Source: a virus. From it: a stretch of DNA of 64,000 nt. The notes under the pieces were generated by a model. It had not been told where the DNA came from. It saw nothing but the letters and a program-made list of their open reading frames with translations, and did not search any database. The stretch is from IMG/VR virus record IMGVR_UViG_3300006736_000004, positions 1-64,000 of that record; one strand, 5' to 3'. Each line of letters opens with the position of its first letter. The stretch's first letter is position 1. This document shows, piece after piece, positions 1 through 64,000 of the stretch. Made by a program: the position numbers and the translations under genes.

Positions 1-5
1 CAGAA

Positions 6-191
6 TTGCACTATTACTCCGCCCACCAAGTCAGAGAAATGTTGTGTGGGATGAATGTCGGGATCACAGGCTTGACGTTCCCACTTCCGGGGGACAGCGG
101 GCTGGCGATTAATGGGCTTTACAAAGCGCAAAAGGCTCTCGCCGGGAATCTTGAGGGGTGCAATTATTGGATAGTCGATGCCCGCGCATAG
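6..191 (+). CDS. Hypothetical protein, probably 5'-truncated by the window edge
   Basis: The frame is open from the first bases of the window, so the TTG at 6 need not be the true start and the gene may begin upstream. It ends 14 bases inside the next gene, which fits the tight packing here. I recognise no domain in the visible 61 residues, and no function is proposed. Confidence 0.5.
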   Translation: MHYYSAHQVREMLCGMNVGITGLTFPLPGDSGLAINGLYKAQKALAGNLEGCNYWIVDARA

Positions 192-1326
192 CTACCCCAC
201 GGGCCGGGATGTTTTCGAGGCGGGCGTGGCCCGACTTCAAGAGCTTTATGAGCAAGGCGATACGGTCGTCATCACGATGTCGGGCGGCAAGGACTCGACT
301 GTGTGCATGGAGATCGCCGCCATTGCTGCGAAGCGGGCGGGGAGATTGCCGGTCAATATCATCATGCGCGACGAGGAAATCATGTTCCCCGGCACCTTTG
401 AATATTGCGAGCGGGTGGCGGACAGAAAGGACGTGGCCTTCCATTGGATCACCGCCAACCAACCTGTCTTAAATGTCTTCAACCGGACGATGCCATATGT
501 CTGGGTTTTTGATCCCACGTTGAAGCCAGACGAGTGGGTCCGCAAGCCGCCGTCGATTTGCTACACGATCCCGGAGAAGGACATCGACTCCCTCGTCATC
601 AAAGAACGCTTCCCCGTGCCAGACGGCAAGCGGTTGATGAAGGTCGTTGGCTTGAGGGTCCAAGAAAGCCCAAGCCGCAAGATTGGCTTGATCTCGTCAG
701 GCGGTCACATCACCAAGCCAAACAAGCACGGCGCTCATGCGGTCCGCCCGATTTATGATTGGACGGACGGACACATCTGGAAGGCGATCAAGGAAAACGG
801 GTGGGATTACAATTCAGCCTACAACACAATGTTCCGGATGGGCGTCACAAGGTCAGCATTGCGAATTGGTCCGCCATTGCAGACGGCGGCGCAAATCCAA
901 ACTCTCCAAATGGCGTCGAGGGCGTGGCCCCAATGGTTCGACCGGGTGAGCGACAGAGCGCCGGGTGTTCGGTCGGCGGCACAATTCGGACGGCGAGCGG
1001 TCGAGCCAATCAGGCGAGCGGGTGAGACGTGGGAAGAATGCTTTATGCGCGAGTGCATTGACGAGGCACCACAGGTTTGGATTGCAGAGCGGTCGAGGAC
1101 AGTGATGGAGAAACTTGTCCGCGCACATCTCCGGACCTCGACGGAGCCGTTCCCCCAGATCAAGCCGAAGCGTGGGTGCAAGAACGGGTCTTGGCGGTTG
1201 CTCGCAAAGATCATGTATAACGGCAACCCCTTCGCCGTAAAGGCAGAGGGATTGATCCCCCCATTGGAGCCTGACTTTTTTCGACCCGGCTCCGGGACAT
1301 GGGGCGGCAATCCGGGGTTCACTTGA
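178..1326 (+). CDS. PAPS reductase / PP-loop ATP pyrophosphatase family protein (IbrA-like)
   Basis: Residues 35-40 read SGGKDS, the PP-loop signature of the adenine-nucleotide alpha-hydrolase superfamily that includes PAPS reductases, the DndC type and the IbrA type. The loop is followed by a helix and the conserved 'MRDEEIMFPGT' segment, as in phage PAPS-reductase-like proteins. The family activates a substrate with ATP; true PAPS reductases reduce sulfate, but many phage members are thought to act in nucleic-acid modification or regulation. The C-terminal third (residues 230-382) is rich in Arg and Trp and unassigned. The stop overlaps the next start by one base, and a ParB-like gene follows, the same pairing as IbrA/IbrB. 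The family call is firm; the substrate is unknown. Confidence 0.85.
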   Translation: MPAHSYPTGRDVFEAGVARLQELYEQGDTVVITMSGGKDSTVCMEIAAIAAKRAGRLPVNIIMRDEEIMFPGTFEYCERVADRKDVAFHWITANQPVLNVFNRTMPYVWVFDPTLKPDEWVRKPPSICYTIPEKDIDSLVIKERFPVPDGKRLMKVVGLRVQESPSRKIGLISSGGHITKPNKHGAHAVRPIYDWTDGHIWKAIKENGWDYNSAYNTMFRMGVTRSALRIGPPLQTAAQIQTLQMASRAWPQWFDRVSDRAPGVRSAAQFGRRAVEPIRRAGETWEECFMRECIDEAPQVWIAERSRTVMEKLVRAHLRTSTEPFPQIKPKRGCKNGSWRLLAKIMYNGNPFAVKAEGLIPPLEPDFFRPGSGTWGGNPGFT

Positions 1327-2027
1327 TGCTGTCAATGGCAATCATGCACGGGGCATTCAACGAGCGGCGTCGGGCTTGCGTCGAGGGCTTGGTCCGCAAG
1401 ATTGGCGTCAAGCAGATTCAAGATTTGTTGTTCGACTTCACGGTGGTTCAAGATTGGCACAAGCAAGGCCCGTGGCCGGTGGCGAGAGAGTGTTGGACAA
1501 GGGCGTTGGAATCGTCAGGGAGCCATCATCTCGTGTTGCAAGATGACGCGACGATCTGCGAGGATTTCTTGGAGGGATGCTTGGCCTTGATTGCTGCCAA
1601 GCCAGACAACCCAATCTCCCTATACTCAAACAGAAAGATTTGTGAGAAGGCGAAAGCAGAGGACGCAAGGTGGGTGATGATCCCAGACGGCACTTGGGGC
1701 GTGGCGATGATCTTGCCAAAAAGTCTGATTACCAAGTTTCTTGATTGGAGTGACAGACATATCCATCCGACCTTCCGGCCATATGATTCCCGCTTGGCGA
1801 TGTTTTGCGTCAAGCAGAAGATTGAGGTTTTTTGCCCGACCCCATCCTTGGCTGACCATGAGGGACACGCTCCATCATTGATTGGCAATGACAGAACGCC
1901 GCGATCCCGGACGGCGCGGTGGTTCATTGGCGGTCAGTCGCCTCTTGATTTTGATTGGAAGGGCGGGAAGGAATTGCGCGGTCCGAATAATCTGTCTTCA
2001 ACATATTGGAAACATTACAGAGATTGA
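1326..2027 (+). CDS. Glycosyltransferase-like protein (family 25 / GT-A type)
   Basis: I chose the ATG at 1326 because it overlaps the previous stop (TGATG); an in-frame ATG at 1299 would overlap further. The protein carries 'HLVLQDDATICEDF', the acidic D-D-A block of LPS glycosyltransferase family 25 and related GT-A folds. Later come an 'IPDGTWGVAMILPKS' block and 'SLADHEGHAPS', both in positions typical of family 25 enzymes (aromatic/Gly-rich acceptor segment and the late H-x(n)-S motif). It should transfer a sugar from a nucleotide donor in the cytoplasm. Its place between PAPS-reductase-like and ParB-like genes would fit DNA or surface modification, but the acceptor cannot be read from sequence. 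Confidence 0.65.
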   Translation: MLSMAIMHGAFNERRRACVEGLVRKIGVKQIQDLLFDFTVVQDWHKQGPWPVARECWTRALESSGSHHLVLQDDATICEDFLEGCLALIAAKPDNPISLYSNRKICEKAKAEDARWVMIPDGTWGVAMILPKSLITKFLDWSDRHIHPTFRPYDSRLAMFCVKQKIEVFCPTPSLADHEGHAPSLIGNDRTPRSRTARWFIGGQSPLDFDWKGGKELRGPNNLSSTYWKHYRD

Positions 2028-2029
2028 AA

Positions 2030-2842
2030 ATGACAAAGCCGAAATCAGAAACCAAGGGCCGAAAGGCGGTCGAGGTCAAAGCAAAAAAGCTCAAGGCGCT
2101 TGAGGTCAGATATGTCAAGCACACCCAAGTCGTCGCCAATAGCTACAATCCAAACCGGCAATCTGACAAGGAATTTGAATTGCTCAAGCGGTCGATGGAA
2201 GAGGACGGATTCACTCAACCCATTATCGTCGTCAGACATCCGAAGCAGCGCGGCAAGTTCCGGATCGTTGACGGGGAGCATAGATGGCGCTGTGCAATCG
2301 CGCTTGGATATGCGGAGGTTCCCATCGTCATCACGCCCATGACGTTTGAGCAAGCGAAAATCGCCACCTTGAGGCACAACAGAGCGCGAGGGTCGGAAGA
2401 CATCGAATTGACCGCGCAAGTTCTCAAGGACTTGCAAGAGGTCGGTGCAATTGATTGGGCGCAGAAGAGCCTCATGATGGACGATGTCGAGATGAACAAG
2501 CTCTTGGACGACATCTCTGTGACCGACGCCTTGGCCGACGAGGATTATTCAGAAGCATGGGTGCCGACCGACGTGGCCCCAGACGACACGGTCGAGGGCA
2601 AGGAATATGAAACCGGCGACGGCAAGCTCACAAGGGGCATGTCACCAGAGGCGGTGAAGCAGCAACGAGCGATGGAAAAAAAGATGGCGGCGGCGAAGAC
2701 CGAAGAAGAGCGTCAGATGGTCGCCAAGGATTCGCGCTTCTATCGTGTCAACCTCGTCTTCGCAGATGCCGAAGCGGACCTTGTCAAAAAGGCGCTTGGC
2801 AACGAGCCAGCCAAGGCGCTTGTCGCAATGTGCAAAGCATGA
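2030..2842 (+). CDS. ParB/Srx-fold N-terminal domain protein (IbrB-like)
   Basis: The ATG at 2030, two bases after the previous stop, is taken as start. Residues 22-90 form a ParB/sulfiredoxin-like domain: 'NSYNPNRQSDKEFE', 'SMEEDGFTQPIIVV' and the nucleotide-binding box DGEHRWR at 81-87. Such domains hydrolyse CTP or ATP in ParB and Srx, and free-standing phage versions pair with PAPS-reductase-like genes (IbrA/IbrB), as here with the gene at 178. The C-terminal part is charged, with a Lys/Glu helix around residues 205-235. It lacks the classic ParB HTH, so a plasmid-partition role is unlikely. A transcription co-regulator or modification partner is the better guess. Confidence 0.8.
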   Translation: MTKPKSETKGRKAVEVKAKKLKALEVRYVKHTQVVANSYNPNRQSDKEFELLKRSMEEDGFTQPIIVVRHPKQRGKFRIVDGEHRWRCAIALGYAEVPIVITPMTFEQAKIATLRHNRARGSEDIELTAQVLKDLQEVGAIDWAQKSLMMDDVEMNKLLDDISVTDALADEDYSEAWVPTDVAPDDTVEGKEYETGDGKLTRGMSPEAVKQQRAMEKKMAAAKTEEERQMVAKDSRFYRVNLVFADAEADLVKKALGNEPAKALVAMCKA

Positions 2843-2875
2843 AAAAAAAGCCGCCCCGAAGGGCGACCTTTCTTT
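2842..2875. terminator. Bidirectional terminator between convergent genes
   Basis: A 5-bp GC stem (CGCCC at 2852-2856, GGGCG at 2861-2865, CGAA loop) is flanked by eight A's on the left and a T-rich tract on the right. It lies exactly between the plus-strand ParB-like stop and the minus-strand gene end at 2893, so it can serve both. Confidence 0.65.
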
Positions 2876-2892
2876 TCCCATGCCGGGGATGG

Positions 2893-3516
2893 TTAGCCAA
2901 TGGACCCCGAAGCGCATTTCCGGCGGTTGGCGATCCAGCCGGGAATCTTGACTTGACTTGGCGCTTGCCGCTTGGTCGGGGTGAACTTGCTACCGAAGAC
3001 AACCTTGCTTTTTTCCACGGCATTCTTGGCGGCAAGCTCCGTCCAGAAGTTGCCCCACCGTTTCGAGACATGAGGGTCGGGCATCTCGTTGGCGAAGGCA
3101 TGGTCCCGCGCTTCCTTGAGCAAGATCGTCGGCACGTTGGCATCATCAAAGCCTTCCTCAATCGTCTTGTAGTAGCCGTCAGACGGCGGTCCGACATGCT
3201 TCCGGTTCATTACATAGGCCATATAAGTCTTGCCGTCAGCCGTCCAATATTCCTTACGATAGAGACCGCGCAACGGGTCTTCACCGCAAAAGCCTTCGTA
3301 GCGGTCGAGAGCCTTCTCGCAAGCCGGGGTCAATCGCCAAAGAGCAACGGCGCATTTGAAGCCTTCGGCGGGGATCATATCGGCAACCCCTTTGAAGACG
3401 AGACGGTGGTCGGGGAAGTAAGCCGCGCCAAGGTAAGTGGCGGCGGGGCAGCGGACCTTCATGGCGTCCCGGTTCATGTTCGATCCATAGGCCATGTAAA
3501 TTGTTTCGGTGGTCAT
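2893..3516 (-). CDS. Gamma-glutamylcyclotransferase (AIG2)-like protein
   Basis: The N-terminus carries the hallmark Y-G-S-N-M-N motif (residues 10-15), which forms the substrate loop of gamma-glutamylcyclotransferase-like folds. The 'LDRYEG' segment supplies Glu74, in the position of the family's general acid/base. Such enzymes cleave gamma-glutamyl amides with release of 5-oxoproline. The gene is immediately downstream of the amidoligase and shares its promoter at 4629-4656, so the pair probably makes and trims gamma-glutamyl-type bonds. About 60 C-terminal residues beyond the fold are basic and unassigned. The start is preceded by CGGAGAGATCAA, the same ribosome-binding pattern as other minus-strand genes of this arm. 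Confidence 0.85.
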   Translation of the reverse strand: MTTETIYMAYGSNMNRDAMKVRCPAATYLGAAYFPDHRLVFKGVADMIPAEGFKCAVALWRLTPACEKALDRYEGFCGEDPLRGLYRKEYWTADGKTYMAYVMNRKHVGPPSDGYYKTIEEGFDDANVPTILLKEARDHAFANEMPDPHVSKRWGNFWTELAAKNAVEKSKVVFGSKFTPTKRQAPSQVKIPGWIANRRKCASGSIG

Positions 3517-3540
3517 TTGATCTCTCCGTTGGTCAAGTGT

Positions 3541-4578
3541 TTAAGCGTTGGCGAAATGTGCGATGCGAGAGCGGAAGAAAGAAACCACCGCGCCATCAAC
3601 ATCTTTGAAAATGTGGTCGGCTTCCAAGGGATCGTTGCCGAAGGTCATCGCCCAAAAGGTCGAGAACTTTTCGGCGTCGAGGTCGTAGGAGTCGGAAGCA
3701 ACATAGATGTCGGTCAACTCTTCTGAAACCCAACCCCGCTCGACACCGTTGGCACCGGAAATTTTCCAATTCTTACCACCGGCATATTTGAACGAGCCGC
3801 CATGAGCTTCGACTTGCTCCCGAAGGGCGGCGTAGGTGGTGGACTTCCGCTTGGCCTTGTAGTTATGGGAGCCGGTGGCCGCGCCGGAAGAAATGGTTTT
3901 GGAAGCGTCGGCAAAGGCGACCAAGAGGCGGACCCAATTGGTCAGCTTGATGGGGTCCGTCGAACCGTTATGGTGGCGGAACTCAATGGTGCCGTTGTTG
4001 TTACGGGTCAAGGCCGAAAGGTTCACCTTCATGAATTTGCCGCCGCCCCGGTTCATGAGAGCATGGAGCGAGTCGCCATAATATTCATCGACCATCGTAA
4101 CGTAACGGGAAATGAGAGAGGCGCAATAACGACCGTTTGAGCCGCGCCGTGAAGCCGCCATGAAACTATCAAAGTCGGTCTCGAAAGAAGCATAGCGAAG
4201 GTAAATGTTTTTGGCATGGGCGGCGGTCCATCCGTCAACCCGGCCAAGATGGACATGAACGCCACAAGCGCGGTCAACATTTACGCCGTCGATGCTATTC
4301 AAAACGTCAAGGGCGGCGGTCAATTTAGCAAGACCGGCTTCGCCTTTAAGGATGGGGGAAACCAACTCGCCGCCCATGCCTTCGCCGGAACGATGATTGT
4401 AACCGCTTGAGGTGACGGTGGCGTCGGTGACGAGCTTCCAAGAGGTGAGGGGAGCGTGGGAGCCGTAGCCGTGAACCTTGGCCCGGATGCCCGCATCGTT
4501 AAGAGCGGCGGCGACCGTGGCGAGACGTGCGCCTTTGAACTCAATCTCTACTCCGAAAGTGTAATCTTGATTTAACAT
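3541..4578 (-). CDS. Amidoligase (COOH-NH2 ligase, glutamine-synthetase-like fold)
   Basis: This 345-residue protein shows the amidoligase_2 motifs: FGVEIEF at 8-14, ACGVHVHLG at 104-112 and IEFRHHNGS at 198-206. These supply the metal and ATP ligands of this glutamine-synthetase-like fold. The family forms peptide or amide bonds between a carboxylate and an amine using ATP. The start at 4578 (MLNQDYTF) is chosen because motif 1 follows at once and CGGAGAGAGACCAA precedes it; the open frame runs further upstream to 4899, but that part crosses the promoter. It lies 24 bases upstream of the AIG2-like gene, a coupling documented for phage and bacterial amidoligases. The target (protein tail, cell wall or small metabolite) is unknown. 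Confidence 0.85.
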   Translation of the reverse strand: MLNQDYTFGVEIEFKGARLATVAAALNDAGIRAKVHGYGSHAPLTSWKLVTDATVTSSGYNHRSGEGMGGELVSPILKGEAGLAKLTAALDVLNSIDGVNVDRACGVHVHLGRVDGWTAAHAKNIYLRYASFETDFDSFMAASRRGSNGRYCASLISRYVTMVDEYYGDSLHALMNRGGGKFMKVNLSALTRNNNGTIEFRHHNGSTDPIKLTNWVRLLVAFADASKTISSGAATGSHNYKAKRKSTTYAALREQVEAHGGSFKYAGGKNWKISGANGVERGWVSEELTDIYVASDSYDLDAEKFSTFWAMTFGNDPLEADHIFKDVDGAVVSFFRSRIAHFANA

Positions 4579-4620
4579 TTGGTCTCTCTCCGTCGTGTGA
4601 TTGTGTTGTTGTTCAATTGA

Positions 4621-4656
4621 TGTTGACCACAATAAACATATCAGCGCGGGTGTCAA
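4621..4656 (-). promoter_or_regulatory. Sigma70-like promoter P1 with inverted-repeat operator arms
   Basis: Read on the minus strand, TTGACA (4651-4656) and TATTGT (4629-4634) are separated by 16 bases, ahead of the amidoligase start. TTGAC at 4623-4627 on the plus strand and GTCAA at 4652-4656 form inverted arms around the -10. A 20-base block (4621-4640) recurs almost unchanged at 11579 and 18193. Confidence 0.75.
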
Positions 4657-4797
4657 CCCCTTTTGAAAAAAAGATTTGCGGGTGGGTGGACGGCTGTCTT
4701 GCGGTTCTGACGCCATAGGGGGGGGGTGGCTTCCGTTGACTTCCCATTTCGGCGGCTGTGTGGTATTGATTCCGCGACGGTCTGACATGGGGGAAAA

Positions 4798-5430
4798 ATG
4801 GCAAAGCGGAAAAAGGTTCACTTGACGGTCGATGAATGGCGGCAAGCCCGCGACCTCTATGTGCAGGGCGTCGAGAGCGACACCGGCAAGCGAGTCCATC
4901 CAACGCTTGAAACCTTGGCGGCTGATTTAGGGGTTGGCATCCGGACATTGGAAAACCGGAGTTCGGCTGACGGGTGGGTGAAGCAACGGGAAGATTTCGA
5001 GACCAAGCTCCGGGCAGAGGTGGATGCCAAGAAAAGAAAAACGCTCGCGGCTCAATTGATCGACTTCGATTCGCGGGCGCTTAATCTGGCGACGGCGGTC
5101 CTTGGTCAAATTGGTCGGATCATCAACAATGCGGAGACCCGGCGGCAAGCTGCCCAAGAGGATCGCATGGTCCGCTTCATTAGAAATAGTGAGATAGTGG
5201 AAGAGTTGGTCTTGGCGAAGCCGGACATGGACCCGCTCTCACCGACCTCGCTGACGATGCTCGCCAACGCCGTCTCCGCAAGTCAGAGGGTCGGGCGGCT
5301 CGCGCTTGGCGAATACACGGATAGCACAAAGGTAACAGATGAACGAGCTGACGACGACCTCGCAAGCGCCATTGCCGACCTATTCCAACTTGAAGGCGAC
5401 ATCAAAAAGAACTCTCGAAAACCGCATTAG
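4798..5430 (+). CDS. Terminase small subunit-like DNA-binding protein
   Basis: The N-terminal 60 residues form a helix-turn-helix-like segment ('TLETLAADLGVGIRTLENRS'), followed by a helical, charged central region and an acidic tail. This layout, with the position directly ahead of and overlapping the large terminase gene (start 5339), identifies it as the DNA-recognising small terminase subunit that starts packaging at the pac or cos site. The 92-base overlap with terL suggests translational coupling. The call rests on context and fold type, as small subunits are poorly conserved. Confidence 0.75.
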   Translation: MAKRKKVHLTVDEWRQARDLYVQGVESDTGKRVHPTLETLAADLGVGIRTLENRSSADGWVKQREDFETKLRAEVDAKKRKTLAAQLIDFDSRALNLATAVLGQIGRIINNAETRRQAAQEDRMVRFIRNSEIVEELVLAKPDMDPLSPTSLTMLANAVSASQRVGRLALGEYTDSTKVTDERADDDLASAIADLFQLEGDIKKNSRKPH

Positions 5431-6634
5431 ATGGAAAACGCAATCCAGAGATAAGCAACGGACCCCGAAGGGGTTTTGGGACACTTGGTTGATCCTTGCC
5501 GGTCGAGGGTGGGGGAAGACGTTGACGGGCGCACAAGACGCCGTGACCTATTGCTTGGCATTTCCCGAATCCATTTATGCAGTCGTCGCACCAACGGCGG
5601 GCGATCTAAGGCGGGTCTGTTTCGAGGGACCGTCCGGGATCAACGCCGTGGTCCCGGAACAAGCGTTGGCGAAAACCGGCAAGGCGTATAATTCTGGCAC
5701 AAGCGAGCTTCGTTTCGAGAACGGGTCGTTGATCCAAGGCTTCGCAGCTATCGAACCGAATCGTCTTCGCGGCCCGCAATTCCATCGTGCATGGGCAGAC
5801 GAGCTTGCCGCATGGCGGTATCCAGAAGCATGGGACCAATTGCAATTCGGTCTCCGGTTGGGCGAAGACCCGCAAACCGTGGTGACGACGACCCCGCGAC
5901 CGCTTCCGTTGATTCGTGAGCTGGTCAAGGACGATGGGACGCACGTCACCAAGGGCCATACTTTTGAGAACGAGGGCAATCTCGCGCCGAAGGCTCTCAA
6001 GAAACTGAAAGAGAAATATGAAGGCACCCGGCTTGGCCGACAAGAGCTTTATGCAGAAATCCTTGACGATGTCGAGGGAGCCTTGTGGAAGCGATCTTGG
6101 CTTGACGACGGTCGCGTGACTGACTATCCAGCAATGAAGCGGACAATCGTCTCCGTCGATCCATCCGGGACGAAGTCCGATACCGCTGACGAGGCAGGGA
6201 TCATCGTTGCGGGGTTAGGGGTCAATGGTCACGGTTATATATTCGAGGACTTCACCGGGAGCCTGACGCCTCATGAGACGTGCCTTAAAGCGATCAACGC
6301 CTACAATCTGTGGGAAGCCGACCGGATTGTTGCTGAATCAAACCACGGCGGGGATTGGATCGAAATGGGTTTGAGGGCAATCCAGAGGAATATCGCATAC
6401 AAGAAACTTTATGCTTCGCGGGGCAAGATGGCGAGAGCGGAGCCAGTGGCAGCACTTTATGAACAAAGGCGGGTTCATCATGTCGGGATTTTCCCCTTGG
6501 CCGAAGACGAGCTTTGCACTTGGGAGCCGAATACAGGAATGCCTTCCCCCAACCGGCTTGATGCTATAGTGTGGGCTGTGACCGAGCTTATGCTCCGGGA
6601 CGTGGGAATGGAAAGGCTACACGTTAGAGCGTGA
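5339..6634 (+). CDS. terL: Terminase large subunit
   Basis: The packaging motor ATPase-nuclease. Walker A 'AGRGWGKT' lies at about residues 53-60 and Walker B 'HRAWADELAAW' at about 145-155, with a coupling motif 'TTTPRP' near 184. The RNase H-like nuclease domain begins at 'IVSVDPSGT' (Asp about 274) and ends with 'NRLDAIVWAVTEL', the usual last catalytic acidic block. At 431 residues it is typical for the family. It would cleave concatemeric DNA and drive it through the portal encoded just downstream. Confidence 0.95.
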   Translation: MNELTTTSQAPLPTYSNLKATSKRTLENRIRWKTQSRDKQRTPKGFWDTWLILAGRGWGKTLTGAQDAVTYCLAFPESIYAVVAPTAGDLRRVCFEGPSGINAVVPEQALAKTGKAYNSGTSELRFENGSLIQGFAAIEPNRLRGPQFHRAWADELAAWRYPEAWDQLQFGLRLGEDPQTVVTTTPRPLPLIRELVKDDGTHVTKGHTFENEGNLAPKALKKLKEKYEGTRLGRQELYAEILDDVEGALWKRSWLDDGRVTDYPAMKRTIVSVDPSGTKSDTADEAGIIVAGLGVNGHGYIFEDFTGSLTPHETCLKAINAYNLWEADRIVAESNHGGDWIEMGLRAIQRNIAYKKLYASRGKMARAEPVAALYEQRRVHHVGIFPLAEDELCTWEPNTGMPSPNRLDAIVWAVTELMLRDVGMERLHVRA

Positions 6635-6638
6635 TCGA

Positions 6639-8096
6639 ATGCCAGTTGATTCAACCCACCAAGAATATTCCGCCTTTGCTCCAAAGTGGGAGCGCATCCG
6701 CGATGCCGTCGCTGGTTCGGACGAGGTCAAGGCGAGGAAGTCCTTGTATCTGCCCAAGCCAAACGGCCACACCGCCGAAGACTTTTCGAGCTACATCATG
6801 CGAGCTGAATTTTACCCGGCAACCACCCGGACTGTCGATGGCTTGCTTGGGGCGGTGTTTCGCAAAGAGCCAAATGTCAAGATTCCCAAAGGCCAAGAGG
6901 AGCTTCTGTCGAAGCTCACGATTCAAGGCGCGGACTTCGCCACGTTTGCAAAGTCGGTTGGCAGGGAAGTTCTGATCCTTGGCCGGTACGGTGTGCTTGT
7001 CGATGTGGCCGATGACGACAACCTTCCCTTTGCGGCTGGTTATACGGCGGAGAATATCATCAATTGGCGGATAGCCCATATCGAGCGGGAGCCAGTAACG
7101 ACGATGGTTGTCCTCCGCGAGTTCCGCGAGGCACACAAGGGCGACGATGAATTTAAGACCGAAACCCGGAAGAGGTGGCGGGTCTTACAGCTTGGGGTGC
7201 TTGGTGACGGCTCATTTGGTGAGACCAAAGTTTATGTCCAAACGCTTTTCGAGGAAGTCAAAAACGAAAAGGGCGAAAACCAAATTGTCCAAATAGGCCA
7301 AGTCGTCCCGCTTCAGCGCGGCGAGCCGCTGACCAAGATTCCGTTTGTCTTCTTTGGCCCAACCAATTTGACGCCTTCGGTCGAGAAGCCGCCGATTCTT
7401 GATTTAGTTGACACCAATCTTTCCCACTACCGGACATCCGCAGAGTTGGAGGAGGGCGCTTTCTTCACTGGCTTGCCCATGTACGTTATCAGCGGTCGCG
7501 GGCTTGGCGAAGAAACTCCCGGCGAGTTTGAGGTCGGGTCGCGCAACGCTCTCCGTCTGGATGAAGGTGGGACGGCAATGGTCTTGACTGTGAGCGGCGA
7601 CGACATGGGAGTTTTGGTCAAGCTCATGGAAGCCAAAGAACAGCGCATGGCGATTCTTGGTGCGCGGATTCTTGAAGACCAGAAGTCTGGCGTCGAGGCG
7701 GCGGCGGCGATGGCTATGCGGCACCGGGGCGAAAACTCGCTCTTGGGGTCGATTGCTGACACGGTCGGTCGAGGGATAAAGAAAGTCTTGGAGATCATGA
7801 CGTGGTGGAACGGTGCCGACGATCCGGATGTCAAGTTTGAATTGAACAAGGACTTCACTTCGATGCAATTGACCGGCGCGGAGCTTGTCCAACTCGTCTC
7901 CGCTTTCCAGAGCGGCACAATTGGTCCGGAGGTATTCTTCAAGGCACTGAAGGACGGCGAGCGCATACCGGACGGTTGGACTTTGGATGATTGGCTGGAA
8001 GACATCGAAAGCGGCGCAGACCAATTCACAAGAGGCATGACCAACGAGGACATCGACGGGGAAGACGACGAGGACGAGGATTCCTCCGATGGGTAG
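6639..8096 (+). CDS. Portal protein (DUF4055 type)
   Basis: The N-terminus ('YSAFAPKWERIRDAVAGSD', 'YLPKPNGHTAEDF', 'TTRTVDGLLGAVFRK') matches the DUF4055 family of phage portal proteins. It lies four bases after terL, the canonical position. The portal forms the dodecameric channel at one capsid vertex, and a helix-rich central region with a long acidic C-terminal tail (run of D/E from about residue 470) fits that role. The C-terminal 'MTNEDIDGEDDEDEDSS' segment is strikingly acidic. Confidence 0.9.
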   Translation: MPVDSTHQEYSAFAPKWERIRDAVAGSDEVKARKSLYLPKPNGHTAEDFSSYIMRAEFYPATTRTVDGLLGAVFRKEPNVKIPKGQEELLSKLTIQGADFATFAKSVGREVLILGRYGVLVDVADDDNLPFAAGYTAENIINWRIAHIEREPVTTMVVLREFREAHKGDDEFKTETRKRWRVLQLGVLGDGSFGETKVYVQTLFEEVKNEKGENQIVQIGQVVPLQRGEPLTKIPFVFFGPTNLTPSVEKPPILDLVDTNLSHYRTSAELEEGAFFTGLPMYVISGRGLGEETPGEFEVGSRNALRLDEGGTAMVLTVSGDDMGVLVKLMEAKEQRMAILGARILEDQKSGVEAAAAMAMRHRGENSLLGSIADTVGRGIKKVLEIMTWWNGADDPDVKFELNKDFTSMQLTGAELVQLVSAFQSGTIGPEVFFKALKDGERIPDGWTLDDWLEDIESGADQFTRGMTNEDIDGEDDEDEDSSDG

Positions 8097-8098
8097 AT

Positions 8099-8191
8099 AT
8101 GACGGCAACACCAATCAAGTCGTTCGGTGCCTGGGTCGGGCCTGAGACTCCGGTCTGGTTCTCCAAGACCGAAGACCTGGACCACAAGTGA
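8099..8191 (+). CDS. Possible small protein (30 residues)
   Basis: A short ATG-to-TGA frame beginning two bases after the portal stop, encoding a peptide with four aromatic residues and a charged end ('KTEDLDHK'). It fills the gap between portal and MuF genes, but no strong ribosome-binding site is visible. I recognise no family. Confidence 0.35.
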   Translation: MTATPIKSFGAWVGPETPVWFSKTEDLDHK

Positions 8192-8220
8192 GATCACGTT
8201 CCGTGGATCAATAATGAAAT

Positions 8221-10371
8221 ATGCCAAATGTCAACGACTCGCTCTTTGACGCCGGAAACCGCCACCAAACTTTCCTGATCAGATTCGGCGGGTCGTCCGC
8301 CCATGAAGCGACCGCGATCCTCGACGCCGCTGAAAAGGACTTGGTCGAGCGGATTGCCCAACGAGTCGCCCGTCTTGGACCCGCCGCCGCCGCGACCAAG
8401 GGGTCCAAGCGTCTGACCTCAATCCTCGCCGCCATCCGCCAGCAAAACCGCGATCTTATCAACGCTCTTCACAAGACCACGTCGAAGAACCTCAATGGTC
8501 TGGCAAAGCAAGAGGTCGGCCTTGCATTGAAGCGATTGAATGAGGCGGTCGGCGTTGACCTCGAAAACTTCCGTCCGTCGCCCGAAGTCCTCCGAACTCT
8601 CGTCCAGAAGCGTGGTGTAGGCGGCATATCGCTCCGTAGGTGGTTCACAAGGCTTGGCCGGGACCGTTTGGGTCGGTTGGAAAGTGCCGTCAATCTGGGG
8701 GTCGTTGAGGGCGACGGCATTCCAGACATGGTCCGGCGCTTCCGGCAAGCCGAAGACGTATCGAGACGGTCGGCGGAGACCTTGGTTCGGACCCATGTCA
8801 ACCACGTTGCCAACCAATCGCGGCAAGCCCTCTACTCTGCCAACTCTGACATCGTGGACAAGCTCCGGTGGACGGCGACCCTCGACGGGCGCACGTCGGC
8901 CATTTGCCAAGCGAGAGATGGGCGGACATTCCCCTTGGACAGTGGGCCGCGCCCACCGGCACATCCGAGTTGTCGGTCGATCATGACGCCGGTCATGAAG
9001 TCATGGGATGAACTGGCAAGGCCGGGAGCATTGAAGCCGGGGCGCGGAGCGGCTGACATCAACCGGCTATTCAAAAAGAACTTGGCGAAGCAAGGATTCA
9101 CCCCGGAGCAAATCAAGGGCATCCGGCGCAACACCCGCGCTTCGATGAACGGACAAGTGCCGCGCACCCAATCTTACCAGCAATGGCTCAAGCGCCAACC
9201 TCCGGAGTTCCAAGACGAGGTTCTTGGCTCGACCAAGGGACGGTTGTTCCGTGAGGGCAACGTCAAGCTCACCCGATTCGTTGACAACTCGACGGGGCGG
9301 GCGTTCACCTTGGACGAGATTCGTCGCCAGAATGAGAAGCCTTGGATGTCGATTGTCTCTGGCGTCCCGCAAGCTCCCATCAAAGTGGGCATGATAGACG
9401 CCGCCTTCGACGCTTCGACTGAAGTCGGCAAGCTCCATGAAGCCGCCCTTGGCGATGCGCCCGCCTATATCAAGAACGCCGCCTTGGCGTTGAAACAACT
9501 CCACCTTCTCAAGCCAGAAAAAGACAAGGATGGCTTTTACAATCCGGGGACGGGGGGCATTCATATGGGGATCAAAGACCCCACGGATTCCGTCCGGCGC
9601 ACAGAAGGGACATGGCGGCATGAGGTCGGCCATGCGATTGACCATGATGCGGCGGCACCCGGATTCTCATATGCCACTGAAAGCCCCGCCTACAAGAAAG
9701 CGATGAAGAAAGACCGTGGGGTGCTTATCAAGAACAACTCGCAAGCAGGGTCGGCATTCTTTTCCAAAGATGACAGGTTCTTCGATTCAAGGGCGGCGAC
9801 GGTGAAAGCAAAGATGCGGTTGGCCCAAAACCATATTGATGCGAACGAGCGCATTGCAGAGTTGACCATCGCAAGGCGCAAGGCGTCTGAGTCCTCGCCT
9901 CTTCGGAAAGGGAAGCATCGGTTGGAGCGCGAGTGGTTCCAAGAGAAGTTCGATGCCTTCGGGATGGACTTGGCTGACGTTGAGGCGGCGCTAAAGATTG
10001 ATAATGGCTTCGATACCTTCTCGACCAGCCGCCACAAGCTGACGCAAGTCTTGGTTTCGCTTGAGCGGAAAGATGCCGGGATGATGGTCAATGACATTCT
10101 TGATTGGAACGCCTATTATAGACAGGGCAACGTCGGCAAGGTCGCTGACTTCTTCGGAGCGATCACAAAGAACCATGCCGGGTATGGTCACAGAATAAAG
10201 GGCTATTATGGAGAGGGTGTTGGTCTTCAAGAAATGGAAGCATTCTCCAACGCGACGACTTTCTTGGCAGACAAGAATCCATTTTGGGCAACCTACATGA
10301 AGCACTTGGCACCCGGAACGATGCGCGAGGCGGAAGGAATATTGAGAAGTGGCAGATCGAAGTCTAAGTGA
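8221..10371 (+). CDS. MuF-type head morphogenesis protein fused to a zincin-like domain
   Basis: Residues about 150-260 form the MuF / SPP1 gp7 minor head domain, ending in the typical 'WTATLDGRTSAICQARDGRTF' and 'PPAHPSCRS' cluster, just after the portal as usual. Ordinary MuF proteins end soon after. This one continues for over 400 residues and contains R-HEVGHAIDHD, with HEVGH at 467-471, the HExxH zinc-binding motif of metallopeptidases. The extension resembles the effector or polyvalent cargo domains that MuF proteins carry into the host with the DNA. The MuF part is firm; peptidase activity is inferred from the motif alone. Confidence 0.85.
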   Translation: MPNVNDSLFDAGNRHQTFLIRFGGSSAHEATAILDAAEKDLVERIAQRVARLGPAAAATKGSKRLTSILAAIRQQNRDLINALHKTTSKNLNGLAKQEVGLALKRLNEAVGVDLENFRPSPEVLRTLVQKRGVGGISLRRWFTRLGRDRLGRLESAVNLGVVEGDGIPDMVRRFRQAEDVSRRSAETLVRTHVNHVANQSRQALYSANSDIVDKLRWTATLDGRTSAICQARDGRTFPLDSGPRPPAHPSCRSIMTPVMKSWDELARPGALKPGRGAADINRLFKKNLAKQGFTPEQIKGIRRNTRASMNGQVPRTQSYQQWLKRQPPEFQDEVLGSTKGRLFREGNVKLTRFVDNSTGRAFTLDEIRRQNEKPWMSIVSGVPQAPIKVGMIDAAFDASTEVGKLHEAALGDAPAYIKNAALALKQLHLLKPEKDKDGFYNPGTGGIHMGIKDPTDSVRRTEGTWRHEVGHAIDHDAAAPGFSYATESPAYKKAMKKDRGVLIKNNSQAGSAFFSKDDRFFDSRAATVKAKMRLAQNHIDANERIAELTIARRKASESSPLRKGKHRLEREWFQEKFDAFGMDLADVEAALKIDNGFDTFSTSRHKLTQVLVSLERKDAGMMVNDILDWNAYYRQGNVGKVADFFGAITKNHAGYGHRIKGYYGEGVGLQEMEAFSNATTFLADKNPFWATYMKHLAPGTMREAEGILRSGRSKSK

Positions 10372-10519
10372 TTGGCTCACAGAGTACGGGGAGACCTTCG
10401 GAGAGCTTCCGACAATGGCTAGATACCCGTCAGAGGAATCAATAATCAAGGCAATGAAAGAAGCTCTCCGGACCGGCGTCGAAATCCCTGTGGAAGACCC
10501 AAAGAAATTTCTTTACTAA
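10349..10519 (+). CDS. Small hypothetical protein
   Basis: A 56-residue frame starting at GTG 10349, inside the last codons of the MuF gene, with GGAAGGAAT upstream. It ends 'VEIPVEDPKKFLY', after a likely helix ('SIIKAMKEALRTG'). A shorter start at ATG 10415 is possible. It converges on the minus-strand island with a 4-base overlap. No family is recognised. Confidence 0.5.
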   Translation: MADRSLSDWLTEYGETFGELPTMARYPSEESIIKAMKEALRTGVEIPVEDPKKFLY

Positions 10520-10806
10520 ACGCCGATCTCCAAGTCGTCCATTTCCCTTTCCCAGGGCTCTTTGTCCAAACCCTCAAACCAAGTGACGGCTCCGTCCAAG
10601 GCACCCAAGAGCGAGGGTTCATCATACGGGGCATCCCCACCCAAGCGAGTCAGAACGTCGGGGCGGGCCTTGATGTATCGGCTCCATTCCCGCTCGACAT
10701 TGATTTGCGTCTTCTTGGCAAACGGTGGGCGCTCGACCAAGCTGGTATCATGTTGAACAAGGTGGATGCGGTTGTCGTCGGTTGCGACGACGAATGTGAT
10801 CTTCAC
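10516..10806 (-). CDS. Hypothetical protein
   Basis: Start taken at GTG 10806, which has AGGAGAAAGACC directly upstream; earlier ATGs in the open frame lie inside the next gene. The 96 residues begin with a beta-strand-like 'VKITFVVATDD' and end in an acidic tail ('EREMDDLEIGV'). It is the last gene of the minus-strand island driven from 11587-11614. No function is recognised. Confidence 0.65.
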   Translation of the reverse strand: MKITFVVATDDNRIHLVQHDTSLVERPPFAKKTQINVEREWSRYIKARPDVLTRLGGDAPYDEPSLLGALDGAVTWFEGLDKEPWEREMDDLEIGV

Positions 10807-10819
10807 GGTCTTTCTCCTG

Positions 10820-10924
10820 TCAAAGCGTTGTGATGATGTCGAAGGCCAGAGGCAAGAGCCAACAAAGGCCATAAAAGTACGCCGCGACGGCGACACATTC
10901 GGCGGTAAACTTGAGCGGGTTCAT
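10820..10924 (-). CDS. 34-residue single-pass membrane peptide
   Basis: A short frame with the standard GGAGAGACCAAATG start of this arm, overlapping the upstream gene's stop by four bases. Its pattern is M-(L/F)-x-AE-x-VAVA-YF-x(2)-CW-x(2)-PLA-x(2)-I-TT around one hydrophobic segment. The same pattern recurs in two 31-residue peptides of the right arm (58972-59067 and 60054-60149), so it is a real family. It should sit in the inner membrane. Confidence 0.65.
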   Translation of the reverse strand: MNPLKFTAECVAVAAYFYGLCWLLPLAFDIITTL

Positions 10925-11196
10925 TTGGTCTCTCCCTTGAAAAGTTGCTTGCATTCGTCAGACCCACACGATCCATCGCACGGGGCCAGATACTTGAGGT
11001 CGGACCGGATTTCTTTGGCGGTCGCTTCATGCCAAGGCCATCCGCGAGTGTGGCAACCGGGATCACCGGCTTCCCAATTCCATCCATCATTCAGATAGAG
11101 AAGGAAGCCCTCGTCCCCGTCGAGGTCGATGTTCTGGTCAACCTTCGGGTTGCCTTTGATGATCTTGCGGAGTTGGCGCATATTCATGGGCATCAT
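10921..11196 (-). CDS. Hypothetical protein, Cys/Trp-rich
   Basis: A 91-residue protein with 'DGWNWEAGDPGCHTRGWPW' and a Cys cluster 'APCDGSCGSDECK' near the C-terminus, which could bind a metal or form disulfides. Start MMPMN at 11196, with GAGGGAG upstream and a one-codon-step overlap with the gene before it. No named family is recognised. Confidence 0.6.
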   Translation of the reverse strand: MMPMNMRQLRKIIKGNPKVDQNIDLDGDEGFLLYLNDGWNWEAGDPGCHTRGWPWHEATAKEIRSDLKYLAPCDGSCGSDECKQLFKGETK

Positions 11197-11321
11197 CCGG
11201 CTCCCTCAAGGGTGAGATAAAATCCGCCATTGCGTCCGCGAACTTTGGTGGGGACGGGCATAGGGCCAACTTTACGATTTTTAGATTTGATGGTAAGCCG
11301 TACTTCATTCAATGCAGCCAT
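11193..11321 (-). CDS. Small basic hypothetical protein (42 residues)
   Basis: ATG at 11321 with GGAAAGGAAATGTT upstream; TGA overlaps the next gene's ATG (ATGA-type junction), the hallmark of a coupled operon gene. The product is basic in its first half ('IKSKNRKVGP') and ends 'GFYLTLEGAG'. No domain is recognised. Confidence 0.6.
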   Translation of the reverse strand: MAALNEVRLTIKSKNRKVGPMPVPTKVRGRNGGFYLTLEGAG

Positions 11322-11360
11322 AACATTTCCTTTCCAGTGGATTGACACAATTTCGGGATA

Positions 11361-11558
11361 TTAGACCGTTTTCTCCGTGAACGATACGCCATTGCTTTTG
11401 GCCATTTTCTCGCCGAATTTGCGAAGGGAATTTTGGGTCTTTACTTTGCAATAATTTCCCCCGGCGGAGCGGGTGCCATCAACGGCCGTTTTGAGATCGC
11501 CATCGACAAGGTAAAGATAAGAACCTTTGGCGGTGTGTTTGAGCTGGTAGTGTTTCAT
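11361..11558 (-). CDS. Hypothetical protein, first gene of minus-strand island 2
   Basis: Start at 11558 (MKHYQLK), preceded by CGGAGAGACAAC; the longer open frame to 11735 crosses the promoter and is rejected. The product has 65 residues, is basic and mixed alpha/beta ('GSYLYLVDGDLKTAVDG'), and ends in 'GVSFTEKTV'. It lies about 30 bases downstream of promoter P2. No function is recognised. Confidence 0.65.
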   Translation of the reverse strand: MKHYQLKHTAKGSYLYLVDGDLKTAVDGTRSAGGNYCKVKTQNSLRKFGEKMAKSNGVSFTEKTV

Positions 11559-11578
11559 GTTGTCTCTCCGTTGTTTGA

Positions 11579-11614
11579 TGTTGACTAGAATAAACATATT
11601 GGTGGGGGAGTCAA
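11579..11614 (-). promoter_or_regulatory. Sigma70-like promoter P2 with inverted-repeat arms
   Basis: On the minus strand TTGACT (11609-11614), 16 bases and TATTCT (11587-11592) precede the island 11558-10516. TTGAC at 11581-11585 and GTCAA at 11610-11614 are inverted arms with the same spacing as in P1. Confidence 0.75.
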
Positions 11615-11647
11615 CAACTTTCGGAAAAAACTTTTCAGCCCGGTCGA

Positions 11648-12634
11648 ATGCACCCCTTGACGTTTCTGGCAAAATGGCAGACAAAGCGGGGCATGGTTCA
11701 AGCGATAAAGTTTGAGAGGCCGAAGGATGCGCCAAGCCTTCTGCCGTTCATCAAGTATGCGGCAAGTCTGAATCTCACCCATGTCGAGAAGGATCGACAC
11801 GCCGGGGAAGACTGTGTCATTTGCTCGACGGGGCCAACGCTCAAGAACAAATCCATCCTTCGCCAAATCAAGCATCTTGCCAAGACGCATACCGTTATCG
11901 CGCTGAAAGAGTCTATCCCGTTTCTCAAGAGCAAGGGGATCAAGGCCAAATATGCGGTGAGCATGGACCCCGGCGGCGAGAGGCAGATTGCCCGGACTCC
12001 AATCAATAAGGATGTGATCTATTGTGTCGCATCGTCCTGTCACCCGGACTTCTTTGATTACCTTATCGAAGGCGGGTGTGAAGTCCATGTCTTCCACTCT
12101 GCTTGCGGGCAAGGGGAGCCGGATTATGAAAAGGGGATGTTGCATGACTGCGGCAACAATCAACACGCCATTGTCGAGGGTGAGTATGTCATCACAACGA
12201 TGAACGATGGATATGAGTTTTGTCCGGTGGTCGGCATGGTCAAGCAAGAGATCGAAATCTATGGTGAGAACTTCGATGGCTATGCAGACGTGATGTGCGG
12301 CGGGTTTACTGTCACCAACCGCGCTCTGGCTTTGGCAAAGTACATGGGTTTCAAGAAGCCAATCATGGCAGGGACGGACTTTGGGTGGCGCAAAGAAGGC
12401 GGGTCGCATTATTCCGATCTCGTCAAAGTGCCGACCCATGATGACCAATACATGACCGACCAAGGGCAAGTTGACGGGACGCCTTGGTTCACCAGACCCG
12501 ACCAATTAGCAAGCGCCGCCGACGTGGCGAAAAAGATCAAGGCAGACGAAGTCGAAGTCTTGGGCGATTCGCTCGCGGCGGCATTATCCAAACGTGACGA
12601 TAAATTCCTTCGGGAGATCGTCCAAGTCAAATAG
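11648..12634 (+). CDS. DUF115 / MAF-type glycosyltransferase-like protein
   Basis: The sequence 'DCVICSTGPTLKN' followed by 'VIALKESIPFLKSKGIKAKYAVSMDPGG' is the signature of DUF115 (motility-associated-factor glycosyltransferase, related to sialic acid and MptE-type enzymes). Further blocks 'DVIYCVASSCHPDF' and 'VTNRALALAKYMGFKKPIMAGTDFG' belong to the same fold. In bacteria DUF115 proteins transfer nonulosonic acids or other sugars to flagellin. In this phage the gene sits among head genes, between MuF and scaffold, and may act with the modification island at 15882-21901. MVQAIKF at 11693 is an alternative start. Confidence 0.7.
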   Translation: MHPLTFLAKWQTKRGMVQAIKFERPKDAPSLLPFIKYAASLNLTHVEKDRHAGEDCVICSTGPTLKNKSILRQIKHLAKTHTVIALKESIPFLKSKGIKAKYAVSMDPGGERQIARTPINKDVIYCVASSCHPDFFDYLIEGGCEVHVFHSACGQGEPDYEKGMLHDCGNNQHAIVEGEYVITTMNDGYEFCPVVGMVKQEIEIYGENFDGYADVMCGGFTVTNRALALAKYMGFKKPIMAGTDFGWRKEGGSHYSDLVKVPTHDDQYMTDQGQVDGTPWFTRPDQLASAADVAKKIKADEVEVLGDSLAAALSKRDDKFLREIVQVK

Positions 12635-12645
12635 GGAGTGTCCTA

Positions 12646-13425
12646 ATGGCTAAGTTAAAACTGAAAATTGATTCTTTGGAAGATGTCCACGAAGACATCC
12701 GGGACGCCTATGTAAAGTCCAAAACCGGCGACGGATTCGAGTTGGACTTCGGTCAAATCAAAGAACACCCCGGAGTGGCGAAGGTCCGTCAGACGGCCAA
12801 CGAGGTCGATAAAAAGCGGGTTGATGCCGAGAAGGCGTTGGCCGCGATACAAGATAAATATGGCGACATCGACCCCGAAGAAGCGCGGGCGGCAATGCAA
12901 GCGGCGGAAGAGGCGGGCGACAAAAAGATGATCGACGCCGGAAAGATTGACGAGCTTGTCAACAACAAGGTCGTCAAGATGAAGACCGACTTTGAAAAGC
13001 AGATGGCGGCTAAAAACAAGGTCATCGAAGAATTGACCGCCGGGTCAACCGCTCTGACGGGCGAGCTTGCCGATATTAAAATCTATGACGCCATCAAGGA
13101 CGCTGCTCTCGCCAAGGGTGCGCGGAAGGAAGCCTTGCCGGACATCAAGGGGCGGGCAACCGGGATGTGGTCGCTGAAGGACGGCAAGCCAACCGCCATG
13201 AACGGCGAAGAGGAAGTCTATGGCAAGTCAGGCGAGGCGCTTTCGATTGGCGAATGGGTCGAGACCTTGGCGGCTGAATCACCCCATCTTTTCGAGCCGA
13301 ATAAAGGGGGTGGTGCGCCGGGGAGCGATTCGTCGGCGTTCAGTGGCGCGAAGGTTGTCGCTCCCGTCCATGCCGGGGACAATATCGCCGCGATTGCAGA
13401 TGGCTCAATGACTATTGACCATTAG
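12646..13425 (+). CDS. Capsid scaffolding protein
   Basis: A 259-residue, highly charged protein with a long predicted coiled coil (residues about 45-140, rich in K, E, A and D) and a Gly/Ser-rich, disordered C-terminal part ('NKGGGAPGSDSSAFSG'). It lies immediately before the coat protein. This is the standard position and composition of scaffolds, which guide coat assembly and then leave the procapsid. The identification rests on layout and composition. Confidence 0.8.
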   Translation: MAKLKLKIDSLEDVHEDIRDAYVKSKTGDGFELDFGQIKEHPGVAKVRQTANEVDKKRVDAEKALAAIQDKYGDIDPEEARAAMQAAEEAGDKKMIDAGKIDELVNNKVVKMKTDFEKQMAAKNKVIEELTAGSTALTGELADIKIYDAIKDAALAKGARKEALPDIKGRATGMWSLKDGKPTAMNGEEEVYGKSGEALSIGEWVETLAAESPHLFEPNKGGGAPGSDSSAFSGAKVVAPVHAGDNIAAIADGSMTIDH

Positions 13426-13527
13426 GTACGTTCTGGCGTAAGGTTCGCACCGGAACGATCAGTGGTCTTCCGTTAGAAAGGGTCAGTGGCCCGACTTGGT
13501 CAACTCTTTTGATGGGAGACCTTCGCA

Positions 13528-14667
13528 ATGGCGAACACCCTTACAAACATCCTTGACAAGATTCTAGCTCAAGGTCTCATGGCTTTGCGGGAAGCGGCTG
13601 TTATGCCCCGCTTAGTCAACACCGATTTTTCGGCAACCGGCGCGATGCAGGGTAGCACCGTTGACGTGCCGATTCCCAAAACACAAGCGGTCTCGACCGT
13701 CGCCGTTAGCAACGTGTTGAAAGCCCCGGCGTCGAAGGCTCCGTCCCTCGTCCAGATTTCCCTCGACCAATGGAAAATGACGGATTTTCACCTTACCGAT
13801 AAAGAACTTGCAGAGATCGACCGCAACCGGCATTTCATCCCCATGCAGACTTCCGAGGCTGCGCGGGCGCTTGCCAACAATCTCGACGTTGCGATCCACG
13901 GCAACTATACGGGCATTTACGGTTATGTCGGCACCGCCGCGACCGTCCCGTTTTCGACCGTTGCTTCCGCGACGGATGCCAGAAAGGTCTTGAACCAGCA
14001 ACTCGCGCCGATGAACGACCGGCGTGTTGTTCTTGATCCCACGGCGGAAGGCCAAGCTCTACAGCTTGCGGCTTATTCCGATGTCGAAAAATCCGATGAC
14101 CGCCCGGTGAAAATCGAAGGCGAGATTGGTCGGAAGTTCGGCATGGATCACTTCATGTCGCAGAATGTCGTCACTCATACCGGCGGCACGGCTGACGCTT
14201 CGATCACGGTTGGCTCGACCACGGCTATCGGCGTTTCGACGTTGATGTTCAAGTCGGGCGTTGGCTCCAAGACCATCGTTCTTGGCGATGTCTTCACGAT
14301 TGCTGGTGATAGTCAGACCTACACCGCCACGTCGGCCGACACGATCACGTCAACCGGCGTCAATCTCACGATTGCACCGGCTCTGCAAGTGATCGCTTCC
14401 TCGACCTCCGCGATCACCCTAAAGGCAACCCACGTTGTCAACCTCGCGTTCAATCGCGGCGCTTTCGTTTACGTCACGCGACCGCTACAAGATGCGGTGG
14501 GCGCTTTGACCGGCGGCAATCCGCAATCGGTCTTGGTGGACAACCAAACCGGCCTCACCATGAGGTTGGAAGTCGTCCGTCAGCACAAGCAAAACGCCTT
14601 CCAATTCGACATTCTGTACGGCACCAAGTTGATCCGTCCGGAGTTTGGCGTCCGAATCGCTGGTTAA
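13528..14667 (+). CDS. Major capsid protein (P22 coat-like)
   Basis: A 379-residue coat protein directly after the scaffold and followed by a strong terminator, as expected for the most highly expressed late gene. The N-terminus ('MANTLTNILDKILAQGLMAL'), the 'QWKMTDFHLTDKELAEIDR' segment and the C-terminal 'RLEVVRQHKQNAFQFDILYG' block match the P22 coat family of the HK97 fold. The region 195-290 is Ser/Thr-rich and beta-like and may be an inserted surface domain comparable to the P22 I-domain. Confidence 0.9.
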   Translation: MANTLTNILDKILAQGLMALREAAVMPRLVNTDFSATGAMQGSTVDVPIPKTQAVSTVAVSNVLKAPASKAPSLVQISLDQWKMTDFHLTDKELAEIDRNRHFIPMQTSEAARALANNLDVAIHGNYTGIYGYVGTAATVPFSTVASATDARKVLNQQLAPMNDRRVVLDPTAEGQALQLAAYSDVEKSDDRPVKIEGEIGRKFGMDHFMSQNVVTHTGGTADASITVGSTTAIGVSTLMFKSGVGSKTIVLGDVFTIAGDSQTYTATSADTITSTGVNLTIAPALQVIASSTSAITLKATHVVNLAFNRGAFVYVTRPLQDAVGALTGGNPQSVLVDNQTGLTMRLEVVRQHKQNAFQFDILYGTKLIRPEFGVRIAG

Positions 14668-14693
14668 GACCCCTCTGCCGGTGAGCTACGATT

Positions 14694-14729
14694 GGCCCGG
14701 AATGGTTTACGCTGTTCCGGGCCTTTTTT
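14694..14729 (+). terminator. Rho-independent terminator after the coat gene
   Basis: A perfect 9-bp stem (GGCCCGGAA / TTCCGGGCC) with a 12-base loop is followed by six T's. It may attenuate read-through from the coat gene into the lesser-needed genes beyond. Confidence 0.9.
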
Positions 14730-14740
14730 AAGGGAAGCAA

Positions 14741-15058
14741 ATGGCAAAGTTACCGACGATCAAGCTCCGCAATCGTGCCACCGGGCGGGTGGTAAAGCTC
14801 AATCAAACAGACTATGCGCGGGACATCTCAAAGTGGGATGGTTGGGCGGTGGTCTATGTCCAACGAGGCAACGCGACCGACGAGGAAGTGAACTTTTCGG
14901 CGGCTCAATCTGACATTGATAAATTCCGCCGCGAAGATCCGGCCCGACAAGCGTGGTCGCGGGATGACGAGCGAGCTTATAACGAAAGAAAGGTTACGGC
15001 GGGCGGTCCGGCTATCAAGCCGACGCTTATCACGCCGCAAGGGAAACCCCTTGTGTGA
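14741..15058 (+). CDS. Small head-region protein, paralogue of the gene at 15204
   Basis: This 105-residue protein starts 'MAKLPTIKLRNRATGRV' and continues '..LNQTDYARDISKWDGW'. The gene at 15204 has the same layout, so the two are tandem paralogues over their first 45 residues. The position after the coat suggests a head-associated or decoration role. The C-terminal half is charged and not shared. No named family is assigned. Confidence 0.7.
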   Translation: MAKLPTIKLRNRATGRVVKLNQTDYARDISKWDGWAVVYVQRGNATDEEVNFSAAQSDIDKFRREDPARQAWSRDDERAYNERKVTAGGPAIKPTLITPQGKPLV

Positions 15059-15122
15059 GACATGGTTTCGCCAAGGGATACCCATTTGGCCGGTCGCCTT
15101 CCCTGTCCCGCGCCAATGGGGG

Positions 15123-15161
15123 AGTAAAGGCTCTTGGTGACAAGCCGGAGCCTTTACTTTT
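15123..15161 (+). terminator. Rho-independent terminator
   Basis: A perfect 11-bp inverted repeat (AGTAAAGGCTC at 15123-15133, GAGCCTTTACT at 15148-15158) with a 14-base loop ends in a short T run. Confidence 0.8.
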
Positions 15162-15203
15162 CCGGGGGGCTGATATACGATCTCGCATAACAGGAGAAGG
15201 TAA

Positions 15204-15521
15204 ATGGCAAGAGTCCCCACAGTAGAATTGAAGAATAAGAAATCAGGCGAGGTCCGGATTTGGAACAAGTCTGACTATGACCCCAAGCGCGATTCCAATT
15301 GGAAGGTCTTGGCGGACCGACCTACCGAAGACATGGTCGCCTCTGACGAGAGCGCGGTGATTGCCGCCGTTCCAACGCCGGAACCGAAAGCCGTCAAGGT
15401 CGAAGTTGTCAAGGATTGGCGCAAGATGCGGTGGCCCGAAGCGCGGCGGTATGTCCAAACCAAAACGGGGACCGCGCCACGTTCCAAGAAACAAGCAGAG
15501 GATTTGATGGCGGCGCTTTAA
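15204..15521 (+). CDS. Small head-region protein with HeH/LEM-like C-terminus
   Basis: The first 45 residues are paralogous to the gene at 14741 ('MARVPTVELKNKKSGEV', 'WNKSDYDPKRDSNW'). The C-terminus is different and reads like a short helix-extended-loop-helix unit ('WPEARRYVQTKTGTAPRSK' then 'AEDLMAAL'), a type found in phage head proteins and in Rho N-terminal/LEM folds that bind DNA or RNA. It has AGGAGAAGG before its ATG. A head-completion or DNA-contacting role is inferred. Confidence 0.7.
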   Translation: MARVPTVELKNKKSGEVRIWNKSDYDPKRDSNWKVLADRPTEDMVASDESAVIAAVPTPEPKAVKVEVVKDWRKMRWPEARRYVQTKTGTAPRSKKQAEDLMAAL

Positions 15522-15614
15522 CGGTTTCGGTGGGCGGGTGTGGAACCTTTGCCGGTTTGATGGAAGTGTCATGCGGCTTTCATCGCCGCCCACCGGATTT
15601 AAAGGACAGGGAAA

Positions 15615-15878
15615 ATGACTGACTTCACAAGACGAGGTTTCTTTCGAGCCGTGGGCGCATTGCTCCCCAAGGCGGCAGCGGTCGCCGTTGTCGCGCATGG
15701 GGTGGTGAAGTCTAAACCGGCCAAAGCCAGACCGGCGCAAGCGTCAACACTGGACAACCTTCCGAATCAAGGTGAGTGGGAGCCGGATGAAGCGCGTGTA
15801 TTTTATGCAAGTGCTTCCGTTTCATCCGACGATCCATTGGAGTTCGGCCCAACCTTCGCATATCGCCGGGAAGACTGA
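15615..15878 (+). CDS. Small protein with a Tat-type signal sequence
   Basis: The N-terminus 'TDFTRRGFFRAVGALLPK' carries a twin-arginine motif (T-R-R-G-F-F) followed by a hydrophobic stretch ending 'AVVAHG', the layout of a Tat export signal. The remaining 60 residues have no visible domain. AGGACAGGGAAA precedes the ATG. It lies just ahead of the modification island and ends three bases before its first gene. If exported folded, it would reach the periplasm during infection, which is unusual in a structural gene cluster. Confidence 0.65.
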   Translation: MTDFTRRGFFRAVGALLPKAAAVAVVAHGVVKSKPAKARPAQASTLDNLPNQGEWEPDEARVFYASASVSSDDPLEFGPTFAYRRED

Positions 15879-15881
15879 GCC

Positions 15882-16799
15882 GTGGGATACGGTGACGACC
15901 TCATGGGGACCGGCTTGGCTCGCGCCATCCGTGACCAGTACCCGGAGGCCAAGCTGGTCTTTGGGAATCCCGGCACCTATCACGACCCCAAGAACAACAA
16001 GATTTCCGTCCATTGGTCGGAGGTCTTTTTCAACAACCCCATCATTGTCCAGCCGGACGAGCCGGTGAAGGATATGGTTTGCATCCCCGATTATCCGGGG
16101 TGCCGGGTCTATCTTGACTATGAGAAGACGGAGAAAGAGGCGGACGGCAAGGCGCTGAAATATACGAAGTTCGCGTGGGCGGAGGGCTTCAAGGCTCCGA
16201 AGGGGGAGTTGTTTTTCAACAACGACGAGAAGTCCGCCGCCAGCGAAATCGCCCTCCGGTTGCCCAACCCGTTTTTTGTGATCGAACCGCACGTTGCCGA
16301 CAAGCCGTGGCCGAATAAGAAGGCATGGCCTTGGGATCGTTGGCAAGCTGTGGTCGATGCCCTTCCGGATGTGAAGTTTATCCAGATGTCGGGCGGGGAT
16401 GTCCTCGACCGTGTCCATCATGTCATGACCCCGACGTTTAGACAGGCTTGTGGCATCCTAGCTTGCGCGGGAGCGGTCGTCACGTCCGAAGGGGGACTTC
16501 ACCATGCGGCGGCGGCTCTTGACGTTCCAGCGGTCGTTTTATGGGGCCACTATACCTCGCCCGACATTCTGGGTTATGATGACCAAACCAATATCCGCCA
16601 TGCAGACGGGAACGGTTGCGGGAACACTTGGAACGAGTGTCCCGATTGCCAAGAGTCGATGCACAACATCAAGGTGGATGAAGTTGTCGAGACAATCAAA
16701 AAGGTGATTTCAGATGGACGCCATATCCATAGCCGCCAAGCAAGAGACCGATCAATCTTCCGGATGGTGGGCGCGACTGCCGAAGGAAAAGAAAAATGA
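15882..16799 (+). CDS. Glycosyltransferase family 9 (heptosyltransferase)-like protein
   Basis: Starts at GTG 15882 with 'GYGDDLMGTGLARAIR', the Gly-rich first strand-loop of GT9 ('GlGDxllat..'). The second domain has 'FIQMSGGD' and 'VVTSEGGLHHAAAALDVPAVVLWG', the GT9 nucleotide-sugar block. GT9 enzymes add heptose to the LPS core. About 26 residues at the C-terminus ('RHIHSRQARDRSIF...') look unlike the family and overlap another frame (see findings). It is the first gene of the modification island and overlaps the next by four bases. Confidence 0.8.
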   Translation: MGYGDDLMGTGLARAIRDQYPEAKLVFGNPGTYHDPKNNKISVHWSEVFFNNPIIVQPDEPVKDMVCIPDYPGCRVYLDYEKTEKEADGKALKYTKFAWAEGFKAPKGELFFNNDEKSAASEIALRLPNPFFVIEPHVADKPWPNKKAWPWDRWQAVVDALPDVKFIQMSGGDVLDRVHHVMTPTFRQACGILACAGAVVTSEGGLHHAAAALDVPAVVLWGHYTSPDILGYDDQTNIRHADGNGCGNTWNECPDCQESMHNIKVDEVVETIKKVISDGRHIHSRQARDRSIFRMVGATAEGKEK

Positions 16800-17647
16800 G
16801 TACCGCAAGCAAGCCGCAGACGCCAAGCGTCAACGTCTTCGTCCCCGACGAGCCAGCCGATCACGTCAAGCATCTCAACGCGATGGCGAAGGGGATACCG
16901 CAAGCAAGGATTCTGCCGCTTAAAAACGGTTACTCGCCATGCGATATTGCCGTCATCTTCGGGGTCGGCAAGCGTCAAGTCCCGGCAAGCTATGACCGTG
17001 GCGCGATTGTTTACGAGCATCGCTTCCGTGAGCGCAAGCCCATCATCATCCTTGAGCGCGGCTTTATCCAACGGGACAAATATTATGGGGTCGCCCTCGA
17101 CGGTCTGAATGGCTTGGGATGCTTCGGCAACGCCAACTCCAAGCCGGACCGCTGGAAGAAGCTCAAGACCAAAATCAAGCCGTGGCGCAACGGAGAATAT
17201 TTCCTTGTCTGCGGTCAAGTGCCGTGGGACGCTTCCGTCCAACATTCCAATCACACCAAATGGGTCCAAGACACCATCAAGTTGGTCGAGAGCTTGACCG
17301 ACGCGCCGGTCTATTTCAGACCACACCCGGACGTGAAGGGGAAGGTCGATTATGGAGTGCCGGAACGGGACACCACTTGGGAGCAAGACTTGGCCGGGGC
17401 AAAGGCGGTTATCACGTTCAACTCGACATCGTCAGCGATGGCGATCCTTGAGGGCATCCCGATATTTGCGGCGGACCCCGGCTGCATCGCTTGGGGCGTT
17501 GCCACCCATGAGATCACCAAAGAGGCGCTTGCCAACCCGCCCATGCTCGACCGGGAGCAATGGGCCTATGATCTGGCCTATGCCCAATGGACGGCGGAAG
17601 AGATGGAAACGGGTCAGCCGTGGCGGCAACTAGCGGGGGACGGATAG
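16796..17647 (+). CDS. GT-B-like glycosyltransferase / capsule-type sugar transferase
   Basis: Late blocks 'VYFRPHPDVKG' and 'AVITFNSTSSAMAILEGIPIFA' are typical of GT-B enzymes of capsule and polysaccharide synthesis (CDP-glycerol/Kdo-transferase-like), where the R-P-H-P and S-T-S loops hold the donor. The N-terminus 'VNVFVPDEPADH' is the first strand of the first Rossmann domain. ATGA overlap with the GT9 gene suggests co-translation. The donor and acceptor cannot be told. Confidence 0.6.
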   Translation: MSTASKPQTPSVNVFVPDEPADHVKHLNAMAKGIPQARILPLKNGYSPCDIAVIFGVGKRQVPASYDRGAIVYEHRFRERKPIIILERGFIQRDKYYGVALDGLNGLGCFGNANSKPDRWKKLKTKIKPWRNGEYFLVCGQVPWDASVQHSNHTKWVQDTIKLVESLTDAPVYFRPHPDVKGKVDYGVPERDTTWEQDLAGAKAVITFNSTSSAMAILEGIPIFAADPGCIAWGVATHEITKEALANPPMLDREQWAYDLAYAQWTAEEMETGQPWRQLAGDG

Positions 17648-17770
17648 GTGGACGACGAGGATGCCGCCAGAAGGCGCTACGAGGTCCGTTGGTGCGGATA
17701 CCATACAGTCTTGTGCCTTGGGGGTGATTGCCTTGTGTTGTCTGTACGGCGTTTTTTGGGGTTGGCCTAG
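17648..17770 (+). CDS. Possible small protein (40 residues)
   Basis: A GTG start directly after the preceding stop opens a 40-codon frame ending in TAG, encoding an Arg-, Cys- and Leu-rich peptide. It is next to a minus-strand terminator and has no clear ribosome-binding site of its own. It may be spurious. Confidence 0.25.
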   Translation: MDDEDAARRRYEVRWCGYHTVLCLGGDCLVLSVRRFLGLA

Positions 17771-17778
17771 TGGTTGAC

Positions 17779-17804
17779 AAAAAAAGACCCCGCCGAAGCG
17801 GGGT
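17779..17804 (-). terminator. Minus-strand rho-independent terminator
   Basis: On the minus strand a 7-bp stem (ACCCCGC / GCGGGGT, loop TTCG) is followed by seven T's. It closes the minus-strand island 18161-17826. Confidence 0.85.
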
Positions 17805-17825
17805 TAAGTTGGGAGAGAGGGGAGC

Positions 17826-17846
17826 TTATTCGGTCAAGATGTTCAT
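17826..17846 (-). CDS. Tiny coupled frame, six codons
   Basis: A GGAGAGACCAAATG start, identical to that of real genes in this arm, overlaps the upstream stop as ATGA but runs only six codons (MNILTE) to TAA. It may be the remnant start of a deleted gene or a regulatory mini-ORF. Confidence 0.3.
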   Translation of the reverse strand: MNILTE

Positions 17847-18031
17847 TTGGTCTCTCCGTTGCGTTTGAAAAATGTCCAGAAAGCAATCGCGCCGGGAGTG
17901 TGATGTGTCCACTTTCTACTTTTCAGCAAATGCCACATTCGGTTAATGGCGCGGAGCGTATATTCGTGGTCTCGCCCCTCTGCCTTCATCCTGGCGGCCT
18001 CAGTGTAGATTTTGTCAATAGAGAGTTTCAT
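17843..18031 (-). CDS. Small basic hypothetical protein
   Basis: Start at 18031 (MKLSIDKIYT) with GAAGGGAAATACC upstream; the 418-codon open frame extending to 19099 is a chance opening antisense to other genes. The 62 residues are helical and basic ('EYTLRAINRMWHLLKSRKW') and end 'AIAFWTFFKRNGETK', possibly membrane-interacting. No family is recognised. Confidence 0.6.
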   Translation of the reverse strand: MKLSIDKIYTEAARMKAEGRDHEYTLRAINRMWHLLKSRKWTHHTPGAIAFWTFFKRNGETK

Positions 18032-18050
18032 GGTATTTCCCTTCAATAAT

Positions 18051-18161
18051 TTAATTCGTGATGAAGACGCCGAAGCCACGGTGGGCATACATGATGGCGT
18101 CGGGGGACTTGGAAATGACGACAGGGGCGTAAGAACGTCCGGGGTTGATTCGCTTTTGCAT
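18051..18161 (-). CDS. Small hypothetical protein, first gene of minus-strand island 3
   Basis: A 36-residue frame with the CGGAGAGACCAAATG start, about 40 bases downstream of promoter P3. The product is basic at the start ('MQKRINPGRSYAPVVISKS') and ends 'RGFGVFITN'. No family is recognised. Confidence 0.55.
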   Translation of the reverse strand: MQKRINPGRSYAPVVISKSPDAIMYAHRGFGVFITN

Positions 18162-18192
18162 TTGGTCTCTCCGTCGTTTTGTTGTTGAATGA

Positions 18193-18229
18193 TGTTGACC
18201 ACAATAAACAAACTCCATGGGGAGGTCAA
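18193..18229 (-). promoter_or_regulatory. Sigma70-like promoter P3 with inverted-repeat arms
   Basis: On the minus strand TTGACC (18224-18229), 17 bases and TATTGT (18201-18206) drive 18161-17826. TTGAC at 18195-18199 and GTCAA at 18225-18229 repeat the arms seen in P1 and P2. Confidence 0.75.
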
Positions 18230-18236
18230 GGGAAAA

Positions 18237-18362
18237 ATGATGGTAAAGTGGTTTGTCCTCTTTTTCGTGGTCGGCGGCTTGGCGGTCATCCTCTTTTCAG
18301 ACAACCCAACCTTGATTAACCCGTGGCCGAGTCCAAAGGCGCACCATGACAAAGCATACTGA
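18237..18362 (+). CDS. Small single-pass membrane protein
   Basis: A 41-residue frame with GGGGAGGTCAAGGG upstream; residues 3-21 are one hydrophobic segment ('WFVLFFVVGGLAVILF'), followed by a Pro/His-rich tail. It ends two bases before the sulfotransferase start. It may be a membrane accessory of the modification island. Confidence 0.55.
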   Translation: MMVKWFVLFFVVGGLAVILFSDNPTLINPWPSPKAHHDKAY

Positions 18363-18364
18363 CC

Positions 18365-19036
18365 ATGAGCATCTATAGCCTCGAAAAGAAAGTCGCGTTC
18401 ATTCACATCCCGAAAAACGCCGGGACCAGCATCCGGGCCAATCTCAAAAAGGCGGTGCCGGACTTCCGCGACTTCGACGCCATTGATGAAGCGCACCGCA
18501 AGGTCCGCAACCAAGCCTTCGCCAACCACTTCCCATATTGGAAAATCCAAGAGCTTTTGCGCGAGACCAATTCCGACATTCCTTTCGAGGGTATGAAGGT
18601 CTTTATGGTGGTCCGCAATCCGTGGGCGCGGATGCTGTCCTTGTACCGCCACCGGCTCCGCAAGTTGGATTGGCATTACGAGGGCAAGGAACGCAACACA
18701 GAGCTTGATAAGAAAGTTTGCCGAGCGGGCTTCGTGCCTTGGCTCACCCAAACCCCGCATGAGGGGGACAGCGTCTTGACCCGGACGGCTCAACTTGAAT
18801 GGGGAATCAACCTCAACGGCAAGATAGGCGTTGACAAGATTCTCATGATGGAAAAGCTGACGAAGCTCTATGCCGACACGCTTGGCCCTTGGGACATCAC
18901 CGTGCCGCCGTTGGGGCGGTCCAACCAAGGCGATGGCGTGTCGAAGGATTACCGAAGGCACTACACCCAAGAGGCGAGGAACCATATCGAAAGGTGGTTT
19001 GGGCCAGACATTGAGGCGTTCAATTATGAATTTTGA
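18365..19036 (+). CDS. PAPS-dependent sulfotransferase (family 2 type)
   Basis: Residues 12-22 (FIHIPKNAGTS) form the 5'-phosphosulfate loop and residues 83-93 (VRNPWARMLSL, with Arg84 and Ser92) the 3'-phosphate-binding element of PAPS-dependent sulfotransferases. The layout matches the 'sulfotransferase family 2' group that sulfates carbohydrates. At 223 residues it is a compact but complete domain. It would move sulfate from PAPS to a sugar hydroxyl. It lies among glycosyl- and methyltransferases, and its stop overlaps the next gene. It is unusual in a phage. Confidence 0.85.
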   Translation: MSIYSLEKKVAFIHIPKNAGTSIRANLKKAVPDFRDFDAIDEAHRKVRNQAFANHFPYWKIQELLRETNSDIPFEGMKVFMVVRNPWARMLSLYRHRLRKLDWHYEGKERNTELDKKVCRAGFVPWLTQTPHEGDSVLTRTAQLEWGINLNGKIGVDKILMMEKLTKLYADTLGPWDITVPPLGRSNQGDGVSKDYRRHYTQEARNHIERWFGPDIEAFNYEF

Positions 19037-20030
19037 ATTTCCTGACATTGCCGACTTCCCCGAAAACGAAGCCCCTTGTTTCCCGGAGGAAATTGACACG
19101 GACCACTTGTTCCGCGATCAATATAAATTCAAGGACGATTCGAGGGAGTTGGCAACGCTCATGACCGAAGCGATGGGCTTGGGCGAAGACCACATCAAAA
19201 TCCAACGCAAGCAGATCAACCGGATTGTTGATGCGGCGCGAAACTATTTCAGCTTGAAGCTAAACAAGCGCCGGGACGACCTTGCTGATAGTCGGGCATA
19301 TAAGAACCTTGTCCAAGACGGCATCCATGCCATCCAAGCCGATACGACGGAACTTTTGGGGATGTTCAAAGAGCGAGCGAGGGTGTTGGAGAAGCGAGAG
19401 CGCAAGACCGGCTTGACCGATTACGACCGCGCTCAAATCGACAACTCCCCGACAACGCTGAAAGCGATCTATAAGTTGCTCGACCGGAACGGCTTGCTTG
19501 AGGCCGGAACCAAGTACCGTGGCGGGAGCCAATTGTCAGTCCGGTCCGCGACCCTCCATGTCGCCAAGCCGGGGGACCGCCATCATTACCAGCAATTCCG
19601 CGATTGTGAAACTTCAACCAAGCTGCTCAATCTGCATTTCGATCCGAAGCCGGGGATCATGAAGGCAATCATCTATCTTGGGGAGGTCGAGGCTCACGAC
19701 GGGCCGTTTAACTGGATCAAGGGTTCGCACCGTTGGAACTATGGCGAAATGGAGCGGGTCTTCGCTTGGGGAAATAGCATCGGCAATTACTGCCACACCC
19801 CGGATCACCGGATTGTCGCCAACGCCTTCCCGAAGCGGTTTCGGGGCAATGCCATCGTCGGTCGGTTGATCCCGGACGGAACTAGGGAAAGCCGGGTTCT
19901 TTTAAGTATGCTTCACCCATACCTTTCCGACGAGGCCAATGTCATGTTCTTTGACCCGACCTTCGGGCTGCATTGCGGCGGTAATCCGACAAGCGGGACG
20001 AGAACCAACCTACAAGTGGTGATGCGATGA
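19026..20030 (+). CDS. 2-oxoglutarate/Fe(II) oxygenase, PhyH-like
   Basis: The start ATG at 19026 overlaps the sulfotransferase end; an upstream in-frame ATG at 18870 is rejected because it lies within that gene. The C-terminal half carries a jelly-roll oxygenase pattern: H204-F-D206, 'GPFNWIKGSHRW' (PhyH-type P-G-S-H block), H316 and R326 ('SGTRTNLQVVMR'), which match the facial triad and the 2OG-binding Arg. The N-terminal 150 residues are helical and unassigned. The enzyme would hydroxylate a small molecule or sugar-lipid; the target is not evident. Confidence 0.75.
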   Translation: MNFEFPDIADFPENEAPCFPEEIDTDHLFRDQYKFKDDSRELATLMTEAMGLGEDHIKIQRKQINRIVDAARNYFSLKLNKRRDDLADSRAYKNLVQDGIHAIQADTTELLGMFKERARVLEKRERKTGLTDYDRAQIDNSPTTLKAIYKLLDRNGLLEAGTKYRGGSQLSVRSATLHVAKPGDRHHYQQFRDCETSTKLLNLHFDPKPGIMKAIIYLGEVEAHDGPFNWIKGSHRWNYGEMERVFAWGNSIGNYCHTPDHRIVANAFPKRFRGNAIVGRLIPDGTRESRVLLSMLHPYLSDEANVMFFDPTFGLHCGGNPTSGTRTNLQVVMR

Positions 20031-20734
20031 GACTTTCAGACGCAGTCCTCAAGCGGCGGGTCTTCAACCAAGCCGTAAATGACGCGCTACAAGCCAAGAC
20101 GATTATGGGTGCCTTGGGTCCATATATCGACAAGAACCGCCTCACCGTGGACGTGGGGGGCGCTACGGGCCACTTTACCCACTACTTTGCGCCCCGGTCC
20201 CGTCATGTCCATGCTTTCGAGGCTGTCCCGGAAGTTTGGATGCAATTACGGAAAAAGGGAGACGAGTTTGTCAACGTGACGGCGCACAACAAAGCGGTCG
20301 GTGACGTGTTCGGCAAGTCGGAGTTCTTTGTCGATGACAAGCGGCTCTCCAATTCTGGCTACCAAGACCTTGTCGGCGGGCCGAAGATTACCGTCGATTC
20401 AATCACGCTTGACCGCTTCTTTCGAGACGAGGGGCAAATCGGATTCATCAAGATTGATGTCGAGGGGACAGAAAAGAACGTCCTCGTCGGGGCGCGGGAG
20501 ATCATTCAACGGGACCGCCCGAATCTGCTTGTCGAGATTTACGAGCCATTCTGCAATTGCCCGGTGAGCGCGATCTTCGCATGGCTCATGGTAGAAGGCT
20601 ATCTGTGCTATTATTATGACCATCCCAATCTTGTCCGGGTGCCTTCCATAGTGGCCGGGGTCGATGCCGTAATGACCAAACACAAAATCCATGACGGTGA
20701 CTTCCTTTTCGTGAACGGGGAAAATGATGGGTAG
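20027..20734 (+). CDS. FkbM-family methyltransferase
   Basis: The SAM-binding motif 'TVDVGGATGHFTHYFA' is followed by 'HAFEAVPEVW', and the FkbM signature 'IGFIKIDVEGTEKNVLVGA' with 'NLLVEIYE' appears later. FkbM enzymes methylate hydroxyls of sugars and polyketides. It overlaps its neighbours by four (upstream) and eleven bases, so the island is translated as one unit. It would plausibly methylate the same glycan that the sulfotransferase modifies. Confidence 0.85.
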   Translation: MRLSDAVLKRRVFNQAVNDALQAKTIMGALGPYIDKNRLTVDVGGATGHFTHYFAPRSRHVHAFEAVPEVWMQLRKKGDEFVNVTAHNKAVGDVFGKSEFFVDDKRLSNSGYQDLVGGPKITVDSITLDRFFRDEGQIGFIKIDVEGTEKNVLVGAREIIQRDRPNLLVEIYEPFCNCPVSAIFAWLMVEGYLCYYYDHPNLVRVPSIVAGVDAVMTKHKIHDGDFLFVNGENDG

Positions 20735-21326
20735 CACGACAGGCGAAAGACAGATTGGTAGCCAGCAAGAGGACATAGCGATCAACCACCGCGCCCGATA
20801 CGAGTGGGCGGCGAAGCTCTTGCGCCAGCACATCCCGGAGAAAAGCCATATCCTCGACGCCGCTTGCGGGTGCGGCTACGGGTCAGAGATATTGGCTCAA
20901 CACGGATTCTTGGTGACGGCTTACGATATGTCTGACGAGGCGGCGAAGTGGCAAAAGCAATTCGACCACCCGCACGTCAACTTCATCCAAGACGATGTCT
21001 TCGGGGCGGTCGAGTTCGGCCAGACATATGACGCCGTGGTCTCCATCGAAACGATTGAACACATCACGGATGCCCCAGCATGGATTAGCAAGCTCTTGAA
21101 GGCGTCCCCGCTTCTCGTTGGGACTGTCCCGAATGAACATACCACCCCGTTCAATCCCAACAAGCATCCGTTTCACCACCGGCACTACACGAAGGATCAA
21201 GTCCTTGGGTTGTTCAACGAGTGGGAGCTTTCAGATTGGGCAACCCAATATGCCAAATACAAGAACTATGAGATGCGCCCCGGCGATGATGGGATGACCC
21301 TTGGGTTTTTGGCGAGGCGAGGATGA
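20724..21326 (+). CDS. Class I SAM-dependent methyltransferase
   Basis: Motif I 'ILDAACGCGYGSEILA', the acidic end of strand 2 ('VTAYDMSD') and 'YDAVVSIETIEHI' (motif II/post II) mark a Rossmann-fold methyltransferase of the UbiG/methyltransf_11/23 type. The 200-residue length is normal. The ATG lies inside the FkbM gene, and the stop overlaps the next start. Sugar or small-molecule methylation is likely from context. Confidence 0.8.
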   Translation: MMGSTTGERQIGSQQEDIAINHRARYEWAAKLLRQHIPEKSHILDAACGCGYGSEILAQHGFLVTAYDMSDEAAKWQKQFDHPHVNFIQDDVFGAVEFGQTYDAVVSIETIEHITDAPAWISKLLKASPLLVGTVPNEHTTPFNPNKHPFHHRHYTKDQVLGLFNEWELSDWATQYAKYKNYEMRPGDDGMTLGFLARRG

Positions 21327-21901
21327 TGGACGCCATAAAACTTGGGGCAAGCGTCATCCGTCAAGAGGCCAAGGGGCTTCAACGGCTCGCCGCCAAGCTC
21401 GACAAGCAGTTTGCCGAAGCGGTCTTGATCCTTGATTGCCAGGGCAAGATTGTTTTGACGGGCGTCGGCAAGTCCGGCCATGTCTGTCGGAAGGTCGCCG
21501 CCACGATGACGAGCTTGGGCCGACCGGCGATCTTCATTCATCCAACCGAAGCCGCGCATGGCGACATGGCATTGATAGACAGCCGGGACGCTTTGCTTGT
21601 TCTTTCGCGGTCGGGAATGGCGGACGAATTAAGGCCACTGTTGAAATTTGCGTCAGATCACGGTATTCCTACGGTATTGATTTCGGAGCATGACAAGACC
21701 GGCTTGGCCGTTTGGGTCAACACGGTGGTCAAGCTACCGAAGGTCGAGGAAGCATGGGGCCATGCGCCAACGACATCGACAACCATGCAAATGGCGGTCG
21801 GGGATGCGATAGCGGTAGCCTTGGCAAGTCGGCACGGTTGGACTGTGAGGGATTTTATCGAACATCATCCCGGCGGGGCGCTAGGGTCTGAAAAGAGGTA
21901 A
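21323..21901 (+). CDS. SIS-domain sugar-phosphate isomerase (KpsF/GutQ/KdsD-like), no CBS domains
   Basis: The protein has 'KIVLTGVGKSGHVCRKVAA', 'FIHPTEAAHGDMALID', 'LLVLSRSGMADEL', 'HAPTTSTTMQMAVGDA' and 'IEHHPGGALG', the full set of D-arabinose-5-phosphate isomerase motifs. This enzyme makes the precursor of Kdo, a sugar of LPS core and capsule. Bacterial KdsD is about 325 residues with two C-terminal CBS domains; here the 192-residue protein stops after the SIS domain. It closes the modification island. Confidence 0.85.
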   Translation: MMDAIKLGASVIRQEAKGLQRLAAKLDKQFAEAVLILDCQGKIVLTGVGKSGHVCRKVAATMTSLGRPAIFIHPTEAAHGDMALIDSRDALLVLSRSGMADELRPLLKFASDHGIPTVLISEHDKTGLAVWVNTVVKLPKVEEAWGHAPTTSTTMQMAVGDAIAVALASRHGWTVRDFIEHHPGGALGSEKR

Positions 21902-21904
21902 GGC

Positions 21905-22411
21905 ATGGCGATTACATTGGTTGTCGAGGACGGAACGGGCTTAACCAACGCCAACACCTATATCTCGTTGGCGGATGCTGACACATATTTCGAGAGTCAC
22001 GTTTACTCGTCCGGTTGGGATGCGGCGACGGACGCCAACAAGAACATCGCCTTGGCAATGGCGACCCGCTTGCTCGACGCTTATTTTATTTTTGAGGGAC
22101 GGAAGATTGGGGACAGCCAAGCACTTGAATTCCCCCGGTTCGACATCAGGGACCGCTCCGGTTTCTTGATTGTCTCGACAACGATCCCGCAAGCGTTAAA
22201 GGATGCGGTGGCGGAGTTCGCGCAATTCATGATTGCGTCGGATCGGACGGCGGACGCCTCTGGTCAAGGATTCAAGTTGCTCAAGGCCGGGAGTCTTACC
22301 ATGCAACCGGACCCCGGCGACAAGCCGCCGGTCATCCCGGACGTGGTCAAACAATTAATCAATTTTTTGGGTCGGCCCGCCGGGTCGATGTCGGTTCCGT
22401 CAACGAGGTAG
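21905..22411 (+). CDS. Head-completion protein (DnaT-like fold)
   Basis: 'ANTYISLADADTYF' near the N-terminus and the helical 'ALAMATRLLDAYFIFEGRK' belong to the phage family annotated as DnaT-like, found between coat and tail genes and thought to form the head-tail adaptor. Structural gene order resumes here after the modification island. Adaptors of this type sit below the portal and prepare the head for tail joining. Confidence 0.7.
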   Translation: MAITLVVEDGTGLTNANTYISLADADTYFESHVYSSGWDAATDANKNIALAMATRLLDAYFIFEGRKIGDSQALEFPRFDIRDRSGFLIVSTTIPQALKDAVAEFAQFMIASDRTADASGQGFKLLKAGSLTMQPDPGDKPPVIPDVVKQLINFLGRPAGSMSVPSTR

Positions 22412-22414
22412 CGA

Positions 22415-22606
22415 ATGGAAACAAGGCGGTTGACTCTTGAGGTCGATGGACAGGGAAACGTGAAGATAAGTCAAGATGATTTCACAGCGGCGGAAATGGC
22501 TTCTTTCGCCCTCATTGTTCACGATCTTGCAATAGGTGTTTTGAAAAATGGGCCTCAACCAAGCCTTCAAATTAGCAGCCCAAGAGATAGTGACGGCATT
22601 CGGTGA
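22415..22606 (+). CDS. Small hypothetical protein
   Basis: A 63-residue frame between two structural genes, overlapping the next by 59 bases. It begins with two strand-like segments ('RRLTLEVDGQGNVKIS') and a helix ('FTAAEMASFALIVHDLAIGVL'). The low complexity of the last 15 residues suggests they are read over the next gene. Function unknown. Confidence 0.55.
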   Translation: METRRLTLEVDGQGNVKISQDDFTAAEMASFALIVHDLAIGVLKNGPQPSLQISSPRDSDGIR

Positions 22607-22925
22607 TGTCGGCGTCTCGACCAACTATGAAGCCGTAACTTCCACAAGCGCGAACACCTACAACACATCGACGGGCGTTGCCGCCGCCATATATTCGACA
22701 GTGGCCGGGGTGACGGTGATCTTCGATGTGTTTGAATTAAAGCAAATTGACGGCAAGATCATCCAGCCCGAAGACAAGAGAGCCTTGATCCCTGCAAAAT
22801 CTATTTCAGCGGTGACGCCTTCCGCCGAAGACCGGATTGTGGTCGCCGGGGTGCCTTGGCGTGTCGTCAACGTGAGGACCGACCCCGCCGAAGCCCTTTG
22901 GGAATTGCAAGTGAGGAAGTCCTGA
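22548..22925 (+). CDS. Head-tail connector protein
   Basis: A 125-residue protein in the head-closure slot between the DnaT-like adaptor and the HK97 gp10-like gene. It shows an N-terminal helix and then beta-strands ('RIVVAGVPWRVVNVRTDP') like those of head-closure/stopper proteins. The stop overlaps the next start. The identification rests mainly on synteny. Confidence 0.6.
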   Translation: MGLNQAFKLAAQEIVTAFGDVGVSTNYEAVTSTSANTYNTSTGVAAAIYSTVAGVTVIFDVFELKQIDGKIIQPEDKRALIPAKSISAVTPSAEDRIVVAGVPWRVVNVRTDPAEALWELQVRKS

Positions 22926-23314
22926 TGGGTAACGCTCGACAATTCTCCGCAGACTTAGCGCGGTTTGCCGATAGGGTGGACTTGGCTCCGGCACGATTCC
23001 GGGCGCGGGTTACACTCGACATAAAGGCTACAATTGAAGCGATGGCTCCGGTTGACACGGGGAGGTTCCGGGGATCGTGGGCGGTCAGTGATGGCGCTCC
23101 GTCGTCCTTCGTCCCGCCGCCGGGGGATACGACATCCCTTGGCCCGGTTGAGGCGTCCTTCTCTGACCCTTTCGAGGTTTCGTTTGTGACGAGCAATCTT
23201 CCTTATACAATGGCGATTGAGTTCGGTCATTCCGGCCAAGCGCCGAAGGGCGTGGCGCGGGTCTCAATGGCCGAAGTCATAACCAAATTGGAGACCAAGT
23301 TCGGTGAGCTTTGA
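22925..23314 (+). CDS. HK97 gp10-like tail completion protein
   Basis: Start at 22925, overlapping the previous stop (TGATG). It contains 'APVDTGRFRGSW', the hallmark 'PVDTGxLRxS' of the HK97 gp10 family, and 'LPYTMAIEFGHSGQAPKG'. These proteins act at the head-tail joint or tail completion. Its 129 residues are normal for the family, and the tail terminator gene follows with an 11-base overlap. Confidence 0.8.
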   Translation: MGNARQFSADLARFADRVDLAPARFRARVTLDIKATIEAMAPVDTGRFRGSWAVSDGAPSSFVPPPGDTTSLGPVEASFSDPFEVSFVTSNLPYTMAIEFGHSGQAPKGVARVSMAEVITKLETKFGEL

Positions 23315-23720
23315 AGACGAACGACACGCCATAGAGGCGCGATTTGCTGGTAGTTATACCTCGACGCAAGTCAAATATGAGAACGTCCCTTTCAAGCAAC
23401 CGGCGGCGACCTCTTGGGTTGCGCTCACGATTTTGTCTGGTGGTGGGAATGTAAATTCCATCGGGACAGGAATGTCTAGCAGATTGGAGCGTTTTAGTGG
23501 TATCATCCAAATTGACATCTTCACGGTCGAGGATGTCGGCACCAAGACGGCGCGGGATTTGGCCGACACGATTGCCGCCATTTTCGACGTTGTCGAGTTC
23601 AGTTTCGGAAGTTCCGGGACTATCGTGACCAGAGTACCGTCATTTCAGACGCTTGGCGTCGAGGACGGTTGGCTTCATTCGGTTGTGTCAGTGGCCTTCC
23701 AAAGAAGCAAGTTTTCTTAG
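23304..23720 (+). CDS. Tail terminator protein
   Basis: A 138-residue protein starting at GTG, placed between HK97 gp10-like and tail-tube genes, with strands and a helix ('TKTARDLADTIAAIF') like lambda gpU-type/DUF4128 terminators. This ring caps the finished tail tube and joins it to the head. The assignment is by order and fold type. Confidence 0.65.
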   Translation: MSFEDERHAIEARFAGSYTSTQVKYENVPFKQPAATSWVALTILSGGGNVNSIGTGMSSRLERFSGIIQIDIFTVEDVGTKTARDLADTIAAIFDVVEFSFGSSGTIVTRVPSFQTLGVEDGWLHSVVSVAFQRSKFS

Positions 23721-23741
23721 ACTTGATGATGGAGGTCAAAA

Positions 23742-24881
23742 ATGGCTTTTTCAGATGCCAATTCAGTCACAATCCGTTACGCGACGGAAGGGTCTTGGGG
23801 CGCGACAGTTGCGACCCCGGCGGTCACCCAACTCCGGGTCTTAAACGAAAGTTTTTCCCACGCCAAGGAAACTATCGTCTCAAATGAAATCGACTCCGGA
23901 CGCCAACGGACGGCGTTGCTTGAGGTTGCCGATAGTGCGGCGGGCGGCTTCGGCTTTGAGTTGATTTATGGTGAATATGAGACGTTTCTTGAGCAAGCCC
24001 TTCGCGGGACGATTTCAAGCGCCACTGTCACCATGACTTCGACTGTCGTTGTCGCGGCTTCGACCATCACCGGCCCTTCTGGCACCGACTTTGTCGCCAA
24101 TTTCGCGGTCGGCCAATGGGTCAAGGTCAAGACCACGGACGATATCGTGAAGATTTCCGCCTTGACCTCGACGCTTATGACCATCGTTGGGACCACGCTG
24201 ACCGCTTCGTCTTATTCGAGCGCGGCGATCACCGGGCGGACGCTGACCAACTCGACCACCAAAACCAGTTTCTTCATTGAAACGGATTTCGGGTCGGTGA
24301 ACGCGATCAAGTATCAAACCGGCATGAGGGTCAACACCGCCAATCTCACGGTCGCGGCTCAACAAATCGTTACCGGGACTTTCGAGTTTGTCGGGAAGCA
24401 GGGTTTCACGGCATCGACCACGGTTGCATCTTCGGTGGTTACGTCGGCGGGGACCAATACTCCGATGACGAGCGCCGCCAATGTGTCGCGCATTCTGCAT
24501 AATGATTCGGTCATTCAGTCTTCCATCAACTCGTTCTCCGTGGACATCAGCAACAACATGAGTCCGCGTCCCACGGTCGGATCGAAATTCTCTTCGGAGC
24601 CGGTCGATGGCGGTTTGGATGTGACCGGCAACATCAACTTGTTCTTTGATCGGATCGACTTTTATGACGATCTTATCAATCACACATCGTTCTCTTTGGA
24701 CTATGTGTTTCTTGACGCGGACGGCAATGCCGTGGTTGTCAGCTTGCCGGAGATTAAAGGAACGACGGGCGACCCATTGGCGGGCGGCAAGGATGAAGAT
24801 GTGTTCTTATCGTTGGATTTCCAGGCGATCAAAGACCCGACCTTGGCTTACACCATAAGGATCGACTTCTTACCAACATAA
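23742..24881 (+). CDS. Major tail tube protein
   Basis: A 379-residue beta-rich protein with 'VTIRYATEGSWGATVATPA' at the start and repeated short strands. This opening is typical of the phage tail tube family annotated Phage_TTP/tube. It precedes the tail-assembly chaperones and tape measure, the expected order. Ser/Thr-rich segments (residues 85-160) suggest an additional surface domain. It polymerises as rings around the tape measure. Confidence 0.8.
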   Translation: MAFSDANSVTIRYATEGSWGATVATPAVTQLRVLNESFSHAKETIVSNEIDSGRQRTALLEVADSAAGGFGFELIYGEYETFLEQALRGTISSATVTMTSTVVVAASTITGPSGTDFVANFAVGQWVKVKTTDDIVKISALTSTLMTIVGTTLTASSYSSAAITGRTLTNSTTKTSFFIETDFGSVNAIKYQTGMRVNTANLTVAAQQIVTGTFEFVGKQGFTASTTVASSVVTSAGTNTPMTSAANVSRILHNDSVIQSSINSFSVDISNNMSPRPTVGSKFSSEPVDGGLDVTGNINLFFDRIDFYDDLINHTSFSLDYVFLDADGNAVVVSLPEIKGTTGDPLAGGKDEDVFLSLDFQAIKDPTLAYTIRIDFLPT

Positions 24882-24898
24882 ACTTAAGGAGGACAGGG

Positions 24899-25294
24899 AT
24901 GGACATAGGCAAAGCTTTTGCAAATCCAGAGGCGGAAAACAAAGGGGTTTGGGTTGAGTATCGGGACGGGAGCAAGATCAAGATTGCCCGAATCGGGAGC
25001 CTCACCTTTACCAAGGCTTATGACGGCGCTCTTAAGCCCCATAGGCGTAAGCAGAGAGCCGGGACGATGGACACGGTGCTTGAGACCCGGATTCTTTGCG
25101 AAGTTGTCTCCAAGACGATTCTCTTGGATTGGGAGGGTTTCACGAATGAGGGCAAGGAATATAAATATTCTCGCAAGCGGGCCTATGACCTTCTTTGGAG
25201 AAACATCGACTTCCGGAACGAGATTGTCGAGCTGGCAACGGTCGAAGAGACGTTCCACAAGGACGAGCAAGAGGATTCGGAAAAAAACTCATAA
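24899..25294 (+). CDS. Tail assembly chaperone, short (frame 0) form
   Basis: A 131-residue, highly charged protein with GGAGGACAGGG upstream, directly after the tube gene. It ends in the slippery sequence at 25282-25288 and stops two codons later, as lambda gpG does. It would bind the tape measure protein and recruit tube subunits. The long form is made by -1 frameshifting. Confidence 0.8.
   Translation: MDIGKAFANPEAENKGVWVEYRDGSKIKIARIGSLTFTKAYDGALKPHRRKQRAGTMDTVLETRILCEVVSKTILLDWEGFTNEGKEYKYSRKRAYDLLWRNIDFRNEIVELATVEETFHKDEQEDSEKNS
25282..25288 (+). other. Programmed -1 frameshift site (A AAA AAC)
   Basis: The heptamer A AAA AAC is in the right register for the frame-0 chaperone (codons GAA-AAA-AAC), and the -1 frame is open for 108 more codons from 25288 to the stop ending at 25614. 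Confidence 0.85.
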
Positions 25295-25614
25295 GCGTTC
25301 TTTCCTTCTATCTGGAATATTCAGAATCGCAAATTGCGTGGATGGAAGAACAGGACGAGCCACCCGGACCGTTAGCCCGACTGCAAGAAATCTATCCCGA
25401 TCTTGTCCCCGTTTGGGAGTGCTTTTGGTTCCTTCATCCAAGCCGACCAACCGGCATGGATGTCGGGGCAATCCCATTGTCGGAAATCGTGACTTATTGG
25501 AAAGAAGTTGGTTTGGTTTCGGACCAAGAGGACTTGAGGGAAAAAGTCCGCTTGGTCCGTGTCATGGATACGGAATTTTTGAACCATCATCGGAGCAAGC
25601 CTGATGCCGTTTGA
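25288..25614 (+). CDS. Tail assembly chaperone, -1 frame extension (gpGT-like)
   Basis: This region has no good start of its own; the sequence from 'KKLISVLSFYLEYSESQ' on reads as a sensible protein only when joined by -1 slippage to the gene at 24899, giving a fusion of about 238 residues. The stop overlaps the tape measure start. This is the arrangement of the G and G-T proteins of long-tailed phages. Confidence 0.8.
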   Translation, partial: LISVLSFYLEYSESQIAWMEEQDEPPGPLARLQEIYPDLVPVWECFWFLHPSRPTGMDVGAIPLSEIVTYWKEVGLVSDQEDLREKVRLVRVMDTEFLNHHRSKPDAV

Positions 25615-27940
25615 GACTACAATTGCAGTCAAGATCGACTCCAAAGGGGCTGCCACCGGCTCACGGATTGCCAAGGGCGAACTTCGTCAATTGAGCTTGG
25701 CGGCGAACAAGGCGGAAGGGTCTTTTGATCGGGTCCGGAAAAGCGCCCGAAGCGCCGGAACCGCGTTGGCAAAATTCGTTGGCGCGGCGGCGGTTGCCAC
25801 TTTCTTCACGAAGGCGTCAAAGGGAGCGTTGGACTTTAGTACCGCAATGGCGGAGGTCTCGACCCTGATCCCCGGCACCTCCGCGCAAATGATGGCGCTG
25901 AATGAACAAGCCTTGCAAATGTCCGAGACCTTTGCATCGACTCCAGCGGAGCAAGCCAAGGCTCTTTATCAAGTGATTTCTGCGGGAGCGGGTACAGCCG
26001 CGAAGCAAACCGAAGTCTTGACCGCCGCGAACAAGCTTGCGGTCGGCGGCGTCACCGACATTGAAACCGCCGCCGATGGCTTGACCAGCGTCTTGAATGC
26101 TTACGGGGCCAAGGTGAAGGGCTCGACGGACGTGACGGACACGATGTTTGTTGCGATGCGGGCGGGCAAAACGACCATCGGGGAGCTTTCCAGCTCCCTT
26201 GGTTTGGTCGCGCCGTTGGCCGAAACGACGGGCGTCAAGTTCACGGAACTAACCGCGACCGTCGCCGCTTTGACGAAGGGCGGCATTTCGACCCGGATTG
26301 CTGTCAGCGGCTTGCGGGGTATCTTGGCGGCGGTTGCCAAGCCGACCAAGGAAGCGCGGGACGAGGCGGAAAGGTTGGAGTTAGGCTTTAGTGTTGCCGC
26401 GATTGAGGCGGGCGGCTTTGCGAAGTTCTTGGACGAGGTTAAAACGAAGACCAAGGGGTCAACGGATTCCTTGGCGCAACTCTTCGGCGGCGTCGAGGCT
26501 TTAATCCCCATCCTCCGGTTGTCCGGGACCGGCTCCAAAGACTTCATCGAGATCATGAAGCAAATGGCGGATCGCTCCGGCGCGACGGAAGAGGCATTCC
26601 AGAAAATCGCCAACTCCGTTCCGTTCCGGTTGGGTAAATTGAAATCAGAATTTTTATCATTCAGCACAAAGGTCGGACAGAGTTTTAACCGATCCCTAGT
26701 TCCGTCAATGGAGCTTGTGAGAGACAACATAGGCTTCCTAAAGAACGCTCTTGTCGGCTTGACGGCGGCTTTTGCGGCCCGGACTGTTCTTGGCGCGGCG
26801 ATTGCTTTCATAAAGTTTGCACGGGCGTTGACCATTGCAAGGGCGGCGTCCATAGCCTTGACCGCCGTTCAAAACGTTGGCAAGGCTGGTTTCGTGGTCT
26901 TGGCGGTTGTTGTCGCGCAAATCACGGGGTCATTTGACAAGCTCAAGGTAATCTTGGAAAACGCCAAAGAAGCGGCGAAACAATTTGTCGGGCCGGAAGC
27001 GTTGGGAAAGCTGCGAGAGGTATTGAAGTTTCTCAACATTGACACGAAGGCACTAGATAGGGAAATCACCAATCTTAATTCGACACTGGAGCAAGTCCAA
27101 TTCGGTGGTGGGGCCGCGCCAGCGCCAGGGAGACAATCTCCCGCCGTGAAGGATGCTTCGGATTCTCTTAAAGACTTCGCCGCCTCGTTGAAAGACGAGG
27201 TCCGCACACCGACAGAAACCCATGAACAACAATTGCTTAGGATCAACGAAGCCATGACGACAGTCGATCAAACGACGGGCCAATATCTGATTACCCAAAC
27301 GGAAGCAACTCGCGCCACAGAACAAGCCAATCAAGCGTTTCTTGAAACCGACCCGCTTCTTTCTAGGGTTTCTTCCGGGATCGGGTCGTTCACGGACGGC
27401 TTGATTGATGCCGCTGTCCAAGGAAAGAGCTTCGGGGAAACGATGAAATCGGTTTTCAAGAACATGGTCGGCACGATCCTAAAAGAGCTTGCGCGGATCG
27501 CGGCGTCGAAACTCTTATTCTGGTTGCTCGGTTTTGGGGGTTTTGGGGGCGGTGGGGGCGGTGGGGGCGGCGGCTTCATGAGCATGACGACGGTTGCCAA
27601 GGGCGGGGCTTTCAATCAAGGGAATATTATGCCCTTTGCCGGTGGCGGCATTGTCTCCAAGCCGACCGTGTTCCCGATGGCGGGTGGCGCTGGCTTGATG
27701 GGTGAGGCGGGGCCAGAGGCCATCCTTCCACTACGGCGCGGCCCAAGCGGCAAGCTAGGGGTGGAGTCCACCGGCAGAGGCGGCGTCACGATCAACATTG
27801 ACGCTCGTGGGTCGAATGGAGACGCCGCCGTTGAAGCTGCTGTTGAGCGTGGCATTCGGAGAGCGTCACCGCAACTTATCAACGCTTCGGTGAACAGAGT
27901 TCAATCTGACCGCCAGCGCGATCCTAATTTCTTCAAATGA
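25604..27940 (+). CDS. Tape measure protein (TP901 family)
   Basis: A 778-residue protein with the TP901 core domain at about residues 60-320 ('FSTAMAEVSTLIPGTSAQM', 'YQVISAGAGTAAKQTEVL', 'LGLVAPLAETTG'). Hydrophobic helices at 375-450 and a glycine run near 645-655 follow, and then a C-terminal domain with 'FAGGGIVSKPTVFPMAGG', typical of tape measure C-termini. It sets tail length (about 1.5 angstrom per residue in known phages, so a tail of the order of 100 nm) and helps DNA pass the membrane. Confidence 0.92.
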   Translation: MPFETTIAVKIDSKGAATGSRIAKGELRQLSLAANKAEGSFDRVRKSARSAGTALAKFVGAAAVATFFTKASKGALDFSTAMAEVSTLIPGTSAQMMALNEQALQMSETFASTPAEQAKALYQVISAGAGTAAKQTEVLTAANKLAVGGVTDIETAADGLTSVLNAYGAKVKGSTDVTDTMFVAMRAGKTTIGELSSSLGLVAPLAETTGVKFTELTATVAALTKGGISTRIAVSGLRGILAAVAKPTKEARDEAERLELGFSVAAIEAGGFAKFLDEVKTKTKGSTDSLAQLFGGVEALIPILRLSGTGSKDFIEIMKQMADRSGATEEAFQKIANSVPFRLGKLKSEFLSFSTKVGQSFNRSLVPSMELVRDNIGFLKNALVGLTAAFAARTVLGAAIAFIKFARALTIARAASIALTAVQNVGKAGFVVLAVVVAQITGSFDKLKVILENAKEAAKQFVGPEALGKLREVLKFLNIDTKALDREITNLNSTLEQVQFGGGAAPAPGRQSPAVKDASDSLKDFAASLKDEVRTPTETHEQQLLRINEAMTTVDQTTGQYLITQTEATRATEQANQAFLETDPLLSRVSSGIGSFTDGLIDAAVQGKSFGETMKSVFKNMVGTILKELARIAASKLLFWLLGFGGFGGGGGGGGGGFMSMTTVAKGGAFNQGNIMPFAGGGIVSKPTVFPMAGGAGLMGEAGPEAILPLRRGPSGKLGVESTGRGGVTINIDARGSNGDAAVEAAVERGIRRASPQLINASVNRVQSDRQRDPNFFK

Positions 27941-27952
27941 TCGGGGTGACTC

Positions 27953-28579
27953 ATGGCGATTACATTCCCCCGCACGATCCCGTCAGCGATGAAATTCCAG
28001 GCTGCTACTCCGAAGGTAAATTCCTCCGTTGCGGTAGCTAGGTCAATATTCACGGGCCAAGAGCAAGTCGTTGCCCATCAAGGCCAATGGTGGTCGGCTG
28101 ACCTTTCCGTTGCGCCGTTGGAGCGGGCCGACGCCGGGGCGATAACGGCTTGGCTTGTGTCATTGAACGGGCGGGAGAAAACACTTCTTTTTGGCGATCC
28201 GGCGGCGGCGACCCCTCAAGGAAGTGCCTCGTCGGCTCCGGGGACGCCGGTTGTCAATGGAGCCAGCCAAGCCGGGGCGGCCTTGATATGCGATGGCGCT
28301 CCGAATGATGCCGCCGGTTATCTTAAAGAAGGCGATTATGTCCAGCTTGGGTCCGGGGCAACGGCGCGGCTTTATATGGTGCTTGAAGATGTCACGGCGG
28401 ATGGAAGCGGGAACTTTACACTCAATATATGGCCCAACCTTAGAAGCTCCCCGGATAACGATGCGACGTTAGTCGTAAGTAGCGCGGTCGGGCGGTTCCG
28501 GCTGGCGGAGAATGTCCGACAATGGGATTTGCAGACGATCATTTATGGATTTTCATTCGGCATCGTTGAGGCATTCTAA
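27953..28579 (+). CDS. Distal tail / minor tail protein
   Basis: A 208-residue beta-rich protein immediately after the tape measure, with 'QWWSADLSVAPLERADAGAI' and 'LNGREKTLLFGDP', a pattern known from siphophage distal tail proteins that join tube and tip. It shares one base with the next gene. The exact family is not certain, but the order is diagnostic. Confidence 0.65.
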   Translation: MAITFPRTIPSAMKFQAATPKVNSSVAVARSIFTGQEQVVAHQGQWWSADLSVAPLERADAGAITAWLVSLNGREKTLLFGDPAAATPQGSASSAPGTPVVNGASQAGAALICDGAPNDAAGYLKEGDYVQLGSGATARLYMVLEDVTADGSGNFTLNIWPNLRSSPDNDATLVVSSAVGRFRLAENVRQWDLQTIIYGFSFGIVEAF

Positions 28580-29136
28580 TGGCCCGCATACTTGCATCCG
28601 CGATTGTGGACGAAGTTACGGCAGCATCTTTACGGCCTATCACCCTTGTAGATTTTGAGTTTGATGGCGGGTCAATTTTCTTCTGGAATGGCGTGGGCAA
28701 CACCACGATTGCTTCAACCGTTTATTCGGGCATTGGTAGCGTTCTCACCATAAGCCCAATCAAAGAAACAGAGGCCGTCAAATCAACCGGCGTGAATATC
28801 AGCTTGAACGGGATTCAATCCGATCTTTTGTCAAACGCTTTCGGTGAAGATTATCAAGATCGACCAGTGACAATTTGGCTTGGCTTCATGAATTCGGACA
28901 ATGTTTTCATTGATCGTGTCCAGCTTTTCAAGGGTCGGATGGACGTGGTGACGATTGTTGAGTCCGGGCCAACGGCGATGATCACGATTTCTGCGGAAAA
29001 CATCTTGGTCAGTTTGGAGCGCAGCCGAAACCGGAGGTTCACGGACCAAGACCAGCAAAAACAATTTCCCGGCGATCTTGGCTTTCAATATGTTGTGTCA
29101 CTCCAACAAAAAGAAGTGACGTGGGGATTTACTTGA
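28579..29136 (+). CDS. Tail tip protein (DUF2163-like)
   Basis: The segments 'LVDFEFDGGSIFFWNGVGN', 'SLNGIQSDLLSNAF' and 'LFKGRMDVVTI' fit the tail tip/baseplate proteins of the DUF2163 type that follow the distal tail protein in gene-transfer-agent-like and siphophage tails. At 185 residues it is shorter than GTA homologues (about 290), lacking the C-terminal part. Confidence 0.6.
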   Translation: MARILASAIVDEVTAASLRPITLVDFEFDGGSIFFWNGVGNTTIASTVYSGIGSVLTISPIKETEAVKSTGVNISLNGIQSDLLSNAFGEDYQDRPVTIWLGFMNSDNVFIDRVQLFKGRMDVVTIVESGPTAMITISAENILVSLERSRNRRFTDQDQQKQFPGDLGFQYVVSLQQKEVTWGFT

Positions 29137-29169
29137 GAAAGACTAAAGACGAGGTTTGCGGATAGGATA

Positions 29170-32121
29170 ATGTCGGATTTTATTAAATATATAATGGATT
29201 ACATTACGGAATTACTTAGTCCGGCGTGTCGGATTGGCATTAAGGACTTCATTGACGATATTATCGAGACAATATCCGATGTAATTGAAGACGTAGCTGA
29301 TTTTTTTGTTGACACTTTCAACGAGGTGGTTGGGTTCTTTGCGCCGGAACCGCAAGAGCCAAATCTTACAAGCTTCGCCGCCGAATCACAGGGGCGTGTC
29401 CGCCAGTTCAAGCAACCTATCACCGCCCATAGATTTGTTTATGGGGAATTTCGGCTGTCCGGTCCGCTGACCTTCATTGACGTATCTTTAGACAACAACA
29501 AGATACATTTGATTATCACGCTTGCAGCGCACCCCGTACAAGCAATCGAAGACATTTATTTCGGGGACGAAGTCATCCCGTCAGACGCTATCGACGGGAC
29601 CACGGGCGTTGTTTCTTCGGGGCGGTTTGCAAACACGGCCCGGATTTTTAAATCGCTTGGCGACGAAGGCGCGGCACAACCATTTCCAGCATTGGTGAGC
29701 GCGACTACTGCATGGACGACCAATCATTTGCAGCAAGGACGTGCTAAGATTTACGTCAGCTTGGCATTCGATAAGGACGTTTATCCGCGAGGCGTTCCGG
29801 CGATTTCAGCGTGGGTCAAGGGGAAAAAGGTTGTCGATCCACGCAATTCCTCAACCGAGGCGTGGACGGTAAATCCCGTTTTGATTATCAGAGATTACAT
29901 GACGACTTCGACGGTTGATGGCGGCGGCGGGGCAACGACACTTGAGTTCGATGACACTTTTACAAATTCAGCGGCGAACACTTCCGAAGAAATTGTCAGC
30001 ACTCAACGGATAGATACCGTCATCACGGCTGTTGACACAGCAACCGATATTGCCACGCTAATTGGGTCAACCATTGAAATTTTCACCGGAGACCGGGTCC
30101 GGGTATCGGCAACCACTTCCACCATAGGCGGATTGTCGGCGGGGGTTGATTATTATGTCATCGCAACCCAAAGACTAGACACGGCACGAATCCAATTCGC
30201 CTCGACCTATGCTCTGGCGCTTGCCGGGACCGCTAAATCATTGACAACCTCTGGAGAAGGCCAACAATCCGTTTTCAAGACCGGGGAGCCTCGTTATACC
30301 ATGAACGGTTTTTTGCAGGTGGACCGGACGCCAGCCGCCATGATCGGGGATGCGCTTACGTCGATGGCGGGCCAAATGATTTATGCAAGCGGAACGTGGC
30401 GCATGAAAGCTGGCGTTTATACCGCGCCGACGATCACGCTTGATGAAAATGACTTCATTTCGGGGATAACCCTTCAAACGAGAATCGGGCGTAGATCAAG
30501 ATTTAATGCGGTCAAAGGTATCTACGTCACTAGCCTCAACCTTGACCAACCTGCTGATTATCCATCCGTTACTAATGCGACCTATGAAACCGAGGATAAC
30601 GGTGAGCGCACCTTCCGAGAGCTTGATTTGAAAAACACCAATAGACCGCAAACGGCGTCACGTCTTGCAAAGATTAGCTTGGAACGACATCGGCAAATGA
30701 TTTCGTTCAGAGCAACAACCACGCTCAAAGGATTGCAATTGCAAGCTGGCGATACGGTGTCGATTGACAATGCCCGCTTTGGGTGGTCGGCCAAAGTATT
30801 TGAGGTCGGAGAATGGCGGTTGATTCAAGTCGCCAATGAAGGAAACCCGACGCTTGGTTGTGAAATGTCTTTCCGTGAAACCGCCACTACGGTCTTTGAT
30901 TGGAACAGCGGGGAGGAAACCGTTGTTGATCCAGCGGCAAACTCTAGTTTGCCGGATATGTTCACCGTTCTCCCGCCGGAAGGTCTTGAGGTCAACGAAG
31001 AGCTTTATTCCACTCGAAATATCGGGGTCAAAGCGCGGGGAATTATCTCTTGGATGGCTCCCAATGATTTGAGCATTGTCGAATATGAAGTCCAACAACA
31101 ACAGACACAAGACAAGGACGGTAACGCCGTTACGGAGAGTTTTTCGGTTATCGCCAGGACGACGGAAGTGTTTTTGATCGTCTATGACATAGAGCCGGGG
31201 GTTTATAATATCCGGGTGAAGTCTTTGAGTTTGTTGGGGGTGTCGTCTGATTTTACAACCAAACCAAATCAAGAAATCTTTGGACTTTTGGCCCCGCCCA
31301 CGGAGCCGCAAAATCTTACAATTAGCGCGGTGAGTGGTTCTGCAATCCTTCGATGGGATGCCACCCCGGATTTGGATGTCAAGGTTGGCGGGACGTATAT
31401 TTTCCGACACGATAATGCTCTGACAGGAGCCTCATGGGGGACTTCGGTCGGGATCGGGACGGCAATCGCCGGATCGGAGACGACGGTTTCCTTGCCTCTT
31501 AAATCGGGGACGTATCTCGCCAAAGCCAAAGACAGTTCCAATGTTGAAAGCACGGATGCGGCATCTGTTTCCACGAAACAAGCCACGGCGGCGAATTTCA
31601 CGCTTGCGTCAACCATCACCGAAAGCACGAATTTTCCCGGCTCGACAACCAATGTTGTGGTTGGTGATGGAATGATAAAGCTAACGGCGTCTGGTTTGAT
31701 CGACAGCGTTGCCGACTTTTCCACGATAGCCGACATAGACGGGCTTGGCGGTCTTCACGATTCCGGAATTTATCTTTTCAACACGGCCTTCGATTGGACG
31801 ACGGTTCTTTCAAAGCGATACACCACAACCGTTGTTGCCGCAATCCTCAACGCCAACGATCTTATGGATTCCAAAACAGACTTGATTGACACTTGGACGA
31901 CATTCGACGGTGACGAAACAAGCGGTGCCGACGCGAGAGTGTATGTGAGAGAAACCGACGATGATCCTTCCGGGTCTCCGACATGGTCGTCTTGGAATTT
32001 ATTGGATAGTGCGGACCTCACGGCGAGAGCCGTTCAATTCCGGATGATTCTGACAACCACGGATTCGGCCTTCAATATCCAAGTTTCCGAATTGAGCGTG
32101 GCGGCGGATACCGCTGGTTAA
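29170..32121 (+). CDS. Central tail tip / host-specificity protein (J-like)
   Basis: A 983-residue protein. An N-terminal amphipathic-hydrophobic helix region (residues 1-60) is followed by the tip domain ('HRFVYGEFRLSGPLTFIDV', 'ISAWVKGKKVVDPR'), as in lambda gpJ-like central tail proteins. From about residue 620 there is a fibronectin type III-like part ('SIVEYEVQQQ', 'GVYNIRVKSLS') and a beta-rich end that should bind the host surface. It is the largest gene of the arm and follows the tip genes, as expected for the receptor-contacting protein. Confidence 0.8.
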   Translation: MSDFIKYIMDYITELLSPACRIGIKDFIDDIIETISDVIEDVADFFVDTFNEVVGFFAPEPQEPNLTSFAAESQGRVRQFKQPITAHRFVYGEFRLSGPLTFIDVSLDNNKIHLIITLAAHPVQAIEDIYFGDEVIPSDAIDGTTGVVSSGRFANTARIFKSLGDEGAAQPFPALVSATTAWTTNHLQQGRAKIYVSLAFDKDVYPRGVPAISAWVKGKKVVDPRNSSTEAWTVNPVLIIRDYMTTSTVDGGGGATTLEFDDTFTNSAANTSEEIVSTQRIDTVITAVDTATDIATLIGSTIEIFTGDRVRVSATTSTIGGLSAGVDYYVIATQRLDTARIQFASTYALALAGTAKSLTTSGEGQQSVFKTGEPRYTMNGFLQVDRTPAAMIGDALTSMAGQMIYASGTWRMKAGVYTAPTITLDENDFISGITLQTRIGRRSRFNAVKGIYVTSLNLDQPADYPSVTNATYETEDNGERTFRELDLKNTNRPQTASRLAKISLERHRQMISFRATTTLKGLQLQAGDTVSIDNARFGWSAKVFEVGEWRLIQVANEGNPTLGCEMSFRETATTVFDWNSGEETVVDPAANSSLPDMFTVLPPEGLEVNEELYSTRNIGVKARGIISWMAPNDLSIVEYEVQQQQTQDKDGNAVTESFSVIARTTEVFLIVYDIEPGVYNIRVKSLSLLGVSSDFTTKPNQEIFGLLAPPTEPQNLTISAVSGSAILRWDATPDLDVKVGGTYIFRHDNALTGASWGTSVGIGTAIAGSETTVSLPLKSGTYLAKAKDSSNVESTDAASVSTKQATAANFTLASTITESTNFPGSTTNVVVGDGMIKLTASGLIDSVADFSTIADIDGLGGLHDSGIYLFNTAFDWTTVLSKRYTTTVVAAILNANDLMDSKTDLIDTWTTFDGDETSGADARVYVRETDDDPSGSPTWSSWNLLDSADLTARAVQFRMILTTTDSAFNIQVSELSVAADTAG

Positions 32122-32152
32122 TTAACACAAGATGCAGTAAAAGGAACGGGCG

Positions 32153-32791
32153 ATGGCACAACATGATTACAATTTAGCGAATGCAAGCGGGGCGTCCTTC
32201 CGGTCGGACCTCAACAACGCTTTGGCGGCGGTTCTATCAAATAACTCGTCAACCGTTGCGCCGGGGGCTACCACACAAACGATGCAATGGGCGGACGTTT
32301 CTGCATTGGTCATGAACCTCCGCAATGCCGGGGACACCGCTTGGATCAAGGTTTTCAAATTCACGGCATCGACAATCATCCCATACATTCAATCTTCGGC
32401 GGGTGCTTCGGTGTTGGGGTCGGCCATCGTCCAGCGGACGGAGAATAATCTTTTTTCCAAATCTCAACGCGGAGCAATTGCGTCGGTATCCTATGCGTCG
32501 GCAATAGTTCTTTCATTTAATGACGCCAATAATTTCAAAATCAACACCCTTACGGGGAATTTAACTATTTCCAATCCGTCATCTATCGCCGCTTCACCGG
32601 GGCAAGGTGGGTCGATTTGGACAACGCAAGACGGCACGGGAAGCCGGACGGTTTCCTTTGGGTCTATGTTCAAATTCCCGGCGGGGACAGCGCCAACGGC
32701 CAGCACGGCAAGCGGGGCGACGGACCGCACGGATTACAAGGTCCGCGATGCTTCAACCATTGATGCGAACATGGCTTTGAATGTGAGCTAA
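32153..32791 (+). CDS. Tail fibre-associated protein
   Basis: A 212-residue Ser/Ala/Asn-rich protein with 'SGASFRSDLNNALAAV' at its start, a form common to small phage tail-fibre proteins that include a beta-sandwich tip ('FNDANNFKINTLTGNLTI', 'GTGSRTVSFGSMFKFPAG'). It follows the J-like gene. It probably forms the distal fibre or its attachment unit. Confidence 0.6.
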   Translation: MAQHDYNLANASGASFRSDLNNALAAVLSNNSSTVAPGATTQTMQWADVSALVMNLRNAGDTAWIKVFKFTASTIIPYIQSSAGASVLGSAIVQRTENNLFSKSQRGAIASVSYASAIVLSFNDANNFKINTLTGNLTISNPSSIAASPGQGGSIWTTQDGTGSRTVSFGSMFKFPAGTAPTASTASGATDRTDYKVRDASTIDANMALNVS

Positions 32792-32793
32792 TT

Positions 32794-33408
32794 ATGTGGC
32801 CCCCATATAAGCATTTTATTACTCTTGAAAGGCCGCGCCTAGTCGAGCATCCGAAGATGTCTTTGATGGGAGAAGACTCTTTAATGATGGGTGTTGCTGG
32901 CGCGGGCTGCGACACTACTTCCAGTTCCTCCGGGGAGTGGAACGGAGCAACTGGTTCTTTTACGTTTAGTGGGGATGGCGTTGACTGCAACGCAGGTGAT
33001 AAAGCCATTAGAACAAACGACACATTTACTGATGATTTCACGATTACTTACACACAAACTACCGGAATATATATGGTTATTGGCGTTTATGACATTGCCG
33101 AAGATGGAACATTTGTCTCGACTGGACAAGGCCACGGTGGCATGGGCTCCATGGTTAGAAGTTGGTATTGGGAATACAACGCCAACGGTCAAACGGTCTA
33201 TGGGGGAGAGAATCAAAGTGCGGAAACTATAGCTGATGGTTCGGTGATGAGGTTGGAGCGCAGATCAGGCGTGGTCAAGCTTTACGATGACGATGCTGAA
33301 ATCTATGAATGGTCGCAAACGTTTACCCCCGCTGTCGAGGTGCGGATTGTTACCGGCGCACATGCCAGCCACCCAGATCTTGACGGTGTGAGCTGGAAAC
33401 CTTGTTAA
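32794..33408 (+). CDS. Putative receptor-binding or lectin-like tail protein
   Basis: A 204-residue beta-rich protein with 'GSFTFSGDGVDCN', 'GIYMVIGVYDIAEDG' and 'MRLERRSGVVKLYDDDAEI', a layout reminiscent of SPRY/concanavalin-like sandwiches that bind sugars. It starts two bases after the fibre gene and is less GC-rich than the genes before it. It could be a host-range module acquired at the end of the tail operon, or the first sign of the arm change. Confidence 0.5.
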   Translation: MWPPYKHFITLERPRLVEHPKMSLMGEDSLMMGVAGAGCDTTSSSSGEWNGATGSFTFSGDGVDCNAGDKAIRTNDTFTDDFTITYTQTTGIYMVIGVYDIAEDGTFVSTGQGHGGMGSMVRSWYWEYNANGQTVYGGENQSAETIADGSVMRLERRSGVVKLYDDDAEIYEWSQTFTPAVEVRIVTGAHASHPDLDGVSWKPC

Positions 33409-33500
33409 GAAGATACGGCATACGAAAAAGAAATATGGGGCATACATCTGAATGGAGTCCAGTTAGTGAACAAAAACTTTAACGTGTTGAGAGGTGCATA
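33409..33500. other. Junction between long-tailed and short-tailed phage arms
   Basis: A 92-base A-rich spacer with no gene that I can support. Left of it the structural set is that of a siphovirus; right of it P22-type short-tail genes begin and codon use shifts. No attachment-site-like direct repeat or integrase is visible. Confidence 0.6.
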
Positions 33501-34436
33501 GTGGCTAGTTCAGGTTCTGTGGATTTCAATCGGACTAGAGATCAGATCATAGAGGGGGCGTTGCGCCTTGTGGAAGTGATTGCTTCTGGAGAGACTCCTG
33601 CCAATGATGAGATTCAAGATGCTTCTGATGCCCTCAATCAGATGGTCAAGGCGTGGCAAGCGCAAGGTATTCATCTATGGACTATGACTGAGGGTACGCT
33701 GTTTCTTACTCAAGGCACGGCTAAGTATACGTTAGGCCCGTCTGGAGATCATGCTACGTCCTCTTATGTGGAAACCACCCTCTCTGCTGCTGCTTCTGCG
33801 TCGGACGCCACACTAACTGTCACTTCGATTACAGGAATGACGGCTTCAGACAACGTAGGCATAGTCAAGGATGACGGAACTTTCCATTGGACTACCATTT
33901 CAGGTTCTCCGTCAGGTTTGACAGTTACCCTCGCAACCGTAATCGACGGAGCCGCTGCAAGTGGCAACACGGTCTATACCTACACCAGCAAGATAGACCG
34001 TCCATTGAAGATCATCGACGCAAGGCGGGAAGACTCCAACCAGCAAGAAGTTCCTTTTTCGGATATTCTCACCAGAGATGAGTATTTCGACCTTCCCAAC
34101 AAAACTGCGTCAGGGTTATCTAGTCAGGGGTATTACGATCCTCAGTTAACCAATGGGGTCTTCTACTTGTGGCCTTCACCCAGTTCGATTGATGACATAA
34201 TCAACTTTACCTTCGCCCGTCCATTTGAGGACTTTGATGCTGCTTCTGACAATCCAGACTTTCCTCAAGAGTGGTTGTCTGTGCTGAAGTTCAACTTAGC
34301 TGTTGAAATCGCTCCCGAATACGGGGTTTCAATTGAAAAGCAGCTTAATCTCAAGGGTATGGCTAAAGATAAATTAGACCAAGTTCTGGGCTTTGATACT
34401 GAGGCTTCCGTTTATTTCACACCGGAGGAGTTTTAG
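33501..34436 (+). CDS. P22 gp4-like tail accessory factor / head-tail adaptor
   Basis: Starts at GTG 33501. The helices 'RTRDQIIEGALRLVEVIA' and 'ALNQMVKAWQAQGIHLW', and later 'PEYGVSIEKQLNLKGMAKDKL', match the gp4-type tail accessory family that forms the first ring below the portal in P22-like podophages. The Ser/Thr-rich middle (residues 80-170) looks like an inserted beta domain. It overlaps the gp10-like gene by one base, the P22 order. Confidence 0.8.
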   Translation: MASSGSVDFNRTRDQIIEGALRLVEVIASGETPANDEIQDASDALNQMVKAWQAQGIHLWTMTEGTLFLTQGTAKYTLGPSGDHATSSYVETTLSAAASASDATLTVTSITGMTASDNVGIVKDDGTFHWTTISGSPSGLTVTLATVIDGAAASGNTVYTYTSKIDRPLKIIDARREDSNQQEVPFSDILTRDEYFDLPNKTASGLSSQGYYDPQLTNGVFYLWPSPSSIDDIINFTFARPFEDFDAASDNPDFPQEWLSVLKFNLAVEIAPEYGVSIEKQLNLKGMAKDKLDQVLGFDTEASVYFTPEEF

Positions 34437-35839
34437 TGAGGGTTCCCTTCGCTTTTAACGCATATGAACGCAAGAACGTCAAACATCTATCTGCACAGAG
34501 GGTAGTCAACTACTTCGCTGAAGCGTCCCCCAAGGATGCCAAGATTGAAATCCCTGTGATTGGTACGCCGGGTCAGAAAGCATTTGCTGATGTCGGGACA
34601 GGGCCAATTCGGGGATTACATAACTTCGCGGGGACTCTCGTTGCGGTCAGTGGTGCCGATATATTCACCATTGATTCTTCTGGTACAGGGACTAACCGTG
34701 GAACTGTGGGTGGGTCTTCAGATGTTACAATGGCTGACAATGGCACTCAGTTGGTCATTCAGGCTGAAACCGGGGCAACTGATTCCTACGTAATGACGGC
34801 GGCTTTTGCTCTGACGGCGATCAACCCTACAGATACTGATTTCCTTGGTGCATCCTCTATTGCGTTCCAAGATGGGTATATCATAGGCACCACGCCTTCT
34901 GCTGATACGTTCTTCATTTCCTCCTTGAATGACGCTACTGCTTGGGATGCTACTGATATAGCTACAGCGGAGAGTGACCCTGATAATTTGGTTGTTTGCT
35001 TTTCTGATCATGGTGAATTGTGGTTGTTTGGAAAAGAGACAACTGAAGTTTGGTACAATTCAGGAGATGCGGACTTCCCTTTTGCACGAATCTCCACGGC
35101 TATCATCACTAGGGGGTGCAAGGCTAAACACTCTGTAGCGGCTGATGATAATACTATCTTTTGGTTGGGCGATGATTTAGTTGTCTACAGGGCCGCTGGA
35201 TATAAGCCTCAAAGAGTGTCTACCCACGCGATAGAATCAGCCATTGCTGGATTTGCCTCTCCCTCTACTGCGAAAGCATTCTTCCACACTCAAGAAGGAC
35301 ACAAGTTCTACACTCTGAATTTCGATGAGGCTACATTTGTTTATGATGTCTCCTCTGGATTGTGGCATGAGCGAGAGGGGTACGACACAGCTAATAACAA
35401 GTTCCTCCCCCGTTGGAGGGCGCAACATGGACTTAACATCTACGATAAGAACCTTGTTGGCGACTTTAGAAACGGGAAGATTAACGAACTCGACATTGAC
35501 ACCCTGACGGATTTGGGCGATCCCATTAGGAGGATTGTTACATCCCCTCCCCTGCATTCCAATACCAAACGGGTTTTTGCTAATCGTCTTCAGGTGGAGA
35601 TTGAGAGCGGCGTTGGGTTGACTTCAGGACAAGGTGTCGCGCCACAAGCCATGTTAGAGTGGTCTGACGATGGTGGGCATACTTGGTCTAATGAACATTG
35701 GGCTTCAATGGGGGCCAAGGGTAAATATCGGAATAGATTGATATGGCGGCGCATGGGATGGTTCTGGCAGAGGGTCTACAGAATGACTGTGAGTGACCCT
35801 GTTAGAGCGGCGGTTATAGCAGCTAATCTGGACACCTAA
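34436..35839 (+). CDS. P22 gp10-like packaged-DNA stabilisation protein
   Basis: The N-terminus 'SAQRVVNYFAEASPKDAK', then 'VIGTPGQKAF', 'GPIRGLHNFAGTLVAVSG' and 'DHGELWLFGKETTEVWYNS', and the C-terminal 'MLEWSDDGGHTWSNEHW' are characteristic of the gp10-like tail hub proteins with a beta-propeller core. In P22 this protein closes the portal after packaging, with gp4 and the needle. At 467 residues it is typical. Confidence 0.85.
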   Translation: MRVPFAFNAYERKNVKHLSAQRVVNYFAEASPKDAKIEIPVIGTPGQKAFADVGTGPIRGLHNFAGTLVAVSGADIFTIDSSGTGTNRGTVGGSSDVTMADNGTQLVIQAETGATDSYVMTAAFALTAINPTDTDFLGASSIAFQDGYIIGTTPSADTFFISSLNDATAWDATDIATAESDPDNLVVCFSDHGELWLFGKETTEVWYNSGDADFPFARISTAIITRGCKAKHSVAADDNTIFWLGDDLVVYRAAGYKPQRVSTHAIESAIAGFASPSTAKAFFHTQEGHKFYTLNFDEATFVYDVSSGLWHEREGYDTANNKFLPRWRAQHGLNIYDKNLVGDFRNGKINELDIDTLTDLGDPIRRIVTSPPLHSNTKRVFANRLQVEIESGVGLTSGQGVAPQAMLEWSDDGGHTWSNEHWASMGAKGKYRNRLIWRRMGWFWQRVYRMTVSDPVRAAVIAANLDT

Positions 35840-36225
35840 TGGCTGTCCCTGAGATACCCAAAACTCCTGCCACTGAGGAAGATTGGTTCACCCGTGATTG
35901 GATTAAATATTTTCAGGGGCTGAAAGACCACCTTCTTGATATTCATAGGTGGGTTCTGAAGACTGCTGCTTATACGGCCACCAATAGTGAGAGAATCCTT
36001 GCTGACACAGCAACCACGGCAGCATTTACGATTACCCTACCTGCTTCCCCTAAGACGGGATGGACGGTGTATTTCCATGACCCTAACGGGAATTGGGCAA
36101 CTGATAACTTAACTTTAGACGGGAACGGAAAGAACGTCATGGGAGCCTCTACTTTAGTGTTAAGCACAAACAATGACACATTAGGTGTTGTATATAGTGG
36201 CTCCGAATGGAGGAGGTTGTACTAA
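35839..36225 (+). CDS. Small virion/fibre-associated protein
   Basis: A 128-residue protein whose second half ('TTAAFTITLPASPKTGWTV', 'NLTLDGNGKNVMGAS', 'TLGVVYSGSEWRRLY') repeats the beta pattern found in the tail fibre at 41359 ('GDFTITLPAAATAGGTFEV'). It may be an adhesin-like plug. It overlaps both neighbours by one base. No named function is claimed. Confidence 0.55.
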   Translation: MAVPEIPKTPATEEDWFTRDWIKYFQGLKDHLLDIHRWVLKTAAYTATNSERILADTATTAAFTITLPASPKTGWTVYFHDPNGNWATDNLTLDGNGKNVMGASTLVLSTNNDTLGVVYSGSEWRRLY

Positions 36226-37013
36226 TGAGCTTTTGGGATTACGTCATACCGGGATATTCGGCTGCCAAAGATGCCAGTGATATGCAGTCTGAGGCGGCTG
36301 ACCGCTCAAGGGCGGCTATTCAAGCCGGTGAAGCGGAAATGCGGGAGTTGTACGCTCCTTATAGAGACACTGGAAAAGCAGCCACATTCACCCTTGCTGA
36401 CCTTGCTGGACAAAGCTACACTGGAAAACAAGGTAGCATAGAAGATGCCCGTTCCAAGGCTATGGAGGGGTTTTATAATGACCCCGGCTATGAGTTCCAG
36501 CAAGCTGAAGGCCAAAAAGCTCTTGAGAGGTCTGCCGCATCTAAGGGTATGTTAAGCAGTGGTGCGTTGGGGAAAGGGCTATTGAAGTACTCTCAGGGCG
36601 TTGCTGACCAAGGATACCAAAATTGGCTTAGAAATCTGAGTGGCTTATCTACGCAAGGACTGAAGGCGTCAGATGCACAATCAGCCCATGCAATGGCTGG
36701 AGCTAGGAGTCAAGCAAGCATCCTTGACCAACAGGGTGCATACCAAGCATCTGGCCCTGTAGGACAGGCTAACGCTATTCAGAATATGATAGATACGGGC
36801 ATGGAAGTTGCTGGAATGTACTACGGGAGAGAAAGAGAAGAAGATCCACAGCAAACTGCCGCCGCCGCTCAAAGGAGTAGTGGCATGATGCCCCAGGCAC
36901 AAAACGTGGGTCCATATCGACCTTGGGTAAACCCAGACACCAGAGGCTATAGCCCAGGGAGCGGGTATGAGTACAATCTGGACGCGGATAAAGTTTGGTA
37001 TGGTGGCGCTTAG
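36225..37013 (+). CDS. DNA ejection-type internal virion protein
   Basis: Start at 36225, preceded by GGAGGAGG; it overlaps the previous stop (TAATG). 'DPGYEFQQAEGQKALERSA' with 'GALGKGLLKYSQGVADQGY' is the pattern of P22 gp7/gp20-like and other podophage ejection proteins. These are packaged in the head and injected to build a channel. It ends in TAG, and the next gene begins in the same frame two codons later. Confidence 0.7.
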   Translation: MSFWDYVIPGYSAAKDASDMQSEAADRSRAAIQAGEAEMRELYAPYRDTGKAATFTLADLAGQSYTGKQGSIEDARSKAMEGFYNDPGYEFQQAEGQKALERSAASKGMLSSGALGKGLLKYSQGVADQGYQNWLRNLSGLSTQGLKASDAQSAHAMAGARSQASILDQQGAYQASGPVGQANAIQNMIDTGMEVAGMYYGREREEDPQQTAAAAQRSSGMMPQAQNVGPYRPWVNPDTRGYSPGSGYEYNLDADKVWYGGA

Positions 37014-37016
37014 AAT

Positions 37017-37805
37017 ATGGTTGACAAGAATTACCTCCGTTCCGCAAGCGAACAGAATGATTCCTTTGATTGGGATTTGTTGCGCCCTCCTAAACAAGGC
37101 CCTACCTCTCTTGATCCTGACCAAGAGAAGGAATCCCAGAAAGGCATTCGCGCGACGGATTGGTACAACGAATACGTCTGGTATCATGGCGAAGAGCCAG
37201 ACCTTCGTCTGCCGTCTGATGACCCGCTAAAAGGGCCGCAATACGACTATAGGAACGCCTGGTTTAGAGATGTCCGACCTATCAGAGACCCAGAAGACGG
37301 CCAATTACATTGGCCAAGTTCAGCCGGTGGGCAAATGCTCAAATCAGGGAGCCATCCTACCTTCTGGAAAGAGGGCTTCATGCGCCGATATGGTGTTAAT
37401 CCCGACTCACTACGGGATGAAGACCTGATATCGCAGTACGGATGGTATCGTCGAGGTCCTCTCGTGCAAGGGCTGATGCGCCCAGATGAGCCGCCGCAGC
37501 CAGGGCCGCTTCGATTAGGTGATTGGACGGGAAGGTTAACCACCGAAGGGCGTAAGATTTACAATAATAACTTTGGTGGCTCTTCATCTGAATACACGAT
37601 TGGGGTTAAACATCCTAGCATTAATAATGGGGAGTTGACTCATATCCCAAGCATCTATGGCGGCAAGGTATTAAGCCCGATTGATGCTATAAATATGATT
37701 GCTAGGAACGGTGGCAAAGACCCAGAAACGGGCAGGTTTATAACCCCCGGCGGTGATCCTGGGAAAAGGTCATCAGGATTGGATAACAGTAGAGGACAGC
37801 GATAA
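37017..37805 (+). CDS. Internal virion protein with lytic-enzyme-like tail segments
   Basis: The segment 'YDYRNAWFRDVRPIRDPEDG' plus 'LKSGSHPTFWKEG' is widespread in podophage virion proteins. The C-terminal 'EYTIGVKHPSINNGELTHIP' with 'SPIDAINMIARNGGKDPET' is usually found in the same proteins or fused to transglycosylases. No catalytic Glu domain is seen, so it is probably structural. It lies in the ejection block. Confidence 0.55.
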   Translation: MVDKNYLRSASEQNDSFDWDLLRPPKQGPTSLDPDQEKESQKGIRATDWYNEYVWYHGEEPDLRLPSDDPLKGPQYDYRNAWFRDVRPIRDPEDGQLHWPSSAGGQMLKSGSHPTFWKEGFMRRYGVNPDSLRDEDLISQYGWYRRGPLVQGLMRPDEPPQPGPLRLGDWTGRLTTEGRKIYNNNFGGSSSEYTIGVKHPSINNGELTHIPSIYGGKVLSPIDAINMIARNGGKDPETGRFITPGGDPGKRSSGLDNSRGQR

Positions 37806-39358
37806 TGGCCGCACCTATGGCACTTCAAATAAGACGGGGCGATCCCGGTGCATTCTCCCGTGGTGTGAGAACGATGCAAGCGCAACAAGCCAACGCCCTT
37901 AGAGCGGCAGCGGGAAGGCGGGCAGATGCGGCGCAGAGGGAGGCGGATGATACTCGTAACGCTTTTAATGTCCTTGGGCCTGATTTAATGAGCAAAGAAC
38001 CCGGTGTTCGTGATAATGCTTTAGCTCAATTGTCTAAAATCAACGCCCCTGCTGCCATTGAGCTTCAAAACAAGTTCACCAAACAAGCAAGCGAGGCGTC
38101 TAAACTTGAGATGGCTGAAGAGGCCCATGTTTGGAAAGGCAAGGGAGAGGACAGGGCTGTTGCTGGAGAAGCAAGGGATGTATTGGCCGACCAAGCTAAA
38201 CTTGAAAAGGATATGGCTGACCTTGGGGAATCCAAGCGCAAAAAGACCATAGCTGAAGCCCAATATGCTGATGCCTTGTTTACGGGTCAAGACTCTTCAA
38301 GGTGGCCCCAAATGCGTCAAGCCCTGATTAATTTTGGCGGCAACCCCAAGACAATACCGGAAACTGTTACTGAGGAACAATATAATCACCTCAAGGCCCA
38401 AGCTGCTGCTGTATCCCAATTAGGTATCAAAAAAGCAGCACCCTCTGCCATTTCTAAAATGATGGCTGAGAGGGACGCTTTGGCTGCTGCTAATCCTAAT
38501 GATCCAGCCATAGCTGTCCTTGATGATGTAATCAAGCAAAAAAGACAAGGCCGACAATCCGTTTCTCCATATCAGAACTTAGGGCCATACGTTGATGCTG
38601 ATGGAACCTATATTGGGGAAGGACTGTTAGATAAAACCACGGGCAGACGAACTATTGGTGGCGAACCCATTCCTTCTGGGTCCAGACCCCGTACTGAGGC
38701 TGCGCTAGATAAATCTTTGATGACGGGGCAGCAATTCCATAAATTGGCTGGTGAAGCCGCTGATGAGGAACGCAGCCTTCGGCAGATCAATCATTACATG
38801 GCGAATGTAGAGTCCACTGAGCAGGGTTGGTCACTGATTGCTGACCAGTTGTCTGCTCAACTCAAGACGGTCTTTGGCAAGGAACTGGACGCTAAAGAAT
38901 ATCGGACATTACTGCAAAACGGGCAACTTCAGGTTCTATTGGGGGCGTTCCGTAAGGAGGTTGTCGGTGGCGGCGTAATGACAGAGTATGACGCCTTCAG
39001 AGTCGTACAGGCTCTTGGTGGCAACCTCAGTATGCTTCGCAATAAGAAGGTGGCTATCGGCTTGTTGAAGGAAATCATGCAAGAAAAAGCCTTGAAATAC
39101 AATTCCACCATTTTGCCCCAGTACAACTTCCAAAGGAAAAGAACCAATCGTGGTGCAGGGTTCACAGCGAAAGAGCCTATTAAACTTAATGATATGTTGG
39201 GAGACAAGGGGGGGATTGTTTCAATGGGAGACAACCCAGACAATTGGGATGCTGAATACCAAGCCATTGAAGAGGGTGCAGATTATTACACACCAAAGGG
39301 CGAACTAAAAACCAAAAGAAAAGCCAAGGTGGAGGCAGAAGATGGGTTGGGAAGATGA
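37805..39358 (+). CDS. Large helical internal virion / ejection protein
   Basis: A 517-residue protein, nearly all helix, rich in Ala, Lys and Gln with coiled-coil stretches (residues 30-180). It lies between two other ejection-type genes and overlaps its successor by 17 bases. Composition and place match the second ejection protein of P22-like phages. No enzyme motif is seen. Confidence 0.6.
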   Translation: MAAPMALQIRRGDPGAFSRGVRTMQAQQANALRAAAGRRADAAQREADDTRNAFNVLGPDLMSKEPGVRDNALAQLSKINAPAAIELQNKFTKQASEASKLEMAEEAHVWKGKGEDRAVAGEARDVLADQAKLEKDMADLGESKRKKTIAEAQYADALFTGQDSSRWPQMRQALINFGGNPKTIPETVTEEQYNHLKAQAAAVSQLGIKKAAPSAISKMMAERDALAAANPNDPAIAVLDDVIKQKRQGRQSVSPYQNLGPYVDADGTYIGEGLLDKTTGRRTIGGEPIPSGSRPRTEAALDKSLMTGQQFHKLAGEAADEERSLRQINHYMANVESTEQGWSLIADQLSAQLKTVFGKELDAKEYRTLLQNGQLQVLLGAFRKEVVGGGVMTEYDAFRVVQALGGNLSMLRNKKVAIGLLKEIMQEKALKYNSTILPQYNFQRKRTNRGAGFTAKEPIKLNDMLGDKGGIVSMGDNPDNWDAEYQAIEEGADYYTPKGELKTKRKAKVEAEDGLGR

Positions 39359-41342
39359 TCCAGTTGCAAGTGGTGGTGCCAAATCCCCTTGGGACGCTGA
39401 CCCTGTGGCGGGAGAGAGGCAACCTGAGACTAATATATGGTCTGGATTCTCCAAAGAAGGTGTGGAAAAATTAGGCACAGCCGCCACTGATGTTGTGCGT
39501 AGCGTTGCTGAAGGCGCAATGATGGGCTATGCAGATGAGTTTGGTGCGGGAATGAATGCTTTGCTTGGTCAGGGTACTTATGAAGAAAACTTGGCTGCTG
39601 AAGAGGCAAGGAGTGCTGAAATCCACCCCGGTATAGCTATTCCCGGCGAGATTGCGGGAGGAGTGGCTACTGCCACTGTTACAGGCCCTGCTGCCGCTGC
39701 TACTCGTTTAGGGCAAACCTTCAAGCAACTCCCCGGCTGGGTTCAAGCGTCTGGTCTTGGTGCGCTCTGGAGTGGATTGTATTCTTCTGGCAAAGCTAAA
39801 GAAGGAAAACGGGTAGAAGAAGGCATAGAGGGAGCGAAGATAGGTGCTATTGCTGGCCCTGTAGTGCATGGAGCCATTAAGGGCGTTCAAGCCGTCAGGG
39901 GTTTGCGTAAAGCCAAGACAATGCCTGAAGAGAAAGCCGCCCAACTTCTCGCTAAGAAGTTAATCGAAGATGACACCACCCCTAACAAAGTGAGAGTACG
40001 GCTTCGCACCCTTGGTCCCCAAGCTACTATTATGGATGCGGCAGGAGAAAATGTTGTCGGTTTGACTAGAGCAATAGCAGCCCTCCCCGGTCCTGCCAAA
40101 AATAAGGTCATCAAAGTTTTACGGGAGCGTTCTCAGAAGGAAAGTGAACGCATTCAAAAGGATGTCACTAGAAACCTTGGCCCCGGCGATTACCTTGCCG
40201 CCGAAGATAAGTTCTTGGAAAAACTCAGTTCTAACGCCCGTGACGCTTATACCCGTGCGTATCAAGGCAATCCGGTTGTAACGTCTCGTAATCTGGAGCT
40301 AATGCTGAAGACTCCCATTATGCAAAAAGCCCTCAAGGAAGCCGCAGAACTTGCGGGTATTGAGAGGGCGGCAGGAACGGCTAAATGGCTTGGCCCTGTA
40401 GACAAAGAGCTTACAGAGATGGCTAATTACGCTGCCAGTGTAGGGCTAATGGCCCGTCCTGACCGCCCCGGTGTAGCCAAGGGGCTGTCCCTTGAGACAT
40501 GGGACTATCTTAAAAAAGGCATTGATTCCATATTAGATAAACCGGCCTACCGGAATGAATTGACGGGCAAGCTCAATAAGAAGGGGTTTGTCGTTAACAA
40601 GCTACGCAAGAGTCTTGTCAATTTGCTGGATAAGCATACTGGTGGGGACAAATCGTTATACAAAACGGCCAGAGGGCAATACGAAAGCAATGCAGAAGCA
40701 GTCAATGCCTTAAGAGAAGGTAAGGGGTTCTTGAGGCAGTCCCCAGAGCAAATACGAAAATCTCTAGGCGATCTCTCCAAAGCCGGACAAGCAGCATATC
40801 GTAACGGTGCCTCAAGGGCAGTCATGGATGTTGTAGAGGGAGTTCCTGACGGTGCGAGTGCAGCAAGGCGATTGTTTAACAAGTCGGCGTCCAGAAAGAG
40901 GCTTGAAGCTGTATTCCCCACACCCAAGGGGTTCCGTGAGTTCACACAGAAGATGCTTGCAGAGCAGAGATTTTCTGATGTTAAGGGTATGATAGGGTCA
41001 GGCTCAAGAACCGCTCCGATGGCCGCAGAGATGCAAGAGGTTGAAAAGGCTGCTGGCTCTGCTGGCGCTATCTTGGGTACGAAGGTTCCCGGCGCTCATG
41101 CCTTGGTGGCTTCCCGAATTGGCAGAGAGTATGCCATTAAGTTCTTCAGAGCATTCCGTGGATCACACTCTGAAACAGACAGGGCTATGGCGAGGATGCT
41201 GGTGAGCCGCAGTAAGGCCGACCAAGAACGTGCCTTGGGCATGATAGAAGCTATGTATAAGCAAGAGAAGGGTCAGGTAGCCACTCAAATTGGTCCCAAG
41301 GAACGTGCCGCCATTATAGGCGTCTCGCAACAAACACCTTAA
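39342..41342 (+). CDS. Largest internal virion / ejection protein
   Basis: A 666-residue protein with 'VAEGAMMGYADEFGAGMNAL' and hydrophobic Gly/Ala helices at about 95-150 that could cross a membrane. A long helical region ('RSQKESERIQKDVTRNLGP') follows. The N-terminal pattern recurs in podophage ejection proteins with a membrane-active segment. It closes the ejection block and ends 16 bases before the tail fibre. Confidence 0.65.
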   Translation: MGWEDDPVASGGAKSPWDADPVAGERQPETNIWSGFSKEGVEKLGTAATDVVRSVAEGAMMGYADEFGAGMNALLGQGTYEENLAAEEARSAEIHPGIAIPGEIAGGVATATVTGPAAAATRLGQTFKQLPGWVQASGLGALWSGLYSSGKAKEGKRVEEGIEGAKIGAIAGPVVHGAIKGVQAVRGLRKAKTMPEEKAAQLLAKKLIEDDTTPNKVRVRLRTLGPQATIMDAAGENVVGLTRAIAALPGPAKNKVIKVLRERSQKESERIQKDVTRNLGPGDYLAAEDKFLEKLSSNARDAYTRAYQGNPVVTSRNLELMLKTPIMQKALKEAAELAGIERAAGTAKWLGPVDKELTEMANYAASVGLMARPDRPGVAKGLSLETWDYLKKGIDSILDKPAYRNELTGKLNKKGFVVNKLRKSLVNLLDKHTGGDKSLYKTARGQYESNAEAVNALREGKGFLRQSPEQIRKSLGDLSKAGQAAYRNGASRAVMDVVEGVPDGASAARRLFNKSASRKRLEAVFPTPKGFREFTQKMLAEQRFSDVKGMIGSGSRTAPMAAEMQEVEKAAGSAGAILGTKVPGAHALVASRIGREYAIKFFRAFRGSHSETDRAMARMLVSRSKADQERALGMIEAMYKQEKGQVATQIGPKERAAIIGVSQQTP

Positions 41343-41358
41343 TTAACGGAGTACCCCA

Positions 41359-42597
41359 ATGGCGGTGCGATTTAACACAACCCGTATCCAGTATCTGGAT
41401 GAGAGTGGCGATCCCTATTCTGGGGGATTGATGAATTATTACGAAACTGGAACTTCCACTAGGTTAGATACATATTCAGACAACGCTTTGAGTTCAGCCA
41501 ACGCTAATCCTGTGGTAGCAGATTCAGCGGGTAGGTTTGGAGACATATTCCTGAAGGGACAAGACTATAAGGTGGTCTTTACCAATTCAGCCGGGACTAC
41601 TATATGGACTGCTGACCCTGTTCACGGGATCATTACGGATAGGTCTGTGTCGGCCAAGACGGGGACGTATACGGTAACGACGGCTGACAATGGTAAGCTG
41701 ATTACAGGAGATGCTTCTGGTGGCGACTTCACCATCACCCTTCCTGCTGCTGCGACTGCCGGTGGTACGTTTGAGGTCACTATTAAGAACATTGGCTCTT
41801 CTGGAACTGTTACCGTTGACGGAGATGGCTCTGAGACTATCGACGGGTCCACCACTCTAGTTCTTAATCATCAGTACGATTCCTACCTTCTGCGTTGTGA
41901 CGGCACTGTATGGCATACGGTTATCTTCTTAAACAAGGCCGCTGTTCTTGATGGGATTAACGACCTCACTGAAGACACCGCCCCTGACCCGTCTGCTGAT
42001 TGGCTTGTGACTTATGATGACACAGCCTCTCTCGCCAAGAAGATTCAAATGCGGCTGGCTGGATCATGGGTGAGGATTGATTCAGAGGAAGCATCCACTT
42101 CAGCATCCATTACCCTAACGGGCCTAGACGCTACTTATGATACTTATGTAGTCATAGGGGATGATTTGATGCCCGCAACTGATAATGTGGCTGCATGGTT
42201 AAGGCTAGGTGACAGTAGCGGTGTTGATTCTGGTGCGTCTGATTACGATTGGGTCAATAGTGATGGTATGATTGCTAGTGCTGAAGGAACAGCAGTTACC
42301 GCACCACAATATAACCGGGACACTGATGATGCCCAAATAGTAATAGCACAAGCTGCTATTGGTTCTGCCGCTGGAGAGGGACTAAGTTTCGTCGCATTTC
42401 TAGCTGCTCATCGTGGGACAGGCTATCCTCGAATACACGGTAATCTTGTTAGCGGTGACACCAGCACACAGACACGTACTGGTGAGTTCGGTGGAGCCAG
42501 AAAATCTACAATTACAACAGATCGTGTATATTTCCAGTTTTCATCTGGTAATATTGCAAGCGGAAGATTGACGGTGTGGGGATTGTCTCATGTTTAG
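41359..42597 (+). CDS. Tail fibre / tailspike with short-tail N-terminal adaptor
   Basis: Residues 1-95 ('QYLDESGDPYSGGLMNYYET', 'NPVVADSAGRFGDIFLKGQD', 'TIWTADPVHG') are the common virion-attachment domain of podophage spikes. The central part is a beta-rich repeat and the C-terminal region ('AAHRGTGYPRIHGN') a likely receptor-binding tip. It has 412 residues. No glycanase motif is clear. TAG ends it, and the next frame is open in phase. Confidence 0.75.
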   Translation: MAVRFNTTRIQYLDESGDPYSGGLMNYYETGTSTRLDTYSDNALSSANANPVVADSAGRFGDIFLKGQDYKVVFTNSAGTTIWTADPVHGIITDRSVSAKTGTYTVTTADNGKLITGDASGGDFTITLPAAATAGGTFEVTIKNIGSSGTVTVDGDGSETIDGSTTLVLNHQYDSYLLRCDGTVWHTVIFLNKAAVLDGINDLTEDTAPDPSADWLVTYDDTASLAKKIQMRLAGSWVRIDSEEASTSASITLTGLDATYDTYVVIGDDLMPATDNVAAWLRLGDSSGVDSGASDYDWVNSDGMIASAEGTAVTAPQYNRDTDDAQIVIAQAAIGSAAGEGLSFVAFLAAHRGTGYPRIHGNLVSGDTSTQTRTGEFGGARKSTITTDRVYFQFSSGNIASGRLTVWGLSHV

Positions 42598-42606
42598 GAT
42601 AGTCCA

Positions 42607-42900
42607 ATGACCCCTGATCATAGATCACCAATAGAAAAACACCTACAAAGCCTTGCTTTGACTGTGTTGGTAGGTTTCTCAATGTGGAACCTCTCAGTGG
42701 TCACAAGCTTGCGTACTGACATAACCAAACTACAGCAGGAAGTGGCTGTGATGCAAAACGAAGTCAAACACCTCAAAGAGAGGGTATCTTATGTCTCTTC
42801 CGACAAACTTGCTAATATAGATTTTAAATTAGATGCCCTAACCAAGCAGATTATGGAACTGGATGAACGTATGGGTGGAGTGTCAATTGGAAGGAACTAA
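42607..42900 (+). CDS. Membrane-anchored coiled-coil protein, holin- or spanin-like
   Basis: A transmembrane helix at residues 13-32 ('LQSLALTVLVGFSMWNLSV') is followed by a long heptad coiled coil ('ITKLQQEVAVMQNEVKHLK') to the end. The topology (N-in, coil in periplasm) suits an inner-membrane spanin or accessory lysis protein; the gene begins the lysis region. Confidence 0.55.
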   Translation: MTPDHRSPIEKHLQSLALTVLVGFSMWNLSVVTSLRTDITKLQQEVAVMQNEVKHLKERVSYVSSDKLANIDFKLDALTKQIMELDERMGGVSIGRN

Positions 42901-43064
42901 TAGTCATTGACAGTCATGCCAAAATTACTATTGGGTTAGTTTGCTCTTTACTTTCAGGGGTAGCCATGAGAGTATGGTAGCATCTGATATAGATATTAGG
43001 ATTACGTGTTTCTAGTAGAGGTTTGCATAGAGTCACATCGTATCAGAGAAAGATTGGAGTAAGT

Positions 43065-43445
43065 GTGAGGTACCCCTTTATGATTCTAGCAGTCTTTTTG
43101 ATGGGCTGCACATCCCCAAAAGAAGCCACTGTGGCTAAAACAGCGACTCAATGCGGTGAGAGTGACCATTTCCTCTGGCCCGTCTGGATAGATAACTTGT
43201 ATGAACGCAACCAGGGTGCGGTCTTAATGAAAATACCAGAAGAACACAGGGTAAGGTTCTTGTCTGCATATAACGCCAAAGAGCCTATGTCTAATGACAA
43301 TCCACCTAGATTATATATGTTTTCTCATCCCGCATCACTGTTTTTGATAATTGTGGGTGTGGAAAATGGTTGTGTGATTTTAACACAACAAATGAGTATA
43401 CCTGAGTTTAAAGACATCTTAGAACCAATGAATATGACTATTTAA
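43065..43445 (+). CDS. Lipoprotein, possible outer-membrane lysis component
   Basis: Start chosen at GTG 43065 (GGAG five bases upstream); it gives a short signal with lipobox 'LAVFLMGC-TS', Cys at residue 16. The mature part contains two further Cys and 'HPASLFLIIVGVENG'. In the lysis region next to a coiled-coil membrane protein it could be the outer partner (o-spanin), but at 126 residues it is long for one. An unannotated 164-base stretch precedes it. Confidence 0.5.
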   Translation: MRYPFMILAVFLMGCTSPKEATVAKTATQCGESDHFLWPVWIDNLYERNQGAVLMKIPEEHRVRFLSAYNAKEPMSNDNPPRLYMFSHPASLFLIIVGVENGCVILTQQMSIPEFKDILEPMNMTI

Positions 43446-44737
43446 TGAAATTGTCGAAAAAACAGGCACAGGAAGCGGTAGATGCGCTCACTAGAGCCAT
43501 TGACGCTGGCTACCCTCTTGGGAAAGGGGGAGTCCCCCCAGGGGAACTGGGGGCGTATAGAGCGGCTGCTGATGAGCTAGGTCTTTCTGTTCGCACTATC
43601 AGAGATCGTGTCTCCACTGCCAAAGCGAAAGGCATTACAATCCCTGATGATTCTGAAGCCCTAGAAGCCCAACAAATCCACAAAACCCAACAGAACAAAT
43701 TGCGCTTAGAGGAAGAGAACAAGACCCTCAAGCAGCAACTCTCCGATATTCACAAAGCCAACATAGAGGCCACACAGATTAAAGAGTGGATCGTTGGTAT
43801 TCAAACCTCCCTACCGAAACCACCTGAATGGATTATCGAATCTTCTAAAAAGGGTGGTCCCGGCGTACCGGTTACGCTATGGGCTGATTGGCATCTTGGA
43901 GAAGTTGTCAACCCTGACCAAGTTGCTGGATTGAACGCATTTAATATTGACATTGCCCAGAAGCGTGTTAAGCGATTGGTGGAGAAGATCATCCACCTAT
44001 CGTTTGACTATTCAAATGAGCCAAACTATCCTGGTATTGTCGCAGCGTTAGGTGGGGATATAGTCAGTGGGAATTTGCACGATCTGGGAGAAACGAATGA
44101 TGCCACGCTGGCTGAACAGGTTATTTCCGCCTTCAGGATTATTGCCCCGGCCATCACTGCTCTGGCTGATTCTTTTGGGGCTGTTTTCTGTCCTTGTGTT
44201 ACAGGCAATCATGGACGCCTCAGTATAAAGCCCAAGATCAAGAACCGTGTGCAAGATAATGTCGAATGGCTACTGTATCATTTCTTGGATGAGTATTTCA
44301 AAGATGATAGCCGTGTCACGTTATTAATCCCAGACCATACTGATGCTTTGTTTTCTGTAGCAGGGCATAGGTTTTTACTTCAGCATGGTGACTCCACAGG
44401 TGCGAGGGGTGGTGATGGGATCGTAGGAGCTATCGGACCTATAGTGCGCGGCGAGAAGAAGGTTCGTGATACACAGGCTATGGTACAAGAGACATACGAC
44501 ACAATGTTAATGGGTCATTGGCACCAGACAGTGTTCTTGGATGGTGTTATAGTATCTCCTGCACTCAAGGGATATTGTGAGTTCGCTCGTAACGCTATGA
44601 GGGCTAGGCCAGAGCGTCCTGCACAATGGCTGTTCTATGTGCATACGGATCAAGGCATCAATGACGCCAAGAGGATTTACCTAGAGGACAAGCCTTCTAG
44701 GGGTAATGTAAATTGGGTGTCATGGCCCAAAGAATGA
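43445..44737 (+). CDS. Calcineurin-like metallophosphoesterase with N-terminal HTH
   Basis: All metal-binding motifs of the family are present: D148-x-H150 ('WADWHLGE'), D205 ('GGDIVSG'), N255-H256 ('TGNHGR'), 'HGDS' and G-H358-W-H360. The first 90 residues have a helix-turn-helix-like part ('LGLSVRTIRDRVSTAKAKG') and a coiled coil ('LRLEEENKTLKQQLSD'). It may remove phosphate from nucleic acids or nucleotides. It overlaps the next small gene as ATGA. Confidence 0.85.
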   Translation: MKLSKKQAQEAVDALTRAIDAGYPLGKGGVPPGELGAYRAAADELGLSVRTIRDRVSTAKAKGITIPDDSEALEAQQIHKTQQNKLRLEEENKTLKQQLSDIHKANIEATQIKEWIVGIQTSLPKPPEWIIESSKKGGPGVPVTLWADWHLGEVVNPDQVAGLNAFNIDIAQKRVKRLVEKIIHLSFDYSNEPNYPGIVAALGGDIVSGNLHDLGETNDATLAEQVISAFRIIAPAITALADSFGAVFCPCVTGNHGRLSIKPKIKNRVQDNVEWLLYHFLDEYFKDDSRVTLLIPDHTDALFSVAGHRFLLQHGDSTGARGGDGIVGAIGPIVRGEKKVRDTQAMVQETYDTMLMGHWHQTVFLDGVIVSPALKGYCEFARNAMRARPERPAQWLFYVHTDQGINDAKRIYLEDKPSRGNVNWVSWPKE

Positions 44738-44895
44738 AGGGTGATAAGGCAAAATACGAATGTCTGAATTGTGGATGCAGGTAGGAACGATCAATTGAGT
44801 GGGGTGTTCTGCCCCTTTTGCTTCCACCTCATTCTGAAAAATGTCCAACCTGTGGAAACCTTTATTTCAAATGGGTGAACCGATTAGAAGAATGA
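44734..44895 (+). pseudogene. Zinc-ribbon protein interrupted by in-frame TAG
   Basis: ATG 44734 overlaps the upstream stop (ATGA). The frame reads 'MKGDKAKYECLNCGCR', then TAG at 44782-44784, then 'ERSIEWGV...' and 'EKCPTCGNLYFKWVNRLEE' to TGA at 44893, which again overlaps the next ATG (44892). The two CxxC pairs and the 'CPTCGNLYFKWVN' end belong to a common small phage zinc-ribbon family, so the whole 44734-44895 was one gene. The TAG is a nonsense mutation, a read-through site or an error. Confidence 0.65.
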
Positions 44896-45083
44896 ACCCC
44901 ACTTTGTACGCTTGTATCAACGTAGGCATAGGGTTCTTCATAGCCATCCTCATCACGCACTACGTTCTACCCCACTGGGGGTACGAAGCGTCGTTAGAGA
45001 ACGACCTCGTAGTGACTACAATCTACACAGTCGTAGCATTGATCAGGAATGATATAGTCTACAGGATATGCCATCGTGAGTAG
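44892..45083 (+). CDS. Small two-helix membrane protein (DUF7220-like)
   Basis: Start taken at 44892 (MNPTLYAC), overlapping the zinc-ribbon stop as ATGA; an ATG at 44841 would cut into that gene. Residues 7-25 are hydrophobic and a second segment ('DLVVTTIYTVVALIRND') follows, ending in basic residues. This pattern is known in small phage membrane proteins of the DUF7220 type. Function unknown. Confidence 0.65.
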   Translation: MNPTLYACINVGIGFFIAILITHYVLPHWGYEASLENDLVVTTIYTVVALIRNDIVYRICHRE

Positions 45084-45339
45084 AAAGGTTGTTGAGCAGG
45101 TAATCCTTGGATATGTTGACCCAGTTAATCCAGACCACTACAAGTATGGTAAGACTGAGGTCATCGACATACTGCAAGACCAGTTAACAACTGAAGAGTT
45201 TCGCGGGATGCTGCGAGGCAACATCTTAAAATACCTTCTCCGCTATCCTTTCAAGGGTGGTGTGACTGACTTAGAGAAGGCCCAGTGGTATCTGACCAGA
45301 TTGATAAATTTAGAAAATGATCAAGCACCCCCAGAATGA
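45076..45339 (+). CDS. DUF3310 protein
   Basis: 'DPVNPDHYKYGKTEVIDILQ' and 'MLRGNILKYLLRYPFKGG' followed by 'DLEKAQWYLTRLI' match the DUF3310 family, widespread in phages and sometimes labelled nucleotide kinase-like. The reaction is not established. At 87 residues it is the normal single domain. Confidence 0.85.
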   Translation: MSRKVVEQVILGYVDPVNPDHYKYGKTEVIDILQDQLTTEEFRGMLRGNILKYLLRYPFKGGVTDLEKAQWYLTRLINLENDQAPPE

Positions 45340-45718
45340 TGACATTGTTCTCTTCACAGAAGCTGAATTAAGATGCAAGGCAACCAAAAAAACTGTGCTA
45401 TTGGCCGGGTTTGCTGACAAACTCGCTTACCTACGGGTAAGGTTCGCCACACCAATGAAGGTCAACAGTTGTTGCCGGTCATTATCCCACAATAAAGACA
45501 TAGGTGGGCATCTCAGAAGCCTACATATATACGATAGTGAGCGTCATGGCGTGACGGGTTGCCTTGCTATCGACATTCATATACCCAATGCTCAGTACGC
45601 TAGTGACCTAATAGGGGTTGCTCACAGCGAAGGCTGGTCATTAGGCGTTGCTAAAACATTCATTCATTTAGATAGGCGTGATATGGTGGGACTTCCTCAA
45701 GCAGCGTTTGGATATTGA
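45317..45718 (+). CDS. M15-type peptidase, probable endolysin
   Basis: The pattern 'TPMKVNSCCRSLSHNKDIGG' - H70 - D86 ('LAIDIHI') - H117 ('TFIHLDRRD') is that of M15A zinc D-Ala-D-Ala peptidases used as phage endolysins. The spacing between H70 and D86 is longer than usual owing to an insert ('IYDSERHGVTG'). There is no signal peptide, so it depends on a holin. It is followed at once by the lipase gene. Confidence 0.75.
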   Translation: MIKHPQNDDIVLFTEAELRCKATKKTVLLAGFADKLAYLRVRFATPMKVNSCCRSLSHNKDIGGHLRSLHIYDSERHGVTGCLAIDIHIPNAQYASDLIGVAHSEGWSLGVAKTFIHLDRRDMVGLPQAAFGY

Positions 45719-46384
45719 ATGATTCACACCTGTGCGTACTTATCCAGACAGGCATATGAGGACAAACCCTCTGTAAACGAAGTGGGTCATTATCTGGTTG
45801 ACACGTTTGATATAAACGGGACTCAAGGTTTTGTTTCATGTGAACCAGATGAAAACTCTCACGACAAGATGTTCCTCACATTCAGGGGGACTGAGCCTGA
45901 AGACTATCTGACTGATCTGAATTACGTCAAGACCGATTGGATGGTGGGTGGCCGGGTGCATAAAGGTTTTTCTAACGCATTCAAGCAGGTTCACAATCAT
46001 GTGCAATGCGTGATTGACCAATATCCAAAAAATAAATGGATATTTACGGGTCATTCATTGGGTGGTGCGTTAGCGATGTTGGCGGCGTCTTATTGGCCCC
46101 CGGAACAGGTTCACACTTTCGGTTGTCCCAGAGTTGGCAACTCAGGCTTTGTAAAAACCGTACTTTGTAAAGTACACCGTTACGAAAACTGGGATGATCC
46201 CGTTCCATACCTTCCGACGATAACATCTCCACGACAAATTTTTTCTTCACTTATCGGTCTACGCCGTCCTACATTCTATCGTCACGCAGGACGGGTCATT
46301 CGTATGTGTGGCGTAGGGCATTCAATCAAACAATACGAATCTGCCGCATCACTTATGAAGGAGCTTAAACATGGAACCCATTGA
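45719..46384 (+). CDS. Class 3 lipase-like alpha/beta hydrolase
   Basis: 'FLTFRGTEPEDYLTDL' (oxyanion strand), G-H-S113-L-G-G ('FTGHSLGGAL'), Asp at 159/160 ('WDDPVP') and H201 ('GVGHSIK') form the complete catalytic triad of the class 3 lipase family. It hydrolyses ester bonds of acylglycerols or phospholipids. It starts directly after the endolysin stop and shares 14 bases with the next gene, so it is in the lysis operon. A role in membrane breakdown at lysis is inferred. Confidence 0.85.
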   Translation: MIHTCAYLSRQAYEDKPSVNEVGHYLVDTFDINGTQGFVSCEPDENSHDKMFLTFRGTEPEDYLTDLNYVKTDWMVGGRVHKGFSNAFKQVHNHVQCVIDQYPKNKWIFTGHSLGGALAMLAASYWPPEQVHTFGCPRVGNSGFVKTVLCKVHRYENWDDPVPYLPTITSPRQIFSSLIGLRRPTFYRHAGRVIRMCGVGHSIKQYESAASLMKELKHGTH

Positions 46385-46658
46385 AGCCTTAGACCTTGAA
46401 CAAGTCGCCGTTGAGGTTACTGATAACGCATACCAATCAGCTAGGGATGAGTGGGAAGAAATTTCTGCTCGTTATGCTGAGTTGCGTGGCAACAGCAGTG
46501 GCAATCTTGGGGAGATCACAGGACTTATTAAAAAGTACGCTCCCACAACTGCCAAGTACCTTGGCGGCCCTGCTGCTGGTGCTGCCGTCGCCACTATGCT
46601 GGCTAACGATGGGGGTTTCTCTAAAGTCATCGGGACGGTGAGCAAAATCTTTGGCTAA
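46371..46658 (+). CDS. Small protein with C-terminal hydrophobic segment, possible holin
   Basis: A 95-residue protein with a charged helical first half and a small-residue hydrophobic segment ('APTTAKYLGGPAAGAAVATM') followed by 'GFSKVIGTVSKIFG'. It sits with lysis genes and could be a class of holin with one membrane helix. The family is not recognised. Confidence 0.5.
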   Translation: MEPIEALDLEQVAVEVTDNAYQSARDEWEEISARYAELRGNSSGNLGEITGLIKKYAPTTAKYLGGPAAGAAVATMLANDGGFSKVIGTVSKIFG

Positions 46659-46668
46659 CGAAGGAGTC

Positions 46669-46839
46669 ATGCGGACAATTAATGGCACTGTGCCAATGGC
46701 CTTCATTAGAGAGATGCAGAAGGTAAGGAGTCAACTGGCCGTGGTGGAAGCTGAACGCAATGCAGCCAAACGGGAAGTTGAGCGTTGGCGTAGGAAGAAT
46801 ATCGAACTGACTATGTTGTTGGATGCTGCTACGAAGTAG
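46669..46839 (+). CDS. Small coiled-coil protein ending in TAG before a coding-like extension
   Basis: Start at 46669 (MRTINGTVPM) with AAGGAG upstream; an in-frame TTG at 46651 is possible. The product is a 56-residue heptad coil ('QLAVVEAERNAAKREVERW'). It ends in TAG (46837), after which the same frame continues for 56 codons with eight hexapeptide repeats (see repeat at 46852). The coil may be a trimerising stem if read-through occurs. Confidence 0.6.
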   Translation: MRTINGTVPMAFIREMQKVRSQLAVVEAERNAAKREVERWRRKNIELTMLLDAATK

Positions 46840-46851
46840 CTCAATTTTTAC

Positions 46852-46995
46852 GGTACTCTCTTCGAGTCTGGCTCACTCGATGCCTCCGGCACTCTCTCGT
46901 TGAACGGTTCGCTCAAGGCCTGCGGTTCTCTCGTTGACAATGGCTCACTCGTCGTAGACGGTTTTCTCAATTGCGATGGTTATATAGGCACCTCG
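46852..46995 (+). repeat. Eight degenerate 18-base units coding G-[ST]-L hexapeptides
   Basis: Units start at 46852, 46870, 46888, 46906, 46924, 46942, 46960 and 46978. In the frame of the preceding gene they read GTLFES, GSLDAS, GTLSLN, GSLKAC, GSLVDN, GSLVVD, GFLNCD and GYIGTS. Codons for the constant Gly, Ser/Thr and Leu vary mainly at third positions, which points to selection on protein. The pattern is that of a left-handed beta-helix (bactofilin-like). No start codon lies between the TAG and the repeats. Confidence 0.75.
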
Positions 46996-47798
46996 ATCTT
47001 ATGTGCATGATTAAGATGAGCAATCGGATATGGCAACGGTGGCGACTTACCATAATGTAATTTGTAAGCAACCTCATGGTAATGTGCTAGGAAAAGTTTA
47101 ACTGCATATCTTTCAGCGCGTAATTCAATCCTACCATCAGGCAATCGGCCCTTGATATAAGCCTTGTACGCTTCAGTTGTTTTGCTGAACTTCTTTTCCT
47201 TGAGAGTTCTCTCAGCGGTATCTGCAAAGTCTCCAGCAAGATTCTTGCTTACCTCTTGGGCTTTCCGTTCAGCATAGATATGACCATAGAAGCAATTTTC
47301 GTTATTGTGGAATTTCATAAAGCTCTGTCCAATATTCCAACACAGAGTTTTAAGTCGGGCGTTCCAAGGGCGTTTTTGCCCTTTTTCCCATTTAGCTGTT
47401 GGGTCCAGACCAGCGAATGACCAGATATTGCCAACTGTCGGTGCTTTGGTAATGTCAATGTGAGCAAGAAGGCCAGCAGCAATGACTTCACCGACACCAA
47501 TCTGTGATCTGGCCCACTGTCCCAATGGATCTGCGTTGGAATAATAATTGAGTGCCGCTTTAATCTGGTTCTCCATAGTTCGTGCTTGGTCAGCTAACCA
47601 GTGAAGAACAATGCAGGGTTCTTCCGTTTCACTCATTGACCCAATCTGGTTATTACACCGGATGCGGTTGTCTTGCATCATATAATAGGCATCGACTAGA
47701 AATCTAACCTCTGTAGTGGTCATCTCACCACCACCAGATGCTTTCCGAAGATCACGACTTAATCGTTGAACAGGCTCTAACTGAGTCATTATATCCAT
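46980..47798 (-). CDS. Free-standing IS110-type C-terminal (Transposase_20-like) protein
   Basis: Residues about 95-175 ('IGVGEVIAAGLLAHIDIT', 'IWSFAGLDPTAKWEKGQK', 'LKTLCWNIGQSFMKF') match the C-terminal domain of IS110/IS116/IS902 transposases. The N-terminal DEDD RuvC-like catalytic domain is missing; the first 90 residues are an unrelated helical part. It has AAGGAG ahead of its ATG, no inverted repeats around it, and is the last gene of a minus-strand phage operon. It is therefore a phage gene, not an inserted element. Its HhH-like core may bind nucleic acid. Confidence 0.75.
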   Translation of the reverse strand: MDIMTQLEPVQRLSRDLRKASGGGEMTTTEVRFLVDAYYMMQDNRIRCNNQIGSMSETEEPCIVLHWLADQARTMENQIKAALNYYSNADPLGQWARSQIGVGEVIAAGLLAHIDITKAPTVGNIWSFAGLDPTAKWEKGQKRPWNARLKTLCWNIGQSFMKFHNNENCFYGHIYAERKAQEVSKNLAGDFADTAERTLKEKKFSKTTEAYKAYIKGRLPDGRIELRAERYAVKLFLAHYHEVAYKLHYGKSPPLPYPIAHLNHAHKIEVPI

Positions 47799-47813
47799 AA
47801 TCTTACTCCTTTA

Positions 47814-48008
47814 TCATTCCTCCAACGGCGGCTTAATCAACGGACCTTGAAATTCAAATATCGTATCACCGCCTAACTGAAGCCTGATGGCTTTATGATA
47901 ACCACCGTCTACAGTTCTGTGAGTTGTCTCTAGTTCATCTACACGCAGCATTTGCTCTTCAAGCAGCTTGTAGTCCTCGTAGTTCAAGCGTACATAAAAG
48001 TCTCTCAT
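47814..48008 (-). CDS. Small hypothetical protein
   Basis: A 64-residue frame with TAGGAGAACGA before its ATG. It begins with a strand ('RDFYVRLNYEDYKLLEEQM') and continues as mixed helix and strand. Nothing suggests a specific role. It is 15 bases upstream of the IS110-like gene in the same operon. Confidence 0.65.
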   Translation of the reverse strand: MRDFYVRLNYEDYKLLEEQMLRVDELETTHRTVDGGYHKAIRLQLGGDTIFEFQGPLIKPPLEE

Positions 48009-48064
48009 TCGTTCTCCTATAGTATCACTATTACACCATGCCCTTATGCTTCACCATAGCGATC

Positions 48065-48259
48065 CTACTTAACATACGGCCTACAAGCCCCATCAATCAC
48101 AAACATACCCTTGACTGAATAAAACAACGTCATCCTACGCAATGCCAACATACATTCTGTGTCTGTGTTAAACGCTTCATCACCTTGTATTGGTGCAGTG
48201 AACGGCAATGACGTAGGCGATGTTAGGGTGGTTACGAGCAAAAATGAGTAAATCCACAT
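48065..48259 (-). CDS. Small exported protein
   Basis: The start at 48259 (MWIYSFLLVTTLTSPTSLPF) gives a signal-peptide-like N-terminus; longer starts run into the upstream gene. The mature part is short with two Cys ('TECMLALRRM', 'DGACRPYVK') and could form a disulfide in the periplasm. It lies two bases downstream of another small membrane gene. Confidence 0.55.
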   Translation of the reverse strand: MWIYSFLLVTTLTSPTSLPFTAPIQGDEAFNTDTECMLALRRMTLFYSVKGMFVIDGACRPYVK

Positions 48260-48261
48260 AG

Positions 48262-48372
48262 CTATCCCCAAATCCAAAGTGCCAACCACAGAGGCCATGT
48301 AAGCCCTGCGCCAACAGCGATACAAAGGTACAATATCATTACAGCAACCATCAGTGTTAGAAAATCACTCAT
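48262..48372 (-). CDS. Small membrane protein (36 residues)
   Basis: A frame beginning MSDFLTLMVAVMILYL; nearly the whole peptide is hydrophobic with Trp pairs near the end ('WPLWLALWIWG'). The ATG overlaps the upstream stop (ATGA) and GGTGGAG precedes it. It probably spans the membrane once or twice. Confidence 0.6.
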   Translation of the reverse strand: MSDFLTLMVAVMILYLCIAVGAGLTWPLWLALWIWG

Positions 48373-48479
48373 CTCCACCATTCCTTATTCTCTGATTTGA
48401 ATCTCAAATGGTCTGCAAAGATAATTATCAGTATGATGAAGCAAACAATTGTCCAGCCGAATATGAGTGCTATGTCCAT
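48369..48479 (-). CDS. Small membrane protein (36 residues)
   Basis: Begins MDIALIFGWTIVCFIILIII and ends in a charged tail ('RFKSENKEWWR'), giving one membrane helix with a cytoplasmic tail. It overlaps its downstream neighbour as ATGA. With 48262 and 48065 it makes a run of three tiny membrane or exported proteins. Confidence 0.6.
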   Translation of the reverse strand: MDIALIFGWTIVCFIILIIIFADHLRFKSENKEWWR

Positions 48480-48562
48480 TACATCTAACGCCTCCACACC
48501 CTAGCGTCAGGCTTATGGGGGATAAGAGGGTGACATGAAGCCCTCGTGTGGCCCAATCCCAT

Positions 48563-49021
48563 TTATAGATTATCCTTGTATTCGTAGTCTGTCCATAGCG
48601 CATTCCACTTCGATGGATCAGCGGCTATCTCATTGGCTGATTCGTGATTAAGAAATATCTTAACCTGTTCTCGTAACGGATGGAGTGGATTTAGCTCAAT
48701 ATGATGCCCTTTTCTGAACCACTCACCAAAATCCCCCTTTTCATCAGCCACTACGGCTTCAAACTGTCTTTTAGCTCTCTGTCCGGGCGTAGGTTCTGAC
48801 CCTTTTGCGTACCCATTCTCAAAGATGGGGTCTTCATTGAACTCAGCTTGGTCTGCTATGGCTAACGCTACAAGGAACCGTGTTCCCGGCTTGGCATTAA
48901 GGACTTCATTCGGCATATCATCGAATTGGATTTTCATAGTGAACTTCCAATCGCCTGACTGTATCTGGCTTAGAGAGTCCTTCTTAGCCTCAAAGCCGGG
49001 GATTATATCACCTTGTTTCAT
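48563..49021 (-). CDS. Hypothetical protein in recombination operon
   Basis: A 152-residue soluble protein ('GDWKFTMKIQFDDMPNEVL', 'WFRKGHHIELNPLHPLREQ', ending 'WTDYEYKDNL'). It overlaps the next gene upstream by 14 bases. No family is recognised. A part in DNA metabolism is suggested only by its neighbours (ssDNA-binding-like and nuclease genes). Confidence 0.6.
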   Translation of the reverse strand: MKQGDIIPGFEAKKDSLSQIQSGDWKFTMKIQFDDMPNEVLNAKPGTRFLVALAIADQAEFNEDPIFENGYAKGSEPTPGQRAKRQFEAVVADEKGDFGEWFRKGHHIELNPLHPLREQVKIFLNHESANEIAADPSKWNALWTDYEYKDNL

Positions 49022-49166
49022 CCTTCTTAAAGCACCCTATGCGGCACTTCTCCCTAATCAAAAAGTTTTCAGTCTTCAGTTTCTCAATCTCTTCCTCTAG
49101 TCTCTTGATTTTCTCATCAAGAGATGCCAACCGTTCAACCTCTTTATCAAGCCAAGGTGATACCAT
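49008..49166 (-). CDS. Small coiled-coil protein
   Basis: Start at 49166 (MVSPWLDKEVERL); the longer open frame is antisense noise. Most of its 52 residues are one heptad coil ('LDEKIKRLEEEIEKLKTEN'), and two Cys lie near the end. It overlaps both neighbours. Function unknown. Confidence 0.55.
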   Translation of the reverse strand: MVSPWLDKEVERLASLDEKIKRLEEEIEKLKTENFLIREKCRIGCFKKDETR

Positions 49167-49500
49167 TAGCCTTATCCCGTATTTTCTTGTCAGGACTTCT
49201 CTCAGCAAGAGTCTGGGCAACCTTAAATGGATCAAACGTCATCTTCCAGAACTCCCTCTCTCCAATGTTATGCTGTAGCGTATGGCACTTAGAACACAGT
49301 GGGACGATTTTGGTATCACAAGGCTTTCTGCCCATCCCGGCTTGCTGGTTCATTCTGATGTGAGCAGCTTGGCTCACTGTCCTGCCAGCATGAACTAGGT
49401 TAAGTCGCATACACACGATACACCAATGCTCACTGACAAACTTCTGATGTTTGGTTGACTTGATGAACTTTTGTTTTTGCACTCCACTCTCCCGGCTCAA
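49147..49500 (-). CDS. HNH-like zinc nuclease-type protein (DUF968-like)
   Basis: Residues 27-85 read 'CIVCMRLNLVHAGRTVSQAA', 'HIRMNQQAGMGRKPCD' and 'VPLCSKCHTLQHNIGEREFW', the Cys/His arrangement of the DUF968/HNH-like phage proteins. C-x2-C, AAH and C-x2-C-H match metal-binding and catalytic sites. It may resolve or nick DNA during recombination. Confidence 0.75.
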   Translation of the reverse strand: MSRESGVQKQKFIKSTKHQKFVSEHWCIVCMRLNLVHAGRTVSQAAHIRMNQQAGMGRKPCDTKIVPLCSKCHTLQHNIGEREFWKMTFDPFKVAQTLAERSPDKKIRDKANGITLA

Positions 49501-49657
49501 GATTGTTATCTGGTTCAGTCCAGACTCTAACCATATTACCAGAAGTTACTTCATAAAAGGTTAACCGACACTCAGGACATATGAGTGCTTTTGATTTTTG
49601 AGCGAACCTTGGCTTTTCTTCATCGAAATTCATCGTGCATTTTTCACAGTGTTTCAT
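49430..49657 (-). CDS. Small zinc-ribbon protein
   Basis: Two C-x2-C pairs ('HCEKCTMNF' and 'LICPECRLTF') give a rubredoxin-like ribbon in the first 32 residues, followed by a strand and a polar tail. It overlaps the HNH-like gene by 71 bases and the HTH gene by four. Nucleic-acid binding is likely but not shown. Confidence 0.6.
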   Translation of the reverse strand: MKHCEKCTMNFDEEKPRFAQKSKALICPECRLTFYEVTSGNMVRVWTEPDNNLEPGEWSAKTKVHQVNQTSEVCQ

Positions 49658-50118
49658 TTGATTTCTCCCTGTAAAGCTCTATTTGCTCTGCTTACACAGT
49701 ACTCAATTCCTCCCGTGGAAGCGTTTTGTATAATATCACCAATAGCAGCCTCTAGCTCGTAGATTCTTTCAGTCTTTTTGTCGGTATAGAAGACTCTATC
49801 TTTCCAGAGTGATTTGTCGGTTTGCAATTCGTAGACTTGGCGTTGCCTACCTGACGATGATGTTTTAGTCAGAGTTGTGCCATCTGGATTTTGAGCCACC
49901 CGAATCCTTCTCTTCTCAAGCAGTGGCCTGAAGCGGGGAGTAATCCCCCCATCATCGACACTAAGGTACAGAGCAACTTCTTGCGCCGTCATGGGATACT
50001 CTGCCAAAGCATCCAATACCTGCATCTCGCGTTTTGTGACATTCGCCATCCTGCCAGCATCGTGGCTAGTTTGCGGATCACTGGCACGGGAATGTCCCCA
50101 TTCAATTAAGTCTGCCAT
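49654..50118 (-). CDS. Winged-helix DNA-binding protein
   Basis: Residues 24-80 form a winged-helix: 'TKREMQVLDALAEYPMTAQE' then 'VALYLSVDDGGITPRFRPLL' and the wing with 'RRIRVAQNPDG'. This pattern is frequent in phage proteins labelled transcriptional regulator or helix-turn-helix of the ninB/recombination region. The helical C-terminus ('RIYELEAAIGDI') may dimerise. It overlaps the ssDNA-binding-like gene by one base. Confidence 0.65.
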   Translation of the reverse strand: MADLIEWGHSRASDPQTSHDAGRMANVTKREMQVLDALAEYPMTAQEVALYLSVDDGGITPRFRPLLEKRRIRVAQNPDGTTLTKTSSSGRQRQVYELQTDKSLWKDRVFYTDKKTERIYELEAAIGDIIQNASTGGIEYCVSRANRALQGEIK

Positions 50119-50753
50119 CAGAAGGGAATCTCGTCATCCAAATCATTGCCATCATAATCAATCCCAACATCGTATCCCATGACGGCAACATCAGGAACAC
50201 TAGGCCCATTAACAATCTCCTGATATTCAGGCGACTTGGCGATCTTTGATTTCATGCTTTCAGACAACTCATCAAACGTAGCTTGATCAAAACCATCCAA
50301 GTCAAGTAACACTGTAGGGTTGATCAATGCAGGTGCTGCCGTGCCTTTGGGGAGTTTGCAGATGGCACTTATGTTGGCGTATGTAGTGCCTGTTTTGTTA
50401 TCATGCGTAATACCCAGCATACACCCGATACCTAACAGCTTGCTAATATCAAAGCCTTCAGGTCCGAAATCGTTTTCATTAAAAGCCTTCCCTCTCCAAG
50501 ACTCAAGGTGCTGCCTTAGAGTGGCCTTCTCATGGCTGCTGTAGGTGTATATCTTATGGACAGAGAACGGCCTTCCGTCTTCCATCTTTTCTTCAGGTAG
50601 CTCCCAGCTTAACATCACTTTACGCTTGTGGTTAATTTCCCCTGCAAATTCACCTTGTTGGGTTCCACAGTCAATGACCCTATAGCACACTGCGATATGA
50701 GTTCCGGCTGGGGTAATCTCGAAAGTTGTCGAATTGTCTGCTGGCATTCTCAT
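50118..50753 (-). CDS. Phage single-stranded DNA-binding-like protein
   Basis: An OB-fold-like protein of 211 residues ('AGTHIAVCYRVIDCGTQQGE', 'KVMLSWELPEE', 'CMLGITHDNKTGTTYANI') whose C-terminus, '..GNDLDDEIPF', has the acidic, hydrophobic-ended tip of SSB proteins that recruits partner enzymes. It lies next to a PD-(D/E)XK nuclease, as in phage recombination modules. The call is by fold pattern and tip. Confidence 0.7.
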   Translation of the reverse strand: MRMPADNSTTFEITPAGTHIAVCYRVIDCGTQQGEFAGEINHKRKVMLSWELPEEKMEDGRPFSVHKIYTYSSHEKATLRQHLESWRGKAFNENDFGPEGFDISKLLGIGCMLGITHDNKTGTTYANISAICKLPKGTAAPALINPTVLLDLDGFDQATFDELSESMKSKIAKSPEYQEIVNGPSVPDVAVMGYDVGIDYDGNDLDDEIPF

Positions 50754-50764
50754 CTTCCTATCTC

Positions 50765-51427
50765 CTATGCGGCTCTCTTCTTGAGAACCTTATCCAAATC
50801 ATACAATTTCCTCATTAGCTTAAACGCTTCCCATGCGTCATCAAGTTCTGAAAAGTGGTGATGATGAAAGTCTGCATGGTCTTTAGAGAATCTACACAAG
50901 TGAAACCCGCCTGTCAATTGAGCATCTGGGTTATGAAAATTCCACAAATGTGCGTAACACGATAATTGAATCAGTGAATCCGAATAAAGTTTATTCCCGG
51001 TTTTCCAATCCAACAAACAAAACTCGCCGTTAACGTAACCAACCGCATCAGGGGTACCACCAAATCTGAACTCATTAGAGACTAGGTGCATCTCTGTATC
51101 CACGATCTCCAATTTAGACATAGAGGCCCATTTTTCGTAAGCCTCGTAGGCTTGTACTGCTAATGGGTACTCAACGTCACCCCAATCCTCGTCGCGCTTT
51201 GTGGGGTCTTTTTCGCCTCTGATAGAGCGTTCTACCATCTCATGTGCCATTGTACCCGACCCACCAGCGGAATCTCTAACGTCACGGTAATCCTTACCTT
51301 CGATTCCTATGTTCCAAGCCCAATGGATAAGACCACCACTCTCTTTAAACCTACCAATCACTGTGGTAGTGCCGGGAACGCGAACTTTCTTACCGTCTAC
51401 TTGGATGTAGTAAGGTGCTGTTGGCAT
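50765..51427 (-). CDS. PD-(D/E)XK nuclease (RecB/Cas4-type exonuclease)
   Basis: 'AGGSGTMAHEMVERSI' (His62), G-T-P-D127-A-V and L-D140-W-K142-T-G form the catalytic set of the PDDEXK_1 family, with a following helix ('SDSLIQLSCYAHLW', Gln motif QLxxY). It would degrade DNA ends for recombination or replication of the phage. It is adjacent to the ssDNA-binding-like gene. The length is typical. Confidence 0.85.
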   Translation of the reverse strand: MPTAPYYIQVDGKKVRVPGTTTVIGRFKESGGLIHWAWNIGIEGKDYRDVRDSAGGSGTMAHEMVERSIRGEKDPTKRDEDWGDVEYPLAVQAYEAYEKWASMSKLEIVDTEMHLVSNEFRFGGTPDAVGYVNGEFCLLDWKTGNKLYSDSLIQLSCYAHLWNFHNPDAQLTGGFHLCRFSKDHADFHHHHFSELDDAWEAFKLMRKLYDLDKVLKKRAA

Positions 51428-51579
51428 TGGTGAACCTCATAAAGTTGTATTCTCAAGCCTATTGTCGTTAAGGCTACTTTCAAATCCTCAAGAGCCAAGG
51501 CGAAATTCTCATCAGTCATAAGAACAAACGCCCTAGCGTCTTGTTTGAACTGGTTGCTGAGATATTCGGGGTCAGTCAT
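51397..51579 (-). CDS. Small hypothetical protein
   Basis: A 60-residue helical peptide ('DARAFVLMTDENFALALEDL') ending 'HQCQQHLTTSK', overlapping both neighbours (31 and 8 bases). No family is recognised. Confidence 0.5.
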   Translation of the reverse strand: MTDPEYLSNQFKQDARAFVLMTDENFALALEDLKVALTTIGLRIQLYEVHQCQQHLTTSK

Positions 51580-52048
51580 TAATCCAACTCCAAGTTTCTT
51601 CCACTAAATTACCATCCCTCCTTCTGGTTAAAGAGGGAACCTTCAGTTTCAGGATGTCACAAATTTGCTGGATATGTGATGGGTCTGGTTCAAAGCAATA
51701 CCTTCGGAGGTATGTTTCCTGTGTTATCGGGAATGCTACAACGGTGTTGTCCATGCTAAGTGGGCGGGACCACTCTTGGGATGCAAGGGTCATTATGTCA
51801 CCAGCCGCCCTTGTCAGCCACCGTATGGCATTGCCTTTTTCGTCCCATTTGATCTTGCGGCCCCTAACAAGAACAATCTCTGTGAGTTTGCGCTCTATCC
51901 TAGAGGCAAGCACATCTATTGTACGCCCACCTTGATTGCTCATATCAGGATTCTTAAAATAGTAATCATCCGTCTTTGAATTGGGCAAGCGATAGATCGA
52001 ATCATCATCATTGACCACAAAATACCTGTAGCTGAATAGGTCAGTCAT
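51572..52048 (-). CDS. Hypothetical protein
   Basis: Start MTDLFSYRYF at 52048; an in-frame ATG at 52054 lies two codons upstream. The 158 residues are mixed alpha/beta with basic patches ('VRGRKIKWDEKGNAIRWLTR') and end 'NLVEETWSWIND'. Not recognised; the operon context suggests DNA metabolism. Confidence 0.6.
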   Translation of the reverse strand: MTDLFSYRYFVVNDDDSIYRLPNSKTDDYYFKNPDMSNQGGRTIDVLASRIERKLTEIVLVRGRKIKWDEKGNAIRWLTRAAGDIMTLASQEWSRPLSMDNTVVAFPITQETYLRRYCFEPDPSHIQQICDILKLKVPSLTRRRDGNLVEETWSWIND

Positions 52049-52350
52049 TCCCAACCCATTTCATCAGCTTTATCAATAGCCGCCCATTCAATGTCCTCTG
52101 ACAGCATTGTGAGTGTGGCTTCTTTCCACTTGCGAATCCACAGTCCGTCAGGATCAAAGTCTTGTGGATGCTCTTGGTTATTTATGATGTGGCAGGTAAA
52201 CTCAGCTTCCGGTGCCTCTGCCGGATAACAATTCTCTGGTGGGCCATAGGTCTGTGCAGACAAACCAGGAGTTACTTCAGCTTCCACCCAGAGAAGATCA
52301 CCGGAAGGAAGCTCGTATTCAAACTCGACACTAGCTTTTCTGGATTTCAT
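52045..52350 (-). CDS. Hypothetical protein, first gene of the minus-strand operon
   Basis: A 101-residue protein with alternating strand-like segments ('ASVEFEYELPSGDLLWVEAE') and an acidic end ('EWAAIDKADEMGWE'). AAGGAGAAACG precedes the ATG, and promoter 52375-52403 lies just upstream. The beta part recalls small phage proteins of unknown role. Confidence 0.6.
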   Translation of the reverse strand: MKSRKASVEFEYELPSGDLLWVEAEVTPGLSAQTYGPPENCYPAEAPEAEFTCHIINNQEHPQDFDPDGLWIRKWKEATLTMLSEDIEWAAIDKADEMGWE

Positions 52351-52374
52351 GTCGTTTCTCCTTACTACAATCCG

Positions 52375-52403
52375 ACCCTAAAGATGTTTAATCAGCGTGT
52401 CAA
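52375..52403 (-). promoter_or_regulatory. Sigma70-like promoter of the minus-strand operon
   Basis: On the minus strand TTGACA (52398-52403), 17 bases and TAGGGT (52375-52380) precede the gene at 52350. The -35 is consensus and the -10 weak. Confidence 0.6.
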
Positions 52404-52450
52404 TAATTATTTTCATTGACTTGGCCCACCCCTAGCCCTAAGAGAGAAGT

Positions 52451-52675
52451 ATGAATTACAAAAAATACAGAAACCTGACGATTTGGCTCAAAGAGGCTGT
52501 CACTGGTGATGTGGTTGTCTATCACGAAGGCTTACTTATGCTGGATAGGCAAATGTCCCCAGGAGCGCATAAGATAGCAGACAAGGTTATGTCTCTATAT
52601 GCCGCTGGTGTGGTTGAGTTGATTCAAAATAAGAATAGCGATGGGGACTACACTTATATGGCAGTGATGAAATGA
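52451..52675 (+). CDS. Small hypothetical protein, first gene of the replication block
   Basis: A 74-residue protein ('IWLKEAVTGDVVVYHEGLLM', 'LYAAGVVELIQNK') of a type often found early in phages, with a small beta barrel-like pattern. It overlaps the next gene by four bases. GAGAGAAGT precedes the ATG. Function unknown. Confidence 0.65.
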   Translation: MNYKKYRNLTIWLKEAVTGDVVVYHEGLLMLDRQMSPGAHKIADKVMSLYAAGVVELIQNKNSDGDYTYMAVMK

Positions 52676-52881
52676 GTCGCTCGAATAATATCACTATCAA
52701 AATCAAGCGAGAGGACACGGGCCTGAGAGGTGCCATATTCTTACACGCAGACCATTCTCAAGGTAAAATTATCTCTGTGAGGATTTCTTCAAAGCATAAG
52801 GATGAGGCACTTGGTCAGGTGTTTAGGGCACTGGGGGATTCACTGACTGATATATGTGAACTTTTGAAGGGAGATAAGTGA
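52672..52881 (+). CDS. Small hypothetical protein
   Basis: A 69-residue protein with an N-terminal strand region ('NNITIKIKREDTG') and a helix ('KDEALGQVFRALGDSLTDI'). ATGA overlaps link it with both neighbours. No family is recognised. Confidence 0.6.
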   Translation: MSRSNNITIKIKREDTGLRGAIFLHADHSQGKIISVRISSKHKDEALGQVFRALGDSLTDICELLKGDK

Positions 52882-53216
52882 TGGGTGGCAGAGCAAGCAA
52901 ACAAAAGGGAGATAGATTTGAGCGTGATCTCGTTGCTGCCGCTAAAGTTCATGGACTAGACGCTAAACGTGTACCATTAAGTGGTGCATGTGAGGGCTAT
53001 AAGCATGATTTAGAGGTTTTCAACGGGGATGAAAAATGGACCGTGGAAGCTAAAAAGCGTGGTTCTGGATTTCGTTCCATTAGAAAGTGGCTTGGCACAG
53101 GCGGTGAGGATGACCCTGATGTTTTGATTATTGGCTCAGATCGTGAGAAACCGTTAGCCATATTACATGCAGACGATTTTTGGTGGCTCTTAAAGAGGGC
53201 CGGTAAAAATGGGTGA
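52878..53216 (+). CDS. Holliday junction resolvase-like PDDEXK nuclease
   Basis: 'KQKGDRFERDLVAAAKVHGL' with E at the family position, then 'KRVPLSGACEGYKHDLEVF' (Asp) and 'WTVEAKKRGSGF' (E-x-K) reproduce the E-D-ExK arrangement of archaeal Hjc-type and phage resolvases. At 112 residues it is a single domain. It would cut branched DNA before packaging. Confidence 0.8.
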   Translation: MMGGRASKQKGDRFERDLVAAAKVHGLDAKRVPLSGACEGYKHDLEVFNGDEKWTVEAKKRGSGFRSIRKWLGTGGEDDPDVLIIGSDREKPLAILHADDFWWLLKRAGKNG

Positions 53217-53529
53217 CGTTGTAACACTCAGGCCTTGGAGCGAAAAAGAAATTGACTTTTTGCATGAGGCATATCAGGATAAAAATTGGAGCGTTAAGGA
53301 AATCTGTGAGAAGCTAGATAGGACAAAAAATATGGTAATCGGTTCCGCAAGACGGCGTGGATTAAAACGCCCAGAGCATTTCGTCGAAATAGGTGAGGGG
53401 GATAATAAGCTAATTCGTCTTGGCAAATGCTCCCGATGTGAAATGCCGATTTTCAGCAATAATAAGGAAGATTGGACTGACCCGCTTGTTTGCACTCATT
53501 GCACTGCCGGTCTACCAGAACAGGAGTAA
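53209..53529 (+). CDS. GcrA-like regulator with C-terminal zinc ribbon
   Basis: Residues 8-50 ('PWSEKEIDFLHEAYQDKNWS', 'KLDRTKNMVIGSARRRGLKR') match the GcrA DNA-binding domain, whose cellular members are sigma70 cofactors of the Caulobacter cell cycle and are confined to Alphaproteobacteria. The C-terminus has 'KCSRCEMPI' and 'VCTHCTAG', a zinc ribbon. The phage may use it to direct host RNA polymerase to methylated promoters. The C-terminal sigma-binding part of GcrA is replaced by the ribbon. Confidence 0.75.
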   Translation: MGDVVTLRPWSEKEIDFLHEAYQDKNWSVKEICEKLDRTKNMVIGSARRRGLKRPEHFVEIGEGDNKLIRLGKCSRCEMPIFSNNKEDWTDPLVCTHCTAGLPEQE

Positions 53530-53535
53530 TCTAAA

Positions 53536-53679
53536 ATGAAACCCGCAACATACATATCAGCTAAGAACCGCTTGCTTAAAGAGATCAAGGATGAGGCCAA
53601 TCCACATAAACGTGGCTCGTTAAAACGTAAACTTGATTTGCTTATTGACCGCTATGGTCCAGCTAATAATGACGGCTGA
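53536..53679 (+). CDS. Small basic protein upstream of the helicase
   Basis: A 47-residue frame ('SAKNRLLKEIKDEANPHKR', ending 'DRYGPANNDG') that overlaps the helicase start by 11 bases (ATGACGGCTGA). It looks like a small helical, basic partner. No ribosome-binding site stands out apart from GGAGTAATC. Not recognised. Confidence 0.5.
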   Translation: MKPATYISAKNRLLKEIKDEANPHKRGSLKRKLDLLIDRYGPANNDG

Positions 53680-55021
53680 ATACCATCCACCTGATCTAAC
53701 CCGGCAACTGCCTCATGCTGTAACGGCTGAAACAGCCCTGCTAGGCTCTATCCTTACGTTAGATTGCGTCGAGGCTGTCTCTGAGGTTCTTGAGAGTAAG
53801 CACTTTGCGTTAGAGGAACACAGCACTCTATTTAATAAAGCCGTGGCGAAGGCCAAGCAGGGGCAGCTTGTTGACCTCGCTACGATGAAAACCCATCTCA
53901 CAGCAGAGCAGATAGGTGAATTTTCCAATGCCGCTGTGACGAAATCAACTGCGATTGAGTACGCACACCACATCAAGGACTGCTATCTCCACCGGCAACT
54001 CATTGGTATAGGTGCAAGCATCACATCTGACGGCTACGCGGACGTAACCATAGACGATGCGATAGAAGGTGCGGGTGCGCTGCTAGAAGGGTTAAGTTTA
54101 GACTTACCGGCGTCTGGTACACTATGTATTAGAGACAGTGTTGCAGAGTCTCTTTTGAGCGTAGAAGGTGCTTGCAGAGGTGAAAACCAAGGACTGCCTA
54201 CGGGGCTTGTGGATTTCGATAAAATTATAGGTGGTCTACGAGGGCCGGATTTGATTGTTCTCGCAGGAAGGCCAGCAATGGGCAAGACCTCTCTCGCGCT
54301 TGGGATCGCTCACAGCGTTGCCAAAAAGGACAAGACCGTTGCTTTTTTTAGCCTAGAGATGTCTGCACACCAGTTAAACCAAAGGTTGTTTTCTATGACC
54401 TCTGGCGTGGACTTACAAAGAATCTGGCAAGGCGACATAGGAGAACCAGAATGGCCGGAACTAAGAAGGGCGGCAGAGGAGCTGCAAGGGCTGCCGATTC
54501 ACGTAGACGATCATGCGGGTCTAACTCCAAGCCAGATAAAGTCGAGAGCGAAAAAGATACAACGCAAACACGGGTTAGATTTAATCGTGGTAGATTACCT
54601 GCAACTTTCCACGGCTGGCGAGAGGTACTCTGGACAAAGGGTAAATGAAGTCTCACAACTTACAGCGGCCTTCAAGGGAATGGCTAAGGATTTGGGTGTA
54701 CCTGTTATCCTGTTATCCCAATTGAGTAGAGCCGTGGAACAGCGTGAGAACCACCGGCCAATCTTATCAGACCTACGAGATTCTGGGTCTATAGAACAGG
54801 ACGCTGATATTGTAGGATTTGTGTTTCGTGAGGAATACTATGTCAGCCGGTCTAAGCCATCTGATATGATGAGTGAGGCTTATATTAAATGGCAGGAGAA
54901 GATGGAATTATGTCGAGGCAAGGGTGAATTGATTATCGACAAAAACCGTAACGGGCCGACAGGAATGGTTAATCTGACTTGGGTGGCGGCGAGGACTCTT
55001 TTTGGCAGCGCAGCAAGATAG
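53669..55021 (+). CDS. dnaB: Replicative DNA helicase (DnaB-like)
   Basis: The N-terminal domain ('AVTAETALLGSILTLDCVEA') and the RecA-like C-terminal domain are both present: Walker A GRPAMGKT at about 201-208, 'AFFSLEMSAHQLNQRL' (H1a/H2), 'LIVVDYLQL' (Walker B) and 'VILLSQLSRAVEQREN' (H3/H4, Arg finger). At 450 residues it is full length. The start at 53669 matches the family's start better than 53633. It unwinds the phage DNA at the fork. Confidence 0.93.
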   Translation: MTAEYHPPDLTRQLPHAVTAETALLGSILTLDCVEAVSEVLESKHFALEEHSTLFNKAVAKAKQGQLVDLATMKTHLTAEQIGEFSNAAVTKSTAIEYAHHIKDCYLHRQLIGIGASITSDGYADVTIDDAIEGAGALLEGLSLDLPASGTLCIRDSVAESLLSVEGACRGENQGLPTGLVDFDKIIGGLRGPDLIVLAGRPAMGKTSLALGIAHSVAKKDKTVAFFSLEMSAHQLNQRLFSMTSGVDLQRIWQGDIGEPEWPELRRAAEELQGLPIHVDDHAGLTPSQIKSRAKKIQRKHGLDLIVVDYLQLSTAGERYSGQRVNEVSQLTAAFKGMAKDLGVPVILLSQLSRAVEQRENHRPILSDLRDSGSIEQDADIVGFVFREEYYVSRSKPSDMMSEAYIKWQEKMELCRGKGELIIDKNRNGPTGMVNLTWVAARTLFGSAAR

Positions 55022-55030
55022 GAGGAATAA

Positions 55031-55912
55031 GTGAATCCATACAAAATAGAAGGCCCAGCAATCATATCATTTAGTGGTGGTAGAACCAGCGGGTTTATGT
55101 TGCGGCAGATTCTTGACGCCCATGATGGCGTCTTGCCTGACGATGTTATTGTCAGCTTCCAAAATACTGGCAAAGAGATGCCGGAAACCCTCAACTTCAT
55201 CCAAAAATGTTCTGATCAATGGAACGTCCCTATTAACTGGCTGGAGTTTAGACGAACCGAAGAAGGTAAAATGTCCTACACCGTTGTTAACCACAATTCA
55301 GCAAGTCGCAATGGTGAGCCATTTGAAATACTGTTATCTGCCAAGCGGTATCTTCCCAACCCAGCAGTTAGGTTATGTACCTACGAAATGAAGATACGCA
55401 CAGTTGAGAGGTACTGTAAAAAAGAGTTGGGGTGGAAAAATTGGGATATGGTGATTGGGTTGAGGGCTGATGAACAAAGGCGGGTCAGTAATATGCGACG
55501 GCAAAACGATAAATCCAGCGTTTGCTGGGAAACAACTATGCCGCTTGCCGACGCCAATATATCAAAGTGGGATATTAAAAAGTTCTGGGATTCAGCAGAT
55601 TTTGACCTTCAGTTACCCAACATTAACGGCTCAACCCCAATGGGGAACTGTGACCTTTGTTTTTTAAAGGGAACGGCTACACTACTAGGGATTATTAGAG
55701 AAAGACCGGAGCTTGCACAGTGGTGGATAGATCGTGAGACTGAGGCAGTGGAGCGTCATAAGCTCAGAGAGGGCTATAAGGACAATGCCGACATTCTCCA
55801 GTTTCGCAAAGATCGTCCAAGCTACAAAAGGATGCTGGAGTTAACACAAGAACAGGGTGACTTTTTTAATATAGCAGATGATGCAACAGTCCCCTGCATG
55901 TGTACCGACTAG
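55031..55912 (+). CDS. PAPS reductase-like PP-loop protein (phage nin-type)
   Basis: A variant PP-loop SFSGGRTSGFML near residue 14-25, then 'DVIVSFQNTGKEMPETLNF' and 'GLRADEQRRVSNMR', place it in the phosphoadenosine phosphosulfate reductase / FAD synthetase-like family seen in many phages next to replication genes. Four Cys near the end ('NCDLCFLKG', 'VPCMCTD') could bind a metal or iron-sulfur centre. It begins at GTG with GGAGGAATAA upstream. The loop lacks the Lys-Asp of SGGKDS, so the reaction may differ. Confidence 0.75.
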   Translation: MNPYKIEGPAIISFSGGRTSGFMLRQILDAHDGVLPDDVIVSFQNTGKEMPETLNFIQKCSDQWNVPINWLEFRRTEEGKMSYTVVNHNSASRNGEPFEILLSAKRYLPNPAVRLCTYEMKIRTVERYCKKELGWKNWDMVIGLRADEQRRVSNMRRQNDKSSVCWETTMPLADANISKWDIKKFWDSADFDLQLPNINGSTPMGNCDLCFLKGTATLLGIIRERPELAQWWIDRETEAVERHKLREGYKDNADILQFRKDRPSYKRMLELTQEQGDFFNIADDATVPCMCTD

Positions 55913-55921
55913 GAGGAAGCT

Positions 55922-56068
55922 ATGGACTACAATGAAAAAGTATTAATTCACGCACTCAAGGCTTTCGCAATCGAAGTGACTCGCAGACCATCAGACATGG
56001 CAGCGGGTTATATGATAGAAGCCGCTACCACGATAGAGCGGTTGCTGGCAGAGCGTAAGTCAAAATGA
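55922..56068 (+). CDS. Small hypothetical protein (48 residues)
   Basis: AGGAGGAAGCT precedes the ATG, and the stop overlaps the next start. The peptide is one long helix, mixed charged ('HALKAFAIEVTRRPSDMAAG', 'TIERLLAERKSK'). It lies in phase with the TAG of the upstream gene. No family is recognised. Confidence 0.55.
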   Translation: MDYNEKVLIHALKAFAIEVTRRPSDMAAGYMIEAATTIERLLAERKSK

Positions 56069-56196
56069 ACGTCCCAACCACCCTATGTTTAATAATCGTT
56101 ATCATCATGCTAACATGTGTGACAATTATACAACTGGACAGGGTGAGCTTGCAGATAGAAGATATTGTAACAGCTTGTGAAATGGATGAGGTGTAA
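56065..56196 (+). CDS. Small membrane protein (43 residues)
   Basis: Begins MNVPTTLCLIIVIIMLTCV, one hydrophobic helix, followed by a short acidic tail ('VTACEMDEV'). Its ATG overlaps the preceding stop (ATGA). It is likely an inner-membrane peptide with the tail in the cytoplasm or periplasm. Confidence 0.55.
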   Translation: MNVPTTLCLIIVIIMLTCVTIIQLDRVSLQIEDIVTACEMDEV

Positions 56197-56207
56197 TGAG
56201 TACCATA

Positions 56208-56248
56208 CTACCCATTATAGCGGATAAACCGGCTTAATGGGTAGTTTA
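56208..56248 (+). terminator. Stem-loop terminator with weak T tract
   Basis: A perfect 10-bp stem (CTACCCATTA at 56208-56217, TAATGGGTAG at 56235-56244) with a 17-base loop that can fold further, then TTT. It separates the helicase operon from the promoter at 56284. Confidence 0.6.
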
Positions 56249-56283
56249 GGTTACACAGTAGATTGAATGTTCTCATTATGTTC

Positions 56284-56312
56284 TTGACAAAGCGATATAG
56301 AAGGAGTATATT
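56284..56312 (+). promoter_or_regulatory. Strong sigma70 promoter
   Basis: TTGACA (56284-56289), exactly 17 bases, and TATATT (56307-56312), the best promoter match I see in the window. Transcription should start near 56319, giving a leader of about 155 bases before the gene at 56476. Confidence 0.8.
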
Positions 56313-56318
56313 ATGAAG

Positions 56319-56470
56319 TTGGAGCATAAGAAACTCCCCATGAGCGGTTGGCCGCTCCCGTCTAAGCGGCGTTTTCATGTCTTAAAGCGCGGGGAGCGGC
56401 AAGCAGTAATGCCCCGGCCCTTCCTCATGGTGGGTTCTTACTCCCCGCTGCTTTACTCCATTAAGGGGAC
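56319..56470 (+). ncRNA. Structured RNA leader or small RNA
   Basis: A hairpin GAGCGG-TTGG-CCGCTC is followed by a long-range stem in which TAAAGC-GCGGGGAG pairs with CTCCCCGC-T-GCTTTA (14 pairs, one bulge), enclosing about 44 bases with a GGCA/TGCC inner pair. The region could also be read as a 53-codon frame from 56313, but that ATG abuts the -10 and has no ribosome-binding site. It may regulate translation of 56476 or act as a small RNA. Confidence 0.55.
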
Positions 56471-56475
56471 ATGAG

Positions 56476-57216
56476 ATGACCGAATATCTAGCCATAAAAA
56501 ATTGGTCCGAATATCAGCACTACAAGGACAGGAATCCACCTTGGATTAAGCTCCATGTGAGTATCCTTGCTAGCGAAGATTGGACAATGCTAGCGGATGC
56601 TAGCAAGTTAACCATGATAGCTTGCATGGTAGTAGCAAGTAGAAAAAGTGGTGTGATTCCTAATAACCCAAGTTACATCAAAAGAGTGGCCTACTTAGAC
56701 GAACTGCCAGACCTAGAACCCTTGATTTCCTGCGGTTTTCTCATAAAACTGCAAGCGGATGCTAGCACTTGCAAGCAAGAGCAAGCAACTGTCAGACCAG
56801 AGTCATATAGAGATATAGATAAAGATAAGAAAGATATAGATCATTTTGAAGTTTTTTGGAAAGTCTACCCAAGGAAAATCTCTAAAGGTAAAGCGAGGGA
56901 ATCTTACCAATCTGCTATTGCCAAGACTTCTCCTGAGAGGTTGTTATCTGGTGCGCGGCGATATGCGTCGGAGCGGAGCGGGGAAGACCAAAAGTTTTCC
57001 AAGCACCCGACAACGTGGCTCAATCAGGAATGCTGGTTAGAAGAAGGCTCTGAACCGGAGGAACCTCCCTACCTCACAATTGAAGAGCGTGTGCGGCGAC
57101 AAGATATAGAATTTGCAGAGCGGAAAAAATTTGATGATGCACTATGGGAGCAGTTGCAAGCCAACAAGGCCAAGGAGGAAGCTGATGAGCAAGAAGCAGA
57201 TGCGCCAGCCTTCTGA
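56476..57216 (+). CDS. Replication initiator / helicase-loader-like protein (O/DnaT type)
   Basis: The N-terminal 'YLAIKNWSEYQHYKDRNPPW' with 'LHVSILASEDWTML' and the C-terminal 'VFWKVYPRKISKGKARESY' are typical of phage replication proteins that carry a winged N-domain and a DnaT/O-like C-domain. It has AAGGGG upstream and lies under the strong promoter and leader. It probably brings DnaB to the origin. AGCAAG/GCTAGC-rich codons at residues 35-95 may contain origin repeats. Confidence 0.75.
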   Translation: MTEYLAIKNWSEYQHYKDRNPPWIKLHVSILASEDWTMLADASKLTMIACMVVASRKSGVIPNNPSYIKRVAYLDELPDLEPLISCGFLIKLQADASTCKQEQATVRPESYRDIDKDKKDIDHFEVFWKVYPRKISKGKARESYQSAIAKTSPERLLSGARRYASERSGEDQKFSKHPTTWLNQECWLEEGSEPEEPPYLTIEERVRRQDIEFAERKKFDDALWEQLQANKAKEEADEQEADAPAF

Positions 57217-57391
57217 GTTGGCCGTGATCTTGAATGTGGTGCAACGGTACTGGGAGAAGAACCCAGAGTTGCGGTTGGCTCAACTTATTTGTAACGCCAG
57301 AGTGCATAACTCTGATGATCCTTATCCGTATTTGTATTTTATGGAAGATGCCGACCTTGTTGACGCCTTGAAAGAGATGGGGGATTTATGA
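57185..57391 (+). CDS. Small hypothetical protein
   Basis: Start at 57185 (MSKKQMRQPSELAVIL), overlapping the initiator gene by 32 bases. The 68 residues contain 'YWEKNPELRLAQLICNARVH' and 'YLYFMEDADLVDALKEMGD', a pattern of a small, widespread phage protein often next to replication genes. Role unknown. Confidence 0.65.
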   Translation: MSKKQMRQPSELAVILNVVQRYWEKNPELRLAQLICNARVHNSDDPYPYLYFMEDADLVDALKEMGDL

Positions 57392-57876
57392 GCGAGAAAG
57401 CAGACAAGATTCGTGAGGAAGCTGAGAGCCGTGGGGCTACACAGGAAACCGCTTCTAAATTAAGGTACGATGTTCTGCTACGATTACATGAAAGAAAAAA
57501 GATAACGCCTGAACAATTTGGTGCCGGTCTTGAGATTCAAAACATTTGGGAGGCTATGTGTCGAGGATTGTTTCCCGGCGGCAGGGATTTCTGCCAAGTG
57601 AGGGTTGATGAAAGTTTCGGTACGTTTTTAGATCCGCTTGACCGAATGACTATCGCAGAGGAGGATTGCTGGCGGTTTCATTATCGCCCTTGGAAGGATG
57701 CTGTGAGTAAAATTAGGGTTTCCGGTACGAGTTTGCTGGACATCGTGCTAATGATTGTGATAGATAACTACTCACCGCGAGAGGTTGAGACACAAATCAA
57801 GGCAAGGCATGGTTCAGCGTTGCATCATGTGCAAGCTGGTTTACAAAGTTACGTTGAATTTGCAATTGCCTGTTGA
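57388..57876 (+). CDS. Hypothetical regulatory-type protein
   Basis: A 162-residue protein with 'YDVLLRLHERKKITPEQFGA' and a late helical 'LLDIVLMIVIDNYSPREVET' segment, reminiscent of late-regulator or DUF6456-like alphaproteobacterial proteins. The resemblance is weak. It overlaps the previous gene as ATGA. A regulatory role is possible but not shown. Confidence 0.5.
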   Translation: MSEKADKIREEAESRGATQETASKLRYDVLLRLHERKKITPEQFGAGLEIQNIWEAMCRGLFPGGRDFCQVRVDESFGTFLDPLDRMTIAEEDCWRFHYRPWKDAVSKIRVSGTSLLDIVLMIVIDNYSPREVETQIKARHGSALHHVQAGLQSYVEFAIAC

Positions 57877-57943
57877 CAGGGGACAAAAAGAATGGCATAT
57901 TCTCCACACTGCACGAATACCCCTAACTCTTGGGGGATTTTCC

Positions 57944-58273
57944 ATGTACGATAATTTTAAGGTCAGCCGGTCAGAGCTTTTTAACAATCTGGGCGACTCA
58001 TCTTTACGTGCTGCTAAAGAGGTGATCCTCTGGAGAGCGGTTATTTATAACGCTTTCGAGGAAGCCGCGCATAGGGGTTCGTCCAACAGCGAACACGGGG
58101 TGCGTTGGAAGGTGTACAGCCGACAAGCGAGGGTTTGGTTGACCGGGCTTAGTGAAGATTTTTGTGCTGTTTGCGAGTATGCTGATTACTCGCCAGATTA
58201 TATCCGACGTAAAGCGAGAGAGATGGAAGCGCGGGGTTGGCCTCGTCCTGATTACCATCCTCAATACACATGA
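57944..58273 (+). CDS. Hypothetical protein, tandem paralogue of 58270
   Basis: Start at 57944 (MYDNFKVSRSELFN); the longer frame from 57785 crosses the preceding gene. The core 'WRAVIYNAFEEAAHRG', 'SRQARVWLTGLSEDFCAVCE' and 'YADYSPDYIRRKAREMEARG' also occurs in the next gene. This C-x-Y/A domain is seen in other phages. No function is known. The stop overlaps the paralogue's start. Confidence 0.65.
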   Translation: MYDNFKVSRSELFNNLGDSSLRAAKEVILWRAVIYNAFEEAAHRGSSNSEHGVRWKVYSRQARVWLTGLSEDFCAVCEYADYSPDYIRRKAREMEARGWPRPDYHPQYT

Positions 58274-58608
58274 TTCAGCTATCTAATCCATCTTTAAGGG
58301 CTAGCGACGAGGATACGTTTACCGTTGGCACCGCTGAGAAGGCTCTTTTTCGGGCCGTGATTCTCCGCGCCTTTGCTGACGCTGTTGGGTATGTCACCGA
58401 CGTTGACTTGGATCGCGGGGGGCTGAAGCGCACTAGGACTCGCATGATGCTTGCTGGGCGGTCTTTCCTGCTAAACGGTTCGCATGATTTTAGCACGGTT
58501 TGTGAGTACGCTGATTATGAGCCGGGGCTTGTGAGATCAAAGGCTGAAGAAATGCAAGCCGCTGGCTGGCCTAGAGAAATGGTGCCTACGAGGCGGTCAA
58601 CAAAATAA
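58270..58608 (+). CDS. Hypothetical protein, tandem paralogue of 57944
   Basis: Shares 'FRAVILRAFADAVGY', 'AGRSFLLNGSHDFSTVCEYA' and 'YEPGLVRSKAEEMQAAGWPR' with its neighbour, so the pair arose by duplication. The 112 residues are mainly helical. It is the last plus-strand gene before a convergent terminator. Function unknown. Confidence 0.65.
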   Translation: MIQLSNPSLRASDEDTFTVGTAEKALFRAVILRAFADAVGYVTDVDLDRGGLKRTRTRMMLAGRSFLLNGSHDFSTVCEYADYEPGLVRSKAEEMQAAGWPREMVPTRRSTK

Positions 58609-58642
58609 TTCGTTCACGTTCTGTTCCTTCAAGGACAGTAAG

Positions 58643-58690
58643 CCGGGGTGACAGCAGGGTTTAACCTACTGCCCCCGGTTTGGGTTTATG
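58643..58690. terminator. Terminator between convergent operons
   Basis: CCGGGG (58643-58648) pairs with CCCCGG (58673-58678), and GCAG (58654-58657) pairs with CTGC (58669-58672) inside, before TTTGGGTTT. It lies between the plus-strand stop at 58608 and the minus-strand stop at 58686. Confidence 0.6.
58655..58690. repeat. 36-base direct repeat, copy 1
   Basis: Matches 59769-59804 at 34 of 36 bases (TA versus CG at two adjacent sites). Both copies span the 3' end of a minus-strand gene and contain GGGTTTAACC. Confidence 0.8.
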
Positions 58691-58892
58691 CATCCATTCG
58701 ACTGTGATGGGCAATCTCATCAAGGTAGACTTCAGCCCATCCCATGAACTGCCAGAAATCCAAGGTGCGGTTATAATCAGAGCTTGGATCACCATATCGC
58801 TCCACCGTACCATCCTTGCGGATTCGGATGGAGCAACTACCTTCGCCATGGCGCAGATAATTGCGGATCATCTTTTTATCTTTTGTAGTCAT
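58686..58892 (-). CDS. Small hypothetical protein
   Basis: Start at 58892 (MTTKDKKMIRNYL) with AGGAGGAATTGTT upstream. The 68 residues include a strand pair ('GEGSCSIRIRKDGTVERYG') and a helix with Trp ('LDFWQFMGWAEVYLDEIAHH'). It is similar to other small phage proteins that carry this 'IRIRxDGTVE' strand. It is the last gene of the early operon. Confidence 0.65.
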   Translation of the reverse strand: MTTKDKKMIRNYLRHGEGSCSIRIRKDGTVERYGDPSSDYNRTLDFWQFMGWAEVYLDEIAHHSRMDA

Positions 58893-58971
58893 AACAATTC
58901 CTCCTATCAATGAAGGGTGCCTATCACCACTTCGACCTGCTGAATCGTGGGGACTCAGCAAGCCGAAAGGG

Positions 58972-59067
58972 TTAAGTTGTTGCGATAAAATACGCTAGGG
59001 GGATTCCCCAACAAACCGCCCAGAAATAAAAGGCCACTGCGATTGATTCTGCGATGAATCTAATCAT
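58972..59067 (-). CDS. 31-residue membrane peptide, copy 1
   Basis: Starts MIRFIAESIAVAFYFWAVCW and ends 'PLAYFIATT'; one transmembrane helix. GGAGGAAAC precedes the ATG. It is a paralogue of 60054-60149 (27 of 31 residues by eye) and shares its pattern with the 34-residue peptide of the left arm (10820-10924). Confidence 0.7.
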   Translation of the reverse strand: MIRFIAESIAVAFYFWAVCWGIPLAYFIATT

Positions 59068-59330
59068 GTTTCCTCCAAATAGGCTGAACCGACACGCCAT
59101 GCCGCACAACCTTTTAGGCCGGTTACTGGATTATGTTGGTAATGAGCATTATCACGTTCCCTCGCGTCTGCATGGTTGCCATTCTTGCGAGTGTATGAAT
59201 GCAAACGGGTTTGCTCACGTTTCTGGATGGCAGCTTCTGCGGTCTGGGCTAAGACCGTAACGAAATTGTGAGTTTTAAATTCATCATAGCTATGGTTGAG
59301 ATCGTAGCATGCTGTTAAATATCTGTGCAT
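59064..59330 (-). CDS. Small hypothetical protein
   Basis: Start at 59330 (MHRYLTACYDLNHSYDEFKT) with GGAGAAAATT upstream. Rich in His, Asn and charged residues in its second half ('YTRKNGNHADARERDNAHY'). It overlaps the membrane peptide gene by four bases. Function unknown. Confidence 0.6.
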   Translation of the reverse strand: MHRYLTACYDLNHSYDEFKTHNFVTVLAQTAEAAIQKREQTRLHSYTRKNGNHADARERDNAHYQHNPVTGLKGCAAWRVGSAYLEET

Positions 59331-59353
59331 AATTTTCTCCATGTGAAAGGGGT

Positions 59354-59752
59354 TTATTCGGTAGCTTTGGCGATGGCGGTTTGGGTTTGGGTGATGATGG
59401 TTTTCATCCATTCGCCGTGGGTTTGCCGCAGGGTTTCCGTGTGCTTGGTATTTTCGCCGCGCATGAATTGCTCAACTGCACGGGATAGCGTTGGCAGGCC
59501 ATCCAAGACATGTTGTGCGACCAAAAGCATTTCCGGTGCCGCCGCAATCAGCTTTGCGTTGGCTTTGGCATTGGCGATCATTGCGGCGTGGCCGGTAATG
59601 CGACAAACCGTATTGCCGTAGTTGGGGCCAATATTCCACGCATCCGTTTGATAATCGTCTTCGGCATGATGCCACGGTCCCGGCGTATGCTTGGCCGGTT
59701 CATGGTATTTAATAAAGCCGTCTGTAAATCTGCCGATAAGTTTATCAGTCAT
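59354..59752 (-). CDS. Conserved small phage protein ('HTPGPW' family)
   Basis: The opening contains 'KHTPGPWHHAEDDYQTDAW', then 'CRITGHAAMIANAKANAKLI' and 'AAAPEMLLVAQHVLDGL', the signature of a phage family found widely in Proteobacteria. Its role is not known. At 132 residues it is complete. Start at 59752 with AGGAGAAAATAGTT. Confidence 0.75.
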   Translation of the reverse strand: MTDKLIGRFTDGFIKYHEPAKHTPGPWHHAEDDYQTDAWNIGPNYGNTVCRITGHAAMIANAKANAKLIAAAPEMLLVAQHVLDGLPTLSRAVEQFMRGENTKHTETLRQTHGEWMKTIITQTQTAIAKATE

Positions 59753-59768
59753 AACTATTTTCTCCTAT

Positions 59769-59804
59769 CAGGGTTTAACCCGCTGCCCCCGGTTTGGGTT
59801 TATG
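59769..59804. repeat. 36-base direct repeat, copy 2
   Basis: The second copy of the repeat at 58655-58690. It covers the stop of the gene at 59800 and the spacer before the gene starting at 59752. Confidence 0.8.
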
Positions 59805-59976
59805 TAGTGGCTTTGATTGCTAAGTGAATATCTTCCATATCCACCCACATTGCGGCCATAATTGTACCACAAGCTTCTGTGATATTCTCACTGCAATGTT
59901 TTGCGGGCTGGCGAACAATAAGTCGGGCTACGTTGAGCGGCATAGTGCCAAACTCGTATAATTTTTCTGTAGTCAT
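59800..59976 (-). CDS. Small hypothetical protein
   Basis: Start at 59976 (MTTEKLYEFGTMPLNVARL), with AAGGAGAAATGAC upstream. The 58 residues end 'WVDMEDIHLAIKATT'. The flanks match those of the gene at 58686, but the protein does not, so one gene seems to have been exchanged within a shared frame of flanking DNA. Confidence 0.6.
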   Translation of the reverse strand: MTTEKLYEFGTMPLNVARLIVRQPAKHCSENITEACGTIMAAMWVDMEDIHLAIKATT

Positions 59977-60018
59977 GTCATTTCTCCTTTGTTTGAAGGG
60001 CATTATCACCACTTCGCA

Positions 60019-60043
60019 TTGCACCAGCGGCGAACTGGTGCAA
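60019..60043. repeat. Intergenic hairpin (9-bp perfect stem)
   Basis: TTGCACCAG / CTGGTGCAA with a 7-base loop, in the spacer between two minus-strand genes. Stems of the same kind but different sequence occur at 60599-60623 (TTGCACCG/CGGTGCAA) and within 58950-58965. Confidence 0.7.
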
Positions 60044-60053
60044 GCCGAAAGGG

Positions 60054-60149
60054 TTACGTTGTGGCGATAAAATAAGCCAACGGTATCCCCCAGCACACCA
60101 TCCAAAAATAGATGGCAACTGCTAGGGATTCAGCGATAAAGCGTATCAT
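60054..60149 (-). CDS. 31-residue membrane peptide, copy 2
   Basis: Begins MIRFIAESLAVAIYFWMVCW; almost the same as the peptide at 58972-59067. One hydrophobic helix and GGAGAAAAC before the ATG. It presumably sits in the inner membrane; its role is unknown. Confidence 0.7.
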   Translation of the reverse strand: MIRFIAESLAVAIYFWMVCWGIPLAYFIATT

Positions 60150-60164
60150 GTTTTCTCCTATGTG

Positions 60165-60356
60165 TTAAGTGGTTCTTTCGTGCTGTTCACGAAGGTGCTG
60201 TAGATAATTAAAGGCCGTTTGGTAATCGCCTTCAGTGGCGTCCTTGCGTTGTACGGATTCAGCAAAGGTATTGTAGTTATCCCATTCGTCAAAGTCAGGG
60301 TCATTTGCTGAAATAGTGGCGGCGTATTGCACTAATTCCATTACGATTTGCTTCAT
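60165..60356 (-). CDS. Small hypothetical protein
   Basis: A 63-residue acidic, helical protein ('DPDFDEWDNYNTFAESVQRK', 'YQTAFNYLQHLREQHERTT'). AGGAGAAATCAAC precedes the ATG. No family is recognised. Confidence 0.6.
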   Translation of the reverse strand: MKQIVMELVQYAATISANDPDFDEWDNYNTFAESVQRKDATEGDYQTAFNYLQHLREQHERTT

Positions 60357-60367
60357 GTTGATTTCTC

Positions 60368-60541
60368 CTATGCGTAAAGATCAACCTTTTTGACCGGCGC
60401 ATATATTTCGGTAACGGTAAACTCCGCGCCGGTCTTTTCGATTGATAGGGTTGCAAGCCTTTTTTCTGGTAGACGATTCAACCAATCCCGCAAGGCTATA
60501 GCATCGGGAAAGACTCTCGTTGGTGTAATAAGCATATTCAT
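60368..60541 (-). CDS. Small hypothetical protein
   Basis: Start placed at 60541 (MNMLITPTRV) close to GGAGGAA; MLITP at 60535 has better spacing. The product is about 57 residues ('FPDAIALRDWLNRLPEKRLA', 'EFTVTEIYAPVKKVDLYA') with an alpha-beta pattern. Not recognised. Confidence 0.55.
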   Translation of the reverse strand: MNMLITPTRVFPDAIALRDWLNRLPEKRLATLSIEKTGAEFTVTEIYAPVKKVDLYA

Positions 60542-60598
60542 TTCCTCCGCAGCCACATTAGGCATTGAAGGATTAACAACGGGTTAACCCGCTTCATG

Positions 60599-60623
60599 TT
60601 GCACCGGGTTCCAAGCGGTGCAA
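60599..60623. repeat. Intergenic hairpin
   Basis: TTGCACCG / CGGTGCAA around a 9-base loop; just before it CGGGTTAACCCG (60580-60591) is a perfect palindrome. Both lie in the spacer between 60541 and 60636. Confidence 0.7.
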
Positions 60624-60635
60624 AGTGAAAGGGGT

Positions 60636-60857
60636 TTAGCGTAGAAGCCTTTGAGCGTGATGGGCTTTCACCAAGGCATGATCTAAGGCGGCTTTATCGG
60701 CGGCGTAAATAGCTTCGCCGCCCTCGCCATAGTGGTTGGCATCGTCCTTTGACCCATAGCGTTCAACGTAAGCAACAATGTTGCCGCCGTGACTGTCGAA
60801 CCAATCACGCTGGCTGTAGAAGTGGTTAAGCCAAAAGACGGCTTGTTTTTTAGTCAT
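60636..60857 (-). CDS. Small hypothetical protein
   Basis: A 73-residue protein with 'FWLNHFYSQRDWFDSHGGNI' and 'GEGGEAIYAADKAALDHALV'. It is mixed helix and loop with many His and Asp. GAGTTGAT precedes the ATG, a weaker ribosome-binding site. No family is recognised. Confidence 0.6.
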   Translation of the reverse strand: MTKKQAVFWLNHFYSQRDWFDSHGGNIVAYVERYGSKDDANHYGEGGEAIYAADKAALDHALVKAHHAQRLLR

Positions 60858-60872
60858 ATCAACTCGCTTTCA

Positions 60873-60916
60873 GAAGTGGGGAATCCACTTCAAAATGCAC
60901 CGTTTAAACGATGCAT
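60873..60916. repeat. Double hairpin in intergenic spacer
   Basis: GAAGTGG/CCACTTC (60873-60891) is followed by a near-palindrome of 22 bases, ATGCA-C-CGTTTAAACG-A-TGCAT (60895-60916). Confidence 0.7.
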
Positions 60917-60927
60917 CCTGAAAGGGA

Positions 60928-61029
60928 TTAGACGTTACGCATTCTCTCCAATGCCTTCGCAGCATCAGGGGTTGAGCGTAACGCAGCTAGCATTGCGTCA
61001 ATGATTTCGGTAATCGTGCGTTTTTTCAT
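60928..61029 (-). CDS. Tiny helical protein (33 residues)
   Basis: A short frame MKKRTITEIIDAMLAALRST ending 'RMRNV'; GCGAGACACT precedes the ATG. It is flanked by double hairpins on both sides as its neighbours are, which supports it as a real gene of this series. Confidence 0.55.
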   Translation of the reverse strand: MKKRTITEIIDAMLAALRSTPDAAKALERMRNV

Positions 61030-61044
61030 AGTGTCTCGCTTTCA

Positions 61045-61090
61045 GAAACGGCTAATCCGTTTCCGCGATAGCCGCTCCTTAACGGCTATC
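61045..61090. repeat. Double hairpin in intergenic spacer
   Basis: GAAACGG/CCGTTTC (61045-61063) and GATAGCCG/CGGCTATC (61067-61090), two perfect stems in tandem, with the same layout as 60873-60916 but new stem sequences. Confidence 0.75.
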
Positions 61091-61102
61091 TAGGAAAGGG
61101 GT

Positions 61103-61678
61103 TTAAGCGGCGAGTTTCTTAGGGTTAATCCAATCGGGTTTTTCCGTTGTTAGGATTGACCGCATAGGCATAACAACCGTGAATACATCATGGTCATTGT
61201 TGTAGCCCACCCAATGCGGTGAGCTTGCATCATTGCCGGTAATGAGAATGGCTGATTTACCAAGGATTTTGGCGGTTGTTGCGATTCTGGTAAGGATGGC
61301 CTCACCGAAGGCGGCATTTGAAGCGGTGCCGATTTCATCCGGCAATACTCTACGCCAATCGGGAAAAGTACCATCAATGGCTTTGCATGGTTCAATATGC
61401 AGAACGGCGTCATATTCACCATTGACTTGCAACTGGTCATTTTCGATCACTACGTTGGTTGCGGTCTTTTTCTTCATGGCGGTAATGGCTTTTTTAGATA
61501 CCGGATAAATGCCTGATTCGTTGTCGGCAGTTGCGTCATATCCGGCGGTGAGCATATGCCCGTCCGTTGCAACTGCTACACTCCCCTCAAAATAAACACC
61601 GCAAAGGTAATAGCGGGTTTCTTCGATTCCTTGAGCAATCGCAACGGCGGCTAGTTTTTGTGCATCAAATGTTATCAC
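61103..61678 (-). CDS. DNA polymerase sliding clamp (beta)-like protein
   Basis: Start taken at GTG 61678, which has GGAGAAAAACC upstream and begins the 'ITFDAQKLAAVAIAQG' clamp-like strand-helix. 'RYYLCGVYFEGSVAVATDGH' is the hallmark of DnaN-type clamps, where the D-G-H strand packs into the ring. At 191 residues it carries one to two clamp folds, much less than cellular DnaN (about 370), as in phage clamp-like proteins. It may tether the polymerase or a nuclease, or bind the host clamp's partners. Confidence 0.7.
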   Translation of the reverse strand: MITFDAQKLAAVAIAQGIEETRYYLCGVYFEGSVAVATDGHMLTAGYDATADNESGIYPVSKKAITAMKKKTATNVVIENDQLQVNGEYDAVLHIEPCKAIDGTFPDWRRVLPDEIGTASNAAFGEAILTRIATTAKILGKSAILITGNDASSPHWVGYNNDHDVFTVVMPMRSILTTEKPDWINPKKLAA

Positions 61679-61728
61679 GGTTTTTCTCCTATGGTTGGTG
61701 GTTGGGGTAATTTCAAAGCCTTTTGAAG

Positions 61729-61750
61729 TGTCCACCTGTTAAAGTGGACA
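61729..61750. repeat. Intergenic hairpin
   Basis: A perfect TGTCCAC/GTGGACA stem with an 8-base loop, between 61678 and 61757. Confidence 0.65.
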
Positions 61751-61756
61751 AGTTGA

Positions 61757-61987
61757 TTAGGTGAGATTGTCGAGAAATGATTGCGGCACCTCTTTTGCAT
61801 TGGCACCGTCAAGCCATTGGTTGATATGTTTGGAAGTGGTAACAGAGTATTTTTGTTCCGTTCGCACGAATCCTGAACCGTCATTCATGCAAGCGGCCAC
61901 GGGTGTTTTGTAGGAAAAGAAAACGGTTGTTCCGTTGGATAGCTCTATCTCGTTTTTGTTTGCGCCTAATGGGTTCAATTTTACCAT
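61757..61987 (-). CDS. Conserved small phage protein
   Basis: Start at 61987 (MVKLNPLGANKNEIELSNGT), with GGAGGAATCAACC upstream. 'TVFFSYKTPVAACMNDGSGF' and 'KYSVTTSKHINQWLDG' match a small phage family (DUF8033-like) of unknown role, which has one beta-sheet and a terminal helix. Confidence 0.7.
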   Translation of the reverse strand: MVKLNPLGANKNEIELSNGTTVFFSYKTPVAACMNDGSGFVRTEQKYSVTTSKHINQWLDGANAKEVPQSFLDNLT

Positions 61988-62077
61988 GGTTGATTCCTCC
62001 GAATATGGCGAACACATCAAAGGGCTTTGAATGGGACTCCTTAACAGTGCCAAGCCGTTAAGCTTGACACCTTGGTT

Positions 62078-62452
62078 TTAGTAGCCACGGGTTATAATGG
62101 TTTCTTTTTTCGCAATGGCAGAGGCGAAGGCGTTAACCATTTGAGCCTCGCCGCCTCGTTCATGTAATTTTACATAGCATACCCAATTACCAGCGAAAGC
62201 ATTAGGCTTGCCGGGTTTCGCCTCGACTTGCTGATAATTAAGGCCAAGGCGGGTTTGTGTATTTTCGCCAGCAATCAGGTCTTTAAGGCGGGATAGAACG
62301 GAATCAATAAACTCTTGCGAGCCTTCGATTCTGACACCATCCGCGCCATACGTTGAACCAGAATGTTTATATGGGATAACGTCCTGATTGACCGGCTGGT
62401 TCTCTTGTAGGCCCTGCCAATGGTTTAGTGCTTGTGATTTTGACATACGCAT
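62078..62452 (-). CDS. Hypothetical protein
   Basis: A 124-residue protein with an alpha-beta-alpha pattern: 'SKSQALNHWQGLQENQPVN', 'GVRIEGSQEFIDSVLSRLKD' and 'GNWVCYVKLHERGGEAQMVN'. Starts MRMSKSQ at 62452; MSKSQ at 62446 is equally good. Not recognised. Confidence 0.6.
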   Translation of the reverse strand: MRMSKSQALNHWQGLQENQPVNQDVIPYKHSGSTYGADGVRIEGSQEFIDSVLSRLKDLIAGENTQTRLGLNYQQVEAKPGKPNAFAGNWVCYVKLHERGGEAQMVNAFASAIAKKETIITRGY

Positions 62453-62516
62453 AACATTTTACTCCTTTCACAGATTGACACTGTAAAAGAGTCCCTTGCT
62501 ACTCATGCTCTTCAAT

Positions 62517-62538
62517 GTGACAAGCCTAAGCCTGTCAC
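62517..62538. repeat. Intergenic hairpin
   Basis: GTGACA/TGTCAC around a 10-base loop, in the spacer between 62452 and 62545 on the minus strand. Confidence 0.6.
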
Positions 62539-62544
62539 TATGGT

Positions 62545-62727
62545 TTACAGCAATTCGCCCTTGCCGTTAAAATATGGTCCAGATACGTAGGCTTGTACTG
62601 CCCAGCCCCTACCATAAGATATTACACGCCAATTGGGGAATCCTTTGCCGTATTTTGCCCCATGATCTCGTGCGTCGTTGAAATCATGGAAGTAGGCAAC
62701 GTCTTTATATTCCTTGAATTTCGCCAT
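62545..62727 (-). CDS. Small hypothetical protein
   Basis: A 60-residue protein rich in Tyr, Gly and aromatic residues ('YKDVAYFHDFNDARDHGAK', 'NWRVISYGRGWAVQAYVSG'), looking like a small beta-sheet domain. AAAGGGTAATATT precedes the ATG. Function unknown. Confidence 0.6.
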   Translation of the reverse strand: MAKFKEYKDVAYFHDFNDARDHGAKYGKGFPNWRVISYGRGWAVQAYVSGPYFNGKGELL

Positions 62728-62826
62728 AATATTACCCTTTCAATGTTTTAAGGTTGCCACATTGAAAAGCATGAGTTTTCTCATATCCTTAGAAGTGACA
62801 AACCGTCTAAGGTTCGCCACTGTTAG

Positions 62827-63174
62827 TCAAGAAAACCGCTTTGAGATATTATCACGGATACCCTTGTTAATACCTTCGTCGAAGGCTTCCCATAGTTCTT
62901 CCGAATTTTCCGCTTCGTTGAAATCGTGGGCAGTAAACTCGAATGGCGTAAATTGCCTATCGTTTTCTTCCGAATCATACGCCATCAATTCCATTGCCTC
63001 AATTTGATCTTCTTCCGATTCGATAGTGCCTACGCCAACCCAATCTATATGTTTGGGAAGCTCATAGCCAATTTCAGGTATATCAATCCAAGACGCTATA
63101 TTGAATCCACGATTGAAACCCATTTCGGAAGCCTCGTTGACGTCGATGGTTACGAGATTATCTATTGCAAACAT
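62827..63174 (-). CDS. Acidic hypothetical protein
   Basis: A 115-residue, very acidic protein ('TIESEEDQIEAMELMAYDSE', 'NEAENSEELWEAFDEGINKG'). The charge suggests DNA mimicry as one option, but nothing else supports it. GGGGAAATGTT precedes the ATG. No family is recognised. Confidence 0.55.
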   Translation of the reverse strand: MFAIDNLVTIDVNEASEMGFNRGFNIASWIDIPEIGYELPKHIDWVGVGTIESEEDQIEAMELMAYDSEENDRQFTPFEFTAHDFNEAENSEELWEAFDEGINKGIRDNISKRFS

Positions 63175-63257
63175 AACATTTCCCCTTTGTTGCAGATTGT
63201 CACATCAAAGGATATGAGTTGAACACTACTCTTTAAACGTGGCGAATCAATTAGGGG

Positions 63258-63440
63258 TTAATCGAAATCCACAACATCGTCATAGGTATCGTAATTGGAA
63301 TCGGTGAAGATTTCGGGGCGGTATCCTTTGAGCTTTTCCTTTTCACATTGTTTGCAAACATAGGCCACAAATATACCTCTTGCATCGTGTACGGCATTAG
63401 GCCATTCGCCAGAGCCGCAGGGGCATTCTCGTAAGGTCAT
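63258..63440 (-). CDS. Small zinc-ribbon protein
   Basis: 'RECPCGSGEWPNAVHDARG' and 'VCKQCEKEKLKG' give two Cys pairs of a ribbon, followed by an acidic end ('NYDTYDDVVDFD'). It overlaps the next upstream gene by four bases (ATGA), so the two are coupled. Role unknown. Confidence 0.6.
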   Translation of the reverse strand: MTLRECPCGSGEWPNAVHDARGIFVAYVCKQCEKEKLKGYRPEIFTDSNYDTYDDVVDFD

Positions 63441-63646
63441 AGGCCAATCCTCATTACCTTGAATTTATTGTATGTATGGTTACGGTGGATTTGAGCGGTA
63501 TCTTGTTTCCCCGTGCCACGGCAAGAATAACAGGTGCCGGATTTACGAGGTTTACCGTTAACAGTACCGCCAAACGAATAAACACCAGTGCCACGGCATT
63601 TTACACATTCACCGGGCTTGCTGTTAGGTTGTGACATATCATACAT
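63437..63646 (-). CDS. DnaJ-type zinc-finger small protein
   Basis: Start at 63646 (MYDMSQPNSKPGECVKCRGT). Two C-x2-C-x-G-x-G repeats ('CVKCRGTG' and 'CYSCRGTG') are the DnaJ cysteine-rich zinc-binding motif, here without a J domain. The basic C-terminus could bind nucleic acid. It is the first identified gene of the early minus-strand series. Confidence 0.7.
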   Translation of the reverse strand: MYDMSQPNSKPGECVKCRGTGVYSFGGTVNGKPRKSGTCYSCRGTGKQDTAQIHRNHTYNKFKVMRIGL

Positions 63647-64000
63647 GGTAAAGCCTTTCGGATTCGCCACATTAAAAGAGTAGTGCCGGAAACCGCACAT
63701 AACTAACACGGCGCGATTCCCTGCCCTTGGCCGCCGTAGTGGCCGCCCGTAAATGCAGTTCCTAATTCAATAGATCAAAACCGCCACATAAAACGCAGTG
63801 GCGTCTCCCAGCAAAGGCGCGAAAATGAGCCAAGGGGTAGCACTCTAATTCGGGGGGAAATGATATTCCTCATCGAACGTACATGATGGCAGCTAAGGCC
63901 AAAATTCCGCGACGAATCGCGAACAAGATGATTATGCACAGATAATCAACAGAATGTATATAGCTAATATCAAGATATACCCTTTATTTTCCCGCATTCC
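63647..64000. other. Right end, no supported gene
   Basis: The last 354 bases contain no coding frame that I can support. A 26-codon minus-strand frame near 63870-63960 lacks a good start. The stretch 63830-64000 turns A/T-rich, which fits an upstream promoter region for the early operon, but I cannot place a convincing -35/-10 pair. Confidence 0.5.

What the first reader, a model, noticed from the sequence alone, without database searches (positions are those of the whole stretch)
15882..21901. Glycan-building and sulfation island inside a phage head operon
Seven overlapping or adjoining genes, with a small membrane protein in between, encode a GT9-like transferase, a GT-B-like transferase, a PAPS sulfotransferase, a PhyH-type oxygenase, an FkbM methyltransferase, a class I methyltransferase and a KdsD-like isomerase without CBS domains. 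They lie between head genes, and a DUF115 glycosyltransferase (11648) and a GT25-like one (1326) are nearby. Together they could build or edit a methylated, sulfated sugar on the virion or the host surface. I know of no described phage system with this set.
Basis: partly seen in the sequence, partly recalled or inferred. Interest (0 to 1): 0.8.

Follow-up and report, generated by a model that had tools for sequence, protein, structure and literature searches.

The report
Phage head-operon Kdo-type glycan island
Inside the capsid genes of an uncultured tailed phage sits a conserved set of sugar-building genes that probably makes a Kdo-containing, sulfated and methylated glycan, most likely to decorate the virus particle itself, a kind of phage sugar coat that I did not find described.

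Summary
Seven intact genes (GT9, a second GT-B transferase, sulfotransferase, PhyH-like oxygenase, FkbM and class I methyltransferases, single-domain KdsD-like isomerase) lie between the P22-type capsid gene and the head-tail adaptor. All seven recur in that slot and order in independent contigs down to 66% capsid identity. Those counted are under purifying selection (dN/dS 0.09-0.15), with active-site motifs invariant. Other phages of the clade carry variable glycan cassettes at the same place.

By profile and by fold, the 'GT-B-like' protein matches best the retaining beta-Kdo transferases (KpsC, WbbB, KrkA), with their QxxxD nucleophile and HP motifs. The isomerase matches single-domain arabinose-5-phosphate isomerases. 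Two relatives encode CMP-Kdo synthetase. The DUF115 protein upstream folds like Maf flagellin glycosyltransferase, a family known to put Kdo on serine/threonine.

Best explanation: a late-expressed pathway builds a Kdo-containing, sulfated, methylated glycan on a virion protein. The pathway is well supported; the virion as acceptor is inferred. The main rival is host-LPS remodelling.

Caveats: no biochemistry exists, the acceptor is unknown, and the record joins two phages (the island lies wholly in one).

The parts
11648..12634 (+). DUF115/MptE-like, Maf-like putative protein O-glycosyltransferase, between head-morphogenesis and scaffold genes
   Evidence: Pfam MptE-like 7e-20; PDB profile best hit 5mu5 Maf 2.8e-5; Foldseek best hit 5mu5 1.1e-6; NCBIfam flagellin modification PseD 4.5e-9
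12646..13425 (+). head scaffolding protein (context)
   Evidence: phrog_206 1.9e-32
13528..14667 (+). P22-type major capsid protein (context)
   Evidence: Pfam P22_CoatProtein 7.8e-21; tblastn to phage capsid genes
14741..15058 (+). small protein after capsid gene; also present in relatives without an island
15204..15521 (+). second small protein, matched by the same profile (paralogue)
15615..15878 (+). 87-aa protein with a twin-arginine (Tat)-like leader MTDFTRRGFFRAVGALL; RR-motif leaders recur in sister islands
   Evidence: sequence, islands
15882..16799 (+). GT9 (heptosyltransferase-like) glycosyltransferase, GTG start
   Evidence: Pfam GT9 4.8e-8; PDB WaaF 1psw 2.7e-5
16796..17647 (+). 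putative retaining beta-Kdo (ulosonic acid) transferase; Q141xxxD145 and H177-P178 invariant, candidate base E87
   Evidence: PDB profile KpsC 6mgd 2.3e-6; Foldseek top 18 all Kdo transferases; alignment
17787..18229 (-). antisense mini transcription unit in the gap: promoter-like motif 18192-18229, small ORFs 18051-18218 and 17843-18031, terminator 17787-17804
18189..18362 (+). small single-span membrane protein (start perhaps about 18237, after an RBS-like GGAGG/GGGAAAA)
18365..19036 (+). PAPS-dependent sulfotransferase (Sulfotransfer_2)
   Evidence: Pfam 5.2e-10; PKNAGTS and RNPWxRMxSL motifs invariant
19026..20030 (+). PhyH-like Fe(II)/2-oxoglutarate oxygenase (by motif)
   Evidence: H204xD206, H316, R326 invariant; no Pfam match
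20027..20734 (+). FkbM-family methyltransferase
   Evidence: Pfam 4.5e-17; TIGR01444 above cutoff
20724..21326 (+). class I methyltransferase (Methyltransf_23); part of the island core in most relatives
   Evidence: Pfam 4.1e-14; islands
21323..21901 (+). single-domain (no CBS) arabinose-5-phosphate isomerase, KdsD-like
   Evidence: PDB 5uqi 4.1e-43, 3etn 8e-40, KdsD 2xhz 4.6e-39; NCBIfam KdsD 1.9e-44 over the SIS part
21905..22411 (+). head-tail adaptor Ad1, right border of the island
   Evidence: phrog_477 7.9e-37

Best explanation
The island is a late-expressed, phage-encoded glycan pathway built round Kdo (3-deoxy-D-manno-octulosonate) or a close ulosonic acid, and its most likely product is a glycan on a virion (head) protein. 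Proposed steps: (1) the single-domain isomerase turns ribulose-5-phosphate into arabinose-5-phosphate and so raises the Kdo supply; host KdsA/KdsC/KdsB make CMP-Kdo (some sister phages instead bring their own KdsB). (2) The Maf-like DUF115 enzyme, encoded between head-morphogenesis and scaffold genes, puts the first sugar on Ser/Thr of a head protein. (3) The KpsC/WbbB-like enzyme adds beta-Kdo by double displacement through Asp145, and the GT9 enzyme adds a heptose-like sugar. (4) The sulfotransferase, the two methyltransferases and the Fe/2OG oxygenase cap or edit the chain. Shown by sequence or structure: gene identities, motifs, linkage, conservation. Inferred: Kdo as donor, the order of steps, and above all the virion protein as acceptor.
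For: GT-B protein: its profile finds in PDB only KpsC and WbbB, and its model's top 18 Foldseek hits are KpsC, KrkA and WbbB, all retaining Kdo transferases. The nucleophile motif QXXXD and the HP motif are invariant in 8/8 (motifs defined in PMC10148158 and PMC12887879). Isomerase: best PDB matches are A5P isomerases. KdsB (NF003952 above cutoff in one) is encoded by two other phages carrying the same DUF115+GT island. DUF115: Maf is the best profile and fold match; Clostridium Maf adds Kdo or Neu5Ac to flagellin Ser/Thr (PMC11339370). Place: in the clade the cassette always lies between capsid and Ad1 where both ends are held; GT and DUF115 divergence track capsid divergence. An unrelated phage group has a 543-aa DUF115 protein directly next to the same GT. 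Selection. Precedent: mycobacteriophages Che8 and Rita carry glycans covalently attached to capsid protein (Freeman 2023, cited in PMC11256854).
Against: No acceptor is identified; the small proteins next to the capsid gene also occur without the island. Kdo and GT9/heptose chemistry is typical of LPS inner core, which favours the host-surface rival. KpsC homologues can also use pseudaminic acid (PMC12887879), so the donor may not be Kdo. No KdsA/NeuB in the ten records searched and no KdsB in the window record. The DUF115 protein covers only the central part of Maf and also matches MptE pyrophosphokinase. TM-scores are about 0.5. Divergence tracking may simply reflect vertical inheritance. 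GT9 match E-values are moderate.
Confidence: 0.55

Rival explanations
1. The island remodels the host LPS or capsule during infection: Kdo, heptose, sulfate and methyl groups alter the inner core to block re-adsorption of progeny or superinfecting phages.
For: GT9 matches WaaF/WaaC; KdsD and KdsB are LPS enzymes; the GT-B enzyme resembles capsule and O-antigen Kdo transferases.
Against: Position inside the head operon in the same slot across the clade, where virion-building genes sit; DUF115/Maf-like enzyme is a protein-glycosylating family by fold; no lipid-linked glycan export, flippase or ligase gene seen in the islands examined.
Confidence: 0.3
2. Same pathway, but the ulosonic acid is not Kdo (for example pseudaminic or legionaminic acid); the isomerase serves another sugar.
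For: A KpsC-homologous pseudaminic acid transferase exists (PMC12887879); Maf enzymes natively use nine-carbon ulosonic acids (PMC11339370).
Against: The isomerase is A5P-type, two sister phages carry KdsB rather than NeuA/PseF, and no NeuB-family gene was found.
Confidence: 0.1
3. DNA modification: A5P from the KdsD-like enzyme feeds arabinosylation of hydroxymethylcytosine, as in RB69-type T4-like phages.
For: T4-like phages carry A5P isomerase homologues; DNA arabinosylation in RB69 is from memory.
Against: The island lies in the head operon; its GT-B enzyme is Kdo-transferase-like; sulfotransferase and Maf-like genes have no role there; no hydroxymethylase was identified in the parts annotated.
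Confidence: 0.02
4. Unrelated accessory genes that accumulated by chance, or an assembly artefact.
For: Island content varies between relatives and the record joins two phages.
Against: All seven genes in the same order in independent contigs; dN/dS 0.09-0.15 where countable; the join lies at about 33 kb, outside the island.
Confidence: 0.03

Closest known systems
Mycobacteriophage virion glycosylation (Che8, Rita; Freeman et al. 2023, cited in PMC11256854)
   Same: Phage-encoded glycosyltransferases proposed to put glycans on the phage's own particle; precedent for capsid glycans
   Different: Actinobacterial phages; in Maravista the GT genes lie near the 3' end of the genome, not in the head operon; no sulfotransferase, Kdo-transferase-like or A5P isomerase set reported in what I could read
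Group 2 capsule / O-antigen beta-Kdo transferases KpsC (GT107), WbbB (GT99), KrkA (GT140)
   Same: Fold, QxxxD nucleophile and HP motif
   Different: Phage enzyme is a single 283-residue module, far diverged; found beside head genes, not capsule genes; donor untested
Maf flagellin glycosyltransferases (5mu5; Clostridium botulinum Maf)
   Same: DUF115/MptE core fold; Maf can transfer Kdo to Ser/Thr (PMC11339370)
   Different: Half the length of Maf; beside scaffold and capsid genes instead of flagellin genes; acceptor unknown
Caulobacter jumbo phages (Bertelyvirus; CcrSC, CcrColossus)
   Same: A cluster after the tail genes with homologues of both GTs plus FkbM
   Different: 25-31% identity; next to tail fibre and lysozyme genes; mostly annotated hypothetical, no function assigned there; DUF115 not matched
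T4-like (RB69-type) A5P isomerase
   Same: SIS-domain A5P isomerase in a phage
   Different: About 30% identity, different genome context; used for DNA arabinosylation (from memory)

Membership tests
Retaining beta-Kdo transferase (GT99/GT107/GT140 fold group) | Fold: closest solved structures are Kdo transferases | tested here: met
   Foldseek ranks 1-18 KpsC/KrkA/WbbB, E 6.6e-7 to 4e-4, prob 1.0
Retaining beta-Kdo transferase (GT99/GT107/GT140 fold group) | QXXXD nucleophile motif and HP (CMP-binding) motif | tested here: met
   Q141, D145, H177, P178 invariant in 8/8; motif definitions
Retaining beta-Kdo transferase (GT99/GT107/GT140 fold group) | Glu general base | tested here: inconclusive
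   E87 at the end of strand 83-88 is Glu in 7/8, Asp in L010; not superposed
Retaining beta-Kdo transferase (GT99/GT107/GT140 fold group) | CMP-Kdo donor use, covalent Kdo adduct | not testable with these tools
   needs enzyme
Single-domain arabinose-5-phosphate isomerase | SIS domain of the KdsD/GutQ/KpsF group without CBS domains | tested here: met
   192 aa; PDB 5uqi, 3etn, 2xhz; NCBIfam full-length cutoffs not reached because the CBS part is absent
Single-domain arabinose-5-phosphate isomerase | Catalytic residues | tested here: met
   K50, H79, E102, H182 invariant, spaced like K59/H88/E111/H193 of E. coli KdsD (those numbers from memory)
Maf/DUF115 protein O-glycosyltransferase | DUF115 core fold | tested here: met
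   5mu5 best by profile and fold
Maf/DUF115 protein O-glycosyltransferase | Full-length Maf architecture | tested here: not met
   328 aa against 666 aa; only the core matches
Maf/DUF115 protein O-glycosyltransferase | Transfer to protein Ser/Thr | not testable with these tools
   acceptor unknown
PAPS sulfotransferase | 5' and 3' PAPS-binding motifs | tested here: met
   PKNAGTS and RNPWxRMxSL invariant in 4/4
PhyH / Fe(II)-2OG oxygenase | HxD...H facial triad and 2OG-binding Arg | tested here: met
   H204xD206, H316, R326 invariant in 5/5
PhyH / Fe(II)-2OG oxygenase | Match to a PhyH family profile | tested here: not met
   no Pfam match at E 0.1; weak PDB match to a hydroxylase, E 0.038
GT9 heptosyltransferase | GT9 profile above curated cutoff | tested here: met
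   33.1 bits against cutoff 22; C-terminal domain only
Phage virion glycosylation system | GT genes linked with virion genes | tested here: met
   same slot across the clade
Phage virion glycosylation system | Glycan on a virion protein | not testable with these tools
   no particle data

The most novel reading that the evidence does not exclude
A clade of uncultured P22-coat siphoviruses O-glycosylates its own capsid in the host cytoplasm with a Kdo-containing, sulfated, methylated glycan, using a Maf-type protein glycosyltransferase and a KpsC-type Kdo transferase, and boosts the donor with its own KdsD or KdsB: a bacterial LPS/capsule sugar moved onto a virus particle.
Probability: 0.35. 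Interest if true: 0.8.

Novelty: new variant of a known kind. Interest (0 to 1): 0.64.

Why it matters
Phage particle glycosylation has been shown in only a few phages (mycobacteriophages Che8 and Rita are those found here). This island gives a defined, testable pathway for Gram-negative phages: one sugar (Kdo), one candidate protein-attaching enzyme (DUF115/Maf-like), one candidate nucleophile (Asp145). A conserved slot with exchangeable sugar genes suggests that these phages diversify their coats as bacteria diversify O-antigens, which bears on adsorption, particle stability and immune recognition of phages. It also extends the retaining Kdo transferases to a largely viral branch: 110 matching viral loci against 3 loci in 84,980 species genomes under similar patterns.

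Tried and rejected
Chance or moron accumulation: rejected by synteny and dN/dS. Assembly artefact: the record is a join of two phages, but the join (about 33 kb) is outside the island. GmhA-type sedoheptulose isomerase for the SIS protein: not among the matches. Acceptor search by gene co-occurrence: the small protein after the capsid gene also occurs without the island. DNA near-match in cultured phages: none. Own-record scan for Sulfotransfer_1 (PF00685) and CTP_transf_3: none; KdsA and NeuB families absent in ten records. PhyH-like and sulfotransferase profiles found no clear solved relative. Literature: Freeman 2023 text not held; searches for phage Kdo glycosylation and phage sulfotransferase+FkbM gave nothing on point. 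The host genome scan gave no prophage with this island, so the host is unknown.
Full report
WHAT IS THERE. The seven genes are real and intact. They lie in a head operon: terminase, portal, head morphogenesis, DUF115 protein, scaffold, P22-type coat protein, two small genes, an 87-aa protein with a Tat-like leader, the island, then head-tail adaptor Ad1 and head closure Hc1. The oxygenase most likely starts at 19026, not 18870. The gap 17648-18188 is not empty: on the minus strand it has a promoter-like motif, two small ORFs and a strong terminator, and one small ORF has a homologue in the same gap of L004.

CONSERVATION. A scan of 2.9 million viral contigs with the coat protein, then with the GT-B protein profile, brought in relatives. 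The full set of seven in the same order occurs in the 100%-identical contig L002, in L003/L004 (71-93% protein identity), L005 (55-83%), L007 (36-66%) and L058. NG86 dN/dS for island genes is 0.09-0.15 where dS is not saturated, against 0.04-0.13 for flanking head and tail genes (no ratio could be taken for the class I methyltransferase). Catalytic motifs of the sulfotransferase, oxygenase, FkbM, isomerase and GT-B proteins are invariant. So the island is an old functional unit.

A CASSETTE SLOT. In 22 loci compared, the stretch between coat protein (or its small follower) and Ad1 always holds the GT-B protein and nearly always the class I methyltransferase, with exchangeable extras: GT9 or another GT, GT8-like enzymes, GDP-mannose dehydratase, radical SAM, sulfotransferases, oxygenase, FkbM, isomerase, small membrane and RR-leader proteins. 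Most of these loci were picked by the GT-B protein itself. In the unbiased coat-protein set, the nine loci with at least 50% coat identity and enough downstream sequence (L004, L005, L007-L012, L043) all have it, two as a longer 619-aa protein. By tblastn none was seen in more distant coat relatives. The SIS isomerase is in 7 of 26 contigs of the island/DUF115 group and in 0 of 19 others; many of these contigs are short. Divergence of the GT-B, DUF115 and methyltransferase proteins tracks that of the coat protein (Mantel p about 0.0005), as vertical inheritance would give.

THE KDO LOGIC. The GT-B profile hits in PDB only KpsC (2.3e-6) and WbbB (0.09-0.7). Its AlphaFold model (pLDDT 82.6) has as its 18 best PDB matches KpsC, KrkA and WbbB. 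These enzymes form a covalent Asp-Kdo adduct; the literature names QXXXD and HP as the conserved elements, and the phage family has Q141-D145 and H177-P178 in 8/8. A candidate base, E87, sits at the end of a strand, as in WbbB and KpsC, but is Asp in one member and was not superposed. The isomerase matches single-domain A5P isomerases. Two relatives with the same DUF115+GT island, lacking the isomerase, encode KdsB: all NCBIfam and PDB top hits are 3-deoxy-manno-octulosonate cytidylyltransferase, one above the curated cutoff. So different members reinforce different steps of CMP-Kdo supply. Caveat: a KpsC homologue using pseudaminic acid is known.

WHY THE VIRION. DUF115's best profile and fold match is the Maf glycosyltransferase 5mu5, and Clostridium Maf puts Kdo or Neu5Ac on flagellin Ser/Thr. 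In an unrelated phage group a 543-aa DUF115 protein lies directly next to the GT-B homologue, an independent sign that the two work together. Head-operon location implies late expression with virion proteins. Capsid glycans are known in mycobacteriophages. Against: Kdo plus GT9/heptose is also LPS chemistry, and no acceptor was found. I give virion decoration 0.55 and LPS remodelling 0.3.

COMPARISON. Among 50,697 phage records, DUF115 has no match. The two GTs plus FkbM have distant counterparts in Caulobacter jumbo phages, after the tail genes. T4-like phages have isomerase homologues. The whole set is not there. The GT-B subfamily is largely viral.

LIMITS. Metagenomic contigs only; host unknown; single-method structure models; TM-scores about 0.5; E87 and the PhyH assignment unproven. 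The window record joins a siphovirus fragment (to about 32.8 kb) to a podovirus; the island and its head genes are in the siphovirus part and are confirmed by independent contigs.

Noticed in passing
window 32800-33500 and L001: The record appears to join two phages: up to 32.8 kb it is syntenic with siphovirus contigs G001/G003 (GC about 0.55); from 33.5 kb it is a P22-like podovirus (GC about 0.46) with its own terminase, portal and capsid, whose relatives L146/L148/L151 place the record's last genes directly before 33501. Probably an assembly chimera.
   Followed up: yes
window 4620-4636, 11578-11594, 18192-18208 (minus): A 17-bp motif TTTATTNTGGTCAACAT occurs three times on the minus strand (expected 0.02), each time in front of minus-strand ORFs inside the rightward late operon: perhaps an early promoter of small antisense gene units.
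   Followed up: partly
window 15615-15878; L061 11175-11732; L062 13922-14380; L066 7720-8253; L079 (143 aa): Small proteins with twin-arginine-like leaders (e.g. MKRRAFLK, TRRGFFRA) recur in these phage glycan islands; a Tat-exported phage protein would be unusual. Function unknown.
   Followed up: partly
L043/L079 gmd gene (L043 12793-14808): The GDP-mannose dehydratase gene of this island appears to carry a large internal insertion resembling an intein; HNH-endonuclease-like ORFs sit between other island genes.
   Followed up: no
L133 (Agrobacterium vitis), 8813-10951: A rare chromosomal homologue of the phage GT-B protein lies beside a sulfotransferase-like gene in A. vitis.
   Followed up: partly
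L119, L120-L124, L127, L131: Unrelated phages with a 543-aa DUF115 protein overlapping or adjoining the GT-B gene; other contigs (L081, L128, L130) carry three to five tandem or nearby GT-B paralogues.
   Followed up: partly
window 178-1326 and 55031-55912: Two PAPS-reductase-like genes, one in each of the two joined phages (the second judged from its sequence start only).
   Followed up: no
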